50,849 bases of DNA, taken from positions 1 to 50,849 of the forward strand of contig JANQJR010000031.1 in NCBI GenBank assembly GCA_028281525.1. Direction: 5' to 3'. Positions 1 to 50,849 of this stretch are shown here, in pieces. The DNA comes from Magnetovibrio sp. (GTDB lineage Bacteria > Pseudomonadota > Alphaproteobacteria > Rhodospirillales > Magnetovibrionaceae). The position numbers and the translations under genes were made by a program. The first letter of the stretch is position 1, and each line of letters begins with the position of its first letter. The notes beneath the pieces are model-generated. The model saw only the letters and a program-made list of their open reading frames with translations, was not told the origin of the DNA and made no database searches.

Positions 1-5
1 CTTGC

Positions 6-95
6 GGAGAGATGCCGGAGTGGTCGAACGGGGCGGTCTCGAAAACCGTTGTGCGCGCGAGCGTACCGAGGGTTCGAATCCCTCTCTCTCCGCCA
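6..95 (+). tRNA. tRNA-Ser (anticodon CGA)
   Basis: The sequence folds as a class II tRNA. The 7-bp acceptor stem pairs 6-12 with 85-91, the T-arm stem pairs 68-72 with 80-84 around TTCGAAT, and a long variable arm lies just before the T-arm. The anticodon loop reads CTCGAAA, so the anticodon is CGA and it decodes UCG. The discriminator G is at 92 and CCA is encoded at 93-95. The long variable arm, G discriminator and anticodon all fit serine. Confidence 0.96.
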
Positions 96-454
96 TTCCC
101 GCCTAAACGAACCGCCGGTTCCCGAGAGCTCTTAAAAAACTTCCTATACTTCAAAGCGCTAGAAACTGGCCCGCACCGGTTTTGTTACGTTTTTCAGTGC
201 GCATAAACGAGCCGTCTTATTATGACGCCATGAATGCCCGTCACAAGCAGATGAGCAAAAGCAATCCATGATCGCAAAGAACGGAAAACGTGCGCCTTTG
301 CGACGCCCCTGGCATCGATGGCAGCACGAAAAACGCTAGACAAATAAAAGCCCCAATCTATTATCCCGGACATTCAAGATGAGATCGGAGCAAGACCTTA
401 GCGTCGTATTTGAACGCCCTATCTCGCCCCAAATATTTTTATTGGAATGCATTC
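96..454. other. Non-coding stretch between tRNA-Ser and the first CPII gene
   Basis: About 360 bp without a convincing gene. A short weak hairpin (GAACC at 109-113 with GGTTC at 117-121) follows the tRNA and could help end its transcript. The rest is AT-richer than its surroundings and probably carries the promoter of the CPII gene at 455, but no clear -35/-10 pair or operator could be assigned. Possible short reading frames here (12-206, 379-822) look like chance: they overlap the tRNA or the real CPII frame. Confidence 0.5.
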
Positions 455-754
455 ATGAGATCGCTGGAAACCAAAAAACAATTAACCATTATTACGGCCA
501 AGCAGCTCGAAAATATGGTTGTCGAAACATTGGGGGGACATGGCTGCAGTGGCCATACGGTCGTCCTGGCGCATGGCGCGGGCGCGTTTGGCGTTCAAAG
601 CGGCATGTTCGACGCCGATTCGAACATTCTGATCTACGCGGTCATGAACGAAGACAGGCTTGCGGGTGTCTTGCAGGATATCAATGCCATGATGGACCGG
701 GGCCACAGGCTGAAGGCCGTCGTCAACGACGTGACGGTTTTGCCCTGGGATTGA
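455..754 (+). CDS. Carboxysome-associated PII-like protein (CPII), copy 1
   Basis: A 99-residue protein of the PII-like superfamily, closely similar to the second copy at 13221. Both share LTIITA.QLE near the N-terminus, a central AHGAGA.G.QSGM segment, NILIY and a C-terminal MMD.G.RLKA stretch. Members of this family sit beside carboxysome and SbtA-type bicarbonate transporter genes; the studied CPII binds adenine nucleotides and responds to bicarbonate. The ATG at 455 was chosen because it matches the N-terminus of the other copy; a TTG at 410 would add 15 unmatched residues. The Shine-Dalgarno is weak. It lies just upstream of a cbbR gene on the same strand, so a role in inorganic-carbon signalling is likely. 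The partner protein of this copy is unknown. Confidence 0.85.
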   Translation: MRSLETKKQLTIITAKQLENMVVETLGGHGCSGHTVVLAHGAGAFGVQSGMFDADSNILIYAVMNEDRLAGVLQDINAMMDRGHRLKAVVNDVTVLPWD

Positions 755-880
755 ACACTTTGGGCTGGGCGAACTCCTTCTCCCCCGCGGGCGAGCGCCG
801 TGGTAAGTTAACGCCAACATAAGGGCGGCTCACTGCGCGTGGCGCCGCCTCTTGCATCATCGCGGAAAAGGGATATCGCC

Positions 881-1906
881 ATGCCTCGCAGCCTACCGGT
901 TGGAACGCTCGCAAAATATACGACTTTGCGCCAGCTGCAGGTGTTCGAGGCCGTTGCGCGCTTGGGCAGCTTCACCCGCGCCGCGGACGAATTGTATCTC
1001 GCCCAACCGACCGTCTCCATGCAGATCAAGAAGCTGACCAACAGCATCGGCTACCCCCTTCTCGAACAAATCGGCCAACGCATTGAAATGACCGAAATCG
1101 GGCGCGACGTGTATACGGCCTGTCATGACGTTTTCGGCGCGTTGGAAAGCCTGGAAATGAAAATTGCGGCGATCCAAGGCATGCGCAAGGGGCACCTGAA
1201 ACTCGCCGTGTTGACTTCGGCCAAATACTTAGGCCCGCATTTGCTGGGAGCTTTCTTACGCCACTATCCCGAAATCGATATCGAACTGAAGGTGACCAAC
1301 CGCGAAAACCTGCTTAAACGCATCGAACGCCATGATGACGACATTTACATCATGGGCCAGCCCCCGGAAGGATTGGAGGCCGAATCCTTCCCCCTGGTTC
1401 CGAACCCACTGGTGGCCATGGCGCGCTACGATCACCCTTTGGCCCAGGAAACGCACATTCCCCTGAAACGCCTGATCCAAGAACCTTTGATCATGCGTGA
1501 GCAAGGATCAGGTACCCGTGCCGCATTTGAGCAGCTTATCACCGCAAAAGGCATGACCCTGCCGCCGCCGAAGATGGAATTCGCCAGCAATGAAGCCATC
1601 AAGCAAGCCATTGTCGCGGGCCTTGGCATTTCATTTATGTCACGCCACTCATTGGTTCTGGAAGGCACGGATGGTCCCATCTCGATCCTCGACGTCCAGG
1701 GTTTTCCCATCGAACGCAACTGGTACCTGCTGTACCCGAAAGGCCGCAATCCTTCCATCGTAACGCAAACGTTCCTCGATTTCGTAGCCAACGAAGGACG
1801 CGATCTGCTCGAAAACTTCGAAGCTGAAATGAAGGACTTTCAACAACGCCGTCGTAAACCGATAACCAAAAAGACAGTGAAATCAACGCAAAAGAAAAAG
1901 GCCTAA
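881..1906 (+). CDS. cbbR: LysR-type transcriptional regulator, CbbR-like
   Basis: A 341-residue LysR-family regulator. An N-terminal winged helix-turn-helix (about residues 15-75, with FEAVARLGSFTRAA and QPTVSMQIK) precedes a substrate-binding-like effector domain. The sequence style (LRQLQVFEAVAR, ELYLAQPTVS, PLLEQIGQRIEMTEIG) is typical of CbbR, which activates Calvin-cycle genes in response to metabolites. The ATG at 881 places the HTH at the usual distance from the N-terminus; an upstream start at 839 would add 14 unlikely residues. The C-terminus is Lys/Arg-rich. It follows CPII copy 1 by 126 bp and is convergent with the Nudix gene. A second CbbR at 2868-3836 means target division between the two cannot be read from sequence. 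Confidence 0.88.
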   Translation: MPRSLPVGTLAKYTTLRQLQVFEAVARLGSFTRAADELYLAQPTVSMQIKKLTNSIGYPLLEQIGQRIEMTEIGRDVYTACHDVFGALESLEMKIAAIQGMRKGHLKLAVLTSAKYLGPHLLGAFLRHYPEIDIELKVTNRENLLKRIERHDDDIYIMGQPPEGLEAESFPLVPNPLVAMARYDHPLAQETHIPLKRLIQEPLIMREQGSGTRAAFEQLITAKGMTLPPPKMEFASNEAIKQAIVAGLGISFMSRHSLVLEGTDGPISILDVQGFPIERNWYLLYPKGRNPSIVTQTFLDFVANEGRDLLENFEAEMKDFQQRRRKPITKKTVKSTQKKKA

Positions 1907-1935
1907 CCCACCAAACAGGCGCAGAGCCGACCCAC

Positions 1936-2871
1936 CTACCAGGACGTAGCGTTTACAGCAATACCATGAGCGCCCGACCGGACGGCCGCGTCTAGATCGG
2001 CACGCGCCATATCGCCAGCAGCAAAAACGGGAATCGCGCTGGCGCGGATCAGCTCTTGAAATTCCGGCCAATCGAACCCCGCACCGTCACCGGCGGCAGT
2101 GGGCGGTACGGTCGCAAAAGCCGCGCCCAAGGATGCGGCCTTGTCCAAATCCGCGCTGTCGCGGCACGACGCCGACCAAACGGCAAACGGCGGTGCGACG
2201 TTCATACGGCGCAGGTATTCGGCGGAAACGTGAATGCCGTCAGCCGAAGCGCGCAATGCAGTTTCCGTATTTCCCTGCACCAGCACCTTAGCACCGTAAC
2301 GCCGCGCCCGGTCCACAACGCGCCGGGCGAATTGCGCGAACTGCGAGGAAACCATGTTCCGCTCACTGAGCACCACCACCTGAAGCCCTTGCCCGAGAGA
2401 GGTTTCAAGACGCGTGAGCGTCTCCGACATGCCACGGCCGTCGGCCTCTGCCGTAGCGACGACGCTCGGCAAACTGAGAGCGTCGAGCGCCGGCTGGTGC
2501 GCCTCCATGAACGGAGCGACACTCAGCACAGCGGGGTCTTCCCACGATATCCGCTGTTTTTCCTCGCCACGCGGCGTACCGTGCCAAGCGAGAACCTTGT
2601 ACACATGAAGGCGGACAATCTTGTCCTCGTATTCGTGGGTATAGACCAGCCACGGATGAGCCGCATCGACCTCGACGCCGACTTCTTCGTAGACCTCACG
2701 TTTCAGGGCTTGAACTTCGACCTCGCCAATTTCGAACTTACCGCCTGGGAATTCCCAATGGCCGCCCGAAAGCTTGTCGATCGGCCGCTCGGCCAACAGC
2801 ACGCGACCGTCTGCACGCAGCAAAACGCCCACGGCGACATCGACAATGGGTTTGTGCACAGTCTGGCTCAA
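1936..2871 (-). CDS. Nudix hydrolase fused to thiamine-phosphate-synthase-like domain
   Basis: A 311-residue two-domain protein. The N-terminal MutT-type Nudix domain (about residues 8-130) has an intact Nudix box: G44, E50, then R58-E59...E62-E63...G65. Such domains usually hydrolyse oxidised nucleotides such as 8-oxo-dGTP. The C-terminal half (about 150-311) resembles ThiE/TenI TIM barrels (ADGIHVSAEYL, AAGDMARADLDAA, GAHGIAV). This Nudix-ThiE fusion is known in proteobacteria, but the role of the second half is not settled. Its ATG overlaps the stop of cbbR2 (ATGA, 2868-2871), so it is probably translated with it as the last gene of the carboxysome transcript. A direct role in carboxysomes is not implied. 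Confidence 0.88.
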   Translation of the reverse strand: MSQTVHKPIVDVAVGVLLRADGRVLLAERPIDKLSGGHWEFPGGKFEIGEVEVQALKREVYEEVGVEVDAAHPWLVYTHEYEDKIVRLHVYKVLAWHGTPRGEEKQRISWEDPAVLSVAPFMEAHQPALDALSLPSVVATAEADGRGMSETLTRLETSLGQGLQVVVLSERNMVSSQFAQFARRVVDRARRYGAKVLVQGNTETALRASADGIHVSAEYLRRMNVAPPFAVWSASCRDSADLDKAASLGAAFATVPPTAAGDGAGFDWPEFQELIRASAIPVFAAGDMARADLDAAVRSGAHGIAVNATSW

Positions 2872-3836
2872 GACGCATGCTCCTTCATCTTTGCTGCGGA
2901 TTTACCAACATCACCATTGCCCTGGCTGATGACGGTTTCCGATTCCTCACGTACGAAGTCGTAAAAGGCTTCCGCCACATGGGAAAAGCGCTTGTTCTTC
3001 CTGTGCGCCAAATGCCAGATGCGCGTGGGTAGATCCGGACTTAAGTCGAGAACGGCGATTTGCCCGGCCTCGGCCTCGGTCACGATGCTTTGTCGGGTCA
3101 CGAAAGCCAGCCCCATTCCAGCGATGACACCCCGCTTGATGGCCTCGTTACTATTGGCGACCATGGCGACGGTGGGCTCGAAATCATTGTTCAATAGATA
3201 GCTGTCCACCGTCGACTGGGTTTCAGAAGTCTGGTTGCGCATCAAAAAAGGCTCGTCCGCGATCCGCGACAAAGTGATCTCCTTCTCGCCGGCCAGGGGA
3301 TGGCCTGCTGGCGCGATCAAGACCAATGGGTCTTCAAGGATGGGAATGCCGACCAAGCCCGGTTCATCCGGCAATCCACCAATGACAATCAATTCCGATT
3401 CATTGGTTTCAAGGCTCGTCAGCAACTCGTCACGGCCAAAGATTTGAAGTTCAAAAAGAACGCCCGGGTTAGCCTTTTGAAATGCGGCAATCAACGTGGG
3501 CACGAAATATTTCGCCGTTGCGCCGATGGCCAGGGTCACGTCGCCTTCTTTGATACCCTTGAGACGCTGGATATAAATCTGGGTGTTGTTGAGTTCCTGA
3601 CGGATGGACTTGCAGTGGGGATATAGAGACTCTCCGACCTTGGTCAGACTCAACCGCTTGCCCACCTGTTCCACCAGGGGCGCGCCAATTTCTTCTTCAA
3701 GCTGGCGCAGTTGAATGGAAACGTTCGGTTGCGAAACGCCGAGTTCCTGGGCCGCACGAGTGTAATTCATGTTGCGCGCCACGGCTTCGAACACGAAAAG
3801 TTTTTTCAGGATTGTGCGCTGCTTTGTCTTTGACAT
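2868..3836 (-). CDS. cbbR: LysR-type transcriptional regulator, CbbR-like, second copy
   Basis: A 322-residue LysR regulator of the CbbR type, with an N-terminal HTH (LFVFEAVARNMNYTRAAQ, SQPNVSIQLRQLEEEIG) and an effector domain containing GATAKYFVPTLIAAF and VIAGMGLAFVTRQSI. It differs clearly from the regulator at 881-1906, so it is a paralog rather than a recent duplicate. The ATG at 3836 was chosen over 3854 because the longer form adds MKASVA, which adds nothing to the HTH fold. It lies 20 bp after acRAF and overlaps the Nudix gene by 4 bp, inside the tail of the cso operon. It may therefore be co-expressed with the genes it controls. Confidence 0.87.
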   Translation of the reverse strand: MSKTKQRTILKKLFVFEAVARNMNYTRAAQELGVSQPNVSIQLRQLEEEIGAPLVEQVGKRLSLTKVGESLYPHCKSIRQELNNTQIYIQRLKGIKEGDVTLAIGATAKYFVPTLIAAFQKANPGVLFELQIFGRDELLTSLETNESELIVIGGLPDEPGLVGIPILEDPLVLIAPAGHPLAGEKEITLSRIADEPFLMRNQTSETQSTVDSYLLNNDFEPTVAMVANSNEAIKRGVIAGMGLAFVTRQSIVTEAEAGQIAVLDLSPDLPTRIWHLAHRKNKRFSHVAEAFYDFVREESETVISQGNGDVGKSAAKMKEHAS

Positions 3837-3856
3837 GGCGACGCTCGCTTTCACCC

Positions 3857-4129
3857 TCAGCCATCATCCTGGGTGAGCGCGTCGATGCGCACGGAAAAAT
3901 CGCGTTCCGTTTCGGACAAAGCCTCGCCCTCGCCCGGATGAATGGAGACGTTGGCGTAATCGCGCCCAAAACTGATGTCGGGGAAAATGCCGGTTTCTTC
4001 GGATAAGTCAGCCAGTTTGTCGAGAAAATTGCTGGTCGCGCCGTAGCCATCGAAAAAAAACCGCTTCGATAAGGTCGCCGGCCGTTCCCGTTCAACCCAC
4101 TGCGGTTCATCGTTGTTTTCGTCTGCCAT
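3857..4129 (-). CDS. Alpha-carboxysome RuBisCO assembly factor (pterin dehydratase-like, acRAF)
   Basis: A 90-residue protein resembling pterin-4a-carbinolamine dehydratases. It matches the small PCD-like proteins found in alpha-carboxysome loci (R.FFFDGYGAT..FLDKLA, FGRDYANVSIHP). The family member acRAF helps form I RuBisCO assemble and is not thought to act as a dehydratase. The ATG at 4129, with a GGGAAAG Shine-Dalgarno, is preferred over a TTG at 4141. Its place in the cso operon, after the bacterioferritin-like gene and before cbbR2, is the main support for the acRAF assignment over a pterin-recycling enzyme. Confidence 0.82.
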   Translation of the reverse strand: MADENNDEPQWVERERPATLSKRFFFDGYGATSNFLDKLADLSEETGIFPDISFGRDYANVSIHPGEGEALSETERDFSVRIDALTQDDG

Positions 4130-4177
4130 GATCTTTCCCAACCCGTTGAGCTATGCGAATCCGGATCCGCCTGAATG

Positions 4178-4600
4178 TCAGAGGGATTTTAGTTGCTGTT
4201 GAAGATCTGCATAGTGTTTCTTTTCATCCTCCAGGATGCGGGCGAACAAAACCCGGTTGTCTTCGTCGTTGATGCGTCCGCAAAAAAGTTGCGCCTCTTC
4301 GTATAAACGAACGGCAGCGTCTTCGGTTTGCATGGCGTAAACAAGAATGTCTTTCAGGGTCCGTCCAACGGGAAAGTCCTTGCCCGTATTCGCGACAGGA
4401 ATACCCAATGCGTTCATGCGGTCGAGGAATTCCATGGCATGTTCCATTTCGCCAACCGCTTCTTCATGAAGCTGTTGGGACATGGCCGGCAGGCCCAACG
4501 CCTTCGCCGCCGCGGCGTGCACGACATATTGCTGCGTGGCGCCAAATTCATGGGACACGGCGCGTTGCAAATAGGAAACGACCTTTGGGTGCGCCTTCAT
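4178..4600 (-). CDS. Bacterioferritin-like protein of the carboxysome cluster
   Basis: A 140-residue four-helix-bundle protein of the ferritin/bacterioferritin type. It has an N-terminal SHEFGATQQYVVHA helix and EEAVGEMEHAMEF carrying the E..H diiron-type pattern. A third helix carries EDAAVRLYEEAQ, and EDEKKHYADL in the last helix supplies a further E..H-like site. Bacterioferritin-like genes recur downstream of csoS1 in alpha-carboxysome operons; their function there is unproven, with iron or redox handling proposed. A strong Shine-Dalgarno (GGAGGAAC) precedes the ATG. A perfect 10-bp stem lies between csoS1B and this gene and may lower its expression relative to the shell genes. Confidence 0.88.
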   Translation of the reverse strand: MKAHPKVVSYLQRAVSHEFGATQQYVVHAAAAKALGLPAMSQQLHEEAVGEMEHAMEFLDRMNALGIPVANTGKDFPVGRTLKDILVYAMQTEDAAVRLYEEAQLFCGRINDEDNRVLFARILEDEKKHYADLQQQLKSL

Positions 4601-4631
4601 GATCCTGAGTTCCTCCGGCAGTGCGTGGAAG

Positions 4632-4668
4632 GCGAAGGGAGCCGCCTAATACATGTGACTCCCTTCGC
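4632..4668 (-). terminator. Stem-loop between csoS1B-like gene and bacterioferritin-like gene
   Basis: GCGAAGGGAG at 4632-4641 is perfectly complementary to CTCCCTTCGC at 4659-4668, giving a 10-bp GC-rich stem with a 17-nt loop. On the transcribed (-) strand the U-tract after the stem is poor (CTTCC), so it is more likely a partial terminator or a 3'-end stabiliser for the abundant shell mRNA than a full stop. Confidence 0.65.
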
Positions 4669-4683
4669 AATTCCTTTCCGGCA

Positions 4684-5022
4684 TCAAGCTTTCGCTTTGC
4701 TGGTACCGCTGCCGCCACCTTCGGTGCTGCCAGCCGAGACCGAGATGATGGATTCCACCTCGGTGTGCGGACGGGCGATGATGTGGGCCGCCGCCAGGCC
4801 GTCACCGACACGCTCGCAGGCATCCGCACCGGCGCGAACCGCCGCGTTGACCGCGCCCGTTTCACCACGGATCAGGACGGTCACATAACCGCCGCCTACG
4901 AACTGACGACCGACCAAACGGACTTCCGCCGCCTTGGTCATGGCGTCCGCCGCCTCAATGGCCGGGACCATACCACGGGTTTCGATCATACCCAGGGCAA
5001 TGCCCATCTTTTCGCTTGCCAT
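4684..5022 (-). CDS. csoS1B: Carboxysome shell hexamer protein CsoS1, C-terminally extended (CsoS1B-like)
   Basis: A 112-residue single BMC-domain protein that forms hexameric tiles of the carboxysome facets. The domain (about residues 5-92) begins GIALGMIETRGMVPAIEAAD and contains the core AAEVRLVGR, GGGYVTVLIRG and RPHTEVESII. It is nearly identical to the neighbouring CsoS1 but carries a Gly/Ser-rich C-terminal tail of about 18 residues (SAGSTEGGG...). That resembles CsoS1B of sulfur-oxidising bacteria, which is longer than CsoS1A/C. A Shine-Dalgarno (AAGAGGAG) precedes the ATG at 5022. The two tandem genes look like a duplication within the operon. Confidence 0.93.
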   Translation of the reverse strand: MASEKMGIALGMIETRGMVPAIEAADAMTKAAEVRLVGRQFVGGGYVTVLIRGETGAVNAAVRAGADACERVGDGLAAAHIIARPHTEVESIISVSAGSTEGGGSGTSKAKA

Positions 5023-5045
5023 ACTCTTAAGCTCCTCTTGATGCC

Positions 5046-5066
5046 CACCCCTTCTGTTAAGGGGTG
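5046..5066 (-). promoter_or_regulatory. Stem-loop between the two csoS1 genes
   Basis: CACCCCTT (5046-5053) and AAGGGGTG (5059-5066) form a perfect 8-bp stem with a 5-nt loop in the 75-bp gap between csoS1 copies. There is no U-tract on the - strand, so it looks like an mRNA processing or stability element, not a terminator. Confidence 0.55.
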
Positions 5067-5097
5067 TTTGAAGTCGTACGCTTAATCAGCGTCTACT

Positions 5098-5382
5098 TCA
5101 GGAAATAACGCTTTCCACTTCGGAGTGCGGACGCGCGATGATGTGCGCCGCCGCCAAACCGTCGCCAACACGTTCGCAGGCATCCGCACCGGCGCGAACC
5201 GCCGCGTTGACTGCGCCCGTTTCACCACGGACCAGAACGGTCACGTAGCCGCCGCCCACGAATTCGCGGCCGACCAGGCGAACTTCAGAAGCCTTGGTCA
5301 TGGCGTCCGCCGCTTCGATGGCGGGAACCAGACCACGGGTTTCGATCATACCCAGGGCAATACCCATTTTCTCAGTAGCCAT
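5098..5382 (-). CDS. csoS1: Carboxysome shell hexamer protein CsoS1
   Basis: A 94-residue single BMC-domain protein, the main facet protein of the alpha-carboxysome shell. It forms cyclic hexamers whose pores let bicarbonate and metabolites pass. The sequence runs from MATEKMGIALGMIETRG to EVESVIS with no extension. The ATG at 5382 is set by a strong Shine-Dalgarno (AAAGGAG, 7 nt upstream). The frame stays open to 5466, but that would add a Lys-rich 28-residue segment and overlap csoS4B, so it is rejected. It is placed right after csoS4B, as in other alpha-carboxysome operons. Confidence 0.95.
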   Translation of the reverse strand: MATEKMGIALGMIETRGLVPAIEAADAMTKASEVRLVGREFVGGGYVTVLVRGETGAVNAAVRAGADACERVGDGLAAAHIIARPHSEVESVIS

Positions 5383-5453
5383 TGTATTTCTCCTTTTAGG
5401 TTCCAAGTTAATCTTCGTTTTACTCTCGGGGCTTGCGGCAGCCTTCTTATTCT

Positions 5454-5714
5454 TTACGACCGCCATTCCGCCTCACTCCAATCGTCAATAATTCCACCGA
5501 TCGTCAGGTCCGTCGTAATCTTCGGATTGCCTGCGGCGAGACGCGCCGCGGAAATGCCGATGGTGATGACGAAATCTCCGGGTTTACAGCCGACCGGGTC
5601 CAACGCCACGCTCAGCTGCCCTTTATGATCTTCAACGACGCGAAGCGATTTGGCGGCCAGCCAGAAATTCCGCTTCGTCGTCACCAGATCCCGGACGACA
5701 CGTTGAATTTCCAT
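5454..5714 (-). CDS. csoS4B: Carboxysome shell vertex protein CsoS4B (pentamer)
   Basis: An 86-residue EutN/CcmL-type protein that forms pentamers capping the icosahedral shell vertices. Visible hallmarks are the KS.RVVED segment, LDPVGCKPGDFVIT and SAARLAAGNP, followed by TTDLTIGGIIDDW. It starts 3 bp after csoS4A, with a Shine-Dalgarno (AGGAAAG) inside the end of csoS4A, which suggests coupled translation. The paired, related but distinct CsoS4A/CsoS4B proteins are normal for alpha-carboxysomes and rule out a beta-type cluster. Confidence 0.94.
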   Translation of the reverse strand: MEIQRVVRDLVTTKRNFWLAAKSLRVVEDHKGQLSVALDPVGCKPGDFVITIGISAARLAAGNPKITTDLTIGGIIDDWSEAEWRS

Positions 5715-5717
5715 CGC

Positions 5718-5990
5718 TCAGTTCTTTCCTTCCTGCGCGCCATCCTCTTCCCAGTAGTCGATGATGCCGACAATGGTGAAATCGCTCGGATAATCTTTGC
5801 TGCCGGCTGCATCGCGGGCCGCGGAACTGCCGCAAACAATGACCCAGTCGCCGGGTTTGCAACCGACGGGGTCGACGGCAACCTGCTTGCCAGAGGAGCC
5901 CCGCTCCTTCACGACCAGCAAACGCCGATTGCCCAGTTGGCCGATACGTGCGGTTGCGACCAGTGTTTTCTCAACCTGACAAATTCTCAT
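5718..5990 (-). CDS. csoS4A: Carboxysome shell vertex protein CsoS4A (pentamer)
   Basis: A 90-residue EutN/CcmL-family pentamer protein. It begins MRICQVEKTLVATAR and contains VAVDPVGCKPGDWVIVCGSSAARDAAG and IVGIIDYW, all typical of CsoS4A. It caps shell vertices and limits leakage of CO2. The start lies 4 bp past the csoSCA stop, and its Shine-Dalgarno (AAGGAC) is inside the csoSCA tail, so translation is probably coupled. The C-terminus ends EEDGAQEGKN. Confidence 0.94.
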   Translation of the reverse strand: MRICQVEKTLVATARIGQLGNRRLLVVKERGSSGKQVAVDPVGCKPGDWVIVCGSSAARDAAGSKDYPSDFTIVGIIDYWEEDGAQEGKN

Positions 5991-5994
5991 CGAC

Positions 5995-7617
5995 TTAGTC
6001 CTTCTTTTGACAGCTGCAGGAGCATTTGCCGTTCGTATTGAATTCAGCTCCTTCGATCATCTCGATCGGACCGGCGCCAGCCTGGTCCCGGACGGAAACG
6101 AACGTATAGAGCCACTTGTGGCTGACGAGACCCGCATAACGGTCCCGAATGGCTTGTTCCAAACGCAGTCCGCGCGCAACGGCGCGTTCGCGCGCGCCCG
6201 GAACCGCGCCGGAATATTGAAAATGGACGAACACGGGAACCGGCAGATCGTTTTTGATGTTCAGGCCCTTGAAAATCTTGATGCCGACATCCATGTCCGC
6301 CGCGCCTTCTTCGACGGTTTCCATTTGCGCCTGATACGCCAGGTTGCGCATTTGAACATCGTCGAAACTGTCGCCGACCGTGATGAACCGTTCGGTGTGG
6401 CCCAAGTCCGGATAACGTCCGTCGTGATAGGCGCGCACGTATTCGATTTGCGCCATGTTGTTCTTCAAAAGATATCCCGCGAACCAACGCATGCCTTCCG
6501 TCGCCGCGTCATTGTCCGCGACCCCGGCAACGCGGGCGACGGTCGCGCGAATGGCGTCCTTGGCCTGCTCGCGGCTCATGGAGCGGGTCGTTTCAAACAT
6601 GTCCGCGTTGTCCACGTAGCGGTCCAGGCTCAACGCACCCGCCGCATCGGGGATGTGCACCTTGATGGCGTCCGTATCCGTGTCCACGCCGATCAGCAGC
6701 GTCGCCACCGTGGCGCCGCAGCAGTAGCTGTTTTCGACCGCCTGCTGAAACGCGTTCACACGGTCCAACAAGGCCTGTGCGGCCTGACGTTCATCACTGC
6801 CGTGCGCGGCGCAGCCTTCGTGGGACGGGTCCGAGCTTGACGTGTGGTAGACGCCGATCTTCAAATACCGGGTCGGCTCGTCGGCGGCATTGGGCACGCC
6901 TTCGCGGTGACGCCGAAGCTCGACGTCGGCCCAACAGCGCACGCTTTCTTCGACATCGAACATGGCGCCGGCAAAGGACTTACGGCTAGTTACCACCGTC
7001 GGCGGCACCCGCAAAATGTAATCCACCACGCCGCTGAGACGCCCGTCGGCGCAAGGCGTAATGTCGATGGCGTGAAAGCCCCATTTCTGGATCAATTCCG
7101 GTGCGCTCTCACCGTCCGACCATTCGGCGTATTGGCGGTCGAACTTGCGCGCCGCCAACTTTTCAAATGCCTTGAAGACGCTATAGGCGAACAGGCGACG
7201 CACGTTGACGGGACGGCTCCAGCTGCCGTTCAGCCAATCCCGTGGGAATTCGAAACCAAGGCGCGCCTGCGCGATGGCCTGGATACGCTCAGCGGCGTCC
7301 TCGCCGGTGATCGCCCCGCCCACGTCCACCATGATGGCTTCGATGTCGGTAAAAGCCCGCTTGATTTCATTTTCCTGGTCCAACAGGCGGATATTGTGAC
7401 GCGTATCCTGGAGCGGATGGCCCGTCGCCGGCGTGCCGGGAGTCATGTGCGCACCAGCGGTCGTAGCGGCGGGCGCTTGTCCCCCAGTGGTCGGCGCAAC
7501 GGGGAACGTGTTGAACCCAACCTGCGCGCGCGCACCCGCGCTCCAGCCGTCCCCAGCACCAAATTGGCGCTTGGAGGCTGAAGGCTTTCCGGGCTGTGTG
7601 CTCAGAAGGTTGCTCAC
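5995..7617 (-). CDS. csoSCA: Carboxysome shell carbonic anhydrase CsoSCA (epsilon class)
   Basis: A 540-residue CsoSCA (CsoS3) that converts bicarbonate to CO2 inside the carboxysome. The key active-site residues appear in the family spacing. C189-x-D191-x-R193 (in PCADGR) corresponds to Cys173/Asp175/Arg177 of the Halothiobacillus enzyme, and H258 and C269, 11 residues apart, correspond to the other two zinc ligands. The first 75 residues are low-complexity and Ala/Thr/Gly-rich, as expected of a region that binds RuBisCO or shell. Translation seems to start at GTG (7615-7617) after AGGACC. It sits between csoS2 and csoS4A. Confidence 0.95.
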   Translation of the reverse strand: MSNLLSTQPGKPSASKRQFGAGDGWSAGARAQVGFNTFPVAPTTGGQAPAATTAGAHMTPGTPATGHPLQDTRHNIRLLDQENEIKRAFTDIEAIMVDVGGAITGEDAAERIQAIAQARLGFEFPRDWLNGSWSRPVNVRRLFAYSVFKAFEKLAARKFDRQYAEWSDGESAPELIQKWGFHAIDITPCADGRLSGVVDYILRVPPTVVTSRKSFAGAMFDVEESVRCWADVELRRHREGVPNAADEPTRYLKIGVYHTSSSDPSHEGCAAHGSDERQAAQALLDRVNAFQQAVENSYCCGATVATLLIGVDTDTDAIKVHIPDAAGALSLDRYVDNADMFETTRSMSREQAKDAIRATVARVAGVADNDAATEGMRWFAGYLLKNNMAQIEYVRAYHDGRYPDLGHTERFITVGDSFDDVQMRNLAYQAQMETVEEGAADMDVGIKIFKGLNIKNDLPVPVFVHFQYSGAVPGARERAVARGLRLEQAIRDRYAGLVSHKWLYTFVSVRDQAGAGPIEMIEGAEFNTNGKCSCSCQKKD

Positions 7618-7655
7618 GTTCTTGGTCCTACGTTATCTGCCTGATATTTCTCGGT

Positions 7656-9740
7656 TTAACCCTGGGCACCGCCGGACAGGGTGACCCGTGCCGCGGTTTT
7701 CGGCGACCAGCCGACCATGCCGGTAACATGATGCTCGGAGACGGTTTCCTTGCCCTGGCCCTTGAACTGGCCGGCGCCTGCGAAGGCCTGCTTTTGACCG
7801 GCGCGTTCCGAAGGATTGCGCCCGCCAGAAGTCGCACCCTCGGTGCCCGTGACCTTGTCATGCATATCCCATGCGGAACCCGTAATGGCAGGCCCCTGCA
7901 CCCGACCTTCGCCGGTCACCTGCGTGGCGCTATCGGGACGGTTCCCTTGCCAACGCTGGGCGTAATCGAACTCATGGTTGCCGGTGACTTTGCCGGTACC
8001 CACGGCGAACGACCCGGTGATGGCGTTGTCGTGCGCGGACGTCATCTGCGCTTCGCGCTGCGGCGTGCGGATGCTGAAACTGTCTGTCACGGCACCAATC
8101 TCCTGAACTTCGGCGGTTTCCGCGCCCTGGCGATAATAAGGCGTGCCGGTGATGTCGTTTTCGGCGCCACGGTTGGTTCCGGTCACGCCCTCGGCGTGCA
8201 ACGGAATGTCGCCGGTGACCTGCGGACGACCCGCAGCAGCCGACGATACGCGGCAAGCCGCCTGTTCGTTCATGTCCTCTTCGCAGTATGTTTCATACTG
8301 AGCCGGACCGGCATAAGGCGTGCCGGTGATCGGCGAGCAGGTGCCCTGCTCGTCACCCGTCACGCCCGGCACGTGTTCCACGTCGACGCCGGTGATGCGC
8401 TGGCGTTCCCAGGTTTCGGTTTCACCGCGCGCCTGCATGCGACCAAAGCGCTGCAGGGTCGGGGTCGGTGCGTGCGAGGCACCGCACGAACACAGAGGCT
8501 GATCTTCGCCAGCGCGCAAGTATTGGCTGCCGGTGATGGAACGGCAAGAACCGTCTTCGTCGCCGGTAACGATCGGGCTGCGGCCGACCGCCGTGCCGGA
8601 AATCTGATGGCCGCCGAGCGACATTTCCGTGGCGCCATCGTCCATGTCGCGTTCACGCGAACCGACGGAACGCGCACTGCGGCCCAGGTTGGTGCCGAAC
8701 ACCGAAGCGCCGTGCGGGTTGTTCTGGCGCTGGAACTGCGCCGCGACGGAGAAACCGCCATCGCCGCGCTCGATCACGTCATCGTTCAGGGTCTGATCGG
8801 ATTCACCGGTGATGCGAATGCCGTCATTGGCTTCGTCGCCGGTGATCTTGACTTGGCTACGCACCTGGGAGCCGGTGACGACCTGGCCGTTCTCGGTCCG
8901 CGAAGCGCCGACCTTGACGCCGGGCATTCGATAAGCGCCGCTGCCATCCGCAGCGATGTATTGGGTGCCGCTGATCGGTTTGTCCGTGCCCGGTTCGTTG
9001 CCGGTCACGTTGACGCCGCGACCGATGCGCACGCCCGTCACGTTTTGAGCCCCATAGGTGCGCGTGGTTTCGACCTTGGGCGCATATTTCAAAGCGTCCG
9101 TGTTGCGCACACGCCCCGTGGCGCGGGCGGCCTCGCCGTCGCCGCGACCTTGGCTGGCGCGCAGGGCGCGCATGGCCTGGGCGACAACGCGTCCGCCGGA
9201 CAGGCACGAGCCGGCCTTACCCGGTATGACGGGCGGCGTGACATCTGCGGTTTGCGTTGCTGTATCCATAGGTTCCGGCATCGCAACGTGGGTGGGTTGG
9301 GCCGCCGGAACCGGCGCAGGATTGAGGGTGCTGCGCACGGTATCGTCTTCATGTGCCGTAACACGTGTGCGTTCTTTCGCCGCGGGCATGCCCGACTTGC
9401 CTTTCACGATCTGTTGGCGACGCACACGGGAAGCGTCGCGCCCACCAGCCGGCATGGCTGCAGCCGACGTGGCGGGAGTTGCGGGCGCAACAGGCGCCGC
9501 AGGTGCGGCAACGGGCGCCGGAGCAGGTGCGGCAGTTGGAGCCGGAATAGAAACTGGAGCCGGAGCCGGAACGGAAGCCGGAGGCAACGTGCTGCGCACA
9601 GTGTCGTCCTCACGCGCGGTTATCCGCGTGCGTTCGGTGGCCGGCGGCATGCCCGTCTTGCCCTCCACAATCTGCTTGCGGCGTTGACGAGACGCTTCGC
9701 GTCCGCCTTTGGCCATCGGTTCACTAGCTTGCTGTTGCAT
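7656..9740 (-). CDS. csoS2: Carboxysome scaffold/assembly protein CsoS2
   Basis: A 694-residue intrinsically disordered scaffold that gathers RuBisCO and shell proteins. The N-terminal region has basic RuBisCO-binding repeats: two clear copies (GGREASRQRRKQIVEGKTG and GGRDASRVRRQQIVKGKSG) and a third diverged one (GGRVVAQAMRALRASQGRG). The middle region has many VTG/ITG motifs spaced with cysteines (for example VTGDEDGSC and ITGDEANDG). The C-terminal region ends with a GWSPKTAARVTLSGG-type tail. The ATG at 9740, after a GTGAGTGGG stretch, is preferred over an upstream frame extension to 9839; 9716 is possible. The full C-terminal region is in frame. Some homologs make a short form by -1 frameshifting; I could not find a clear slippery site. 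Confidence 0.93.
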   Translation of the reverse strand: MQQQASEPMAKGGREASRQRRKQIVEGKTGMPPATERTRITAREDDTVRSTLPPASVPAPAPVSIPAPTAAPAPAPVAAPAAPVAPATPATSAAAMPAGGRDASRVRRQQIVKGKSGMPAAKERTRVTAHEDDTVRSTLNPAPVPAAQPTHVAMPEPMDTATQTADVTPPVIPGKAGSCLSGGRVVAQAMRALRASQGRGDGEAARATGRVRNTDALKYAPKVETTRTYGAQNVTGVRIGRGVNVTGNEPGTDKPISGTQYIAADGSGAYRMPGVKVGASRTENGQVVTGSQVRSQVKITGDEANDGIRITGESDQTLNDDVIERGDGGFSVAAQFQRQNNPHGASVFGTNLGRSARSVGSRERDMDDGATEMSLGGHQISGTAVGRSPIVTGDEDGSCRSITGSQYLRAGEDQPLCSCGASHAPTPTLQRFGRMQARGETETWERQRITGVDVEHVPGVTGDEQGTCSPITGTPYAGPAQYETYCEEDMNEQAACRVSSAAAGRPQVTGDIPLHAEGVTGTNRGAENDITGTPYYRQGAETAEVQEIGAVTDSFSIRTPQREAQMTSAHDNAITGSFAVGTGKVTGNHEFDYAQRWQGNRPDSATQVTGEGRVQGPAITGSAWDMHDKVTGTEGATSGGRNPSERAGQKQAFAGAGQFKGQGKETVSEHHVTGMVGWSPKTAARVTLSGGAQG

Positions 9741-9776
9741 GATCCCACTCACTTTTCGAAAGACATTCTTTCCGCA

Positions 9777-9825
9777 TCGGGCTTCCCGCACCGGGGCCCG
9801 ACATTTCCCCGATAAAGAGGAAATG
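9777..9825 (-). promoter_or_regulatory. Two stem-loops between cbbS and csoS2
   Basis: TCGGGC (9777-9782) pairs with GCCCGA (9796-9801), and CATTTCC (9802-9808) pairs with GGAAATG (9819-9825). They lie back to back in the 104-bp cbbS-csoS2 gap. Without U-tracts, they are better read as mRNA stability or partial attenuation elements. These could keep RuBisCO transcripts more abundant than those for the scaffold and shell. Confidence 0.5.
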
Positions 9826-9844
9826 CCGCGCACGATCACCTGCG

Positions 9845-10177
9845 TTAACCGCGATGAACGATGAACGCGGTGCCCTGGCTTTGCGTGTAGTTGTCAAAGC
9901 CGATCAAGCGGATGAGATGCGTGGGGTTGACCCGGCGGCATTCTTCGATTTCCGCCAGGATGCGGTCCACGGAGGTCTCACCGAAGAACGGCAGCTTCCA
10001 CAGGTACCAGTAGTTCGAAAACGACTTCTCGGGCTCGGTGTGCTCGAGAGCGGGGTTCCAGCCCTGGGAAACCAGGAACTGAATCTGTTGGCGGATTTCA
10101 TCCGGCGTTAAAGCGGGCAGGTAAGAAAAGGTTTCGCCCTTGCGTTCGGTCGCCGCGTATGGCTGGACGTCAGACAT
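9845..10177 (-). CDS. cbbS: RuBisCO small subunit, form IA
   Basis: A 110-residue small subunit. Recognisable segments are FSYLPALTPDEIRQQI, the GWNPALEHTEPE turn, YWYLWKLPFFGE and a final GFDNYTQSQGTAFIVHR. It caps the L8S8 holoenzyme and contributes to the CsoS2 binding site. It lies 50 bp after cbbL and has a good Shine-Dalgarno (AAAGGAT, 8 nt before the ATG at 10177). The short N-terminus without a transit peptide and its place in the cso operon fit the carboxysomal form IA. Confidence 0.97.
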   Translation of the reverse strand: MSDVQPYAATERKGETFSYLPALTPDEIRQQIQFLVSQGWNPALEHTEPEKSFSNYWYLWKLPFFGETSVDRILAEIEECRRVNPTHLIRLIGFDNYTQSQGTAFIVHRG

Positions 10178-10227
10178 GATTTTATCCTTTCTGAATCTAG
10201 GTCAGCGAGATGGAGGGGGACGCGGCC

Positions 10228-11643
10228 TTAGGCCACGTCCAGCTTGTCCACCACGTCAAATTCGAACTTGATTTCTTTCCAGGTTTCCATGGCGATCTTG
10301 AGCTCGGGGCTGTGCTTCGCCGCCGCAGTCAGAATCTCCTTACCTTCGCGTTCGACTTGACGCCCGGCATTGCGGGCTGCGACGCAGGCTTCCAGCGCAA
10401 CACGGTTGGCCGTGGCGCCGGCTGCGTTACCCCACGGGTGACCCAGCGTGCCGCCACCGAACTGGAAGCAGGCGTCATCACCGAAGATGGAGACCAACGC
10501 CGGCATATGCCAAACGTGGATACCACCGGATGCCACCGGCATCACGCCCGGCATGGCGCCCCAGTCCTGATCGAAGAACAAGCCGCGCGAGCGGTTTTCG
10601 GGAACGAAGGATTCGCGCATCTGGTCGATCCAACCGATGGTCGCTTCACGGTCGCCTTCCAGCTTACCGACCACGGTGCCGGAGTGCATGTGATCGCCAC
10701 CGGACAGACGCAAGCACTTCGTCAAAACACGGAAATGAATGCCGTGGTACGGGTTGCGGTCGACAACCGCGTGCATGGCGCGGTGAATGTGCAGCAGAAT
10801 GCCATTCTTGCGGCACCAGTTGGCCAGCGTGGTGTTGGCGGTGAAGCCCGCGGTGAAGAAGTCGTGCATGATGATGCGCGCGCCAAGCTCCTTGGCGTAT
10901 TCCGCACGCTCGAGCATTTCTTCGGCGGTACCGGCGGTCACGTTCAGGTAGTGGCCCTTGCGCTCGCCCGTTTCGGCTTCGGCTTTGTGAACCGCTTCCA
11001 TGACGAATTCGAAGCGGTGGTTCCAGCGCATGAACGGCTGGGAGTTGATGTTTTCGTCGTCCTTGGTGAAGTCCAGGCCACCACGCAAGCATTCGTAAAC
11101 CGCGCGGCCATAGTTCTTCGCGGACAGGCCCAGCTTCGGTTTGATGGTGCAACCCAGCAGACCGCGGCCGTACTTGGCGAGGCGGTCGCGTTCGACCTGG
11201 ATGCCGTTCGGCGGACCGCCGCAGGTCTTGATGTAAGCCAGCGGGAAACGGATGTCTTCAAGACGCAAGCTGCGCAGGGCCTTGAAACCGAACACGTTAC
11301 CGACCAGCGAGGTCAGAACGTTGACCACAGACCCTTCTTCGAACAGGTCCAGCGGATACGCGATGAACGCGTAGAAGGCGGTCGGATCGTTCGGCACCGG
11401 TTCAATGTGATAGGCGCGACCCTTGTAATAGTCCAGGTCGGTGAGAAGGTCGGTCCACACCGTCGTCCACGTACCCGTCGACGATTCGGCGGCGACAGCA
11501 GCCGCAGCTTCTTCGGGCGGCACGCCTTCCTGAGCAACGACCTTAAAGCAGGCCAGCAGGTCCGTGTCCAAGGGGACGTAATCCGGCGTCCAATAAGTCG
11601 CCTTATAGTCCTTAACACCAGCTTCGTATTTCTTTTCAGCCAT
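10228..11643 (-). CDS. cbbL: RuBisCO large subunit, form IA (carboxysomal)
   Basis: A 471-residue form I large subunit, the usual length for form IA. The catalytic segment [17 protein letters not shown] holds the carbamylated lysine and the metal-binding Asp-Glu pair. The C-terminal half has [17 protein letters not shown] and the conserved [13 protein letters not shown] loop. The N-terminus [12 protein letters not shown] and the context with csoS2 mark it as carboxysomal form IA. The ATG at 11643 follows an AGGAG Shine-Dalgarno. It is the first gene of the - strand cso operon, divergent from sbtA. No cbbQ/cbbO activase genes are adjacent. Confidence 0.98.
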
Positions 11644-12186
11644 AATCCACTCCTGTGAATGTCATTCCCGTGTTTCAGATATCGCCATAGGGCGAAAAGC
11701 TCGTTGAAGGCTATGAGCCGACATGCCTCCGTATCTTATTTGCCAGGGCTTTGGGCCTCACTCCGCCACGAGGCGTTCTCGCCCACCCTGGACATGCCGG
11801 CTCCTCCTAAGCCGCCTAAAATCCTGTCGCAGATGATATGGTTTGGCCCGAAATTATAAAAATAGATAATTTCTATTTTTATCATTTATTATCGTAAATG
11901 GTTATATGAGGCCTACCCAGGAGCGGACGTCACAGAAATGAAATTCATATTTTGTCACACATTTCACAAAATTGTGCAGGTGCGAACATTTACAGTGCAT
12001 TTTTCCAGAGAATCTGTAGAGACATTATATATATGCTCCCGTGCGGCAGGGTTATTCCATAGATTTTTATAAATGATGAATATATCAATTATCTATTTAT
12101 ATTCTGGCATTCGGACACATACACTCCTTCACGTACGACTTTGCGAAAACCAATCATGTGAGACCCCCCCAAGTCAGGAGACTTTC
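11644..12186. promoter_or_regulatory. Divergent cbbL/sbtA promoter region
   Basis: A 543-bp non-coding stretch between divergent cbbL and sbtA. It turns sharply AT-rich from about 11850 to 12110, unlike its GC-rich neighbours. It holds a perfect AT-rich palindrome at 11856-11882 and a smaller inverted repeat (TTTTGT at 11953-11958 with ACAAAA at 11969-11974, approximate). Several TATATA/ATAAAT stretches near 12020-12110 could be -10 elements for sbtA. One of the two CbbR regulators is the likely binder. An apparent short frame at 11659-11859 is not supported as a gene. Confidence 0.7.
11856..11882. promoter_or_regulatory. Perfect AT-rich palindrome, candidate CbbR operator
   Basis: Two 11-bp arms, ATAAAAATAGA (11856-11866) and TCTATTTTTAT (11872-11882), are exact reverse complements around TAATT. 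LysR-type sites contain T-N11-A within an interrupted dyad, and this one has that form. It lies 213 bp before cbbL and 305 bp before sbtA. Assignment to CbbR is inference from position. Confidence 0.5.
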
Positions 12187-13191
12187 ATGTCCAGTCTTTC
12201 GGGCTTCCAGAATTTGCTTGTTCCCGCCGTTCTGTTTTTCGCGCTCGGCTTCATCGCGCGTTTGGTCAAATCCGATCTGCGCTTCCCGCCGGATCTGGCG
12301 AAACTTCTGTCCATCTACCTGTTGACGGCCATCGGCCTCCATGGTGGATACGAATTGAGCAAGGCGGAAGTATCGACCGCCGTGCATGCGATTTTCTGGG
12401 CCCTCGCACTTGGGTTGACCTTGCCGATCATCGGCTACGCGCTGATGCGGGCCACGGGCAAAGTCGATGCCCTGAACGCGGCCGCCATCGCTGCGCATTA
12501 CGGCTCCGTCAGCGCGGGAACTTTCCTAACGGCGATCGCCTTTTTGCAAAGCGCCGGGATCGAGTACGAAAGCTATCCCGTGATCATGCTGGCCATTATG
12601 GAATCGCCTGCCATCGTCATCGGTATTTTGCTGGCCGGCTGGGCGCGCCGCCAAACCAAAACCGACACCCAAGCCAGCCAAGAGCGCGAGGGTTTCAGTT
12701 TTTCCGGTCTGCTGCACGAAGCGTTCACCAATGGCAGCGTGATCTTGCTGTTGGGTTCGATGGTCATCGGCGCCATTGCAACCTCCAAATCCATCGAAAC
12801 GATCAAGCCCTTCGTCAACGACATTTTCATGGGCATGCTGTGCCTGTTCCTCCTGGAAATGGGGCTGGAAGCCGCCCGGCGGATCGAGGATTTTCGTCGC
12901 GTGGGCGGGACGTTGGTGGCCTTCGGTGTTATCATGCCCTTGATCGGCGGCACCATTGGCACGCTGATCGGACATTATGCGCTTGGCTTCGGTATCGGCG
13001 GCACCACACTGGTTGCGGTGCTGGCCGCGAGCGCCTCTTACATCGCGGTGCCTCCCGCCATGCGTCTGGCCGTGCCCGAAGCCAATCCGTCTCTGTACTT
13101 GACCTTGTCTCTCGGTGTGACATTCCCATTCAACGTCCTCTTCGGGATTCCGCTGTTTCACAAGTTCGCTGAGACGCTTTCAACCCTTTGA
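12187..13191 (+). CDS. sbtA: SbtA-type sodium-dependent bicarbonate transporter
   Basis: A 334-residue inner-membrane protein of the SbtA (DUF897) family, with about ten predicted hydrophobic helices. It starts with LLVPAVLFFALGFIARLVKSDL and PPDLAKLLSIYLLTAIGLHGG, typical of the family, and has a second inverted-topology half (NGSVILLLGSMVIGAIA, GAIMPLIGG-like). SbtA imports bicarbonate with sodium and feeds the carboxysome. The hydrophilic loop between halves (ARRQTKTDTQASQEREG) is short, and the protein is somewhat shorter than the cyanobacterial prototype. The ATG at 12187 follows AGGAG by 6 bp; the frame upstream is spurious. It is divergent from cbbL and directly followed by a CPII gene. 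Confidence 0.92.
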   Translation: MSSLSGFQNLLVPAVLFFALGFIARLVKSDLRFPPDLAKLLSIYLLTAIGLHGGYELSKAEVSTAVHAIFWALALGLTLPIIGYALMRATGKVDALNAAAIAAHYGSVSAGTFLTAIAFLQSAGIEYESYPVIMLAIMESPAIVIGILLAGWARRQTKTDTQASQEREGFSFSGLLHEAFTNGSVILLLGSMVIGAIATSKSIETIKPFVNDIFMGMLCLFLLEMGLEAARRIEDFRRVGGTLVAFGVIMPLIGGTIGTLIGHYALGFGIGGTTLVAVLAASASYIAVPPAMRLAVPEANPSLYLTLSLGVTFPFNVLFGIPLFHKFAETLSTL

Positions 13192-13220
13192 TGTCCCTTT
13201 ACCCACGGGGAGGATCACCG

Positions 13221-13523
13221 ATGCGCACACTCGAACAAAAAAAATTCCTGACGATCATCACCGCTCAACAACTTGAGAAGATGATTCTCGACAGGCTCCG
13301 CAAGTATGAAATCGGCGGTTACACCATCGTTACGGCACATGGCGCCGGGGCCAGCGGCATACAATCGGGCATGCTGGACATCGACACCAATATCCTCATC
13401 TACATCATCCTGTCCGAACCGCGCCTGGAAAAGGTCTTGGTCGAAATCAACAAGATGATGGACCAAGGGTACCGGTTGAAGGCCATCGTGACGGACATCG
13501 ATATTCTGCCCAGGAAGCCTTGA
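13221..13523 (+). CDS. Carboxysome-associated PII-like protein (CPII/SbtB-like), copy 2
   Basis: A 100-residue PII-like protein, the probable regulatory partner of the adjacent SbtA, much as SbtB controls SbtA in cyanobacteria. It begins MRTLEQKKFLTIITAQQLEKMI and shares about half of its residues with copy 1 at 455-754, including AHGAGASGIQSGM and NILIY. The ATG at 13221 is fixed by a GGGAGG Shine-Dalgarno 7 bp upstream; the earlier in-frame ATG overlaps the sbtA stop. It is 29 bp behind sbtA and followed by a clear terminator, so sbtA and this gene form a two-gene unit. Confidence 0.9.
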   Translation: MRTLEQKKFLTIITAQQLEKMILDRLRKYEIGGYTIVTAHGAGASGIQSGMLDIDTNILIYIILSEPRLEKVLVEINKMMDQGYRLKAIVTDIDILPRKP

Positions 13524-13549
13524 ACGCACACGGGTTGAGCTCCCATCAT

Positions 13550-13573
13550 AAAGGGCCCTTACGGGCCTTTTTT
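13550..13573 (+). terminator. Rho-independent terminator after sbtA-CPII
   Basis: AAAGGGCCC (13550-13558) pairs with GGGCCTTTT around a 4-nt TTAC loop (one G-U pair), and six T residues end the stem on the + strand. It starts 27 bp after the CPII stop. Confidence 0.88.
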
Positions 13574-13730
13574 GGTGAACCTGCCCTGAAAAAAGAAGTT
13601 CCACTTGGTTGGAGGTTTTGGACCGCTCAAGCCCCGCATATGAGAGCATTGGAGAAAAAAAGCCAATGTTTGCGCAAAATGGCGCCGAATCAGCGCTGCG
13701 CCTTCGCTGATCCGAAACGCAGTGGCTTCT

Positions 13731-14246
13731 TTACGAACAGACCACCGCGATGAGACCCGGCAAGTCCACGCCGGATGACCACTGCACATTTTGGGGCAGC
13801 CCGTCATCGCCGAACACCGGATTGACCGGCAAGTCGGCGAAGCGGTTGGACGCGCAATCGACGATCTGTTGGACCTTCGCCGGTGTGCCATGGCGTTGAA
13901 CCAGCAATGTCTCGATCAAGACAAAGTGCGGCAACTCCGGGTTCGTGCGGTTTTTCGCCGTGTCCACGGCCACGAACCGGTGCACCCGCGGCACGATATA
14001 GGTCCACGGCGCCCAGGGTTTGCTTTCCGAATAGGATTTCACCAGTTTGACGTCTTGCGGCAAACCTTCAAACGTCCGCGAAAACCAGGAATACTCGTTC
14101 CAAATGGTGTAACCCAGCATGCTCAAACCCATAGCCATGGGAATTAAGTAACCGGGCGACTTGCGGCCCACGGTGCGATAACCGGCCCAGATAAAAATAC
14201 CGACGGCGGCGGCGACCAAAAACGTCCCGATGAGGCTAAACAGCAT
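13731..14246 (-). CDS. Hypothetical membrane protein with two N-terminal TM helices
   Basis: A 171-residue protein I do not recognise. It has two hydrophobic segments near the N-terminus (about residues 2-22, FSLIGTFLVAAAVGIFIWAGY, and 33-50, YLIPMAMGLSMLGYTIW), then a soluble region of about 120 residues. That region contains NEYSWFSRTFEGLPQDVKLV and PWTYIVPRVHRFVAVDT, plus two cysteines near the end (IVDCASNRF and the final VVCS). The soluble part may face the periplasm. It lies 34 bp upstream, in transcription order, of no obvious partner; the next - strand gene before it is the exonuclease at 14281. Similar proteins occur as conserved hypotheticals in alphaproteobacteria, but no function can be assigned. 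Confidence 0.75.
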   Translation of the reverse strand: MLFSLIGTFLVAAAVGIFIWAGYRTVGRKSPGYLIPMAMGLSMLGYTIWNEYSWFSRTFEGLPQDVKLVKSYSESKPWAPWTYIVPRVHRFVAVDTAKNRTNPELPHFVLIETLLVQRHGTPAKVQQIVDCASNRFADLPVNPVFGDDGLPQNVQWSSGVDLPGLIAVVCS

Positions 14247-14280
14247 TCCAGTATCCTTAATATCAAGTCTTCACTGCGCG

Positions 14281-14985
14281 TCAGCGGCTGACATCGCGCA
14301 GTTTCAATTTCCCTTTCCTGCCGGCGCGCTCCGCAGCTTGGGCTAGAAACAGCTCTCCAGCGGCGATGGCATCCATCAGGGCGTTGTGGGATTTATAGCG
14401 GGGAAGGTTGTAACGCGCACGCACGGCATCCAGCCTGAGAGCGCCGGGCTTGATGTGATCGCCACGGCGCAACAATGTGCGTTTTTCCAATTCCAGCGTA
14501 TCGACCGCGGGTACTTGGAATGGCAGTTCAAAGCAAGTCTTGCAAGCCCGCTTCAAAAAGCTCCGCTCGACTTTGACGTGGTGCGCGATCAACACCCGCC
14601 CGGCCAAAACCGGAAACAGGTTTTCCAACGCATCGCAAAGCGGCGGCGCCTCCGCCAACTGATCGTCCGTGAGTGTGTGAATGACAGCGGATTCGCCGGT
14701 GACATCCTGCTCCGGACAAACCAGCCAATGGCCGCGCTCCGCATAGACCAGGTTCATGTTGCGGATTACGATCCAACCTATGGACACGATTTCGTGTTTG
14801 CCAGGGGACAACCCGGTGGTCTCCAAATCCAAGGCGACGAATTCGACATCTTCGAGGGGCGTCCAGGGGCTCGGTCGCGGCGTGGCATAAAGCGGCGCCA
14901 TGGGGTTGCCTGCCGCCTTATACGCCAGCCAGCGCCGTCTCAATCCCAAACCTTTCAGCACCTCCCACATGTTCGACGCCGTCAA
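14281..14985 (-). CDS. DnaQ-like 3'-5' exonuclease (DEDDh)
   Basis: A 234-residue protein with a DEDDh exonuclease fold like the epsilon subunit of DNA polymerase III. ExoI contains D53 and E55 in LDLETTGLSPGKHEIVSIG. A later Asp lies in the HTLTDDQL/LIAHHVKVERSFL region, and the ExoIII-type H...D motif is in KSHNALMDAIAAGELF. It is fused to no other domain and is not adjacent to a replication gene. Its first four bases overlap the stop of the upstream CBS/nucleotidyltransferase gene (14982-14985), a pairing often seen next to acetate-type symporters, so it is likely a partner in signalling and not replicative proofreading. Confidence 0.85.
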   Translation of the reverse strand: MTASNMWEVLKGLGLRRRWLAYKAAGNPMAPLYATPRPSPWTPLEDVEFVALDLETTGLSPGKHEIVSIGWIVIRNMNLVYAERGHWLVCPEQDVTGESAVIHTLTDDQLAEAPPLCDALENLFPVLAGRVLIAHHVKVERSFLKRACKTCFELPFQVPAVDTLELEKRTLLRRGDHIKPGALRLDAVRARYNLPRYKSHNALMDAIAAGELFLAQAAERAGRKGKLKLRDVSR

Positions 14986-16853
14986 CCGATCGAATAGCTG
15001 TTGGCCATGGCCGACTGGATGGTTTTGATGACCGAAAACGCATCGCGCAGATGGCTGCGTTCGAAGTTGGATAGTTCCTCCGGTTTTAAATAGTTGTCCG
15101 GCGCGTCGCCGCGGCGGATTTGTTTGACCTGATGTTCCAGCCGGGTGATGGAGATGAATTCATAGGCATCCAACAAGTCCCGCCGCCCCGACGAGCTCAG
15201 CACCTTGCTGTCAATTTGCGTGCTCAAACGTTCAAAGGTGTTCGACGCCGAAATGCGGCTTTCCAAGGCGACGATCCGTGCGATATCGACGACGGGCACC
15301 ACGCCTGAAAGCTTCATGTCGAAGGTGTCGTCATGCTCCCCGCCGCGGATCATCACGAAATTGCGGAAAAACCCGAGTGGCGGCGTATGGGTCAAGGCAT
15401 TGCCGACCATGTGTACGATGAACAAGCGGTTGAGCGGCGCTTTTTCGGCAATGATTTCGCGTAGCGGTTCCAGTAGGCTCATGTCGCCCCAAACGCCGCG
15501 CAGATCGAAAAAGATCGATGACAACATCAACGCTTTGGGTTCGGGCTCATCAATCCATTTGGAGAAGTAGTCTTTCCACACGCTCACCGGCTGACGCCAT
15601 TCGTCCGTTCGCGCCATGACGTCGCCAGGGCAATGGATATACCCGCAGGCATGGAGCCCATCGTTGACGAAGTTCGCCACAGCCTTGAAGTACTCGCCGT
15701 GCTGGTCGGGGTCATAGGAATCATCGATGATCATGCAATTGTCTTGGTCGCCGGTGCTGGTCTGTTCATGGCGCGCTTGCGATCCGGAAGCACCCCATAC
15801 GTATGGGACCGGCGGAGGGCCGAATTTTTGCTCAGCCAATTTCAACAACCGCGTGGTCGCCGCGTCCGCGATCGAAGTGACGATATGGCCCGTGGTATAG
15901 GCGTTGGCTCCGGCTTCGATCAACGTGCAGAGCAGTTGGGGAAGCCGGTCCACGACCTCGGCAATGCCTTCGAACGTGTCGCGTTTATGGATGTCTCCGA
16001 CCATATAAACGGCCGAGGTGGATTGGTGCTGAACCAAACTCGAATTGGTGATGACGCCCGCCAGATCGCCATTGTCGCGCACAATCGGCAAGTGGCGGAT
16101 GTTGTTTTGCGACATGGTCACCAACGCGTCGAACGCAAGCGCATTGGCATTCAATGTGATGGGATTCGGTGTCATGATTTTTTCGACCGGGGCATCGAAG
16201 GAAAGGGCGTCGGCCACCACACGGTCACGCAGATCGCGCTCGGTCACGATCCCCCCAAGCTCTTTATCGTCGCATACCAACAAGCTGGAAACGTTGTTTT
16301 CGCGCATCTTCTGCGCCACATCGCGCACGCTTGTGCCCATATCGATCACCACGGGTTCGCGCTGCAACAGATCTTCGATTTTGGACGTGATGAAACCCAA
16401 CTGATCGCGGTCACCGCTGACGTTGGCGTGGGTATGGGCGTCGCGCAAACGCTCCGCGCCAAGCGGCGCGAAAAAGTACGCGAACTGCTTGTAGGCGCGG
16501 CGCAAGGCTTCAAACTCATCCGCCGGCAGCATGTAAAACAGACTGTCCTCCAACGCCGTCGCGCGGTTCACGGCCTTGCGTTCCGGGTTGAGCAAGGCAT
16601 GCACGCCGAAGCATTCTCCCGCGCTGAGCCGCGCGAGCACCTGGTCGTCTTCGGGGGAACGGGTTTCAACCGCGCCGGTGCGCACGATATAGAGATATTC
16701 ACAGGGCTCGCCGGCTTCCAAAACGACCTGGCCGCGCCGCGAATAGGACGATTCGATGGTGGAGAGAACCCGGTCCCACGCTTCATCCGGCAGTAGATCG
16801 AAGGGGTGGTGTTGGGTGAGAAAGTCACGGATTTCAATGAGTTCAATATCCAT
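14982..16853 (-). CDS. Cyclic-nucleotide-binding, CBS-pair, DUF294 nucleotidyltransferase-like protein
   Basis: A 623-residue signalling protein in four parts. A cyclic-nucleotide-binding-type domain (about residues 8-130; VVLEAGEPCEYLYIVRTGAVE) is followed by a CBS pair (about 150-275; VSSLLVCDDKELGGIVTERDL and IRHLPIVRDNGDLAGVITNS). Next comes a GlnD-like nucleotidyltransferase domain (about 290-450; GASGSQARHEQTSTGDQDN) and a C-terminal DUF294-type substrate-binding domain. The G-S-x-A-R-x-E and D-x-D-like residues are kept, so the transferase may be active, though no substrate is known. The gene overlaps the DnaQ-like exonuclease by 4 bp. A homologous trio with an SSS symporter is common in proteobacteria; a role in controlling the symporter is inference. 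Confidence 0.88.
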   Translation of the reverse strand: MDIELIEIRDFLTQHHPFDLLPDEAWDRVLSTIESSYSRRGQVVLEAGEPCEYLYIVRTGAVETRSPEDDQVLARLSAGECFGVHALLNPERKAVNRATALEDSLFYMLPADEFEALRRAYKQFAYFFAPLGAERLRDAHTHANVSGDRDQLGFITSKIEDLLQREPVVIDMGTSVRDVAQKMRENNVSSLLVCDDKELGGIVTERDLRDRVVADALSFDAPVEKIMTPNPITLNANALAFDALVTMSQNNIRHLPIVRDNGDLAGVITNSSLVQHQSTSAVYMVGDIHKRDTFEGIAEVVDRLPQLLCTLIEAGANAYTTGHIVTSIADAATTRLLKLAEQKFGPPPVPYVWGASGSQARHEQTSTGDQDNCMIIDDSYDPDQHGEYFKAVANFVNDGLHACGYIHCPGDVMARTDEWRQPVSVWKDYFSKWIDEPEPKALMLSSIFFDLRGVWGDMSLLEPLREIIAEKAPLNRLFIVHMVGNALTHTPPLGFFRNFVMIRGGEHDDTFDMKLSGVVPVVDIARIVALESRISASNTFERLSTQIDSKVLSSSGRRDLLDAYEFISITRLEHQVKQIRRGDAPDNYLKPEELSNFERSHLRDAFSVIKTIQSAMANSYSIG

Positions 16854-16912
16854 TGGGGGGAGGCCTTTTTTGTTAAATCCGATATGCGTCCTACCATAGC
16901 GCAGACAAAGAG

Positions 16913-16950
16913 AAGGGCGAACCCCGATCTGTTCGGAGTTCGCCCTTTTT
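16913..16950. terminator. Bidirectional-looking terminator after the symporter gene
   Basis: AAGGGCGAAC (16913-16922) is perfectly complementary to GTTCGCCCTT (16938-16947), with T residues after the stem on the + strand and a CTTCTCTTT tract on the - strand. It is 33 bp past the symporter stop and isolates the symporter unit from the CBS/exonuclease pair. Confidence 0.85.
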
Positions 16951-16983
16951 GAGGATCTATATCAACTCAAATGGAGCTGGATA

Positions 16984-18765
16984 TCAGTGACCCGTAGCCG
17001 CACCGGCCCCACGCGGAACACGGACGTCTTCCACCAAGTGCTGAATGTGATCCGGCGGAGCCGCCGTAACCTTGGAGACAAGCCATGCCACCAAGAAGTT
17101 CAGCATGGCGCCAACGGCGCCGAAGGCTTCCGGCGAGATACCGAACAAGTGGTTGTCCGGCGTGTTCGGCAACATGTTGGTGCCCGGGATGAAGAGCCAG
17201 CCCTTGTAGGTGAAGATGTAGATCAGGGTCACGCCCAGACCGACAATCATACCCGCCACGGCGCCGGCATCGTTCATCCTCTTGTTGAAGATACCCATCA
17301 TCAACGCCGGGAAGATGGACGAAGCCGCCAGACCGAAGGCCAACGCCACGACCTGGGCCGCGAAGCCCGGTGGGTTGAGCCCGAAGTACCCCGCGATCGC
17401 AATGGCGCCTGCCATCGATATACGCGCGGCGAGCAACTCGTTCTTCTCGGAGATGTCCGGGTTGATCATACTCTTGATGATGTCATGCGACACCGCTGAC
17501 GAGATCGCCATCAACAGACCCGCAGCCGTCGACAACGCCGCCGCCAGACCACCGGCCGCCACCAGGGCGATCACCCAGTTCGGCAACTGCGCGATTTCCG
17601 GGTTGGCAAGCACCATGATGTCGCGGTCGACCTTCAACTCGGAGCCTTTGACTTCCCAGCCGTTTGCAGTGGCCTTGTTGGCAAAGGTATCCGACTTGTC
17701 GTTGTAGTACTGGATGCGGCCGTCGCCGTTCTTGTCGTCGAAGGTCAGCAGACCCGTGACTTCCCAGTTTTTGAACCACTGCGGACGGTCGTCGTACTTC
17801 AGGTTGTTGGCCTGAACGCCGACCTCACCGGTTTGAACCGTGTTGGAGAGGTTGTAGAACGCCATGGAACCGACAGCCGGCGCCGTGGTGTACAAGATGG
17901 CGATGAACACCAACGCCCAACCGGCGGACAAGCGCGCGTCACGCACCTTCGGAACCGTGAAGAAGCGTATAATCACGTGCGGCAAACCGGCGGTACCGAT
18001 CATCAGCGACAAGGTGTAAAGCATCATGTTCAAGGTGTTGGTCTTTTGGGCCGTGTATTCCTTGAACCCAAGATCGGTGAGGATCGTGTTGAGCTTGGTC
18101 AGCAGCGGCACGGTGTCTCCGCTCAATTCGGAGAACATACCGAACTGCGGCAGCGGCAAGCCGGTCAACTGCAGTGAAATGAAGATCGCCGGGATGGTAT
18201 AGGCCAGGATCAACACGCAGTATTGAGCGATCTGGGTGTAGGTGATGCCCTTCATGCCGCCCAAAACGGCGTAGAAGAACACGATCGCCATACCCGAGAA
18301 CAGGCCGGTTGCGTAATCCAGTTCCAAGAAGCGCGAAAACGCCACGCCGATGCCCTTCATCTGACCGATAACGTAGGTCAGCGAAGCAACGATCAAACAG
18401 ATCACGGCCACGGTGCGGGCGGTTTGCGAATAGAACCGGTCACCGATGAATTCCGGCACCGTAAACTTGCCGAATTTGCGCAGATACGGCGCCAGCATCA
18501 ACGCCAACAGCACGTAACCGCCGGTCCAGCCCATCAAAAAGATGGAGGCGTCGTAACCCAGGAAGGCGATCAGGCCGGCCATGGAGATAAAGGACGCAGC
18601 AGACATCCAGTCCGCGGCGGTCGCCATACCGTTGGCGACGGGGTGAATGCCGCGACCCGCGGCGTAGAACTCGCCGGTCGAACCTGCGCGAGCCCAAATG
18701 GCGATACCGATGTAGAGTGAAAACGTCAGACCCACAACGATATATGTAAGTGTTTGGAGTTCCAT
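16984..18765 (-). CDS. Sodium:solute symporter, large subunit (VC_2705/ActP-like)
   Basis: A 593-residue inner-membrane symporter of the SSS family with about 13 hydrophobic helices. GRGIHPVANGMATAADWMSAASFISMAG and LMIGTAGLPHVIIRFFTVP are typical of acetate/short carboxylate transporters of the ActP/VC_2705 group. A soluble insertion (about residues 315-390) interrupts the helices and includes DDKNGDGRIQYYND, which reads like an EF-hand-type calcium loop. The C-terminus is soluble. It pairs with the small DUF4212 protein encoded just upstream (33-bp gap). The substrate is uncertain: acetate or a related carboxylate is most likely. Confidence 0.9.
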   Translation of the reverse strand: MELQTLTYIVVGLTFSLYIGIAIWARAGSTGEFYAAGRGIHPVANGMATAADWMSAASFISMAGLIAFLGYDASIFLMGWTGGYVLLALMLAPYLRKFGKFTVPEFIGDRFYSQTARTVAVICLIVASLTYVIGQMKGIGVAFSRFLELDYATGLFSGMAIVFFYAVLGGMKGITYTQIAQYCVLILAYTIPAIFISLQLTGLPLPQFGMFSELSGDTVPLLTKLNTILTDLGFKEYTAQKTNTLNMMLYTLSLMIGTAGLPHVIIRFFTVPKVRDARLSAGWALVFIAILYTTAPAVGSMAFYNLSNTVQTGEVGVQANNLKYDDRPQWFKNWEVTGLLTFDDKNGDGRIQYYNDKSDTFANKATANGWEVKGSELKVDRDIMVLANPEIAQLPNWVIALVAAGGLAAALSTAAGLLMAISSAVSHDIIKSMINPDISEKNELLAARISMAGAIAIAGYFGLNPPGFAAQVVALAFGLAASSIFPALMMGIFNKRMNDAGAVAGMIVGLGVTLIYIFTYKGWLFIPGTNMLPNTPDNHLFGISPEAFGAVGAMLNFLVAWLVSKVTAAPPDHIQHLVEDVRVPRGAGAATGH

Positions 18766-18798
18766 AGTACTTATCTATCCCAATCCAAAATCGTTGAT

Positions 18799-19062
18799 TC
18801 AGTCTTCGTGGACGTCGAATTCACGGTCCAACTTGTTCATCCGCCACGCGTAGTAGAAGATCAGAATCAAGAAGACGTAAATCGAGCCCTGTTGAGCAAT
18901 CCAGAAACCGAGATCGGTTCCCCCGATGGAAATGCCCGACAACAACGGACGGAATAAAATACCGAGACCAAAAGGCACAATGGCCCAGATCGCCAGCAGT
19001 ACTGCGACAAGTTTCAGGTTCGCCTTCCAATAGGCGAGACCTGACGATGAATTCTCAGACAT
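18799..19062 (-). CDS. DUF4212 small subunit of the sodium:solute symporter
   Basis: An 87-residue membrane protein with two hydrophobic helices (LKLVAVLLAIWAIVPFGLGILF and FWIAQQGSIYVFLILIFYYAW), ending in a short charged tail (RMNKLDREFDVHED). This is the DUF4212 family, always encoded beside VC_2705-type symporter subunits. The ATG at 19062, with AAGAAAGGG upstream, is preferred to a GTG at 19089. The 216 bp upstream of the start are AT-rich and likely hold the promoter of this two-gene unit. Confidence 0.9.
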   Translation of the reverse strand: MSENSSSGLAYWKANLKLVAVLLAIWAIVPFGLGILFRPLLSGISIGGTDLGFWIAQQGSIYVFLILIFYYAWRMNKLDREFDVHED

Positions 19063-19278
19063 GCAGAATCCCTTTCTTTTTGTGCTCACCCGCTAACCAG
19101 AGCACTTGTTTCGGTAACCCCCTGAATGTGCCATTCCTTGTTAGGCTGACTGTGAGGATTATTCATAGTCTGAGCCATTTTGATAGAAATAATTTTATTC
19201 CACACAATTTGTAAGGTTAATGGCCAATCGCAAGGCGCTGGCCACCAGCCTGAACCCATAAAAAATAATTCATTAAAT

Positions 19279-19443
19279 TCAGAGAGTTGTCGCCAGGAAT
19301 ACCGTGATGGCGGCCAACACGGCGCCCACCGTCAATACCCCCTTCAACGGCAAGGCGCCATTGCGGTAAAGCAGCACAATCATGGTGAAAATCGCCGCAC
19401 TGGCGACTAACAAGGCGATCAAGGAATCCAGGTTCGTGCTCAT
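19279..19443 (-). CDS. Small one- or two-helix membrane protein at the end of the nor operon
   Basis: A 54-residue hydrophobic protein, MSTNLDSLIALLVASAAIFTMIVLLYRNGALP and then a second helix ending FLATTL. I do not recognise its family. It begins 10 bp after the NorF-like gene, in the same direction, and is the last gene of the nor operon, so a role in assembling or stabilising the NO reductase is possible. The ATG at 19443 was picked because the longer frame to 19506 overlaps the preceding gene. Confidence 0.65.
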   Translation of the reverse strand: MSTNLDSLIALLVASAAIFTMIVLLYRNGALPLKGVLTVGAVLAAITVFLATTL

Positions 19444-19453
19444 CGCCCCACCC

Positions 19454-19741
19454 TCACAGCACCAAAGTGAGCACATAAACGGCCAAAATGAAGCCCAACA
19501 ACGCAATTAAAAACGCTGCGAAGCCCTTGCGCCAGCCGGGTGTGCTGCGGCGCAGGTTCAGATAGAACCACAAGATCAAACCGGATTTCAGCCCGGCGAT
19601 CAGCAACAGCGCCGTCGACCAAACGGGCCCTAAGCTGATGTCCATACCGACCTTGCCCGCGCCCATGGCGCCGACGGTCAGGACCATCAACGTCAACCAC
19701 GCCAATGTCAGAGTGCGCCGGGATGGAAGTGCGGCGTGCAT
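19454..19741 (-). CDS. norF: NorF-like protein, cytochrome c oxidase subunit IV family
   Basis: A 95-residue membrane protein with three hydrophobic helices: LTLAWLTLMVLTVGAMGAG, TALLLIAGLKSGLILWFYLNL and FAAFLIALLGFILAVYVLTLVL. It matches the prokaryotic COX4-like/NorF family that sits with norE. NorE and NorF are thought to help form or tune active NO reductase, though they are not part of the purified complex. The ATG at 19741 lies 2 bp past the norE stop, so they are probably coupled; an upstream frame extension overlaps norE and is rejected. Confidence 0.82.
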   Translation of the reverse strand: MHAALPSRRTLTLAWLTLMVLTVGAMGAGKVGMDISLGPVWSTALLLIAGLKSGLILWFYLNLRRSTPGWRKGFAAFLIALLGFILAVYVLTLVL

Positions 19742-19743
19742 GG

Positions 19744-20328
19744 CTACCTCACCAAATAGATCAAGGGGAAAATCAGCACCCACACCAGATCGACCATGTG
19801 CCAAAACGCTGCACCGGTTTCCAGGTTTTCCAAGCTGTTCTTCCAGGTCACGACGCCCAGGATAATCAATCCCAAAATGACATGCAGGAAATGAAAGCCG
19901 GTGATCAGGTAATACAGGGTGAAGAAGGTGTTGGTTTCGATATCCAATCCGGCGTCAAGCTTATCGGCGTACTCGATGATCTTGACGTAAAGAAACACCG
20001 CACCCACGGCCATGGAAGCCGCCATCCAGCGGCGCGAACCGGACATTTCGCCATCCGCGCGGGCGCGCACGGCCATGGCGGCGAGAAAGCCGCTGGTCAG
20101 CAACACCATGGTGTTGAGCGCGCCCAGAAAGCGGTCGAGATGCGCCTGGGACGCATCGAAGCCCGCCGGGTCCAACAGCCGTGCCACGGCAAAGCCACCC
20201 AGCGCCGCGCCGAAGACCAGCAGTTCACTCCAGATCAGCACCCACATGATGGGATTGCCCGGAAGCGTGGACAACGGCCCCCAGCCACCGGGGGCTTGTT
20301 TCACTTGCGGCATCGATGATGCGTCCAT
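19744..20328 (-). CDS. norE: NorE, cytochrome c oxidase subunit III-like protein
   Basis: A 194-residue membrane protein with five hydrophobic helices and the subunit III hallmarks WVLIWSELLVFGA, TMVLLTSGFLAA and GFHFLHVILGLIILGVV, followed by AAFWHMVDLVWVLIFPLIYLVR. NorE is homologous to heme-copper oxidase subunit III but acts as an accessory for NO reductase. It starts 1 bp after the norD stop, so translation is likely coupled. Its position between norD and norF makes oxidase subunit III less likely, and no oxidase subunit I or II gene is in the window. Confidence 0.9.
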   Translation of the reverse strand: MDASSMPQVKQAPGGWGPLSTLPGNPIMWVLIWSELLVFGAALGGFAVARLLDPAGFDASQAHLDRFLGALNTMVLLTSGFLAAMAVRARADGEMSGSRRWMAASMAVGAVFLYVKIIEYADKLDAGLDIETNTFFTLYYLITGFHFLHVILGLIILGVVTWKNSLENLETGAAFWHMVDLVWVLIFPLIYLVR

Positions 20329-20329
20329 G

Positions 20330-22282
20330 TCAGCTCACCAGATGCCGGTAGATGTTGGGCAAAGCACCGCTGAGGCGCTCGATATGCGGAATGATGGCGC
20401 AGCCGCCGCGCCCGAACATATAAGGGAAGTAATCCCGCGCTTCCGCATCCACCGTGACGCCAAACACCGCCGCGCCGGATTTGCGCGCTTCGCGGATCGC
20501 CATGCGGCTGTCCTCGATGCCGTAACGTCCGTCGTAATGATCCAGGTCGTTGGGCTTGCCGTCGCTGATCAACAGCAGCAACCGGTGGCGGTTGGGCCGT
20601 TCATTGAGTTGCTCGGTGGCATAGCGGATCGCCGCGCCCATACGCGTGTAATACCCCGGCTTCAACGCCGCGATGCGCCGGTCCACCATCGGGGACAGGT
20701 TTTCATCGAAGCCTTTGACCCGGTTGACCTGCACCATCGTGCGTTTGCGCGACGTGAAGGTATAGATGGCGTGGTCGTCGCCGCTGGCCGCCAGACCATG
20801 GGTCAGGGTGGTCAGCGCTTCTTTTTCCACATCCAGGACGCGTCGGCCTTGCATCCACGCATCGGTGGACAACGACACATCCACCAAAATCAAAGCCGCC
20901 AAGTCACGGCTTTCGTTGCGGAACGAAGTGTAGATGCGATCGCTCCCATCCCCGCTAGCCGCCAGATCACAACGGGACCGGATCAAGGCATCGATGTCCA
21001 GTTCGCGTCCGTCGAATTCACGGGGAATGCGTTCGCGCTTGGGGCGTAGTGCCTCAAACTGACGGCGCACCTTGCGAATGCGCTTAAGGCCGGCCTCATC
21101 GGGTTTCCAGTCCTCACCCTCTTCCTCGGCCAGGCCGGGGAACACCGCGCAATGATCCTGGTGATAATCTTTGCGCCGGTAGTCCCATTCAGGATAAAGG
21201 CATTTAGCTGACAGGCGCGTGGTGTCCACCAGTTCGGACGGCAAATCCAAATCCAAGCGGATGTTTTTGGCCGTCTTTTTGTCGGTTCTGGACAAAGTGA
21301 TCCGGTCCAGGTCTTCCGCCGCACGCATCGGGTCGTCGTCTTCATCGTCGTCGGTGGGACGGTTGACGTTGACCATTTCCGCCAACGACAAAATGTGTTC
21401 AAAACGGTTGAAGGCCAACGGATCGTCGCGGTCCGCCTGATCGTTATCACGCCGTTCGGCTTCAAACTTGCGCCCGTCCCGGAAATCTTCGGTATTTTGT
21501 TCGTCGTGGTCGTCTTGATTGTCGTCATCTTCATCATCGTTTTTAGGCGCGTCGACATAGATACGCTCCACCACATCGCCCCAAAGCGGGACGTGCAGGA
21601 ACGGCCGATACCCGGCGCTCGCCTTGAGAGCCGCAATGTCGCCATGGCCTTCGTTGACAAACGCCCACATAACCTCGTTTTTCGGCTGCGCGCCCCCCAG
21701 CAGGGCCAGCACCACGTCTTCCACATCCTGCTCCTGGGCTTGCCTTTGATATCTTGGACGGACTATGCGAATACCGTCCGCCAAGCGTTTGGACATGTCA
21801 TACAGCCCCGGCAAGCGGGCAAGCGTTTCACGAGTGAAATAGGTATATGCGCGTAACGCCACCAAATCCCGTTGCAAAGGATCACCGGGCAATACGCTCG
21901 CCGGTATGGGCTGGGCCACCGCCATATAGGCGGCAAGCCAAAGATACATTTGGCGGTTGAGCACCGGGTCGTCGAACAGGTCGATGACGTTGGGCAGGAT
22001 CAGGGATTCATCGTCGCGCCTGGCGCTTTCCAGTTTCTCGCGCGCCACGCCCAGTTTCATCTTGAGGCTCAAACGGTGACCTTTTTCCTGGGCTACCGCG
22101 CCTGCGATATCCAGGGCGAAATCACCGCCGACACCGTGAAAAAAGACCGAAAGCGTGGTACGCATCTCATCCAAACGCACGGCGGCGTCGGGATAGTGGG
22201 GATAGCTGCTTTGTCCGCCGATCAAGCGGTCCCAGATCTTTCCCACCAGTTCTTCAGGCTCAAATAACAGAGCTAGGCTCAT
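20330..22282 (-). CDS. norD: NorD, von Willebrand factor A-domain protein for NO reductase activation
   Basis: A 650-residue cytoplasmic protein with a C-terminal VWA domain (about residues 460-650). The MIDAS-type DVSLSTDAW motif is clear, followed by LLLLISDGKPNDLDHYDG. A strongly acidic central region (DDEDDDNQDDHDEQN) precedes it. NorD works with the MoxR-type ATPase NorQ to insert the non-heme iron or otherwise mature NorB. It starts 12 bp after norQ. It is homologous to CbbO, but the nor context, the length and the missing link to cbbLS support NorD. Confidence 0.92.
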   Translation of the reverse strand: MSLALLFEPEELVGKIWDRLIGGQSSYPHYPDAAVRLDEMRTTLSVFFHGVGGDFALDIAGAVAQEKGHRLSLKMKLGVAREKLESARRDDESLILPNVIDLFDDPVLNRQMYLWLAAYMAVAQPIPASVLPGDPLQRDLVALRAYTYFTRETLARLPGLYDMSKRLADGIRIVRPRYQRQAQEQDVEDVVLALLGGAQPKNEVMWAFVNEGHGDIAALKASAGYRPFLHVPLWGDVVERIYVDAPKNDDEDDDNQDDHDEQNTEDFRDGRKFEAERRDNDQADRDDPLAFNRFEHILSLAEMVNVNRPTDDDEDDDPMRAAEDLDRITLSRTDKKTAKNIRLDLDLPSELVDTTRLSAKCLYPEWDYRRKDYHQDHCAVFPGLAEEEGEDWKPDEAGLKRIRKVRRQFEALRPKRERIPREFDGRELDIDALIRSRCDLAASGDGSDRIYTSFRNESRDLAALILVDVSLSTDAWMQGRRVLDVEKEALTTLTHGLAASGDDHAIYTFTSRKRTMVQVNRVKGFDENLSPMVDRRIAALKPGYYTRMGAAIRYATEQLNERPNRHRLLLLISDGKPNDLDHYDGRYGIEDSRMAIREARKSGAAVFGVTVDAEARDYFPYMFGRGGCAIIPHIERLSGALPNIYRHLVS

Positions 22283-22294
22283 GACTCACGTCCC

Positions 22295-23086
22295 TCAGCC
22301 AAACGTGGCGCGGACCACTTCTTCCAAGCCGGCCTTGACGTCGTCGTCGTCGCTCAAGGGCTCGATCAGCGCCGCACGGGTGGCATCCAGCGCCGTCATG
22401 CCGGAGCGCATCAACGTCGCGCAATAGACCAACAAGCGAGTCGATGCACCTTCTTCTAAGTCCTGGTCGGTCATGGCGCGAATGCGGCCCGCCAGATTGA
22501 CCAGGGGCGTGCAGCGTTCGGTTTCCAGACCGGACTCTTGGGAGACGATCATGATTTCCGCATCCGGGGCGGGATAGTCGAAACTGATGCCGACGAAGCG
22601 CTGGCGGGTGCTGGGTTTCAGGCTTTTGAGGATGTTCTGGTAACCGGGATTATACGACACGATCAGCATGAAATCGTCCGGCGCGGCCAGAGTTTCGCCA
22701 GTGCGCTCCAGCGGCAGAATACGCCGGTCGTCGGTCAAGGGGTGCAGCACCACGGTAACATCCTTGCGCGCCTCCACCACTTCGTCCAGATAACACACGC
22801 CGCCCGCGCGCACCGCATGGGTCAACGGCCCGTCCTCCCACGTCGTTTCACCGCCCTTGAGGAGATATCGCCCGGTCAGGTCGGCGGCGGTCAGGTCGTC
22901 GTGACAGGATACGGTGTGCAATTCCAGCCCCAGCCGTGCCGCCATGTGCGCGACAAAGCGGGTCTTGCCGCACCCGGTCGGCCCTTTCAACAAGAGAGGC
23001 AGGTTATTTTTGTGGGCGTGTTCGAACAACTCGCACTCACCCGCGACGGGCAAGTAAAAGGGGATTTCGGATCGGGAGGCTTCCAT
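22295..23086 (-). CDS. norQ: NorQ, MoxR-family AAA+ ATPase
   Basis: A 263-residue AAA+ ATPase. Walker A is GPTGCGKT (residues 35-42), Walker B is GVCYLDEVVEA, sensor 1 is in FMLIVSYNPGYQN, and the arginine-type region follows in PSTRQRFVGI. It uses ATP with NorD to activate NorB. Its family also includes CbbQ, but its neighbours are norB and norD. It begins 106 bp after norB, and this gap contains a terminator-like hairpin, so NorQ/NorD may be made in smaller amounts than NorCB. Confidence 0.93.
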   Translation of the reverse strand: MEASRSEIPFYLPVAGECELFEHAHKNNLPLLLKGPTGCGKTRFVAHMAARLGLELHTVSCHDDLTAADLTGRYLLKGGETTWEDGPLTHAVRAGGVCYLDEVVEARKDVTVVLHPLTDDRRILPLERTGETLAAPDDFMLIVSYNPGYQNILKSLKPSTRQRFVGISFDYPAPDAEIMIVSQESGLETERCTPLVNLAGRIRAMTDQDLEEGASTRLLVYCATLMRSGMTALDATRAALIEPLSDDDDVKAGLEEVVRATFG

Positions 23087-23122
23087 GACGCCAATTCTCT
23101 ATTATTGGTTCTGAGAAAGAAA

Positions 23123-23159
23123 GGGGGGCTAAATCCATCTCATGATGGATAAAGCCCCC
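23123..23159 (-). terminator. Stem-loop attenuator between norB and norQ
   Basis: The region reads GGGGGCT, AAATCCAT, a CTCATG loop, then ATGGAT and AAGCCCCC. This forms a long stem of about 14 bp with one small internal mismatch. On the - strand it is followed by a T-rich CTTTCTTTCTC tract. It looks like a rho-independent terminator with partial read-through, since norQ-norD-norE-norF lie beyond it without an obvious separate promoter. Confidence 0.75.
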
Positions 23160-23192
23160 AGTTTGTCATCAGCTTAGTCTAGTGGGATATCA

Positions 23193-24539
23193 TTATTCCG
23201 CCGCCTGGGGACTTGTTTCCCCAGCCTGCGCTTGTTCCTTGTCCGTGCTGAGCATGGCATAGACGTATATCAACACCCCGACGACAACCACGATCCCGGA
23301 CAACAGCCGCAGGATGAAGAAGAAGTTGATCTCGTCGGCGACCTCCATGAAGCCGATGCCCATGACGCGCTGCAGATGGGTCTGCAGCACACCGGCGGCG
23401 GTCAAGACGAAGGTCATGAAGGCCATGCCGGAGCACATGATCCAGAAGCTCCACATATTGAGCACCTGGTTATACGGCTGCATGCCCCTGAGATGCGGCA
23501 TGGCGTAGGTGATGATCGCCAGATTGACCATCACGTAAGCACCGAAGAACGCCAAGTGACCGTGAGCCGGGGTGATTTGCGTGCCGTGGGTCAGGTAGTT
23601 GATCGGCGCCAAAGTGTGCAGGAAGCCCCACACGCCGGCCCCGAAGAACGCCATCACAGCGCAGCCCATCGTCCACAACAATGCGGCTTGGTTGGGGTGA
23701 TTACGCCCGCCCTTGCGCACGATCATGAACGTGAACACCACGATGGCCAAGAACGGCAACACTTCCAAGGTGGAGAAGATCGAACCGATCCACTGCCAAT
23801 AGCCGGGCGTACCGATCCAGTAGTAGTGGTGACCGGTGCCGAGCAAACCGGTGAACAACGTCAGCGAAACGATGACATAGAGCCATTTTTCCACCACTTC
23901 GCGGTCGATGCCGGTCATCTTGATCAGCAGGAACGAAAGGATCGCCGCCATGATCAGCTCCCAAACACCTTCGACCCACAGATGCACCACGTACCACCAG
24001 AACATTTTGTCCAGCGCCAAGTTGGTGGGGTTGTAGAAAGCGAACAGGAAGAACAGCGCCAAACCCCACATCCCGATGGTGAGGATCAGGGAAACGGCCG
24101 TCTTGCGGCCCTTTATCAACGTCATGGTGATGTTATAGAGGAACATCAACGCAACGATGACGATGGCGACCTTGATGATCAAGGGCTGTTCCAGGAATTC
24201 ACGGCCTTCGTGAATTCCGAACAAATAGCCGACCACGGCCGCGGCCGCGCCGATCAAAAACAGCCAGAATTGCAGCTTGGCGATGCCCGGGCTGTGAATT
24301 TCGGTCTCGGCCTCTTCCGGGATTAGGTAGTAGGCCGCACCGAAAAAGCCGAACAGCAACCACACGATCAGCGCATTGGTGTGGATCATGCGGATAATGT
24401 GGAAGGGAATGGTTTCCGACAACAGATTGGGGAACACGTAAACCGTGCCCGCGAGAAGGCCACCCAAAACCTGCGCCACGAACAAGCCCATGGCGGCCAG
24501 GAAATACGGATAAGCCAGTTTTTGCGTTTCATATTTCAT
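23193..24539 (-). CDS. norB: Nitric oxide reductase large subunit NorB (cNor)
   Basis: A 448-residue, 12-helix membrane protein that reduces NO to N2O. The metal ligands can be placed: H53 and H328 for heme b, H326 for heme b3, H186, H237 and H238 for the non-heme iron, and E190 in HLWVEGVWE as the extra FeB ligand. Spacing from H186 onward equals that of characterised cNorB enzymes. It lacks the N-terminal extension of quinol-type qNor. It follows norC by 27 bp with an AAGGAGAC Shine-Dalgarno. Confidence 0.97.
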   Translation of the reverse strand: MKYETQKLAYPYFLAAMGLFVAQVLGGLLAGTVYVFPNLLSETIPFHIIRMIHTNALIVWLLFGFFGAAYYLIPEEAETEIHSPGIAKLQFWLFLIGAAAAVVGYLFGIHEGREFLEQPLIIKVAIVIVALMFLYNITMTLIKGRKTAVSLILTIGMWGLALFFLFAFYNPTNLALDKMFWWYVVHLWVEGVWELIMAAILSFLLIKMTGIDREVVEKWLYVIVSLTLFTGLLGTGHHYYWIGTPGYWQWIGSIFSTLEVLPFLAIVVFTFMIVRKGGRNHPNQAALLWTMGCAVMAFFGAGVWGFLHTLAPINYLTHGTQITPAHGHLAFFGAYVMVNLAIITYAMPHLRGMQPYNQVLNMWSFWIMCSGMAFMTFVLTAAGVLQTHLQRVMGIGFMEVADEINFFFILRLLSGIVVVVGVLIYVYAMLSTDKEQAQAGETSPQAAE

Positions 24540-24566
24540 GATTGGAGTCTCCTTGGTTCCGGCTTA

Positions 24567-25019
24567 TCAGCCCGCCTCATTCGGCGGCCAGTCCTGGGTC
24601 TTGATGGTGTTCACCCACCGGAAGAAATCGACCAGTGCGTCGAGTTCTTCGTCGCTGAGCTTGAAGTCCGGCATCTGACGCCGGCCTTCGATCCCGGTGG
24701 GCTGGTTCTTGATCCAGTGCTTGATGCCGTCGCGCGCGGCCTCGGCGTCTTCGAAGCCGCCATAGCGCGCCCATACGTTGCCGAGTTCAGGGGCGTAGTA
24801 CGCGCCTTCGCCCAACAAGGTATGGCAATTGATGCACGAATTGCGCTCCCACACGGCCTTGCCGTGGGCCACGCCCGGCGTGATGCCGGCGACATCCGTA
24901 GAATTCTTTGTGATGTAGCTGACGCTGTGCGCCGTCAAGGCGACCAAAACAATTAGAAAAAACAGCGTACCGCCAAAAAAGATGTTTCTGGCGGTCGACT
25001 TGGTGAGACCTTCAGACAT
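24567..25019 (-). CDS. norC: Nitric oxide reductase cytochrome c subunit NorC
   Basis: A 150-residue membrane-anchored cytochrome c. One N-terminal helix (NIFFGGTLFFLIVLVALTAHSV) holds the periplasmic domain. The heme c site is C62-x-x-C65-H66 (SCINCHTLLGEGAYYAPEL), and the distal methionine is in RRQMPDFKLSDEE near residue 117. It passes electrons from periplasmic donors to NorB. It is the first gene of the nor operon; a perfect FNR-type site lies 90 bp upstream. Confidence 0.96.
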   Translation of the reverse strand: MSEGLTKSTARNIFFGGTLFFLIVLVALTAHSVSYITKNSTDVAGITPGVAHGKAVWERNSCINCHTLLGEGAYYAPELGNVWARYGGFEDAEAARDGIKHWIKNQPTGIEGRRQMPDFKLSDEELDALVDFFRWVNTIKTQDWPPNEAG

Positions 25020-25108
25020 AATCGGTTTCCCTCACGTTACCCCACAGTGCTGACGCGGCTTCAGTAGCCGCCAGTGTGGGAGTGAAACCGATCGACAATT
25101 TTTTGTCT

Positions 25109-25122
25109 TTGATCCACATCAA
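25109..25122. promoter_or_regulatory. FNR/DNR/NnrR-type binding site upstream of norC
   Basis: TTGAT-CCAC-ATCAA at 25109-25122 is a perfect match to the Crp/Fnr-superfamily consensus TTGAT-N4-ATCAA. Its centre is about 96 bp before the norC ATG and 113 bp before the HPt gene on the other strand. Low oxygen or NO control of nor genes through such sites is well established. The regulator is not necessarily the Crp/Fnr-type gene in this window, whose recognition helix differs. Confidence 0.88.
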
Positions 25123-25228
25123 GTCGGTCTCGTGAAATTTTTTAGCTGACGATCGCCTCCCCCACGTGCCGCGGTGTGATAATCTCTTCCCGGCAAAGCT
25201 GGCGCTTAAGATTAAAGACAAGGTATTC

Positions 25229-25582
25229 ATGAACGCTGCCCCCTCCCCGCCCGTCGACTTGGACCAACTGTCGCGCAACACCGGCACAAAAGACCGAGAT
25301 GTCCTGTTGTCGTTCGTCGATCTTTTTTTGGAAGAGTTCCCGAAGCTTATCGCCGAGTTGGAGGCCGCCATTGCCGCGCGCGATCCGATGCGCACACACA
25401 CCGCAGCCCATACCGCCAAGGGCGCAGCGGCCAACGGAGCGGCCCCCGAATTGAGGGACGTGTTGTCGGGACTGCAACTCAACGCCCAACACGAGGACTG
25501 GGCATGGATGGAAGACGAATTGCAAAAAGTCAAAACCGCGCATGAGCGCATTGCCGCTTTCCGGCGAGACTTGAAGCCTTAG
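25229..25582 (+). CDS. Histidine phosphotransfer (HPt) domain protein
   Basis: A 117-residue single HPt domain. The phosphorylatable histidine lies in AHTAKGAAANG, the canonical H-x-x-K-G motif (residue about 57), within a four-helix bundle (VLLSFVDLFLEEFPKLIAELEAAI and MRTHTAA helices). It relays phosphate between receiver domains. The ATG at 25229, after AAGG, is chosen because the earlier frame start lacks a Shine-Dalgarno. It is divergent from norC and convergent with the OmpR-type regulator, so it is a candidate relay partner of the large hybrid kinase. Confidence 0.85.
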   Translation: MNAAPSPPVDLDQLSRNTGTKDRDVLLSFVDLFLEEFPKLIAELEAAIAARDPMRTHTAAHTAKGAAANGAAPELRDVLSGLQLNAQHEDWAWMEDELQKVKTAHERIAAFRRDLKP

Positions 25583-25606
25583 AGCCCGGACCTTAATCCC
25601 ACAGTC

Positions 25607-26293
25607 TTAATCGCGCACGGTCTCCCAGGCGCATTTATACCCAACCAGAGGCACAGTTTCGATCAGTCCTTTGTCGATCTTCTTGCGCAGACGGCTGACC
25701 AAAATATCCACCGCGCGAAACGACAGCGGCCCATCACCGGACGAAATCGCGTCCACCAAGTCTTCGCGCGACAACACCTTACCGTCCGAAGTGGCGAGCA
25801 CCCATAGCATGGAAAACTCCGCAGGCGTGAGATCGACTGCGTCACCGTATTCGTTGATCACCGTATGACGCGCATGATCGAGTTCCAGGGAACCGAGCTT
25901 GACCCGCTGCCCCGCCCCACTCTCACCCGTTGCGCGGCGAATCACGGCTTGAATGCGCATATCCAGCTCGCGGGGATCGACGGGTTTGACCACGTAATCG
26001 TCCGCGCCCAGCTCGAAACACGCCATTTTGTCTTCAATCTGCTGGCGGCCCGTCATGACGATGATCGGCACCTGGGAACGCGCACGCATCTTGCGCACCA
26101 ACACAATACCGTCTTCATCCGGCAGCGTGAGATCGATCACCAGACAATCGAACGTTTCGCTGTCGGCCTTTTTGAACAGGTCCGCGCCGGTGGCAACGGT
26201 TCCTGCGTCATAACCGTTTTTGTCGAGATACTTGACCATCACGCCCGCAAGCGCGATGTCGTCTTCGACAATGAGAACTTTAGCGTTGCTCAA
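25607..26293 (-). CDS. OmpR-family response regulator
   Basis: A 228-residue response regulator. The receiver domain (residues 1-120) has the acidic pair in VEDD, the phospho-acceptor Asp in CLVIDLTLPDEDG, the Thr in IIVMTGR and the Lys in DDYVVKPVDPREL. The C-terminal winged-helix domain (about 135-225; TPAEFSMLWVLATSDGKVLSRE, VDILVSRLRKKI) binds DNA. It lies 71 bp after the large hybrid kinase, in the same direction, and is its likely output. No target is known; the adjacent operon is one candidate. Confidence 0.92.
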   Translation of the reverse strand: MSNAKVLIVEDDIALAGVMVKYLDKNGYDAGTVATGADLFKKADSETFDCLVIDLTLPDEDGIVLVRKMRARSQVPIIVMTGRQQIEDKMACFELGADDYVVKPVDPRELDMRIQAVIRRATGESGAGQRVKLGSLELDHARHTVINEYGDAVDLTPAEFSMLWVLATSDGKVLSREDLVDAISSGDGPLSFRAVDILVSRLRKKIDKGLIETVPLVGYKCAWETVRD

Positions 26294-26364
26294 AGCGGCC
26301 CCCTATTCGCCCAAATGCCCCATGGAATTCAAGGTACAACAGCTCCCGGAATTCTCAAATCACC

Positions 26365-29300
26365 TTATGGCGCGACTCCGTTTGGTATGATCAACCGGAC
26401 CTGGGCGGTCTCATCCGAACCCTGGCCGAATTCCAACCGACCGCCCATCAATCCGGCCAACCGTTCGACGATGCGATAGCGCAGGCCCGCCATGCCGTCT
26501 TGACCGTCCGTTTGCCAGATGCGGGCATAGGGGCCGTACACTCGGACGATGTCGTCCTCGCTAAGACCCGATCCCGGGTGGGTGGTGGTGAAGACCGCCG
26601 TATTTTCGGACGTGTTGAGTTGTAGCGACACGGTATCGTCACCTGCGCTGTCCGTCACGGCATTGCCCATCATATGAGTCAGCATGGTCGTCAACGCGGC
26701 GCGGTCGGCATCAAGCTTAAGCGCGGGTTGTGCGCAATCGACGTTCAGCGCAACGCCCCTTGAGCGCGCCAGCGGTGCCAATGACCGCGCCACGGATACG
26801 GCCAACTGCTTGGCATCTAGGGTCTCCGGCGACGGGCTAAAGTCTCCGGCTTCGATTTGCATCAAAGTCAACATATCCGCGGCCATGTCCTCCATGTGCG
26901 CACTGTGGGATTGAATGGACTTGGCATATTCGGCCAAATCGTCGAGCGTATCGCTGTCTTCGGAGTAATCCTGCAACATCCGCGCGCACCCCAGCACGGT
27001 GTTCATGTTGTTGCGGATGTCGTGCGCCATCTTCGCGAGGAACAAGGTGAGCGCCTCTTCATCCCCGTCATCTTGAGAAATGACCACTTCGCCGGGCTCC
27101 AAGGCTTGCACGGCTTCGTCCATCAACACCGGGAATTGCGCGCCCAAGATCCGAGCCTGATCCAGACGGTTTTCCTTGCACGCCAGTTCCGTCGCACGGG
27201 CATGTTCCGACAATCGCGCCAACCCCAAGGTCGCGGCATTGGTTTTGAGGTCGTGGGCAAAGCGCGTCATCGGCTCAACATCGTTTTCTTCACCAGCCAG
27301 TGTGAAGGAACGCACGCAGTCCGCGCCAATGGTTTTGAAATCCGCAATCAATTCCGTCAGGACCTCATCGCCGAAGTCGTTTTGCAGGCGGCTCATCACG
27401 TCCTTGTCCAAGACCGGCGGCAAGTCTTCCCCAACCGGCGCACGCGCCCCGGGCAGGTTCAAGGCACCCGCTTCACCGCTCAAAGTGGCGTTGTCCGTGA
27501 CAAAACGCGCCAGTGTGGCGGTCAGTTCGTCCGGATCGATAGGTTTGGAAACCACCGCGTTCATGCCAACTTCCAGACACGTTTCAATTTCGCGCTGGGT
27601 TACCGCCGCCGTCACCGCAATGATGGGCACGGAGCCCACTGGATCCGCCATCTGGCGGATAAACCGGGTGGCCTCGATACCATCCATCACCGGCATATGA
27701 CGGTCCATGAGAATAGCGTCGAAGGGATCGCCGTCTTCGATACACGTCAGCGCTTCGCGGCCATTTTCCGCCAGAGTAACGTGGTGGCCCAGGTTCTCCA
27801 CCAAGCTTTTCGCGACTTTGGAGTTAATCAGATTGTCTTCAACGATGAGCACCCTAAGCCCCGGCAGGCCAGTCTTGTCACCGCCATCAGACGGTAAGGG
27901 CAAGGTTTCGAACACCTGGTCTTCCGCGATTTGGGCGATTTCGAACGGCGCCTCGAAAGAGAAGGTGCTGCCTTCGCCCAGCCTGCTTTGCAGGTGCATG
28001 CTGCCGCCCATCAGTTCGGCCAAGTGGCGGCAGATGGACAAGCCCAAACCGGTACCGCCGTATTTTCGCGCCACGCCCGCAGCCTGGACGTACGGAGCAA
28101 ACAGATTCTTCGCCGCATCCTCCGATATACCGAGCCCACTATCGGCCACCGCCATCTCCAGCCAGAACACGCCGTACTCGTCGCGCTGACCTTTCAGGGT
28201 CACGACGATTTCACCGCGGTCGGTGAATTTCATGGCGTTGCTCAACAAATTGAGCAAGATCTGGCGCAAGCGGTCACCGTCTCCCAACAGAAGTTCGGGC
28301 ATGTCGCTATCAATTTCATAAGACAGCGCCAAATTCTTTTCCTTGGCCTTAGGCGCCATAATATTGACGGCGTTCTTGATCACTTCGTCTGGGTCGAACG
28401 GGATGATTTCAAGTTCCAGCTTGCCGGCTTCAAGCTTGGAAATATCCAGCAGGTCGTTGAGGATACTGAGCAGCGCTTCGCCGGAATCGACGATGGTGCG
28501 CGCCAATTCCTTTTGCTTCGCGGACAACGGCGTCTCCAAGATCAGGCGCGCCATACCCAACACGCCGTTCATGGGCGTGCGCACTTCGTGACTCACCACA
28601 GCGACAAAATCGGATTTGGCCTGGGCGGCTTCTTCGCGGGCGCGCATCTCTTGTTCCAGGCGCCGGTTGCGCACAAAGATCGCGCCGACGATCAGCAAGA
28701 TAACCACCACCGCGCCACCGCCGACCTGCAAGCCAACGCGCATCAGCGCCTTGGGGTCGGTGGCCACGTCAAAACGCACGGACACCCAGCGTTCATTGAT
28801 GGCGTTTTCTTCTTCGGGCGTGACCGATGCCAGAACCTTTTCCATAATACCGATCAATTCCGGCCAATCCTTGCGCACACCAAAGGATAGTCCGGGAATG
28901 TCGATGTCCGCCGTCGCCGCGACCTTCAAATTGCTGATGTTGTTTTGGCGAATCAGATACGTGTCCACCGCCAGGTTGCCTACCGTTGCAGCGACCTTAC
29001 CGGTCGCCACGGCTTCCAACGCCTGCAAAGGAGTGGTGTATTCCCGATACACCAGATTGGGGTAAAGGGATTTGAGTTTTTCCGCAACGGAATAGCCTTC
29101 GACCACGGCCACGACTTGATCCGTAAGGTCCTTCAACCCCGTGACAAATGGAAAATCATCACGGGTGATGATGACCGTGGGGTGACTGAGATAAGGACGG
29201 GTGAAGTTCATGTAGACTTCGCGTTCCGGCGATTTCGCCGCCGCAGGCAAAACATCCACGCTTTTGCGCTCAACCCCGCTCAACGCTTGCGACCAGGTCA

Positions 29301-31713
29301 AGCCCGGCACCAGTTTAAACTCAATTCCCAATCGTTCGCTCGCCAGTTTGGTGTATTCCGCCGCGATGCCGGCATAGGCGCCGTCATCGGTAACAAACTC
29401 AAAAGGCGGATAATCGGGATCCACGCCGATCAAAATGACCGGGTGGTCCTGAAGCCAGGCTTTTTCCTCATCCGTCAACTTGATCTGCGGGATGGTTTTC
29501 GTTTGACTGCGTTCCTCGCCCAACCATTTGCGTTTCAGTTCACGTACGCTTTCTTGCCTCATGGAGCGCACGGCCTTGTCTATGGCCGTCGCCAACAACG
29601 GTGTATCCTTACGCGTCGCAATATTGAGCAGGGAATATTCCGGGCTGCCCAATTTCACTTCACCGGACAACACCAGATCGGTCATGAAGTGCTTATCCAG
29701 CAGATAGTTGAATACGGCGAATTCACCGAGCGCCGCGTCGGCTTGGCCGAACGCCACCGCCTTCATGGTTCCCAGGGTATCGGTCACAAGGTGCAAGTTG
29801 ATCTGCGGAAAGTCACGCTTGAGGATTTCTTCGTAAAAGAAGCCCTTGGGCACGGAAATGGTTTTTCCGTAAAGCTCTTCCAAACTGGAATAGGGCTGGT
29901 CCTTGCGGCTCAGAATCGTATTGGGGTTATCCACATACGGACGGGTGTAATCCATGTACGTCAAGCGATCCGGCGTGCGCACGATGTTGAGCATGACGTC
30001 CAGTTCATCCGCCTTCATCATCCCCAGGAACTCGTTCCAACTCGGCCCGGAAATGAATTCGACCTTCAAGCCCAACTTGTCGGCGATGGCGCGCATGTAG
30101 TCGATGGAAAATCCCTTGGCTTCACCGTCTTCATTGAAGTTGAACGGCGGCCAGTCCAGTTCGTTATGCACGCGAATGACGGGATTGTCGGCCAACCATT
30201 GGCGCTCATCCGTTGTCAATCCCAGTGGATTGGTATTGAAATATCGGCTTTCCGGGAACACCACCCAGCGTCGCTCAATTTCCGCGAATTCTTCGTGGGA
30301 GATCGTATCCAGACCCGCTTCGATAACGGCCTTCAGTCCGGCTTCGCCCTTGCGGATACCGAACATCATTTCGCTTTTGATCACGGCCCTGGTGGTTTTT
30401 GCCACACGCCCGCCCAATCCCAACTGGCGCAGCAAGTCTTCGATGGTCCGGTCCTGGCTGAGAAACCCGTCCAGCCTCCCATCGATGAGGGCGCGGATCA
30501 GCTGTTCGCGCTCTTCGTGGGATATCAGCCGCGCGCCGGGGTGCGCCTTAAGCATGTATGTCTGTTCGTTCGATCCTTTGATCACCCCGATGGATTTGCC
30601 GGTCAAATCGTCCGGCAACGTTTCGCCCGCGCGGTGATAAAAGCTGCTGGTGATTTCATAGATGGGGCGGCTGAATTCAACCCAACTGTCGCGTTCGTCA
30701 TTGCGCAACAAACCGGAATGAATATCCACTTCACCGCTGCCCAGGTTGTTCAAGGTGTCCGCCCAACTGCTTTGGCGGAATTCGATTTTATGTCCAGTTT
30801 TTTCCGCCCACAGACGCCAAATATCGACCAGCATGCCGACCGGTTGGCCGTTGGCGTTGATGGTCGAAAACGGTGGGTAATTGCGCGCGATGGCAATGAC
30901 CAGGGTGTCCGATTCCGCCTCTTGCTTGGGCCGCAACCAACGGCGGATGATATCGACGCGCTCTTGTGGAGTGATTTGGGAGAGCCCCACCCTAACCTTG
31001 TCCATCAAGGCCGTATCGCCTTTCGTCACGGCAGCGAACAGGGCATTGGAATCCAACGGCCTGGATGCATCGAACCGGAACGCGCGTTCCAACCCCCGTT
31101 GCTTGAGAAAGTAGAGCCCCGTCTGCTCAACGTCGGCGAACAGACGCACCCGGTTCTCGGCTATGGCGTCGTAAAGATCGTCGATAGCCTCATACGGCAA
31201 CAATTCGACACCGGGCACGCGCTTTTCCAGGATCGCTTCTTCCAAACTGCCTTTAAGAACGCCAATTCGAAATCCGGTCAGTTGATCGAGATCACCGGAC
31301 AGCTGCATGCCCGCCGGAGAAAACACATAAGAGTTGGTGTTCAACAGCGCATCCGCGTAATCGAGAAAGGCTTCACGTTCCACCGTCCGGTTGAGACCGG
31401 CATGGATGTCGGCCTCCCCGACCTGCATCATTTCCAGCGTTTCGCTCCACGGCGCGGGCTTGAACTGGACCAGGGTTCCGGTTTTTTCCGACCACAGTTT
31501 CCAAAAATCAGCGATCAGGCCATCGGGCTCGCCTCGTTCATTGACGAATTCGAACGGGCGGAAATCCTGGCCAATGGCGATGCGCACGGGTTCCGTCGCC
31601 ACAGCGGCAGAAGTCAGCGCAAAAAACGCCAACGCAGCAAAAAACAGGCCTGTCAGAAAAAGGCGGCAAGCTTGCTTACGTAATGCCGGCATGAAGGTAT
31701 CCCCGTCCGCCAT
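26365..31713 (-). CDS. Very large hybrid histidine kinase with four periplasmic solute-binding domains
   Basis: A 1782-residue sensor. A signal peptide (about residues 8-40) leads to four tandem SBP_bac_3-type domains starting near 42, 269, 508 and 754, each opening with a YPPF- or RPFEF-type motif. One TM helix (about 990-1012) follows. Then come HisKA with VVSHEVRTPMNG (His near 1039), HATPase (N-box LLNLLSNAMKF near 1151), a receiver (LRVLIVEDN near 1286, Asp in AILMDRHMPVMDG) and an HPt (AHDLKTNAATLG near 1485). The last 250 residues form a second kinase-like module (MAHDIRNNMNTVLG near 1560) whose ATP-binding half is eroded (HPGSG in place of DxGxG). The ATG at 31713, after TGAGGA, leaves a 10-bp gap from the exported-protein gene. 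BvgS-like sensors share the multi-SBP design but usually carry two. Confidence 0.93.
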   Translation of the reverse strand: MADGDTFMPALRKQACRLFLTGLFFAALAFFALTSAAVATEPVRIAIGQDFRPFEFVNERGEPDGLIADFWKLWSEKTGTLVQFKPAPWSETLEMMQVGEADIHAGLNRTVEREAFLDYADALLNTNSYVFSPAGMQLSGDLDQLTGFRIGVLKGSLEEAILEKRVPGVELLPYEAIDDLYDAIAENRVRLFADVEQTGLYFLKQRGLERAFRFDASRPLDSNALFAAVTKGDTALMDKVRVGLSQITPQERVDIIRRWLRPKQEAESDTLVIAIARNYPPFSTINANGQPVGMLVDIWRLWAEKTGHKIEFRQSSWADTLNNLGSGEVDIHSGLLRNDERDSWVEFSRPIYEITSSFYHRAGETLPDDLTGKSIGVIKGSNEQTYMLKAHPGARLISHEEREQLIRALIDGRLDGFLSQDRTIEDLLRQLGLGGRVAKTTRAVIKSEMMFGIRKGEAGLKAVIEAGLDTISHEEFAEIERRWVVFPESRYFNTNPLGLTTDERQWLADNPVIRVHNELDWPPFNFNEDGEAKGFSIDYMRAIADKLGLKVEFISGPSWNEFLGMMKADELDVMLNIVRTPDRLTYMDYTRPYVDNPNTILSRKDQPYSSLEELYGKTISVPKGFFYEEILKRDFPQINLHLVTDTLGTMKAVAFGQADAALGEFAVFNYLLDKHFMTDLVLSGEVKLGSPEYSLLNIATRKDTPLLATAIDKAVRSMRQESVRELKRKWLGEERSQTKTIPQIKLTDEEKAWLQDHPVILIGVDPDYPPFEFVTDDGAYAGIAAEYTKLASERLGIEFKLVPGLTWSQALSGVERKSVDVLPAAAKSPEREVYMNFTRPYLSHPTVIITRDDFPFVTGLKDLTDQVVAVVEGYSVAEKLKSLYPNLVYREYTTPLQALEAVATGKVAATVGNLAVDTYLIRQNNISNLKVAATADIDIPGLSFGVRKDWPELIGIMEKVLASVTPEEENAINERWVSVRFDVATDPKALMRVGLQVGGGAVVVILLIVGAIFVRNRRLEQEMRAREEAAQAKSDFVAVVSHEVRTPMNGVLGMARLILETPLSAKQKELARTIVDSGEALLSILNDLLDISKLEAGKLELEIIPFDPDEVIKNAVNIMAPKAKEKNLALSYEIDSDMPELLLGDGDRLRQILLNLLSNAMKFTDRGEIVVTLKGQRDEYGVFWLEMAVADSGLGISEDAAKNLFAPYVQAAGVARKYGGTGLGLSICRHLAELMGGSMHLQSRLGEGSTFSFEAPFEIAQIAEDQVFETLPLPSDGGDKTGLPGLRVLIVEDNLINSKVAKSLVENLGHHVTLAENGREALTCIEDGDPFDAILMDRHMPVMDGIEATRFIRQMADPVGSVPIIAVTAAVTQREIETCLEVGMNAVVSKPIDPDELTATLARFVTDNATLSGEAGALNLPGARAPVGEDLPPVLDKDVMSRLQNDFGDEVLTELIADFKTIGADCVRSFTLAGEENDVEPMTRFAHDLKTNAATLGLARLSEHARATELACKENRLDQARILGAQFPVLMDEAVQALEPGEVVISQDDGDEEALTLFLAKMAHDIRNNMNTVLGCARMLQDYSEDSDTLDDLAEYAKSIQSHSAHMEDMAADMLTLMQIEAGDFSPSPETLDAKQLAVSVARSLAPLARSRGVALNVDCAQPALKLDADRAALTTMLTHMMGNAVTDSAGDDTVSLQLNTSENTAVFTTTHPGSGLSEDDIVRVYGPYARIWQTDGQDGMAGLRYRIVERLAGLMGGRLEFGQGSDETAQVRLIIPNGVAP

Positions 31714-31723
31714 GACGATTTCC

Positions 31724-32233
31724 TCAGGCCCCGCCAAAACAAGTGCTTGTCAACTGGCGTACCGCGCGCATCTTTTTCTTATGATTTTTAAACTGAAGCG
31801 TGCCGATGGCCAGCCGGTCGACGACATACGCGGTTTCTTTGTCGGTAAATTCGAAATGTTCAACCTCACGCAAGCGCAATTGCACGTCCCACGTTCCACC
31901 TGGAAAGCTCACGCCATAAAGACCGATGTCCAATTCGTCGCCGAAATCCACATCCATCTCCACGCCGTCATTGGTTAGGCTCAGGCAGGCTATGAACTCA
32001 TAGACCGGCATCATCCGGCCTTTAGGTTCGTTGGTGGCAAAAACATATGAGTTCGGCACTTTATGAAAACGCATGTCCTGCAAGACGGGGGACATCTTGA
32101 TGAAGCGCTTCACTTTGCTCTTCATTTCCGGGGCAACGTCCCAAGACGTTTTTGCTGCAAGCGCATCGGGAGCGCCGAATAGGGAACAGGCCACCAACAC
32201 GGCTAAAGCGGGTTTGGCGTACGGCTTGGCCAT
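31724..32233 (-). CDS. Small exported protein of unknown function
   Basis: A 169-residue protein with a clear signal peptide (about residues 1-26, ALAVLVACSLFGAPDALAA) and a periplasmic mature part rich in charged residues. Two cysteines remain in the mature protein (FIACLSLTND and TSTCFGGA) and could form a disulfide. Segments such as WDVAPEMKSKVKRFIKMSPVLQDM and HFEFTDKETAYVVDRLAIGTL are distinctive, but I do not recognise the family. It lies 18 bp after the secretin gene and 10 bp before the large kinase gene, so it is co-transcribed with both. A chaperone- or ligand-type partner of either is possible but unproven. Confidence 0.8.
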   Translation of the reverse strand: MAKPYAKPALAVLVACSLFGAPDALAAKTSWDVAPEMKSKVKRFIKMSPVLQDMRFHKVPNSYVFATNEPKGRMMPVYEFIACLSLTNDGVEMDVDFGDELDIGLYGVSFPGGTWDVQLRLREVEHFEFTDKETAYVVDRLAIGTLQFKNHKKKMRAVRQLTSTCFGGA

Positions 32234-32251
32234 TTCCCTCTGCCCTCTAGC

Positions 32252-34162
32252 CTAGAAATACAAGAACTGGATGGCGCGGATCGTCATACGTTCCAAACGG
32301 CCCGGATAGTGCCACTTTTCCATGCGCACGTCGCCGGATCGGAATTCCTTGAAGAACCGGCCGTCCTTCAAATGCCAGAACACCGCATCCAGGTTCGGCG
32401 CGGGTTTGCGCCAGACCGCGCTGTTCTTCAGCTCTTCCAGATTCTTCTGTTCCATACTTCCATCGCTTGGGTTTTGCAGGTCGACTTTGGTGCTGCCATC
32501 TTCGTGCGTATAACGCGGTTTGCGCGGCGTAACCAGGATCAGTACGGACCTGGTATACGTCAGCGTGTTTTCCGAACCGAAGAGGTATTGGATCACCGGC
32601 AAATCCTGCAACAGCGGCACGCCGTCACGCAGGTTTTCGTCTTCCTTCTCACTCAAACCGCTGAGCACCAAGGTGTCACCGAACTTCATGCTGACATTGG
32701 CGGTAACCGTATTTTTGGTGGTCTGGGCGAAGTTGTTGAAGCCGGCGTTGGAAGACCGCCCTTCGATGAAGGCGCGCGCGGCGGTGACGTTCAGTTCGAC
32801 CGTATCCGTGCCATGGAACGTCGGCGTCACGTCGAGCTTAACGCCAACCGGCACGGACTGCACCGCACCTTGGCTGCCGGCCGAACCCGTCAGTTCGATA
32901 TGGAACACGGCGCCGGAGAAAAACTCGGACTTCTTACCGTGCAAAGCCACCAAGGTCGGGCGCGCTAGGACTTCGTTCTTGTCGTAGTTGTCGTTGAAAA
33001 TATTCAGCGAGTACGTCGCCGAAAGCGAAAACGACGGATTGATGGTGAAGGTCTTGGCGCGCGAATTCGCCGCATGCCAATTGACGGTGCGGGTGTCCGA
33101 CAGGCTCCAAAGCGTCCCGGACAAGGTTGAAGACAGACCGCTCAACAAGTTGACGCCCTTGGACGTGGCGGTGCGCTCTTCGGAACGGATGATCACCACA
33201 TCGACCAGCGCCATGCTTTGCGCCGTGGCTTTTTGAGACGCGGACGCGGAATCGCTGCTGTCGTCGCTGTCATCGGATGAATCGTCGTCGCTATCATCAT
33301 CACTATCATCGGGTGAAATACCTTCCGATGTGTCGTCGGAACCAAAAATGTCCGACGTGCTCTGCGCCTGGTGCAGCAACGGCCCGTTTTCCATATGGAA
33401 TTGCCGCCAGTCGTCGACGCGGTTCTTCAGATGCACTTTGCGGAACGGCGACGCCACGCTGCTTGCGGCGTCGAATACGGCCAGTTGCGCCTGGGCTTCG
33501 CCCGTGCGGCCCGCAGCGGCGTTGATCATCGCCGCATCATAAGCAATGGCGGGGTTGCCCGGGTCCAGCTTCGTGGCCTTGTCGATCGCGCTCAAGGCCG
33601 TGTCCAAATCCTGGGCGTAATAGGACGCCGTCGCCAATGCGCGCAGGATGTCGGGGTTGTCTTCGTCATAAAGCAGCGCGTAGGCAAAGGCGTCCTGGGC
33701 CTCTCGGTAACGCTGTTCGGCGAAACTGATGTGCCCCAACTGGTACGCCGCCCAGAAGTTAGACGGATCGTAGCGCAACGCCAGATCGTAACCAATTTTG
33801 GCCATATCCAACTGGCTGGAATCACCTTGAGCGGCCATCAGATGATAAGTCAACGCATTGAGAAAATGCAGGTTGGGATTCGCCGGTTCAAACTTGAGCG
33901 CGCGGTTGAAGGCTTTGGAGGCCGCCTGCAAGTCCTTGTCATCCAGAGCTTCGAGCCCGGCCCTGATCCACGGGTCGTTTAGCCGGTCGCTTTTCACGTC
34001 TTTGATCATGTCCGTGAAACTGACCTGTTCGACCTGCTCCACGCTGTTCAGTGATGTGGTGGCAAACAGCTTGTCGCCCAAATTACCCGTGGTGGCGTTA
34101 CAACCTGCTAACGCCCCGGCCAAAACCAACACAGGTAAGACCTTTACGGTGCGCTGAATCAT
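32252..34162 (-). CDS. TPR-containing lipoprotein secretin (type II/III secretion superfamily)
   Basis: A 636-residue outer-membrane protein. The N-terminus is a lipoprotein signal (LVLAGALAGC, Cys21). Several TPR-type helices follow (about residues 60-230, such as DKDLQAASKAFNRALKFEPANPNLHFL). Then comes an acidic Ser/Asp-rich linker (about 278-312) and the secretin core (about 320-590). The core has VDVVIIRSEERT, PVGVKLDVTPTF, the GDTLVLSGLSEKEDE beta-signal-type stretch and VPLLQDLPVIQYLFGSE. The usual N0/N1 ring domains are missing and seem replaced by TPRs. No ATPase, inner-membrane platform or pseudopilin genes are nearby, so it is an orphan secretin in a sensory operon. MSHA/Tad-type secretins are the nearest general relatives. 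Confidence 0.85.
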   Translation of the reverse strand: MIQRTVKVLPVLVLAGALAGCNATTGNLGDKLFATTSLNSVEQVEQVSFTDMIKDVKSDRLNDPWIRAGLEALDDKDLQAASKAFNRALKFEPANPNLHFLNALTYHLMAAQGDSSQLDMAKIGYDLALRYDPSNFWAAYQLGHISFAEQRYREAQDAFAYALLYDEDNPDILRALATASYYAQDLDTALSAIDKATKLDPGNPAIAYDAAMINAAAGRTGEAQAQLAVFDAASSVASPFRKVHLKNRVDDWRQFHMENGPLLHQAQSTSDIFGSDDTSEGISPDDSDDDSDDDSSDDSDDSSDSASASQKATAQSMALVDVVIIRSEERTATSKGVNLLSGLSSTLSGTLWSLSDTRTVNWHAANSRAKTFTINPSFSLSATYSLNIFNDNYDKNEVLARPTLVALHGKKSEFFSGAVFHIELTGSAGSQGAVQSVPVGVKLDVTPTFHGTDTVELNVTAARAFIEGRSSNAGFNNFAQTTKNTVTANVSMKFGDTLVLSGLSEKEDENLRDGVPLLQDLPVIQYLFGSENTLTYTRSVLILVTPRKPRYTHEDGSTKVDLQNPSDGSMEQKNLEELKNSAVWRKPAPNLDAVFWHLKDGRFFKEFRSGDVRMEKWHYPGRLERMTIRAIQFLYF

Positions 34163-34911
34163 TGACCCTCTCCTTCACGGCACGAAATAATCGTGCTTCC
34201 AATCTCATAAGGCGCCGCCCCCGGCACTTTCCCAAAAACGATAAAAAAATCTACTCGTTTGGGCTTTTCGCTCACAAGTCGCAAATGTGACTCTTTGGTC
34301 GCTTTGCGGCGTCACACTTCCATTTTTATGACGCCCTTGCGACCAAAGGTGTCGCATTTGTGTCTTTGGCTAGTCTCCCTTACACCCCGCCTCTGGTCAA
34401 TGACCTGGGTGTTTCCAGGATGTTTCTGACCTACAGTGCCGAAAAACAGCCCCGAAGCATCTGACACCGACACATACCGATTGGTTTCAATGCCACCGTG
34501 CCAAATATCCGTATGGATCCCTTTGGGAGCCGCTCTCATGGGTCTGACGACCGGTCATGGAGCCGTAACCGTACATCGCCATGGTTTAGTCGAACAGTTG
34601 ACCCGTTGGCGAGGCTCTTTATCGAACGTACCATTGCGTTTATCGATGCTGATACACCTGTTATCACCGGAAACAAATTTCGTAGTATTTCTAGGCACCT
34701 TCACTTTTAAACACATTGGTTTTTGTTCATAAGTACATCTGGAATCAAGAAGTTAACACCGAAATTGTCGATAGACGACATGGGCAAACGCCGGCCGAGC
34801 TATAGGGGTTCTTTTGCGTCATTTGTGCTGGGCAATTGATTCTTCTTCTGTTAGGGCCTTATCGCACGCGTCAATCTTGGATAACGCTCGCGACTGTCCG
34901 AAACGCAACTT
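34163..34911. other. Non-coding region upstream of secretin operon
   Basis: A 749-bp stretch with no supported gene between the secretin and Crp-type genes, both on the - strand. It includes a long imperfect inverted repeat (34282-34360) and a 15-bp dyad, TGTCG-ATAGA-CGACA (34766-34780). GTTTCTGAC near 34424 recurs twice upstream of the Crp-type gene (near 35786-35805). Short open frames (34312-34539, 34436-34732, 34498-34710) have no recognisable protein features. It probably carries the secretin operon promoter; a regulatory RNA is possible but not shown. Confidence 0.6.
34282..34360. repeat. Long interrupted inverted repeat before secretin operon
   Basis: Three arm segments are nested. 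CAAATG (34282-34287) matches CATTTG (34355-34360), TTTGGTCGC (34294-34302) matches GCGACCAAA (34339-34347), and GGCGTCA (34308-34314) matches TGACGCC (34329-34335), around a central loop. It also has TGTGAC (34286-34291) and GTCACA (34311-34316). It could be a DNA cruciform, a regulator site or the stem of a transcript starting 120-180 bp before the secretin gene. Confidence 0.7.
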
Positions 34912-35715
34912 CTATGTCGTTTTTTGCGATTGTGCTTCGCGTTGCAACCGCTCCGGATCCAGGAAAATCAGCACTTGGCCCCGGCGTTCGATGACTTTGT
35001 CGCGCATCAGCTTGCCGAATACACGAGCCACGGTCTGACGCGTGGTGCCAACGGTGTTGGCGATTTCCTGCTGCGTTGGCACGGGAAAGACCCTTGCGCG
35101 GCTTTTGTTCGTCGGATCGCTCATCGCGCGGTTGAGCAAATCCTCGCACACCCGCTGTTCGGCCGTCAGCAGGCACAGACTTTCGATCCGATCATAAGCG
35201 CGGCGAACCTTGGCGCTGATCCCGCGCATCACATCACGCGCGGCGTACTCGTACTTTAGGACCAGGGTGACAAAATCACGCTGGGATAGGCTGCACACCT
35301 GGCATGTGGACGTGGCGACGACATCCATGGGACACGGCTCAGAGTCCAGCGCACTTAATTCGCCGAACATATCCCCGGCGCCCAGGCTTTCGAAAATCAC
35401 GTTGCGCAGTTGGGTCGATGTATTCACCGCCAGGGCTGTGCCTGAGACCAGGAAATACACCCGCCCTTCATCACTGTCATAATTATGCAGGACCGTTCCA
35501 TTGGCGTGTGTCTCGCACGTGAACGTGGTTTTCACTTGCGCTTGGACATCCTCGGGCAGGGCGCGCAACAGGACGAACGTCTCCATGGCACGCTCTGCCG
35601 GGCTGGGACCTGCTTGCGCGCGAACCGACCGGTTCGTGCTCCAATATCTTCTGTGTCTCAGTGCGTGTGCCATCGTCTGGTCTTTGCTGAACGTTTGGTT
35701 TTGGGTCGCCATCAC
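34912..35715 (-). CDS. Crp/Fnr-family transcriptional regulator
   Basis: A 267-residue regulator. After an N-terminal extension of about 45 residues comes a cyclic-nucleotide-binding-type beta-roll (about 50-165; VYFLVSGTALAV, GAGDMFGELSALD) and a C-terminal HTH (about 210-255; PTQQEIANTVGTTRQTVARVFGKLM). The recognition helix reads TRQTVAR, nearer to Crp (SRETVGR) than to Fnr (E..SR), so it need not bind the TTGAT-type site before norC. There is no N-terminal Cys cluster, so an Fe-S oxygen sensor is unlikely. The ligand is unknown. It starts 194 bp from the divergent phnM1. Confidence 0.87.
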   Translation of the reverse strand: MMATQNQTFSKDQTMAHALRHRRYWSTNRSVRAQAGPSPAERAMETFVLLRALPEDVQAQVKTTFTCETHANGTVLHNYDSDEGRVYFLVSGTALAVNTSTQLRNVIFESLGAGDMFGELSALDSEPCPMDVVATSTCQVCSLSQRDFVTLVLKYEYAARDVMRGISAKVRRAYDRIESLCLLTAEQRVCEDLLNRAMSDPTNKSRARVFPVPTQQEIANTVGTTRQTVARVFGKLMRDKVIERRGQVLIFLDPERLQREAQSQKTT

Positions 35716-35909
35716 GACGGCCGAGGTCGTATCTGCGTCTTTCTCAACTTTCCCGCCACATGCTCCTCAGTGCAATGGCCGTGGTGTTTCTGACGTGTTT
35801 CTGATCTTGCAAGTCATTGTTTCAAAATGGTAACGCAGGCGTCACAGAAGCGTATCGCAAGCACAGTATGGAAAGGGGTTTCCGACCAATTCCACCCCCG
35901 GGCACAACC

Positions 35910-37049
35910 ATGACCGCTTTTTCCCTGACCAACGCGCGCATCGTTCTTGAAGATAATGTGATGACCGGATCGCTCACCGTCGAAGACGGTCGCATCACCG
36001 ACATCCGAGACAGCGCGGCGCATCACAAAGACGCCATCGATTTCGAAGGCGACTATCTGATCCCCGGCTTGATCGACGTGCACACCGACAATCTGGAAAA
36101 ACACATGGAGCCGCGTCCCGGCGTGGACTGGCCGGCCCTGCCGGGACTGTTTTCCCACGATGCGCAGATGATCGCAGGCGGCATCACAACGGTGTTGAAT
36201 GCTCTCAGTATCGGCTCGTTCCACGGTTCGAAACCGGGACGGCGTCACACATTGTTGCGCGCGGCAACTCTGCTAGCCGACGACAAGAACCGCCGCGACT
36301 TGCGCGCCGAGCACTTACTGCACCTGCGCTGCGAAGTGAGTTCGCCGGACGTGGTCGATGCACTTGAAGAATACATCGGTAACCCGCTGATCAAAATGAT
36401 TTCGGTGATGGATCACACCCCAGGCCAACGCCAGTGGCGCAACGTGGACAAGTGGCGCCAGTTCCACAGCAAGGACGGTTTGAGCGAGCAGCAAATGCTG
36501 GAACGCCTGGACGCCATGAAGGAAAACCAAGACCTGCACGCCAACCCCAACCGGGTCGAGGTGGTCAAACGCTGCCACCATCTGGGCGTGACGTTGGCGA
36601 GCCATGACGACACCACCTTGGAACACATCGCCGAAGCCCAAGCCGAAGGCATCCGGGTGAGCGAATTCCCCTGCACGCTGGACGCCGCTAAAGCCGCGCG
36701 CGACGCTGGCATGCTCACCGTGATGGGCGGACCCAACGTGGTGATGGGCGGCTCGCACTCTGGCAACGTCTCGGCGCTGGAGTTGGTTGAACACGACCTT
36801 CTGGACGGGCTGGCTTCGGATTATGTACCATCGAGCATGCTCAACGCCGCATTTCACTTGCCGGAACGCGCAGACATCACCCTGCCCCAGGCGATCCGCA
36901 CGGTCACCAGCGGACCTGCGGACATGCTGAACATGGCGGATCGCGGCCGCATCCAGGAAGGCCTGCGCGCCGATTTGTTGCGCGTACACACCACCAACGA
37001 CGCGCCCGTGGTCGTCACCGTCTGGCGGGAGGGCAAACGTGTCCACTGA
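35910..37049 (+). CDS. phnM: PhnM-type amidohydrolase (C-P lyase pathway), copy 1
   Basis: A 379-residue amidohydrolase like PhnM, which removes diphosphate from alpha-D-ribose 1-methylphosphonate 5-triphosphate ahead of C-P bond cleavage. The metal-binding motif is LIPGLIDVHTDNLEKHMEPRPGV, with later SHDDTT, GGSHSGNV and LASDYVPSS. The ATG at 35910 matches the family N-terminus; a start at 35868 is possible, and Shine-Dalgarno support is poor either way. The gene overlaps phnN by 11 bp. This copy is outside the main phnG-M operon, on the opposite strand. Confidence 0.87.
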   Translation: MTAFSLTNARIVLEDNVMTGSLTVEDGRITDIRDSAAHHKDAIDFEGDYLIPGLIDVHTDNLEKHMEPRPGVDWPALPGLFSHDAQMIAGGITTVLNALSIGSFHGSKPGRRHTLLRAATLLADDKNRRDLRAEHLLHLRCEVSSPDVVDALEEYIGNPLIKMISVMDHTPGQRQWRNVDKWRQFHSKDGLSEQQMLERLDAMKENQDLHANPNRVEVVKRCHHLGVTLASHDDTTLEHIAEAQAEGIRVSEFPCTLDAAKAARDAGMLTVMGGPNVVMGGSHSGNVSALELVEHDLLDGLASDYVPSSMLNAAFHLPERADITLPQAIRTVTSGPADMLNMADRGRIQEGLRADLLRVHTTNDAPVVVTVWREGKRVH

Positions 37050-37635
37050 TGCCCCAACCGCCCCAACGCGTCATGTCCTCACGCGGGGCACCTTGTTTTT
37101 GGTGGTCGGCCCCAGCGGCGCGGGCAAGGACAGCCTGATCGATGGCGCACGCCAAATGCTCGCCAACGACGAACACTACGTCTTCCCCCGACGTTACATC
37201 ACCCGCCCCGCGGACGCGGGCGGCGAGGAGCATATCCCCGTCAGCGAAGACATGTTCGAAACCATGTTGGAGCGCGGCGATATGGTCTTGGAATGGCGCG
37301 CGCACAGACTGCGCTATGGCGTGCCCGTGGCGGTCGCCCAACATCTGGAACGGGGTCGCAACGTGATCTTGAACGTGTCGCGCACCGTGGTGGATGACGC
37401 GCGTCAAAACTTAAGCCCGGTCCAAGTGCTTTATATCACCGTCGACGAAGACACCCTGGCGGAGCGCCTCCGGGCGCGGGGGCGAGAAAGCGCCGCCGAC
37501 ATCAAGCGTCGGGTGGAGCGGGCCAAGGAATACCTGATCACCGGAGACGATGTGGTGATGGTCGACAACAGCGGCGCATTGGAAACGTCTATTTCTTCTT
37601 TTGTCGCGGCCATCTCGTCTTCGGCAGCCGGTTGA
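37039..37635 (+). CDS. phnN: Ribose 1,5-bisphosphate phosphokinase PhnN
   Basis: A 198-residue P-loop kinase, GTLFLVVGPSGAGKDSLIDGARQ, followed by YVFPRRYITRPADAGGEEH, the guanylate-kinase-like lid region. PhnN makes PRPP from ribose 1,5-bisphosphate, the sugar product of the C-P lyase pathway. Translation starts at a GTG inside the end of phnM1, so the two are coupled. Its last 47 bp overlap the 3' end of the convergent DUF1045 gene, an unusual arrangement that may have antisense consequences. Confidence 0.93.
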   Translation: MSTDAPTAPTRHVLTRGTLFLVVGPSGAGKDSLIDGARQMLANDEHYVFPRRYITRPADAGGEEHIPVSEDMFETMLERGDMVLEWRAHRLRYGVPVAVAQHLERGRNVILNVSRTVVDDARQNLSPVQVLYITVDEDTLAERLRARGRESAADIKRRVERAKEYLITGDDVVMVDNSGALETSISSFVAAISSSAAG

Positions 37636-38320
37636 ACGCGTAACACTTCACCATCTCAAAGGGTTCGTCCGGTCCGTTCTGCTTGAACAACGTGATGTCC
37701 AAGACCTTGACCTTCTTGCCGGCGATCTTCTTGGCGTGCGGTTCCAGTTCCGCCATCACGGCTTTTCGCTCTTTGCCCTTGAGCCGTTCGCTCAAGGTCA
37801 TATGAAAGCGGTACTCATCCAACACATAGGGATAGCCCCACTTTTCCAGCATCTTCTTTTGTTTGTCGGTTAAGTCGGCTTTGAGGCGCTTTTCCAGCTC
37901 CTTTTTGCCGGGCGCTTTGCGGAAGTGATCGAATTCCTTCACGCAGTCGGCGGCGAGCTTATCGAGTGCCTTGCACTTTTTCGCAGGACGCAATGCGATG
38001 AAGCCATCCAACTCCGCCAGTTCCAACCCCGGAATGGTGAACGGTTCACGCGCGGCGGCGAAGGCTTCCAAGGCTTCGTCGAGCATTCCCAGGTCGTGGC
38101 CTTTCGACAACCGGAACGGCGGCTTCAAGGTTGCGTGAAAACCGTAATGTGCCGCCTGTTTGGTGATTTCGGCCACGCGTTTCTCGCTCAGATCCTTGAC
38201 CTTGAGACGTTTCAAATCGTCGCCGTTGACGCTGTCGCGGCCCAGCCAACGCGAACCGAACAGCCACAGTCTGCTTTCCGGTTCCGGGGAAAAATAGATG
38301 GCGTAGCGTGTATCGGCCAT
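37589..38320 (-). CDS. DUF1045 phosphonate-associated 2H-phosphoesterase-like protein
   Basis: A 243-residue protein of the DUF1045 family that is tied to phosphonate operons. It has two H-x-T-L motifs (HATLKPPFRL and HMTLSERL), as in 2H phosphoesterases such as cyclic nucleotide phosphodiesterases. No phnP gene is in the window. This protein is a plausible functional substitute, opening the ribose 1,2-cyclic phosphate intermediate, but that is inference. It follows phnM2 by 24 bp, as the last gene of the phnG-M2 operon. Its Lys/Arg-rich C-terminus is coded on the strand opposite the end of phnN. Confidence 0.88.
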   Translation of the reverse strand: MADTRYAIYFSPEPESRLWLFGSRWLGRDSVNGDDLKRLKVKDLSEKRVAEITKQAAHYGFHATLKPPFRLSKGHDLGMLDEALEAFAAAREPFTIPGLELAELDGFIALRPAKKCKALDKLAADCVKEFDHFRKAPGKKELEKRLKADLTDKQKKMLEKWGYPYVLDEYRFHMTLSERLKGKERKAVMAELEPHAKKIAGKKVKVLDITLFKQNGPDEPFEMVKCYAFNRLPKTRWPRQKKK

Positions 38321-38344
38321 GGTGTATCACCCAAAGTCACAGAC

Positions 38345-39487
38345 TCAGTATACACGACCGCCTGCACACCACACTTCGTTCACCACCGGCATGTCTTCGG
38401 TCATGCGCACACGCACCAAATCGGCGCGCTTGCCGGGCTTGATTTCACCGCGATCGTTCAATCCCGCGGCATCCGCCGGGTTGATCGTCGCCGTGGCCAC
38501 GGCCTGGGGCAGGGAAATCCCTTCGATCTGTTGGTGCATGGTGAAAATGCCCTGGAGAATCGAGCCCGGGAAATAATCCGATGACAGAATGTCCATTGCC
38601 CCCTTCGCGGCCAATTCTCGCGCGGAAATGTTACCGGAGTGTGATTGTCCGCGCACCATATTGGGCGCACCCATCAGCACGTGCAGACCCTTCCCTCGGG
38701 CCGCCACGGCGGCTTCCTCGGTGGTGGGGAATTCGCTGATGCTCACCCCATTGTCCAGCGCTTCATCCACATGCGCGGCGGTGGCGTCGTCGTGGCTCGC
38801 CATCGGCAGGTTGTGATCGCGACACATGGACACGATGGCGTCGCGGTGTTTGGCGCTGTAGGTCTCGGAAATGTGCATATGGCATTGGATGAACTCATCC
38901 ATCTTCCGATCCGAGAAGTGATACTTGCCCTGATAGTATTCCCGGTACTTATCGATGTTGGTGAACTGGCGCTGACCCGGCGCATGATCCATCAGCGACA
39001 CCAACTTGACCAACGGGTTTTCGATGAACGGCGAGAACAGGTCGACCACCGTCTCGAAGCTCAACTCGCAACGCATGTGCAGATAATGGTCCGCGCGCAA
39101 CAAACCCTGCTTCTTAGCTTTCACCACGGTTTCCGACATATCCTTGAGCTGGGTCAGGCGCGTCGAGCTGTGCATGATGTCGCCCACCGCCAAAGCGTCG
39201 AACACGGTGGTGATGCCCGCACCCACAACCTGGACGTCGTGGGCCACGGCGGCGGGGATGGACGGCCACTTCACGCCCGGGCGCGGGGCAAAGTTTTTTT
39301 CCATGTTGTCGGTGTGCAGCTCGATTAGGCCGGGAATCAGATAATCCCCTTTCATGTCTTCGGCACCGGGCAGGGACGTATTCCCCCGTTCGATCGAAAC
39401 GATGCGGCCGTGATCGACTTCGACCGTACCCATAACGACTTCGTCACGGGTTACGACGCGGGCATTGGTCAAGATCAACTTACTCAT
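38345..39487 (-). CDS. phnM: PhnM-type amidohydrolase of the main C-P lyase operon, copy 2
   Basis: A 380-residue PhnM. It keeps [64 protein letters not shown] and [12 protein letters not shown] with LSSDYFPGS, and is the copy most like the E. coli enzyme. It follows phnL with an ATGA overlap (39484-39487), the classical operon position. Thus it is the most likely main diphosphatase acting on the triphosphate intermediate; the other two copies are more diverged. Confidence 0.95.
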
Positions 39488-40191
39488 GCCGCTTTCTCCA
39501 TGGGTTTGATCTCAAACAAACGGGTGCCGACTTGATTGCGCACGTCTTCATCGTGGAAAATACCGACAATGGCCGCGCCCCGGCCGGTGGCCTCCTGGAT
39601 CATCGCCGTGACCGTTGCGCGGTTCTGGGCGTCGAGCGATGCGGTCGGCTCATCCAGCAACAAAATCGGATAATCGGAGATGAACCCACGCGCGATGTTG
39701 ACACGCTGCTGCTCGCCGCCTGAAAACGTCGCGGGCGCGAGCGACCAAAGCTTTTCCGGCACGCGAAGACGGTTCAGCAGTTCACCGGCGCGTTCGCAGG
39801 CCGCTGTTTCATCTTCACCCCGGACGATCAGCGGTTCGGCGACGATATCCAAGGCCGCCACGCGCGGGATGGCGCGCAGGAACTGCGACACATAGCCCAT
39901 GGTGTCCTTGCGCACGGAGAGGATTTTTTGCGGCTTGGCCCGCGACATATCCACCCACGCGCCTGCATGGCTCACGCGGATTGTGCCCTCGCCCACCAAA
40001 TAGTTGCCGTAAAGTGCACGCATGAGGGTCGATTTGCCCGCGCCGCTGGGACCGTGCAGGACCACGCACTCGCCCGCGTTGACGGTCAAATCCAAGCCTT
40101 CGAACACGGATATTTCCTGGCCGCCCTGGTTGTGCAGAACGAACGTTTTCCCTAAATCTTCGGCGATGATCATCGGGGTGTCAGAGTTCAT
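39484..40191 (-). CDS. phnL: C-P lyase ABC-type ATPase PhnL
   Basis: A 235-residue ABC ATPase. Walker A is GPSGAGKS, the signature is [15 protein letters not shown], and Walker B is [11 protein letters not shown]. The length and the [18 protein letters not shown] start are typical of PhnL. It is not a membrane transporter; with PhnK it acts on the soluble C-P lyase core. The ATG at 40191, after GAGGAT, is chosen; the frame is open further upstream only by chance across the end of phnK. It begins 8 bp after phnK. Confidence 0.95.
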
Positions 40192-40199
40192 CTCTATCC

Positions 40200-40979
40200 T
40201 CACGGCTGCAAAATCGAAGACACCAGAAGCTGGGTGTAGGCGTGTTGCGGATCGTCCAGAACCTGATCGGTCAGGCCCTGCTCCACCACATGGCCGCCCT
40301 TCATCACCATCAAGCGGTGTGCCAGCAAACGCGCCACCGCCAGATCGTGGGTGACGACGACGGCGCTGAGCCCCAACCGCGTCACCAAACCGCGCAGCAA
40401 ATCGAGCAGGCGCGCCTGGACCGACACGTCCAAGCCGCCGGTGGGTTCGTCCATGAACACCAGACGCGGATTGGTCACCAGATTGCGCGCAATTTGCAGA
40501 CGCTGTTGCATACCGCCGGAAAAGGTGCTGGGCAGATGGTCGATACGGCCTGTGTCGATTTCGACCTTTTCCAACCAGTCGCATGCTTCCTGACGGATAT
40601 CGCCGTAATGGCGCGCACCCACCGCCATCAGGCGTTCACCGACATTGGCGCCGGCGCTGACGCCCAACCGCAAACCATCGCGCGGATTTTGGCGCACCAA
40701 CCCCCAATCGGTGCGCATCAGCAGGCGGCGTTCCGATTCCGTCATTTCGAAAATGTTGCGCGGGCCTTCGGCGCGGGTGTCGTAGATGACCTTGCCCCGG
40801 CTCGGCTCCAGCTGCGCAGACAGGCAGTTGAGCAGCGTGGTCTTGCCGGAACCCGACTCGCCCACGATGCCGAGGACTTCGCCCGGCCACAGATCGAAGG
40901 ACACATCCGTGCAGCCGATGGTCTCGCCGTAATCCTTGCCCACGTTCTGAACGCTCAGAAGCGGTGTATCTTGGCTCAT
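40200..40979 (-). CDS. phnK: C-P lyase ABC-type ATPase PhnK
   Basis: A 259-residue ABC ATPase. Walker A is GESGSGKTT, the signature is [15 protein letters not shown], and Walker B is [14 protein letters not shown]. In the known complex PhnK binds the PhnJ face of the PhnGHIJ core. The ATG at 40979 follows a GAGTGAG stretch; an open frame extending to 41081 overlaps phnJ and is rejected. It is 8 bp after phnJ. The closeness to nickel/peptide transporter ATPases is usual for this family. Confidence 0.95.
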
Positions 40980-40987
40980 GATTTTTC

Positions 40988-41884
40988 TCACTCCGCGGCC
41001 TGAGGCGTACCAGGTGATGTCCCAAGGGGACCCACATGGCCTTGGGCGCGTCGCTCTTCGCAATAATCGGTGTCGGAACACACGAACATTCGCCGACCCT
41101 TGTCATCCATGACCACTTCGTCCAGGTAGCTATCCTCCGCCCCGCACAGTGCGCAGCAGTCGTCCCATTTCTGCACTTCGAACGGATGATCGTCGAAGTC
41201 CAGGCTCTTGACGTCGGTGTAGGGCGGCACGGCGTAGATGCGCTTTTCGCGGCCAGCACCGAACAGCTGCAGCGCCGGCATATTATCCATTTTCGGATTG
41301 TCGAACTTCGGAATCGGCGAGGGCCGCATCAAATAGCGCCCGTTGACCAGCACCGGATAATCGTAGGCCGTGGCGATACGTCCGAACCGCGCGATGTCTT
41401 CGTACAGCTTGACGTGCATGATGCCGTACTCTTCAAGCGCGTGCATCTTGCGGGTTTCGGTTTCGCGCGGCTCCAACCAGCGCAACGGTTCGGGGATCGG
41501 CACCTGATAGACCAATATCTGACCTTCCTTGAGCGCACGTTCCGGAATGCGGTGGCGGGTCTGGATCAAAGACGCATCCTCCGTCTTTTCCGTGGTGTCG
41601 ACCCCGGCGGTGCGCGCGAAGAAACGGCGGATGGAGACGGCGTTGGTGGTGTCGTCCGCACCCTGGTCGATGACCTTGAGTGTATCGTCCGCGCTAATCA
41701 CACTGGCGGTGATCTGAATGCCACCGGTACCCCAGCCGTAGGGGAGCGGCATTTCACGCGATCCAAACGGCACCTGATAACCCGGCACCGCCACGGCCTT
41801 CAAAATCGCGCGGCGGATCATGCGCTTGGTCTGCTCGTCCAAGTAGGCGAAGTTGTAGCCTTCAAGGGTTTCAGTCGCGGACAT
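40988..41884 (-). CDS. phnJ: C-P lyase radical SAM enzyme PhnJ
   Basis: A 298-residue PhnJ, the iron-sulfur, S-adenosylmethionine-dependent enzyme that breaks the carbon-phosphorus bond. The cysteines fit the known pattern: C244-x2-C247-x21-C269 hold the cluster, and C275, 5 residues later, matches the thiyl-forming Cys272 of E. coli. The N-terminus (GYNFAYLDEQTKRMIRRAILKA) and PLPYGWGTGGIQ are diagnostic. It begins 3 bp after phnI. The C-terminus ends GTSPGTPQAAE. Confidence 0.97.
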   Translation of the reverse strand: MSATETLEGYNFAYLDEQTKRMIRRAILKAVAVPGYQVPFGSREMPLPYGWGTGGIQITASVISADDTLKVIDQGADDTTNAVSIRRFFARTAGVDTTEKTEDASLIQTRHRIPERALKEGQILVYQVPIPEPLRWLEPRETETRKMHALEEYGIMHVKLYEDIARFGRIATAYDYPVLVNGRYLMRPSPIPKFDNPKMDNMPALQLFGAGREKRIYAVPPYTDVKSLDFDDHPFEVQKWDDCCALCGAEDSYLDEVVMDDKGRRMFVCSDTDYCEERRAQGHVGPLGTSPGTPQAAE

Positions 41885-41887
41885 CTG

Positions 41888-42988
41888 TTATTCCCCTGCC
41901 TTAAGCATCTGTTGTTGCTCGATTTGCTCCTTGCGTAGATTTCGCACCATTTCCAATTCGCCCTGGAAATCGACGTAGTGCGGCAGCTTCAAGTGCTGCA
42001 CGAAACCCGATGCCTCGACGTTGTCGGAGTGGTAAAGCACGAACTCTTCATCCTGCGCGGGGGCCACGACCTCTTCGCCCAACTCCTTGGCGCGCATGGC
42101 GCGATCCACCAAGGCCATGGCCATGGCTTTGCGTTCGCCATGACCGAAGGTCAAACCATAACCGCGGGTGAACTGCGGCGGCTGGGTGGCGGAGCCTTTG
42201 AACTGGTTGATCATCTCGCATTCGGTCACGGTGATTTCACCGATCACGACGGGAAAGCCTAAGTCTTCCGGCACGATTTCCACTTCCACTTCGCCCATGC
42301 GAATTTCACCCGCGAACGGGTGCGTGATGCCGTAGCCACGCTGGGTCGAGTAGCCCATGGACAGCAAGAAGCCTTCATCCCCACGCGCCAAATTCTGCAG
42401 GCGTGCATCACGCCCGGCGGGAAAGTCCAAAGGTTCGCGCGTGAGATCCACAACCGGCGCATCTTCGTCATCAGGGCGTTCCTGTTCGATCAAGCCCTCG
42501 TGGTTGAGGATAGTGGTCACCCGCGGCAAATCCGCGTCCGGGTCAGCGTTTTGGTCCTGTTCGGCCTGGGTCTCGTTGCCGTCGTCCATCAAGGAAAAGT
42601 CGAGTAGGCGGTGAGTGTAGTCAAACGTCGGCCCCAACATCTGACCGCCCGGCAAGTCTTTGTACGTGGAGGAAATCCGGCGGCGCGCTTTCATGTTGGT
42701 GGTATCGATGGGTTCCGACATGGCGAAGCGCGGCAACGTGGTGCGAAACGCGCGCAGCAGGAAGATCGCCTCCATCAGATCGCCGCGCGCCTGCTTGATC
42801 GCCAACGCAGCCAGATCCCGGTCATAGAGCGAGCCTTCGGTCATGACCCGGTCCACCGCCAAGGTCATTTGCGACTTGATCTGGGCAATGGTCAGTTCCG
42901 GCACTTGCCTGTCGCCGCGTCGCTCTTCGGCCAGCAGGCGGTGTGCGTTTTCGATGGCTTTTTCGCCCCCTTTGACGGCAACGTACAT
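41888..42988 (-). CDS. phnI: C-P lyase core subunit PhnI
   Basis: A 366-residue PhnI, the nucleosidase subunit of the C-P lyase core that, with PhnG/H/L, displaces adenine from ATP by the phosphonate. Recognisable parts are the start MYVAVKGGEKAIENAH, LLRAFRTTLPR, LARGDEGFLLSMGYSTQRGYG and SHGERKAMAMALVDRAM-like C-terminus (GHGERKAMAMALVDRAMRA). It follows phnH by 4 bp with a GGAGGG Shine-Dalgarno. An acidic insert (about residues 140-165; ETQAEQDQNADPDADL) may be longer than in E. coli. Confidence 0.96.
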   Translation of the reverse strand: MYVAVKGGEKAIENAHRLLAEERRGDRQVPELTIAQIKSQMTLAVDRVMTEGSLYDRDLAALAIKQARGDLMEAIFLLRAFRTTLPRFAMSEPIDTTNMKARRRISSTYKDLPGGQMLGPTFDYTHRLLDFSLMDDGNETQAEQDQNADPDADLPRVTTILNHEGLIEQERPDDEDAPVVDLTREPLDFPAGRDARLQNLARGDEGFLLSMGYSTQRGYGITHPFAGEIRMGEVEVEIVPEDLGFPVVIGEITVTECEMINQFKGSATQPPQFTRGYGLTFGHGERKAMAMALVDRAMRAKELGEEVVAPAQDEEFVLYHSDNVEASGFVQHLKLPHYVDFQGELEMVRNLRKEQIEQQQMLKAGE

Positions 42989-42992
42989 AACT

Positions 42993-43610
42993 TTAGCCCT
43001 CCACCTGCGTGGTGCGCGGCAGACACACGATGTGTTCGTCCACGCTTAAGATCAGATCGACACCCCGGGGAAACAGTGCGTTGTTCGCGCGCACCGCATC
43101 CCAAAACGCACTGCTCACGCCGTCGACACCCAATGTACGCGTGGTTTCAATGCCGGGACCCGAAAGCGTCAAACCGCCGTCTTGCGTCAAGGCATTCACC
43201 TGCACGATCAAGGTGGTGGACATTTCGGGACGTTCGTCCGTGCCGGGACTGAAGCGGCTGAAGCCGGTGAGCGCCGCCGCATCGGAAATCAGCGCAGTGC
43301 GCGCTTCCATCGGATCTTGGGTCACCGGACACCCGCAATGAAAGCGCAGATAGTTCATCGCTTCGCCGTTCGATGCGATTTCACTGTCGGCCCACAACGG
43401 CGTTTCGAAGTCCACCAGACTCAGACAGATCGCAGCGGTGGATTTGTTCAGGGGCTGCGGTGCATCGTCCAAATCCTGGATCCGCACGATTTTGCCCGGA
43501 TGGGACATGGCGTCGAGAACTTGGCGGAACACCCGCTGGCTGCCTTGCACGGGATCGTCAAAGCCCGTCATGGGGATAACCGACGATGGGTCCATGTGAA
43601 CCGTTTCCAT
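42993..43610 (-). CDS. phnH: C-P lyase core subunit PhnH
   Basis: A 205-residue PhnH, the pseudo-PLP-fold subunit of the PhnGHIJ core. The family start GFDDPVQGSQRVFRQVLDAMSHPGKI and the CLSLVDFETPLW segment are clear, as are GPGIETTRTLGVDG and ALFPRGVDLIL near the C-terminus. It is not known to be catalytic alone. It starts 14 bp after phnG, with GGGAGAG upstream of the ATG at 43610. Confidence 0.95.
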   Translation of the reverse strand: METVHMDPSSVIPMTGFDDPVQGSQRVFRQVLDAMSHPGKIVRIQDLDDAPQPLNKSTAAICLSLVDFETPLWADSEIASNGEAMNYLRFHCGCPVTQDPMEARTALISDAAALTGFSRFSPGTDERPEMSTTLIVQVNALTQDGGLTLSGPGIETTRTLGVDGVSSAFWDAVRANNALFPRGVDLILSVDEHIVCLPRTTQVEG

Positions 43611-43624
43611 CTTCTCGCTCTCCC

Positions 43625-44119
43625 TCAGTCTTCGCCACGCACCATGGTGAAGAAATCCACCTTGGTGGCCGCAGCCTTGCGTGTGTTTTGCGTGCGTTTT
43701 TCTTCGATGGCCGCCCGCACCGGTTCAAGCAGATCGCGGTTCAACTGATCGCGACGTTCCGGGTTTTGCAAAAGCGCATCGAACAAGGCCACCAATTCGG
43801 CATGGCGATGGTCACGCCCCGCGACATAGGACTGTCCCATCCGTCCGTCAGCGGTGCGCACCACACAACGCGTCACCGTCATTTCGCCTAAGTTGAAACG
43901 CCCGCCTTCGCCGCCGGCCCGCGCCCGGACCATGACCATGCCGGTTTCCGGCGCACGCAACATGCCGTATTCGGGGCGCTCGGACAGATCTTGCCAAACC
44001 TGTTCCAAAGTGGTCTTGGACGCGCGTGCCAACAGGCCCATCCAGGCCTGGCGGTCCTTGTTCTGGTCGAAAAACCCCGGTTGCTGTTGTTGGCTGCAGG
44101 GGGACTTGACGGAAGACAT
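43625..44119 (-). CDS. phnG: C-P lyase core subunit PhnG
   Basis: A 164-residue PhnG. The conserved middle (RQAWMGLLARASKTTLEQVW, PETGMVMVRARAGGEGGRFNLGEMTVTRC, GRDHRHAELVALFDALLQ) is typical. It is the first gene of the phnG-H-I-J-K-L-M2-DUF1045 operon. AGGAG lies 6 bp before the ATG at 44119; an ATG at 44125 is directly against the Shine-Dalgarno and is unlikely. An N-terminal tail of about 25 residues (QQQQPGFFDQ) precedes the family domain. Confidence 0.95.
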   Translation of the reverse strand: MSSVKSPCSQQQQPGFFDQNKDRQAWMGLLARASKTTLEQVWQDLSERPEYGMLRAPETGMVMVRARAGGEGGRFNLGEMTVTRCVVRTADGRMGQSYVAGRDHRHAELVALFDALLQNPERRDQLNRDLLEPVRAAIEEKRTQNTRKAAATKVDFFTMVRGED

Positions 44120-44139
44120 GGACATCTCCTATATTTGTA

Positions 44140-44157
44140 TAGACATCTATATGTCTA
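44140..44157. promoter_or_regulatory. Palindromic PhnF operator candidate between phnG and phnF
   Basis: TAGACAT (44140-44146) and ATGTCTA (44151-44157) form a perfect dyad around CTAT. It lies 21 bp upstream of the phnG start and 94 bp upstream of phnF. GntR/HutC regulators of phosphonate genes often bind TAGAC/GTCTA-type dyads, such as the TGGTATAGACCA sites of mycobacterial PhnF. Repression of phnG and phnF by PhnF here is inference. Confidence 0.72.
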
Positions 44158-44250
44158 ATGGCTTATTTAACCCTTCAAACGGCTTTCGTCAAAGGCCGAA
44201 TGTTGAAGTTTTTGTAACGTCTCAAACTTTGAATCGGCCCTAAGGAGCGG

Positions 44251-44985
44251 ATGATGAACGAAGCGGGCATCGAACGCGGCAAAGGCATCGCGCTGTGGCG
44301 GCAAATCCGCGAAGACTTGAAGCAGGACATTCTGTCGGGCGAGATTCAACCCGGTGAAATGCTGCCCACCGAGCAAGCGCTGGCGAAACATTTCCAGGTC
44401 AACCGACATACGGTGCGCCGCGCCATCGCGTCTCTTTCCGAGGACGGCCTGGTCACCGCGCGTCAAGGCCATGGCACTTATGTTCCCGAGGCGGTGATCG
44501 ATTACGCGGTCAAAAAACGTACGCGTTTCAGCGAAGCGGTCAGTGCGCAAAGTCGTGTGCCCACCGCAATCCTGGCCAGCGCCGACATATTTCCCAGCAC
44601 GCCGAAGATCGCCAAGGCATTGGGTATCCGGCGCGGCGTCAAGGTCGTTCGTATCCGTACCGTGGGACAGGCCGACGGCCGCCCGTTGAGTTTGGCGGAT
44701 CACCACTTCGTCTACAGCCGCTTTCCGGGGATGGAAGAAGCCTTCCGCAAAACCGGCTCGATTTCCGCAGCGCTCAAGACTTTCGGCGTCACCGATTACG
44801 CGCGCCAATCCACGCGCGTCACCGCGCGGCTGGCGGGTCGGGAAGAAGCGGAACTGCTGCAACAACCGCAAACCCGCCCGGTGCTGATGACCGAAAGCAT
44901 CAACATCACGCCCGACGGCGCGCCACTGGAATACGGCCGCACCCTGTTCGCGGGCGACCGCGTGCAGATGGTGTTTGAAACCTGA
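44251..44985 (+). CDS. phnF: Phosphonate operon regulator PhnF (GntR/HutC family)
   Basis: A 244-residue GntR-family regulator. An N-terminal winged HTH (about residues 12-75; GIALWRQIREDLKQDI, MLPTEQALAKHFQVNRHTVRRAIASL, GLVTARQGHGTYV) is joined to a C-terminal UTRA ligand domain (about 95-240). PhnF proteins repress phosphonate genes. It is divergent from phnG, with a palindrome in the 131-bp gap, and convergent with phnM3. ATG at 44251. Confidence 0.93.
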   Translation: MMNEAGIERGKGIALWRQIREDLKQDILSGEIQPGEMLPTEQALAKHFQVNRHTVRRAIASLSEDGLVTARQGHGTYVPEAVIDYAVKKRTRFSEAVSAQSRVPTAILASADIFPSTPKIAKALGIRRGVKVVRIRTVGQADGRPLSLADHHFVYSRFPGMEEAFRKTGSISAALKTFGVTDYARQSTRVTARLAGREEAELLQQPQTRPVLMTESINITPDGAPLEYGRTLFAGDRVQMVFET

Positions 44986-45071
44986 ACCCGTCACGGTCCC
45001 GCTCCCCTCTTGTATTTTTATCGCGGACCAGTGTTTTTAGGCGGCTAAGCGCCGCCAGCGAACGCGCCCTT

Positions 45072-46229
45072 TCAGGCGCACATGCGATACCCCGCATCGA
45101 TCATGTGTACAGGCTTGCCACCGACGAAGGTCGCAACCGCACGCGGGCATCCGGGAATTGAATCATCGACCACCACCACATCGGCGCGTTGCCCTGTGCG
45201 GATCACGCCCCGGTCCGCCAAGCCCGCGGCCTGGGCGGGGTTCTTGGACACCATATGCCACGCGGTTGCGAAATCGGTTACACCATTAGCGGCCAGCTTG
45301 AAGGGGGCTTGCAGCAACGACGGATAATAATAATCCGACGTCAGAATGGAGCAGAGCCCCTGCCCCGCAGCCGTGCTGGCGCACAGGCGGTTGCAATGGC
45401 TGCCGCCGCGCAACACGTTGGGCGCGCCCATGATTACGGGATCGTCGTTGTCGATGGAAAACCGGGCGGTTTCCGCATTGACCGGAAATTCGCAGATGCC
45501 AACACCCAGCTTATGATAACCGGCACGCATTTGCGGCGATTCGTCGTCGTGGGATGCGCACGGAATGTCGAACTTGACGGCGAGTTGCGCCAACCATTCG
45601 ATTTTCGCCGGAACGTCCGCTTCGCGCGCCGCGACCTCATCGACCAAGCTGATGAAGGCATCGGGAGAGAACCCCGCACGATCGGCGTACTTGGCAACCT
45701 TTTGTGGATTGACCAGAGCTTTCCTGATCATGTCCAGATGGTCGTTGAACGCCAACAAATCGACACGTCCGGTTTCCATCCATTCGGCCACATCATCCGC
45801 ACCGGGCGTGTTGTAGGTTTCCCAGCGCAGATGCACGCGGGTATCACAGGCCAAGCGGTCGCGGATGGCATCCAGCGCTTCGAGCAACGCCAACGCCGTG
45901 TCCCGTCCGCGCAATCCCGGTTCCCAAGAATACGTGATGCCGTGATACGCCGTGGCGATCCCGTTGGACACCATCTGGCGGTCCGTTTCCTGCAACGCCA
46001 GTTCCAGCGGGAAATGCACACCCGGGCGCGGCATAATCTGGCGTTCGAACGCGTCACCGTGCAGATCGACGATCGCCGGCAAGATCAAATGGCCGCGCAC
46101 GTTCCACGCACCCTTTTGGCGCGTCGCCGGTTCACCGAGAGCACCGATCAAACCGCCTTCGATGTGCACCGTGGTCTCGTGAATGGCGCCGTCGTCCAGC
46201 AGCACGCGGCCACCGGTCAATGAGAGCAT
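45072..46229 (-). CDS. PhnM-like amidohydrolase, copy 3, divergent
   Basis: A 385-residue amidohydrolase related to PhnM. Instead of the usual HTDN, its metal motif is LILPAIVDLHGDAFERQIMPRPGVHF, and it has YHGITYSWEPGLRG and LRWETYNTPGADD, which the other two copies lack. Later conserved sites (SHDDESPQMRAG, GSHCNRLCAS, LTSDYYYPS, GQRADVVVVD) remain, so it is probably active but may have another substrate. The start is uncertain: a Shine-Dalgarno (GGAGAGAG) favours the ATGs at 46232/46229 over 46244. A Pho-box-like array lies directly upstream, so it may be transcribed separately from phnE. Confidence 0.85.
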   Translation of the reverse strand: MLSLTGGRVLLDDGAIHETTVHIEGGLIGALGEPATRQKGAWNVRGHLILPAIVDLHGDAFERQIMPRPGVHFPLELALQETDRQMVSNGIATAYHGITYSWEPGLRGRDTALALLEALDAIRDRLACDTRVHLRWETYNTPGADDVAEWMETGRVDLLAFNDHLDMIRKALVNPQKVAKYADRAGFSPDAFISLVDEVAAREADVPAKIEWLAQLAVKFDIPCASHDDESPQMRAGYHKLGVGICEFPVNAETARFSIDNDDPVIMGAPNVLRGGSHCNRLCASTAAGQGLCSILTSDYYYPSLLQAPFKLAANGVTDFATAWHMVSKNPAQAAGLADRGVIRTGQRADVVVVDDSIPGCPRAVATFVGGKPVHMIDAGYRMCA

Positions 46230-46291
46230 CATCTCTCTCTCCATACTTTGAATCGCATCTTTCGACCCTACCGGTTCGCCGTAATTGAGAT

Positions 46292-46320
46292 GTGACGGGC
46301 AGGTGACAGATTGGTTACGA
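46292..46320 (-). promoter_or_regulatory. Pho box candidate upstream of phnM3
   Basis: GTGACGG (46292), GTGACAG (46303) and GTTACGA (46314) recur at exact 11-bp spacing. On the transcribed strand this reads CTGTCAC-CTGC-CCGTCAC, close to the PhoB consensus of CTGTCAT repeats. It lies 48-91 bp before the possible phnM3 starts. PhoB is encoded nearby. Confidence 0.72.
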
Positions 46321-46349
46321 ACCCGCCGCTACGAGTCCGGTACCGGTCA

Positions 46350-47171
46350 TCAGATGACCATCTTGCGCAAGCGCTGGGAAATCATATCGAGGATGCTCAC
46401 GCATACGATGATGATGATCATCAACGCCGCCGTTTCGGCATAATAGAAACCGCGGATGTATTCCCACAGCAGCATACCGACACCGCCCGCACCAACGATG
46501 CCCAGCACCGTCGCGGAACGCACATTGGATTCAAAACGGTACAGCGAATAGGAAATCCACAGCGGCAGAACCTGGGGGATCACACCGTAGATGACTTCCT
46601 GCAATTGGGTCGCGCCGGTGGCGCGCACGCCTTCGACCGGATGGGGGTCGATGGCTTCCACGGCTTCGGAAAAGAGTTTGGCGAGAATACCAGTGGTGTG
46701 AATCCACAACGCCAACACGCCCGCGAACGGACCCAGACCGACCGCCACGACGAACAGCATGGCGAACACCATTTCGTTGATGGCGCGCGCGGCGTCCATC
46801 AAGCGGCGCACCGGCTGGTACACCCAGGCGGGCGCGAGGTTTTCGGAAGAGAGAATGCCGAACGGAATGGCTGTGACCACGGACAGGGCGGTGCCCCAAA
46901 CGGCGATTTGGATGGTGATGATCATTTCATCCATATACATGCGCCATTCGGTGAAGTCGGGCGGGAAGAAGCCCGCCGCGAAAGAGCCCATGTTCGCGCC
47001 GTCCTCAATCAAATCCCAGGGGCGCATGTCCGCGCCTTCCCACGAATAGGCCAACAACAACGCGAAGATGCCCCACATGACGATATTGCCGAACGAGCGC
47101 TTCAAGTCGCGCGGGGGCAGCTCGGTAATATTGCCGGGAGCATGCGCCTCGGTGGCGGTCTGGGTGGTCAT
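46350..47171 (-). CDS. phnE: Phosphonate ABC transporter permease PhnE
   Basis: A 273-residue inner-membrane permease with about six hydrophobic helices. The cytoplasmic-loop EAA-type motif that contacts the ATPase is visible in [45 protein letters not shown]. It forms the channel of the PhnCDE importer. It lies 97 bp after phnD, a gap with a UUCG-capped hairpin, so expression may be lower than that of the binding protein. The N-terminus of about 30 residues is cytoplasmic. Confidence 0.94.
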
Positions 47172-47229
47172 GGGACGGTCTCCGATGGGAAAAGGATTTT
47201 ACGTATACAAAGGGGGCAGAAGAGAAAAC

Positions 47230-47254
47230 GGCACCGGGGCGAACCCCCGGCACC
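47230..47254 (-). terminator. UUCG-loop hairpin between phnD and phnE
   Basis: On the - strand, GGTGCCGGGGG and CCCCGGTGCC pair around a TTCG tetraloop (one bulged G, two G-U pairs), followed by GTTTTCTCTTC. It is probably a partial terminator or 3' stabiliser raising phnD mRNA relative to phnE. Confidence 0.68.
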
Positions 47255-47268
47255 GCACTTCCTGTGAC

Positions 47269-48276
47269 TTACTGGTGTTTCACCAGAACGTCGAGTTCAG
47301 CCAGTTGCGCGTCGATTTCCGCGATCCTTTTGGCCTTTTCGGCATCGGACATACCAGTGCTATTTTCGACTTTCAGCTTGTTCTTGTACAAAGCGAGCTG
47401 GCGGATCGGATACAGCTGGGTGTTGTTGCTTTCCATGAAGAAGCCCTGGCCATCGGAGATGTTGCGCAGGACTTGGGTGGCTTTTTCGGTGTCGCCCATG
47501 CGGCCATAGCCCAAGAAGAAAGCTTTGATCTTGGACTTCAGTTCCTTGGACATGTCCTTGCGATAGACCATCGGGTCGGACGGGATCAACGGCGAGGTCC
47601 AGATGACCTTGATCTTGGCGGCGGCTTCCGGCGCTTTCAACTTGGAACGGCCGATCTGTTCGGAATTGTTGGCCGCCACGTCAACCTGCATGTTGGCGGT
47701 GGCCATCAGGTTGGTTTCGTGGTTGGCGTTGCGCACAGTCTTGAAGCACTTCTTCGGATCGACGTCGTTCTTGGCGAACACGTAATAGGTCGGAACCAGG
47801 AAACCGGAGGTGGAGTTCGGATCGCCGATGCCGAAGTTCAAGGACTTATCGCAGGTGAAGATGTCTTCCAGCTTGTTGATGCCGCTGTTCTTCACGTTGG
47901 TGATGATATGGCTATAGTAGCCCTGTCTGCCGTCGGCCTTCGAGGTCTGGACGAACACTTCACCACCGGCGCGGTCGACGGCTTCCATGCCGGACTTGTT
48001 GCCGAACCAGGCGACGTGCACTTTGCCGAAGCGCATGGCTTCGATGACACCGGCGTAGTCAGGGGCGAAAAACGGCTTCACTTCCATGCCGACCGCTTTT
48101 TCCATGTCCTCCAACAACGGCAGCCACTGCGTTTTCAGGTTGGAGGTGGATTCGGTGGAGATGATACCGAAGTTGATGACTTCGGGATCTTTTTCCAGCG
48201 GCTTGTAGTCAGCCTTGGCGGCGCCTGCCACCATCACGGCTGCGGCCGAAACGGCCAACAGGGTCTTCTTCATCAT
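47269..48276 (-). CDS. phnD: Phosphonate ABC transporter substrate-binding protein PhnD
   Basis: A 335-residue periplasmic binding protein with a signal peptide (MKKTLLAVSAAAVMVAGAAKA, residues 2-22). The mature protein starts DYKPLEKDPEVINFGIISTEST. The family segments FFAPDYAGVIEAMRFGKVHVAWFGNKSGMEAVDRAGGEVF and TSGFLVPTYYVF line the ligand pocket. It captures phosphonates for PhnCE. It follows phnC by 65 bp. The C-terminus is Ala/Glu-rich and probably helical. Confidence 0.95.
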   Translation of the reverse strand: MMKKTLLAVSAAAVMVAGAAKADYKPLEKDPEVINFGIISTESTSNLKTQWLPLLEDMEKAVGMEVKPFFAPDYAGVIEAMRFGKVHVAWFGNKSGMEAVDRAGGEVFVQTSKADGRQGYYSHIITNVKNSGINKLEDIFTCDKSLNFGIGDPNSTSGFLVPTYYVFAKNDVDPKKCFKTVRNANHETNLMATANMQVDVAANNSEQIGRSKLKAPEAAAKIKVIWTSPLIPSDPMVYRKDMSKELKSKIKAFFLGYGRMGDTEKATQVLRNISDGQGFFMESNNTQLYPIRQLALYKNKLKVENSTGMSDAEKAKRIAEIDAQLAELDVLVKHQ

Positions 48277-48341
48277 GAACTTTCGCTCCTTAAAGTGTAA
48301 TGAGTGCCGGCCCTTCCGGCCCCCCTAACGATTGGTGGTCT

Positions 48342-49235
48342 TCAGGCCCTTCCCATTGCGGGTTCAGCTTCTTGGCTATAGCCCGATCCCGGATTGACGA
48401 CCGCGTCCGGTGATTCCACGACGATGGTTTCTTCAGCCGTGACATCGAGCGGCACCGGAATGTGCATATCGAGACTGCTGGAACCGTAAAGGTTTTGCAG
48501 AAATTCAATCGACAGGTCCTTGGACGCGCCGTCGTAATGTTTTTTACCGTCCTTAAGCGCCAAGGTGCGCGGGCAATATTTCAGCGCGAAATCGACCTGA
48601 TGCAGGGACACGACGACGGTCTTGCCGTCTTCCTTGTGGATGCGCGCCAGCGTTTCCATCACCTTGCGCGACGATTCCGGATCGAGCGAGGCGATCGGCT
48701 CGTCCGCCAGAATCACATCGGATTTTTGAACCAGGGCGCGGGCGATGGCGACGCGCTGCTGCTGGCCGCCGGATAGGGTCGAAGCGCGCTGGGTTGCGTA
48801 TTTGGCCATGCCGACGCGGTCCAGCGCGTTCATGGCTTCCAGTTTTTCCGCTTTGGTGAACAGCCCCAAGGAACCACGCCACGTCGGCACCCGGCCCAGT
48901 TTGCCCAATAAAACATTGGTCAGCACGCTCATGCGGCTGACCAAGTTGAACTGCTGAAAAATAACGCTGATATGCTGGCGGTGATGGCGCACACGGCGGG
49001 TGATCCTACCGTTCGCCTGCATGGTCTTGCCGAAGACCTCCACGGTGCCGCAATCGTGACCCTTGTCGCCCGGCATGAGGCCCGCAATGTGGCGGATCAA
49101 CGTGGATTTTCCGGAACCGGAAGCCCCGATCAATGCCACCATTTCGCCGCTGTACGCGGTGAAATCGATTTCATCCAGCGCCTTCGTGTTCTTGAAGGTC
49201 TTGCTCAGATTGGTGACATGAATGTAGGGGGTCAT
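48342..49235 (-). CDS. phnC: Phosphonate ABC transporter ATP-binding protein PhnC
   Basis: A 297-residue ABC ATPase. Walker A is [16 protein letters not shown], the signature is [15 protein letters not shown], and Walker B is [15 protein letters not shown], followed by the switch His in [11 protein letters not shown]. It powers PhnDE. A C-terminal tail of about 35 residues beyond the usual PhnC end ([16 protein letters not shown]...) is somewhat unusual. The ATG at 49235 is set by a strong GGAGGAACC Shine-Dalgarno; 49250 is less likely. It is first in the phnC-D-E order. Confidence 0.95.
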
Positions 49236-49300
49236 GCACGGTTCCTCCATGAAACTCGAGGGACCGTAACCACGGTGGGTGACTCTTGTTTGTCACCTGC

Positions 49301-49329
49301 GTAACAGATGGATGAAGAACAAAAGACAA
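49301..49329 (-). promoter_or_regulatory. Weak Pho-box-like array upstream of phnC
   Basis: GTAACAG (49301), ATGAAGA (49312) and AAGACAA (49323) lie at 11-bp steps and each share 4-5 of 7 bases with ATGACAG, the reverse-strand Pho unit. A separate dyad, GGTGAC (49278-49283) and GTCACC (49292-49297), is adjacent. This 134-bp gap must carry the phnC promoter. Confidence 0.5.
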
Positions 49330-49369
49330 ATCGGCCATTTGTTCATAAGCCGTTTGTTCTACAGATAAT

Positions 49370-49999
49370 CTATAGATACTTGTTTGCAAACGCCGCCGCG
49401 CCCAGCGCGCGAAAATCCGCCAAACGTTCCTTAATCACGTGGTAAGGCCAATCCCACCACTTGAGCCGCGCCATCTTTTCACAGGTTTCATCGTCGAATC
49501 GCTTGCGCAGCGGTTTGCCGGGTACGCCAACGACGATGGTGAAAGGCTCGACATCCTTGGTCACCACCGCACCCGAACCGATCGCCACGCCGTCGCCGAT
49601 GGTGACGCCGGGCATAATGGTCACGCCGTGACCGATCCACACGTCGTTGCCGATGCTCACGGGCTGCTCGCGCCGCCAATCGAAGAAACCGCCGTCGTCT
49701 TCGCCCATATCGAACAAGGCGCTGCGGTAGGTAAAATGATGCAATGCCGCGCGTTCCACCGGATGATTGCCGGGGTTGATGCGCGCCGCCGCAGCGATGG
49801 AGCAGAACTTGCCGATGCGCGTATAAATGACGTCACCGTCATTGCATATATAGGAGTAGTCTCCCATACGCGTCTCGCAGAGCTTGGTACGTTCCCCCAC
49901 TTCGGTCCATGCGCCCAAAGAACAATCCTTCACGCTTGCCGTGGGATGGATGCAAGGCGTTTCGCCCAATTTGCGGGTAAATGCCGGCGCGCCGTCCAT
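49370..49999 (-). CDS. Hexapeptide-repeat acetyltransferase of phosphonate clusters
   Basis: A 209-residue left-handed beta-helix transferase of the chloramphenicol/xenobiotic acetyltransferase type. Hexapeptide repeats run through SVKDCSLGAWTEVGERT, IGNDVWIGHGVTIMPGVTIGDGVAIGSGAVVTKDV, with the catalytic-type His in NHPVERAALHHFTYRSA. Members of this family are regular partners of phn genes. The substrate is unknown; acetylating an aminoalkylphosphonate, as PhnO does, is a plausible parallel but PhnO is not homologous. It follows phoB by 29 bp in the same direction. Confidence 0.85.
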   Translation of the reverse strand: MDGAPAFTRKLGETPCIHPTASVKDCSLGAWTEVGERTKLCETRMGDYSYICNDGDVIYTRIGKFCSIAAAARINPGNHPVERAALHHFTYRSALFDMGEDDGGFFDWRREQPVSIGNDVWIGHGVTIMPGVTIGDGVAIGSGAVVTKDVEPFTIVVGVPGKPLRKRFDDETCEKMARLKWWDWPYHVIKERLADFRALGAAAFANKYL

Positions 50000-50028
50000 A
50001 ACGTGTGTCCTGCCGATCCGAAAGCGGC

Positions 50029-50718
50029 TTACCGCCCCTCTTCGTCCAGGGAATAACCCGCGCCACGCACGGTGCGGATAGGATCGATGTCGGCAACGTC
50101 CTGAAGCGCCTTGCGCAACCGGCGAATGTGCACATCAACGGTGCGGCTTTCCACATGCACACCATTGGACCACACCCGGTCCAGCAGAATTTCGCGCGAA
50201 TACACCCGGCCCGGACATTCCATCAGGAACTTGAGCAAACGGTATTCAGTGGGGCCCAGCTTTACGGTCTTGCCGCGCGCCATGACTTTGTGTTGTTCGG
50301 TGTTGAGTTTGATGTCGCCGTAGCTGAGCGTCGCGTCCTCGTTGTTGGGTTGGGAGCGGCGCAAAAGCGCGCGGACCCGGGCGACCAGTTCACGCGGCGA
50401 AAAGGGTTTGACCATATAATCGTCCGCGCCGGATTCCAGGCCCTGGACACGGTCCGCTTCATCTCCGCGTGCGGTGAGCATCAAAATCGGCAAATTGGCG
50501 ATCTCGGGTTGCTCGCGAATGTTGCGGCAAACATCGATACCGGACTGTCCGGGCATCATCCAATCCAGGATCATGACGTCGGGACGCTGTTCCTGCGCTT
50601 GGTTGAAAGCTTCGATGCCATCCATGGCGGTGAGCGTTTCAAAACCCGCCTTGCTCAAGTTATAGGTCAACACCTCGACCAACGGCGGTTCGTCCTCGGC
50701 AACCAACACCACGGGCAT
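50029..50718 (-). CDS. phoB: Phosphate regulon response regulator PhoB
   Basis: A 229-residue OmpR-type regulator. The receiver domain holds the acidic pair in VAEDEPP, the phospho-Asp in VMILDWMMPGQSG, the Thr in LMLTARG and the Lys in DDYMVKPFSPREL. The C-terminal winged helix contains LGPTEYRLLKFLMECPGRVYSREILLDRVWSNGVHVESRTVDVHIRRLRKAL-type features typical of PhoB. It induces phosphate-starvation genes by binding Pho boxes; those in this window are likely targets. The ATG at 50718, with AGAGGAT, is preferred over 50793. A strong terminator isolates it from the upstream gene. Confidence 0.93.
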   Translation of the reverse strand: MPVVLVAEDEPPLVEVLTYNLSKAGFETLTAMDGIEAFNQAQEQRPDVMILDWMMPGQSGIDVCRNIREQPEIANLPILMLTARGDEADRVQGLESGADDYMVKPFSPRELVARVRALLRRSQPNNEDATLSYGDIKLNTEQHKVMARGKTVKLGPTEYRLLKFLMECPGRVYSREILLDRVWSNGVHVESRTVDVHIRRLRKALQDVADIDPIRTVRGAGYSLDEEGR

Positions 50719-50759
50719 GGATTTATCCTCTGACACGTTCGAAATCCAATAAACAAATT

Positions 50760-50796
50760 CCGGTGGCGGCCTTTTGTTGTGTTTGGCCGCCACCGG
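50760..50796 (-). terminator. Strong hairpin terminator upstream of phoB
   Basis: CCGGTGGCGGCC (50760-50771) and GGCCGCCACCGG (50785-50796) are perfect 12-bp complements with a 13-nt T-rich loop, 13 bp past the stop of the partial gene at the window edge. On the - strand AATTTGTTTATTGG follows. It lies between that gene and phoB. Confidence 0.82.
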
Positions 50797-50809
50797 TTTG
50801 ATATCTGTC

Positions 50810-50849
50810 TTACATGGACAGGTTGGCCAGCGACTTGGCGTCGCCCGCG
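50810..50849 (-). CDS. C-terminal end of an unidentified gene (partial)
   Basis: Read on the - strand, the last 40 bases give an open frame ending GDAKSLANLSM and TAA at 50810-50812. A terminator follows directly, which supports a real gene end. Position before phoB would suit phoU, but 12 residues are too few to tell. Confidence 0.45.
   Translation of the reverse strand, partial: AGDAKSLANLSM

What the first reader, a model, noticed from the sequence alone, without database searches (positions are those of the whole stretch)
25607..34162. Secretin, exported protein, giant sensor kinase and regulator in one operon
Four - strand genes with gaps of 18, 10 and 71 bp join an outer-membrane TPR secretin lipoprotein without secretion-system partners to an exported protein, a four-SBP hybrid kinase and an OmpR regulator. 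This suggests an outer-membrane gate that admits or exports a ligand read by the kinase: a sensory use of a secretin that I cannot match to a described system. This is the best candidate here for a new system.
Basis: partly seen in the sequence, partly recalled or inferred. Interest (0 to 1): 0.75.

Follow-up and report, generated by a model that had tools for sequence, protein, structure and literature searches.

The report
Stand-alone secretin regulated with giant lectins
A bacterial outer-membrane pore of the secretin family, encoded without the usual secretion machinery beside it, sits in one operon with a nutrient-type sensor kinase and appears to be switched on together with huge proteins that carry sugar-binding domains, which suggests an undescribed way of putting large proteins on the cell surface.

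Summary
In detail: four minus-strand genes (TPR-secretin SEC, small exported SML, four-SBP hybrid kinase HK, OmpR-type regulator RR) with gaps of 18, 10 and 71 bp. The "sensory gate" reading is not supported. SEC belongs to a separate, widespread TPR-secretin clade (34 rows on one side of a 100/100 branch, 19 other secretins on the other). Of 80 related loci, 49 hold an exported lectin-type (tectonin, ricin-B, DM9) or giant-related protein, 23 only a pentapeptide protein, 5 nothing of the kind. Of 45 TPR-secretin genomes tested, 22 lack T2SSF, the platform protein of type II secretion, type IV pili and Tad; in 19 of the 22 TPR-secretins are the only secretins. In a second genome of the genus the order is HK-RR-giant-SEC-SML. 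A tandem repeat GAAAY-N6-GAAAY-N10-TTGA, laid out like an OmpR-family operator, lies upstream of SEC and recurs exactly only before SEC, giant, HK and cNMP-binding-type genes (8 distinct sites in about 2.4 Mb; about 0.02 expected). Most likely HK/RR controls a two-step (Sec, then secretin) surface-export system whose cargo includes giants encoded elsewhere in this genome. Export itself is inferred. One genome has giants but no secretin.

The parts
34397..34426 (-). operator-like tandem repeat GAAAC-N6-GAAAC-N10-TTGA upstream of SEC
   Evidence: only exact match in the window; 2 matches at 0-1 mismatch against 0.12 expected; same element upstream of giants, HK and cNMP-binding-type genes
34163..34370 (-). 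strongly structured leader of the SEC transcript
   Evidence: RNA fold -77.2 kcal/mol, z -4.85, 0 of 200 shuffles as low
34274..34292 (-). leader element AGTCRC-N4-GCGWCTTGT shared with the leaders of two giant genes of the same genome
   Evidence: 3 distinct occurrences in the sequence held, all in such leaders; pattern drawn up after seeing them
32252..34162 (-). SEC: lipoprotein with TPRs and a secretin domain; no N0-N3 domain matched
   Evidence: PF00263 4.8e-29, TPR families; alignment A1; tree
31724..32233 (-). SML: small exported protein, no known family; predicted alpha+beta fold
   Evidence: no Pfam/NCBIfam/PHROG match; adjacent to SEC (4) or to a giant gene (1) in the 5 copies seen; model pLDDT 79, no significant PDB match
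26365..31713 (-). HK: membrane hybrid histidine kinase with four periplasmic SBP_bac_3 domains, receiver, Hpt, second kinase-like unit
   Evidence: Pfam; full-length orthologues of the SBP part in G032 (65%) and G005 (45%)
25607..26293 (-). RR: OmpR-type response regulator, TTG start
   Evidence: PF00072 and PF00486; orthologues at 62% directly upstream of giant genes in G000 C53, G005 and (with an internal stop) G021
34912..35715 (-). CRP/FNR-like regulator upstream of SEC, possible member of the same regulon
   Evidence: cNMP_binding and HTH_Crp_2; one-mismatch copy of the operator 57 bp upstream
35772..35801 (-). one-mismatch copy of the operator-like repeat upstream of the CRP/FNR-like gene
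25166..25582 (+). separate Hpt-domain protein, tail to tail with RR; possible phosphorelay partner (uncertain)
   Evidence: PF01627 1.9e-08

Best explanation
SEC is the outer-membrane exit pore of a two-step surface-export system. Sec delivers very large lectin-bearing proteins to the periplasm; the lipid-anchored TPR part of SEC receives them, and the secretin ring lets them out to the cell surface, without a type II secretion or pilus platform. SML is a small periplasmic helper made with SEC or with a giant. The four-SBP kinase senses small solutes (SBP_bac_3 domains are of amino-acid/nutrient type) in the periplasm and, through RR binding the tandem GAAAC repeat, switches on the SEC-SML-HK-RR operon, probably the CRP/FNR-like gene, and giant genes on other contigs. 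Shown by sequence: gene order, domains, conserved neighbourhoods, absence of the platform protein in many carriers, the shared repeat. Inferred: that RR binds the repeat, that the giants pass through SEC, that SML helps, what the ligand is. What drives transport is not known.
For: (1) G005: HK-RR-giant-SEC-SML-adenylate cyclase in one direction. (2) SEC or its paralogue next to giant genes in G005, G022 and own contig C53 and in named loci L064, L120, L122. (3) Giants carry ricin-B, often with DM9 or tectonin, towards the C-terminus (some matches under the curated cut-off), the same domain types as in shorter exported neighbours of other TPR-secretins. (4) Of 48 same-strand next neighbours of 31 divergent TPR-secretins, 34 have a signal peptide by my rule against 24 of 94 genes 3-4 places away (p 2e-7), and 21 against 5 are exported and at least 500 aa (p 7e-8). 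(5) T2SSF absent in 22 of 45 carriers, 11 of these 22 being isolates; only TPR-secretins in 19 of the 22. (6) Operator: 8 distinct exact sites, each 46-255 bp upstream of a system gene once the start of the G009 gene is set at the methionine aligned with its G005 homologue; none exact in 375 kb of other stretches of this genome, about 0.02 expected. Four sites gave the motif; four (G005 SEC, HK, cNMP-type gene; G009 cNMP-type gene) were then found by search. (7) Shared leader element in SEC and two giants.
Against: No export was measured. The window itself holds no cargo gene: none of 12 cargo queries matches it. G021 has giants but no secretin at all, though the RR upstream of one giant has an internal stop there, so the system may be decaying. 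In the Terasakiella locus (L065) and 4 others of 80 no cargo query matches, in 3 only the cysteine-rich type, and in 23 only the pentapeptide family, which is not lectin-like. Of the 38 tectonin loci 15 are Thalassospira, so the loci are not independent; among 31 divergent representatives 16 have a lectin-type or giant-related protein. G022 has SEC and SML but no full-length kinase orthologue at 45% or more, and its RR orthologue is on another contig without a giant beside it. SML, HK and RR are not found with most TPR-secretins. Nine further one-mismatch operator sites exist, six without a gene of interest behind them. Several genomes are fragmented MAGs.
Confidence: 0.56

Rival explanations
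1. One reading: SEC is a gate that admits or releases a ligand which the four-SBP kinase then reads, so the operon is a sensory device.
For: Operon structure; kinase and SEC in one cluster in G005 as well, and both in G032 with the distance unknown; a stand-alone SBP_bac_3 protein two genes after SEC in L109.
Against: The wider SEC family goes with exported lectin-like, giant-related and pentapeptide proteins, and kinases are not among the listed families of its next neighbours; small solutes usually cross the outer membrane by porins (general knowledge).
Confidence: 0.08
2. SEC is the outer ring of a known machine (T2SS, type IV pilus, Tad or T3SS) whose other genes lie elsewhere.
For: The secretin domain matches PilQ and GspD models best and GspD chains of the PDB; this genome has a Tad-like locus (C22, two T2SSF) and a T3SS-like one (C12), named by reading.
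Against: Those two loci have their own secretins; TPR-secretins form a separate clade; 22 of 45 carriers have no T2SSF and 19 of these no other secretin; no N0-N3 domains matched. T3SS and phage-type engines were not searched for genome-wide.
Confidence: 0.1
3. SEC passes something else, such as polysaccharide or lipoprotein, and the lectin-like proteins only bind it in the periplasm or at the surface.
For: Lectin-type domains bind sugars; TPR proteins occur in exopolysaccharide export (starts of abstracts of PMC9384988 and PMC9734138 seen); giants exist without a secretin in G021.
Against: No polysaccharide synthase is among the 25 of 52 families listed for the next neighbours; secretins are known as protein and filament exits (general knowledge).
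Confidence: 0.16
4. Shared control only: HK/RR governs several unrelated envelope genes, and SEC and the giants do not work together.
For: The operator is upstream of SEC, giants, HK and cNMP-type genes on several contigs; SEC and giants can occur apart (G021; L065).
Against: SEC and a giant are neighbours in L064 too, where the upstream regions of both are held and show no exact operator; SML follows both SEC and a giant.
Confidence: 0.1

Closest known systems
Type II secretion secretin GspD / HxcQ-type liposecretin
   Same: secretin ring, two-step export of Sec substrates; lipid anchor on the secretin itself (HxcQ: recalled; the name is only a search term in the listing)
   Different: TPRs, and no N0-N3 domain matched; no GspF-type platform in 22 of 45 carriers
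Type IV pilus secretin PilQ with TPR lipoprotein PilF/PilW/Tgl
   Same: secretin domain scores best with the PilQ model (74 bits); the TPR part matches PilF of the PDB (2ho1, 4.4e-7), so SEC resembles a TPR lipoprotein fused to a secretin
   Different: far under the PilQ cut-off (284); no T2SSF/PilC in many carriers; cargo-like neighbours instead
Filamentous-phage secretin pIV
   Same: secretin that works without a T2SS (recalled); PHROG 1012 match 1.2e-19
   Different: TPR/lipid part; recurrent lectin/giant/pentapeptide neighbours; no phage gene noticed beside it
EvgS-type multi-SBP hybrid kinase
   Same: tandem periplasmic SBP domains plus HisKA/receiver/Hpt (EvgS model 316 bits against cut-off 1995)
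   Different: four SBP domains, a second kinase-like unit, an OmpR-type partner (that EvgS has two SBP domains and a LuxR-type partner is recalled)

Membership tests
Secretin (PF00263) | secretin domain over curated cut-off | tested here: met
   101.6 bits against 27.5
Type II secretion system / type IV pilus / Tad | inner-membrane platform GspF/PilC/TadB (PF00482) required in the carrier genome | tested here: not met
   in the own genome only beside another secretin on C22; absent in 22 of 45 TPR-secretin carriers
Type II secretion system / type IV pilus / Tad | GspD or PilQ score over the curated cut-off | tested here: not met
   PilQ 74 against 284, GspD 66 against 351
Type III secretion system | SctC-level secretin with T3SS core genes adjacent | tested here: not met
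   SctC 44 against 238 bits; no core genes next to SEC by reading; the T3SS-like locus on C12 has its own secretin
Liposecretin (HxcQ-like) | lipobox at the N-terminus | tested here: met
   window SEC Cys21. In the wider family 53 of 73 full-length relatives have one by my pattern; several of the misses shown look non-lipidated, so it is not universal
Two-component system with OmpR-type regulator | kinase and receiver-winged-helix regulator in one operon | tested here: met
Two-component system with OmpR-type regulator | regulator binds a direct-repeat operator | not testable with these tools
   a repeat of 11-bp period is present upstream of probable targets; binding needs an experiment
Dedicated export system for giants | cargo found outside only when SEC is present | not testable with these tools
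   needs deletion and localisation experiments

The most novel reading that the evidence does not exclude
A new class of secretion system: a TPR-bearing secretin that needs no pilus-type platform, found in records of at least three phyla (two of them only as MAGs), exports lectin-tagged surface proteins (tectonin, ricin-B or DM9 ends acting as export or anchoring tags), here including giants of about 2,000 to over 3,000 aa, under control of a nutrient-sensing kinase that sets pore and cargo together through one operator and a shared leader element.
Probability: 0.42. Interest if true: 0.88.

Novelty: new variant of a known kind. Interest (0 to 1): 0.72.

Why it matters
Secretins are known as the outer parts of larger machines. 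A conserved secretin family that in many cultured species is the only secretin, has no pilus-type engine, and often (49 of 80 loci) sits near lectin-type or giant-related exported proteins would be a secretion route not yet in the textbooks, and raises the question of what drives transport through such a pore. Thalassospira isolates with a compact cassette (AraC-type regulator, exported protein, SEC, tectonin protein) make it directly testable. The operator found here predicts which genes belong to the regulon in the window's relatives.

Tried and rejected
Sensory-gate model: rejected as the main reading (see rivals). SEC as part of the Tad-like or T3SS-like loci of this genome: rejected because each has its own secretin and SEC falls in a separate clade. 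SEC as a phage secretin: the PHROG pIV match covers only the shared domain. SML: no family, no significant fold match (best Foldseek E 7e-3, a designed NTF2-like protein; MlaC-like at 0.04 with TM about 0.3), so no function is claimed from structure. Giant repeat: beta-rich model, pLDDT 80, no PDB match at E 0.001 or better and by sequence only one at E 0.87. One search was a mistake of mine: I gave the kinase half of HK, which matches histidine kinases everywhere; (SBP half) replaced it. A Fisher value that set one family at 10 of 48 against 0 of 94 is not used, because one search lists only 25 of 177 families, the last of them with 2 members, so tectonin or pentapeptide could have up to 2 there (L121:12566, a pentapeptide gene, is among the 94), and one giant (L061:1-6597) is in that control set. 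The cargo control (22 loci plus the window, no hits) includes 17 loci of only 2-4 kb. The shared-word count was no better than shuffles (5 against 4-5); the operator was seen by eye in the printed sequences and then tested by search. The 'giant' query class also catches shorter proteins (726-1,168 aa in L070, L083, L086, L103, L104, L136). An earlier thought that in G032 the kinase is apart from SEC was dropped: both genes end at contig ends.

Papers: ten searches; only listings and starts of abstracts were seen, no paper was opened. None listed describes, as far as titles and abstract starts tell, a TPR-secretin with lectin or giant neighbours; preprints and most subscription papers are not held.
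Full report
Observation. The window carries, on the minus strand, SEC (32252-34162), SML (31724-32233), HK (26365-31713, ATG) and RR (25607-26293, TTG), with gaps of 18, 10 and 71 bp. Pfam gives TPRs plus a secretin domain for SEC, four SBP_bac_3 domains plus HisKA/HATPase/receiver/Hpt and a second HisKA/HATPase unit for HK, receiver plus winged helix for RR, nothing for SML. SEC begins with a lipoprotein signal (LAGC, Cys21), has an acidic linker, and shows no match to N0-N3 domains.

Family of SEC. In 41 genomes (own included) close SEC orthologues (60-75%) are in G005, G022 and G032, all with SML directly downstream; a second group at about 40% is in more genomes, including a paralogue on contig C53 of the own genome. 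SML occurs in 4 of 41 genomes, the same four; its second copy in the own genome follows a giant gene. A scan of named genomes gave 94 loci, 80 kept: Thalassospira, Terasakiella, Kiloniella, Magnetovibrio blakemorei, Magnetococcales, Rhodocyclales, Comamonadaceae, Glaciecola, Nitrospinaceae, Elusimicrobia and others, many of them MAGs. In a tree of 53 secretins the 34 TPR-secretins are one side of a 100/100 branch against 19 other secretins from relatives; the rows were picked by me (31 representatives under 60% identity, plus window, L035 and L038; one secretin from each of 19 other loci).

Neighbours. SEC or its paralogue lies next to giant exported repeat proteins in G005 (2,619 aa), G022 (over 2,000 aa) and own C53, and in L064, L120, L122. 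Giants have an N-terminal part of beta-rich repeats without solved relatives and, towards the C-terminus, ricin-B, often with DM9 or tectonin (in a few only sub-cut-off matches; L064's giant shows none of them at E 0.05). Other TPR-secretins sit beside shorter exported tectonin, DM9/SUEL or ricin-B proteins, or pentapeptide proteins: of 48 same-strand next neighbours from 31 representatives, 10 match tectonin, 10 pentapeptide, 4 ricin-B, 1 DM9. Over the 80 loci my 12 queries give 49 with a lectin-type or giant-related protein (45 without counting the giant query), 23 with pentapeptide only, 3 with the cysteine-rich type only, 5 with nothing; 38 loci have tectonin, 15 of these Thalassospira. 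Among the 31 representatives 16 have a lectin-type or giant-related protein. The same queries find nothing in 22 control loci and the window (17 of these are short). Next neighbours are enriched for signal peptides (34 of 48 against 24 of 94) and for exported proteins of 500 aa or more (21 of 48 against 5 of 94); the signal rule is my own.

No platform. T2SSF (PF00482) rings in 13 of 14 control genomes but is absent in 22 of 45 TPR-secretin carriers (reached through 46 of the 80 loci), among them 11 isolates: ten Thalassospira and Terasakiella brassicae. In 19 of those 22 all secretin matches are TPR-secretins (17 with one match, G052 and G054 with two that are among my loci); G050, G059 and G068 have one more that I did not resolve. 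In the first set, 10 of 13 carriers have T2SSF; of the three without, G001 and G032 are under 70% complete, but G022 (98%) has SEC as its only secretin. G041 equals G022 and G056 equals G004 by coordinates, so the two sets overlap. I did not search for T3SS or phage-type engines genome-wide.

Kinase and regulator. Full-length orthologues of the four-SBP part are in G032 (65%) and G005 (45%); a weaker one (35%) is in G023, which has no close SEC. In G005 the order is HK-RR-giant-SEC-SML-adenylate cyclase. In G032 HK follows an ABC exporter and a cNMP/HlyD-type protein and runs off its contig; SEC runs off another contig on the matching side, so a G005-like order is possible there. RR orthologues at 54% or more number seven with the window's own: C20 and C53 of the own genome, G005, G022, G009 (two) and G021; those of C53, G005 and G021 lie directly upstream of a giant, the G021 one with an internal stop.

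Operator. In the upstream regions printed, the SEC operon, giantB (C53), the C49 giant and the G005 giant share GAAAY-N6-GAAAY-N10-TTGA: two direct repeats with an 11-bp period just upstream of a -35-like TTGA. A search found it exactly once in the window (34397-34426) and with one mismatch 57 bp upstream of the CRP/FNR-like gene. In the 152 loci then held, exact matches lie only upstream of G005 SEC, giant, HK and cNMP-binding-type gene, of a homologue of that gene in G009, of C53 giantB and of the C49 giant: 8 distinct sites with the window's, in 2.37 Mb counted with overlaps, expected about 0.02 from base composition. The G005 and G009 cNMP-type proteins are related to each other (27%) and more distantly to the window's CRP/FNR-like protein; only the window's has a helix-turn-helix match, and the G009 one has no Pfam match. 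In 374,954 bases of other own-genome stretches there are 0 exact and 2 one-mismatch matches, one of them (C35) 100 bp before an ECF sigma gene. Of nine one-mismatch sites in all, the window's CRP/FNR-like gene, that sigma gene and a repetitive protein of G021 have one in front; the other six look like chance. A second element, AGTCRC-N4-GCGWCTTGT, is in the leaders of SEC, giantB and the C49 giant and nowhere else in the sequence held; its pattern was drawn up from these three. The SEC leader folds far better than shuffles (z -4.85).

Reading. The simplest account is a regulon in which a solute-sensing kinase and its OmpR-type regulator switch on a stand-alone secretin and giant, lectin-ended cargo. 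Shown: architecture, family, neighbourhoods, lack of the platform, shared repeat. Inferred: binding of RR, passage of giants through SEC, role of SML and leader. Against it stand G021 (giants, no secretin), SEC without cargo-like neighbours in Terasakiella, the pentapeptide-only loci, and the lack of any measured export.

Verdict. A real and interesting system, larger than the finding: a TPR-secretin family that looks in the genomes like a separate export route. As a protein SEC is a secretin (known kind); as a system I found no description in ten searches of open papers.

Noticed in passing
G000 C53, C49, C35 (L038, L053, L147, L148): The window's own genome holds at least five giant genes of this family, three of them on C53 beside a SEC paralogue, a second SML and a second RR; two run off contig ends.
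   Followed up: partly
L035:7134-8792, L144:7267-8940, L149:2068-3759: A HAMP/guanylate-cyclase-type protein recurs beside SML, RR or a giant in G005, G009 and G019, and cNMP-binding genes recur too: cyclic nucleotides may be part of the control.
   Followed up: partly
L109:8128-14739: Rhodocyclales operon DM9/SUEL protein - SEC - pentapeptide protein - SBP_bac_3 protein - unknown exported protein; other betaproteobacterial loci show genes of like size and order.
   Followed up: partly
window 19744-25019: A nor-type cluster lies next to the operon on the same strand: heme-copper oxidase-type subunit I and a von Willebrand-type protein by Pfam, the rest by reading.
   Followed up: partly
window 34912-35715: The CRP/FNR-like protein has only weak NCBIfam matches (best 59 bits against a cut-off of 266), so its effector is unknown.
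   Followed up: no
L142, L143, L147: Weak CDtoxinA matches overlap the ricin-B stretches of giants; taken as the shared beta-trefoil lectin fold, not as a toxin.
   Followed up: no
G021:C60 (L141): The RR orthologue upstream of a giant has an internal stop, in a genome without any secretin.
   Followed up: no
L151:3557-7517: In G032 the kinase orthologue directly follows an ABC exporter and an HlyD-type protein with a cNMP-binding domain.
   Followed up: no
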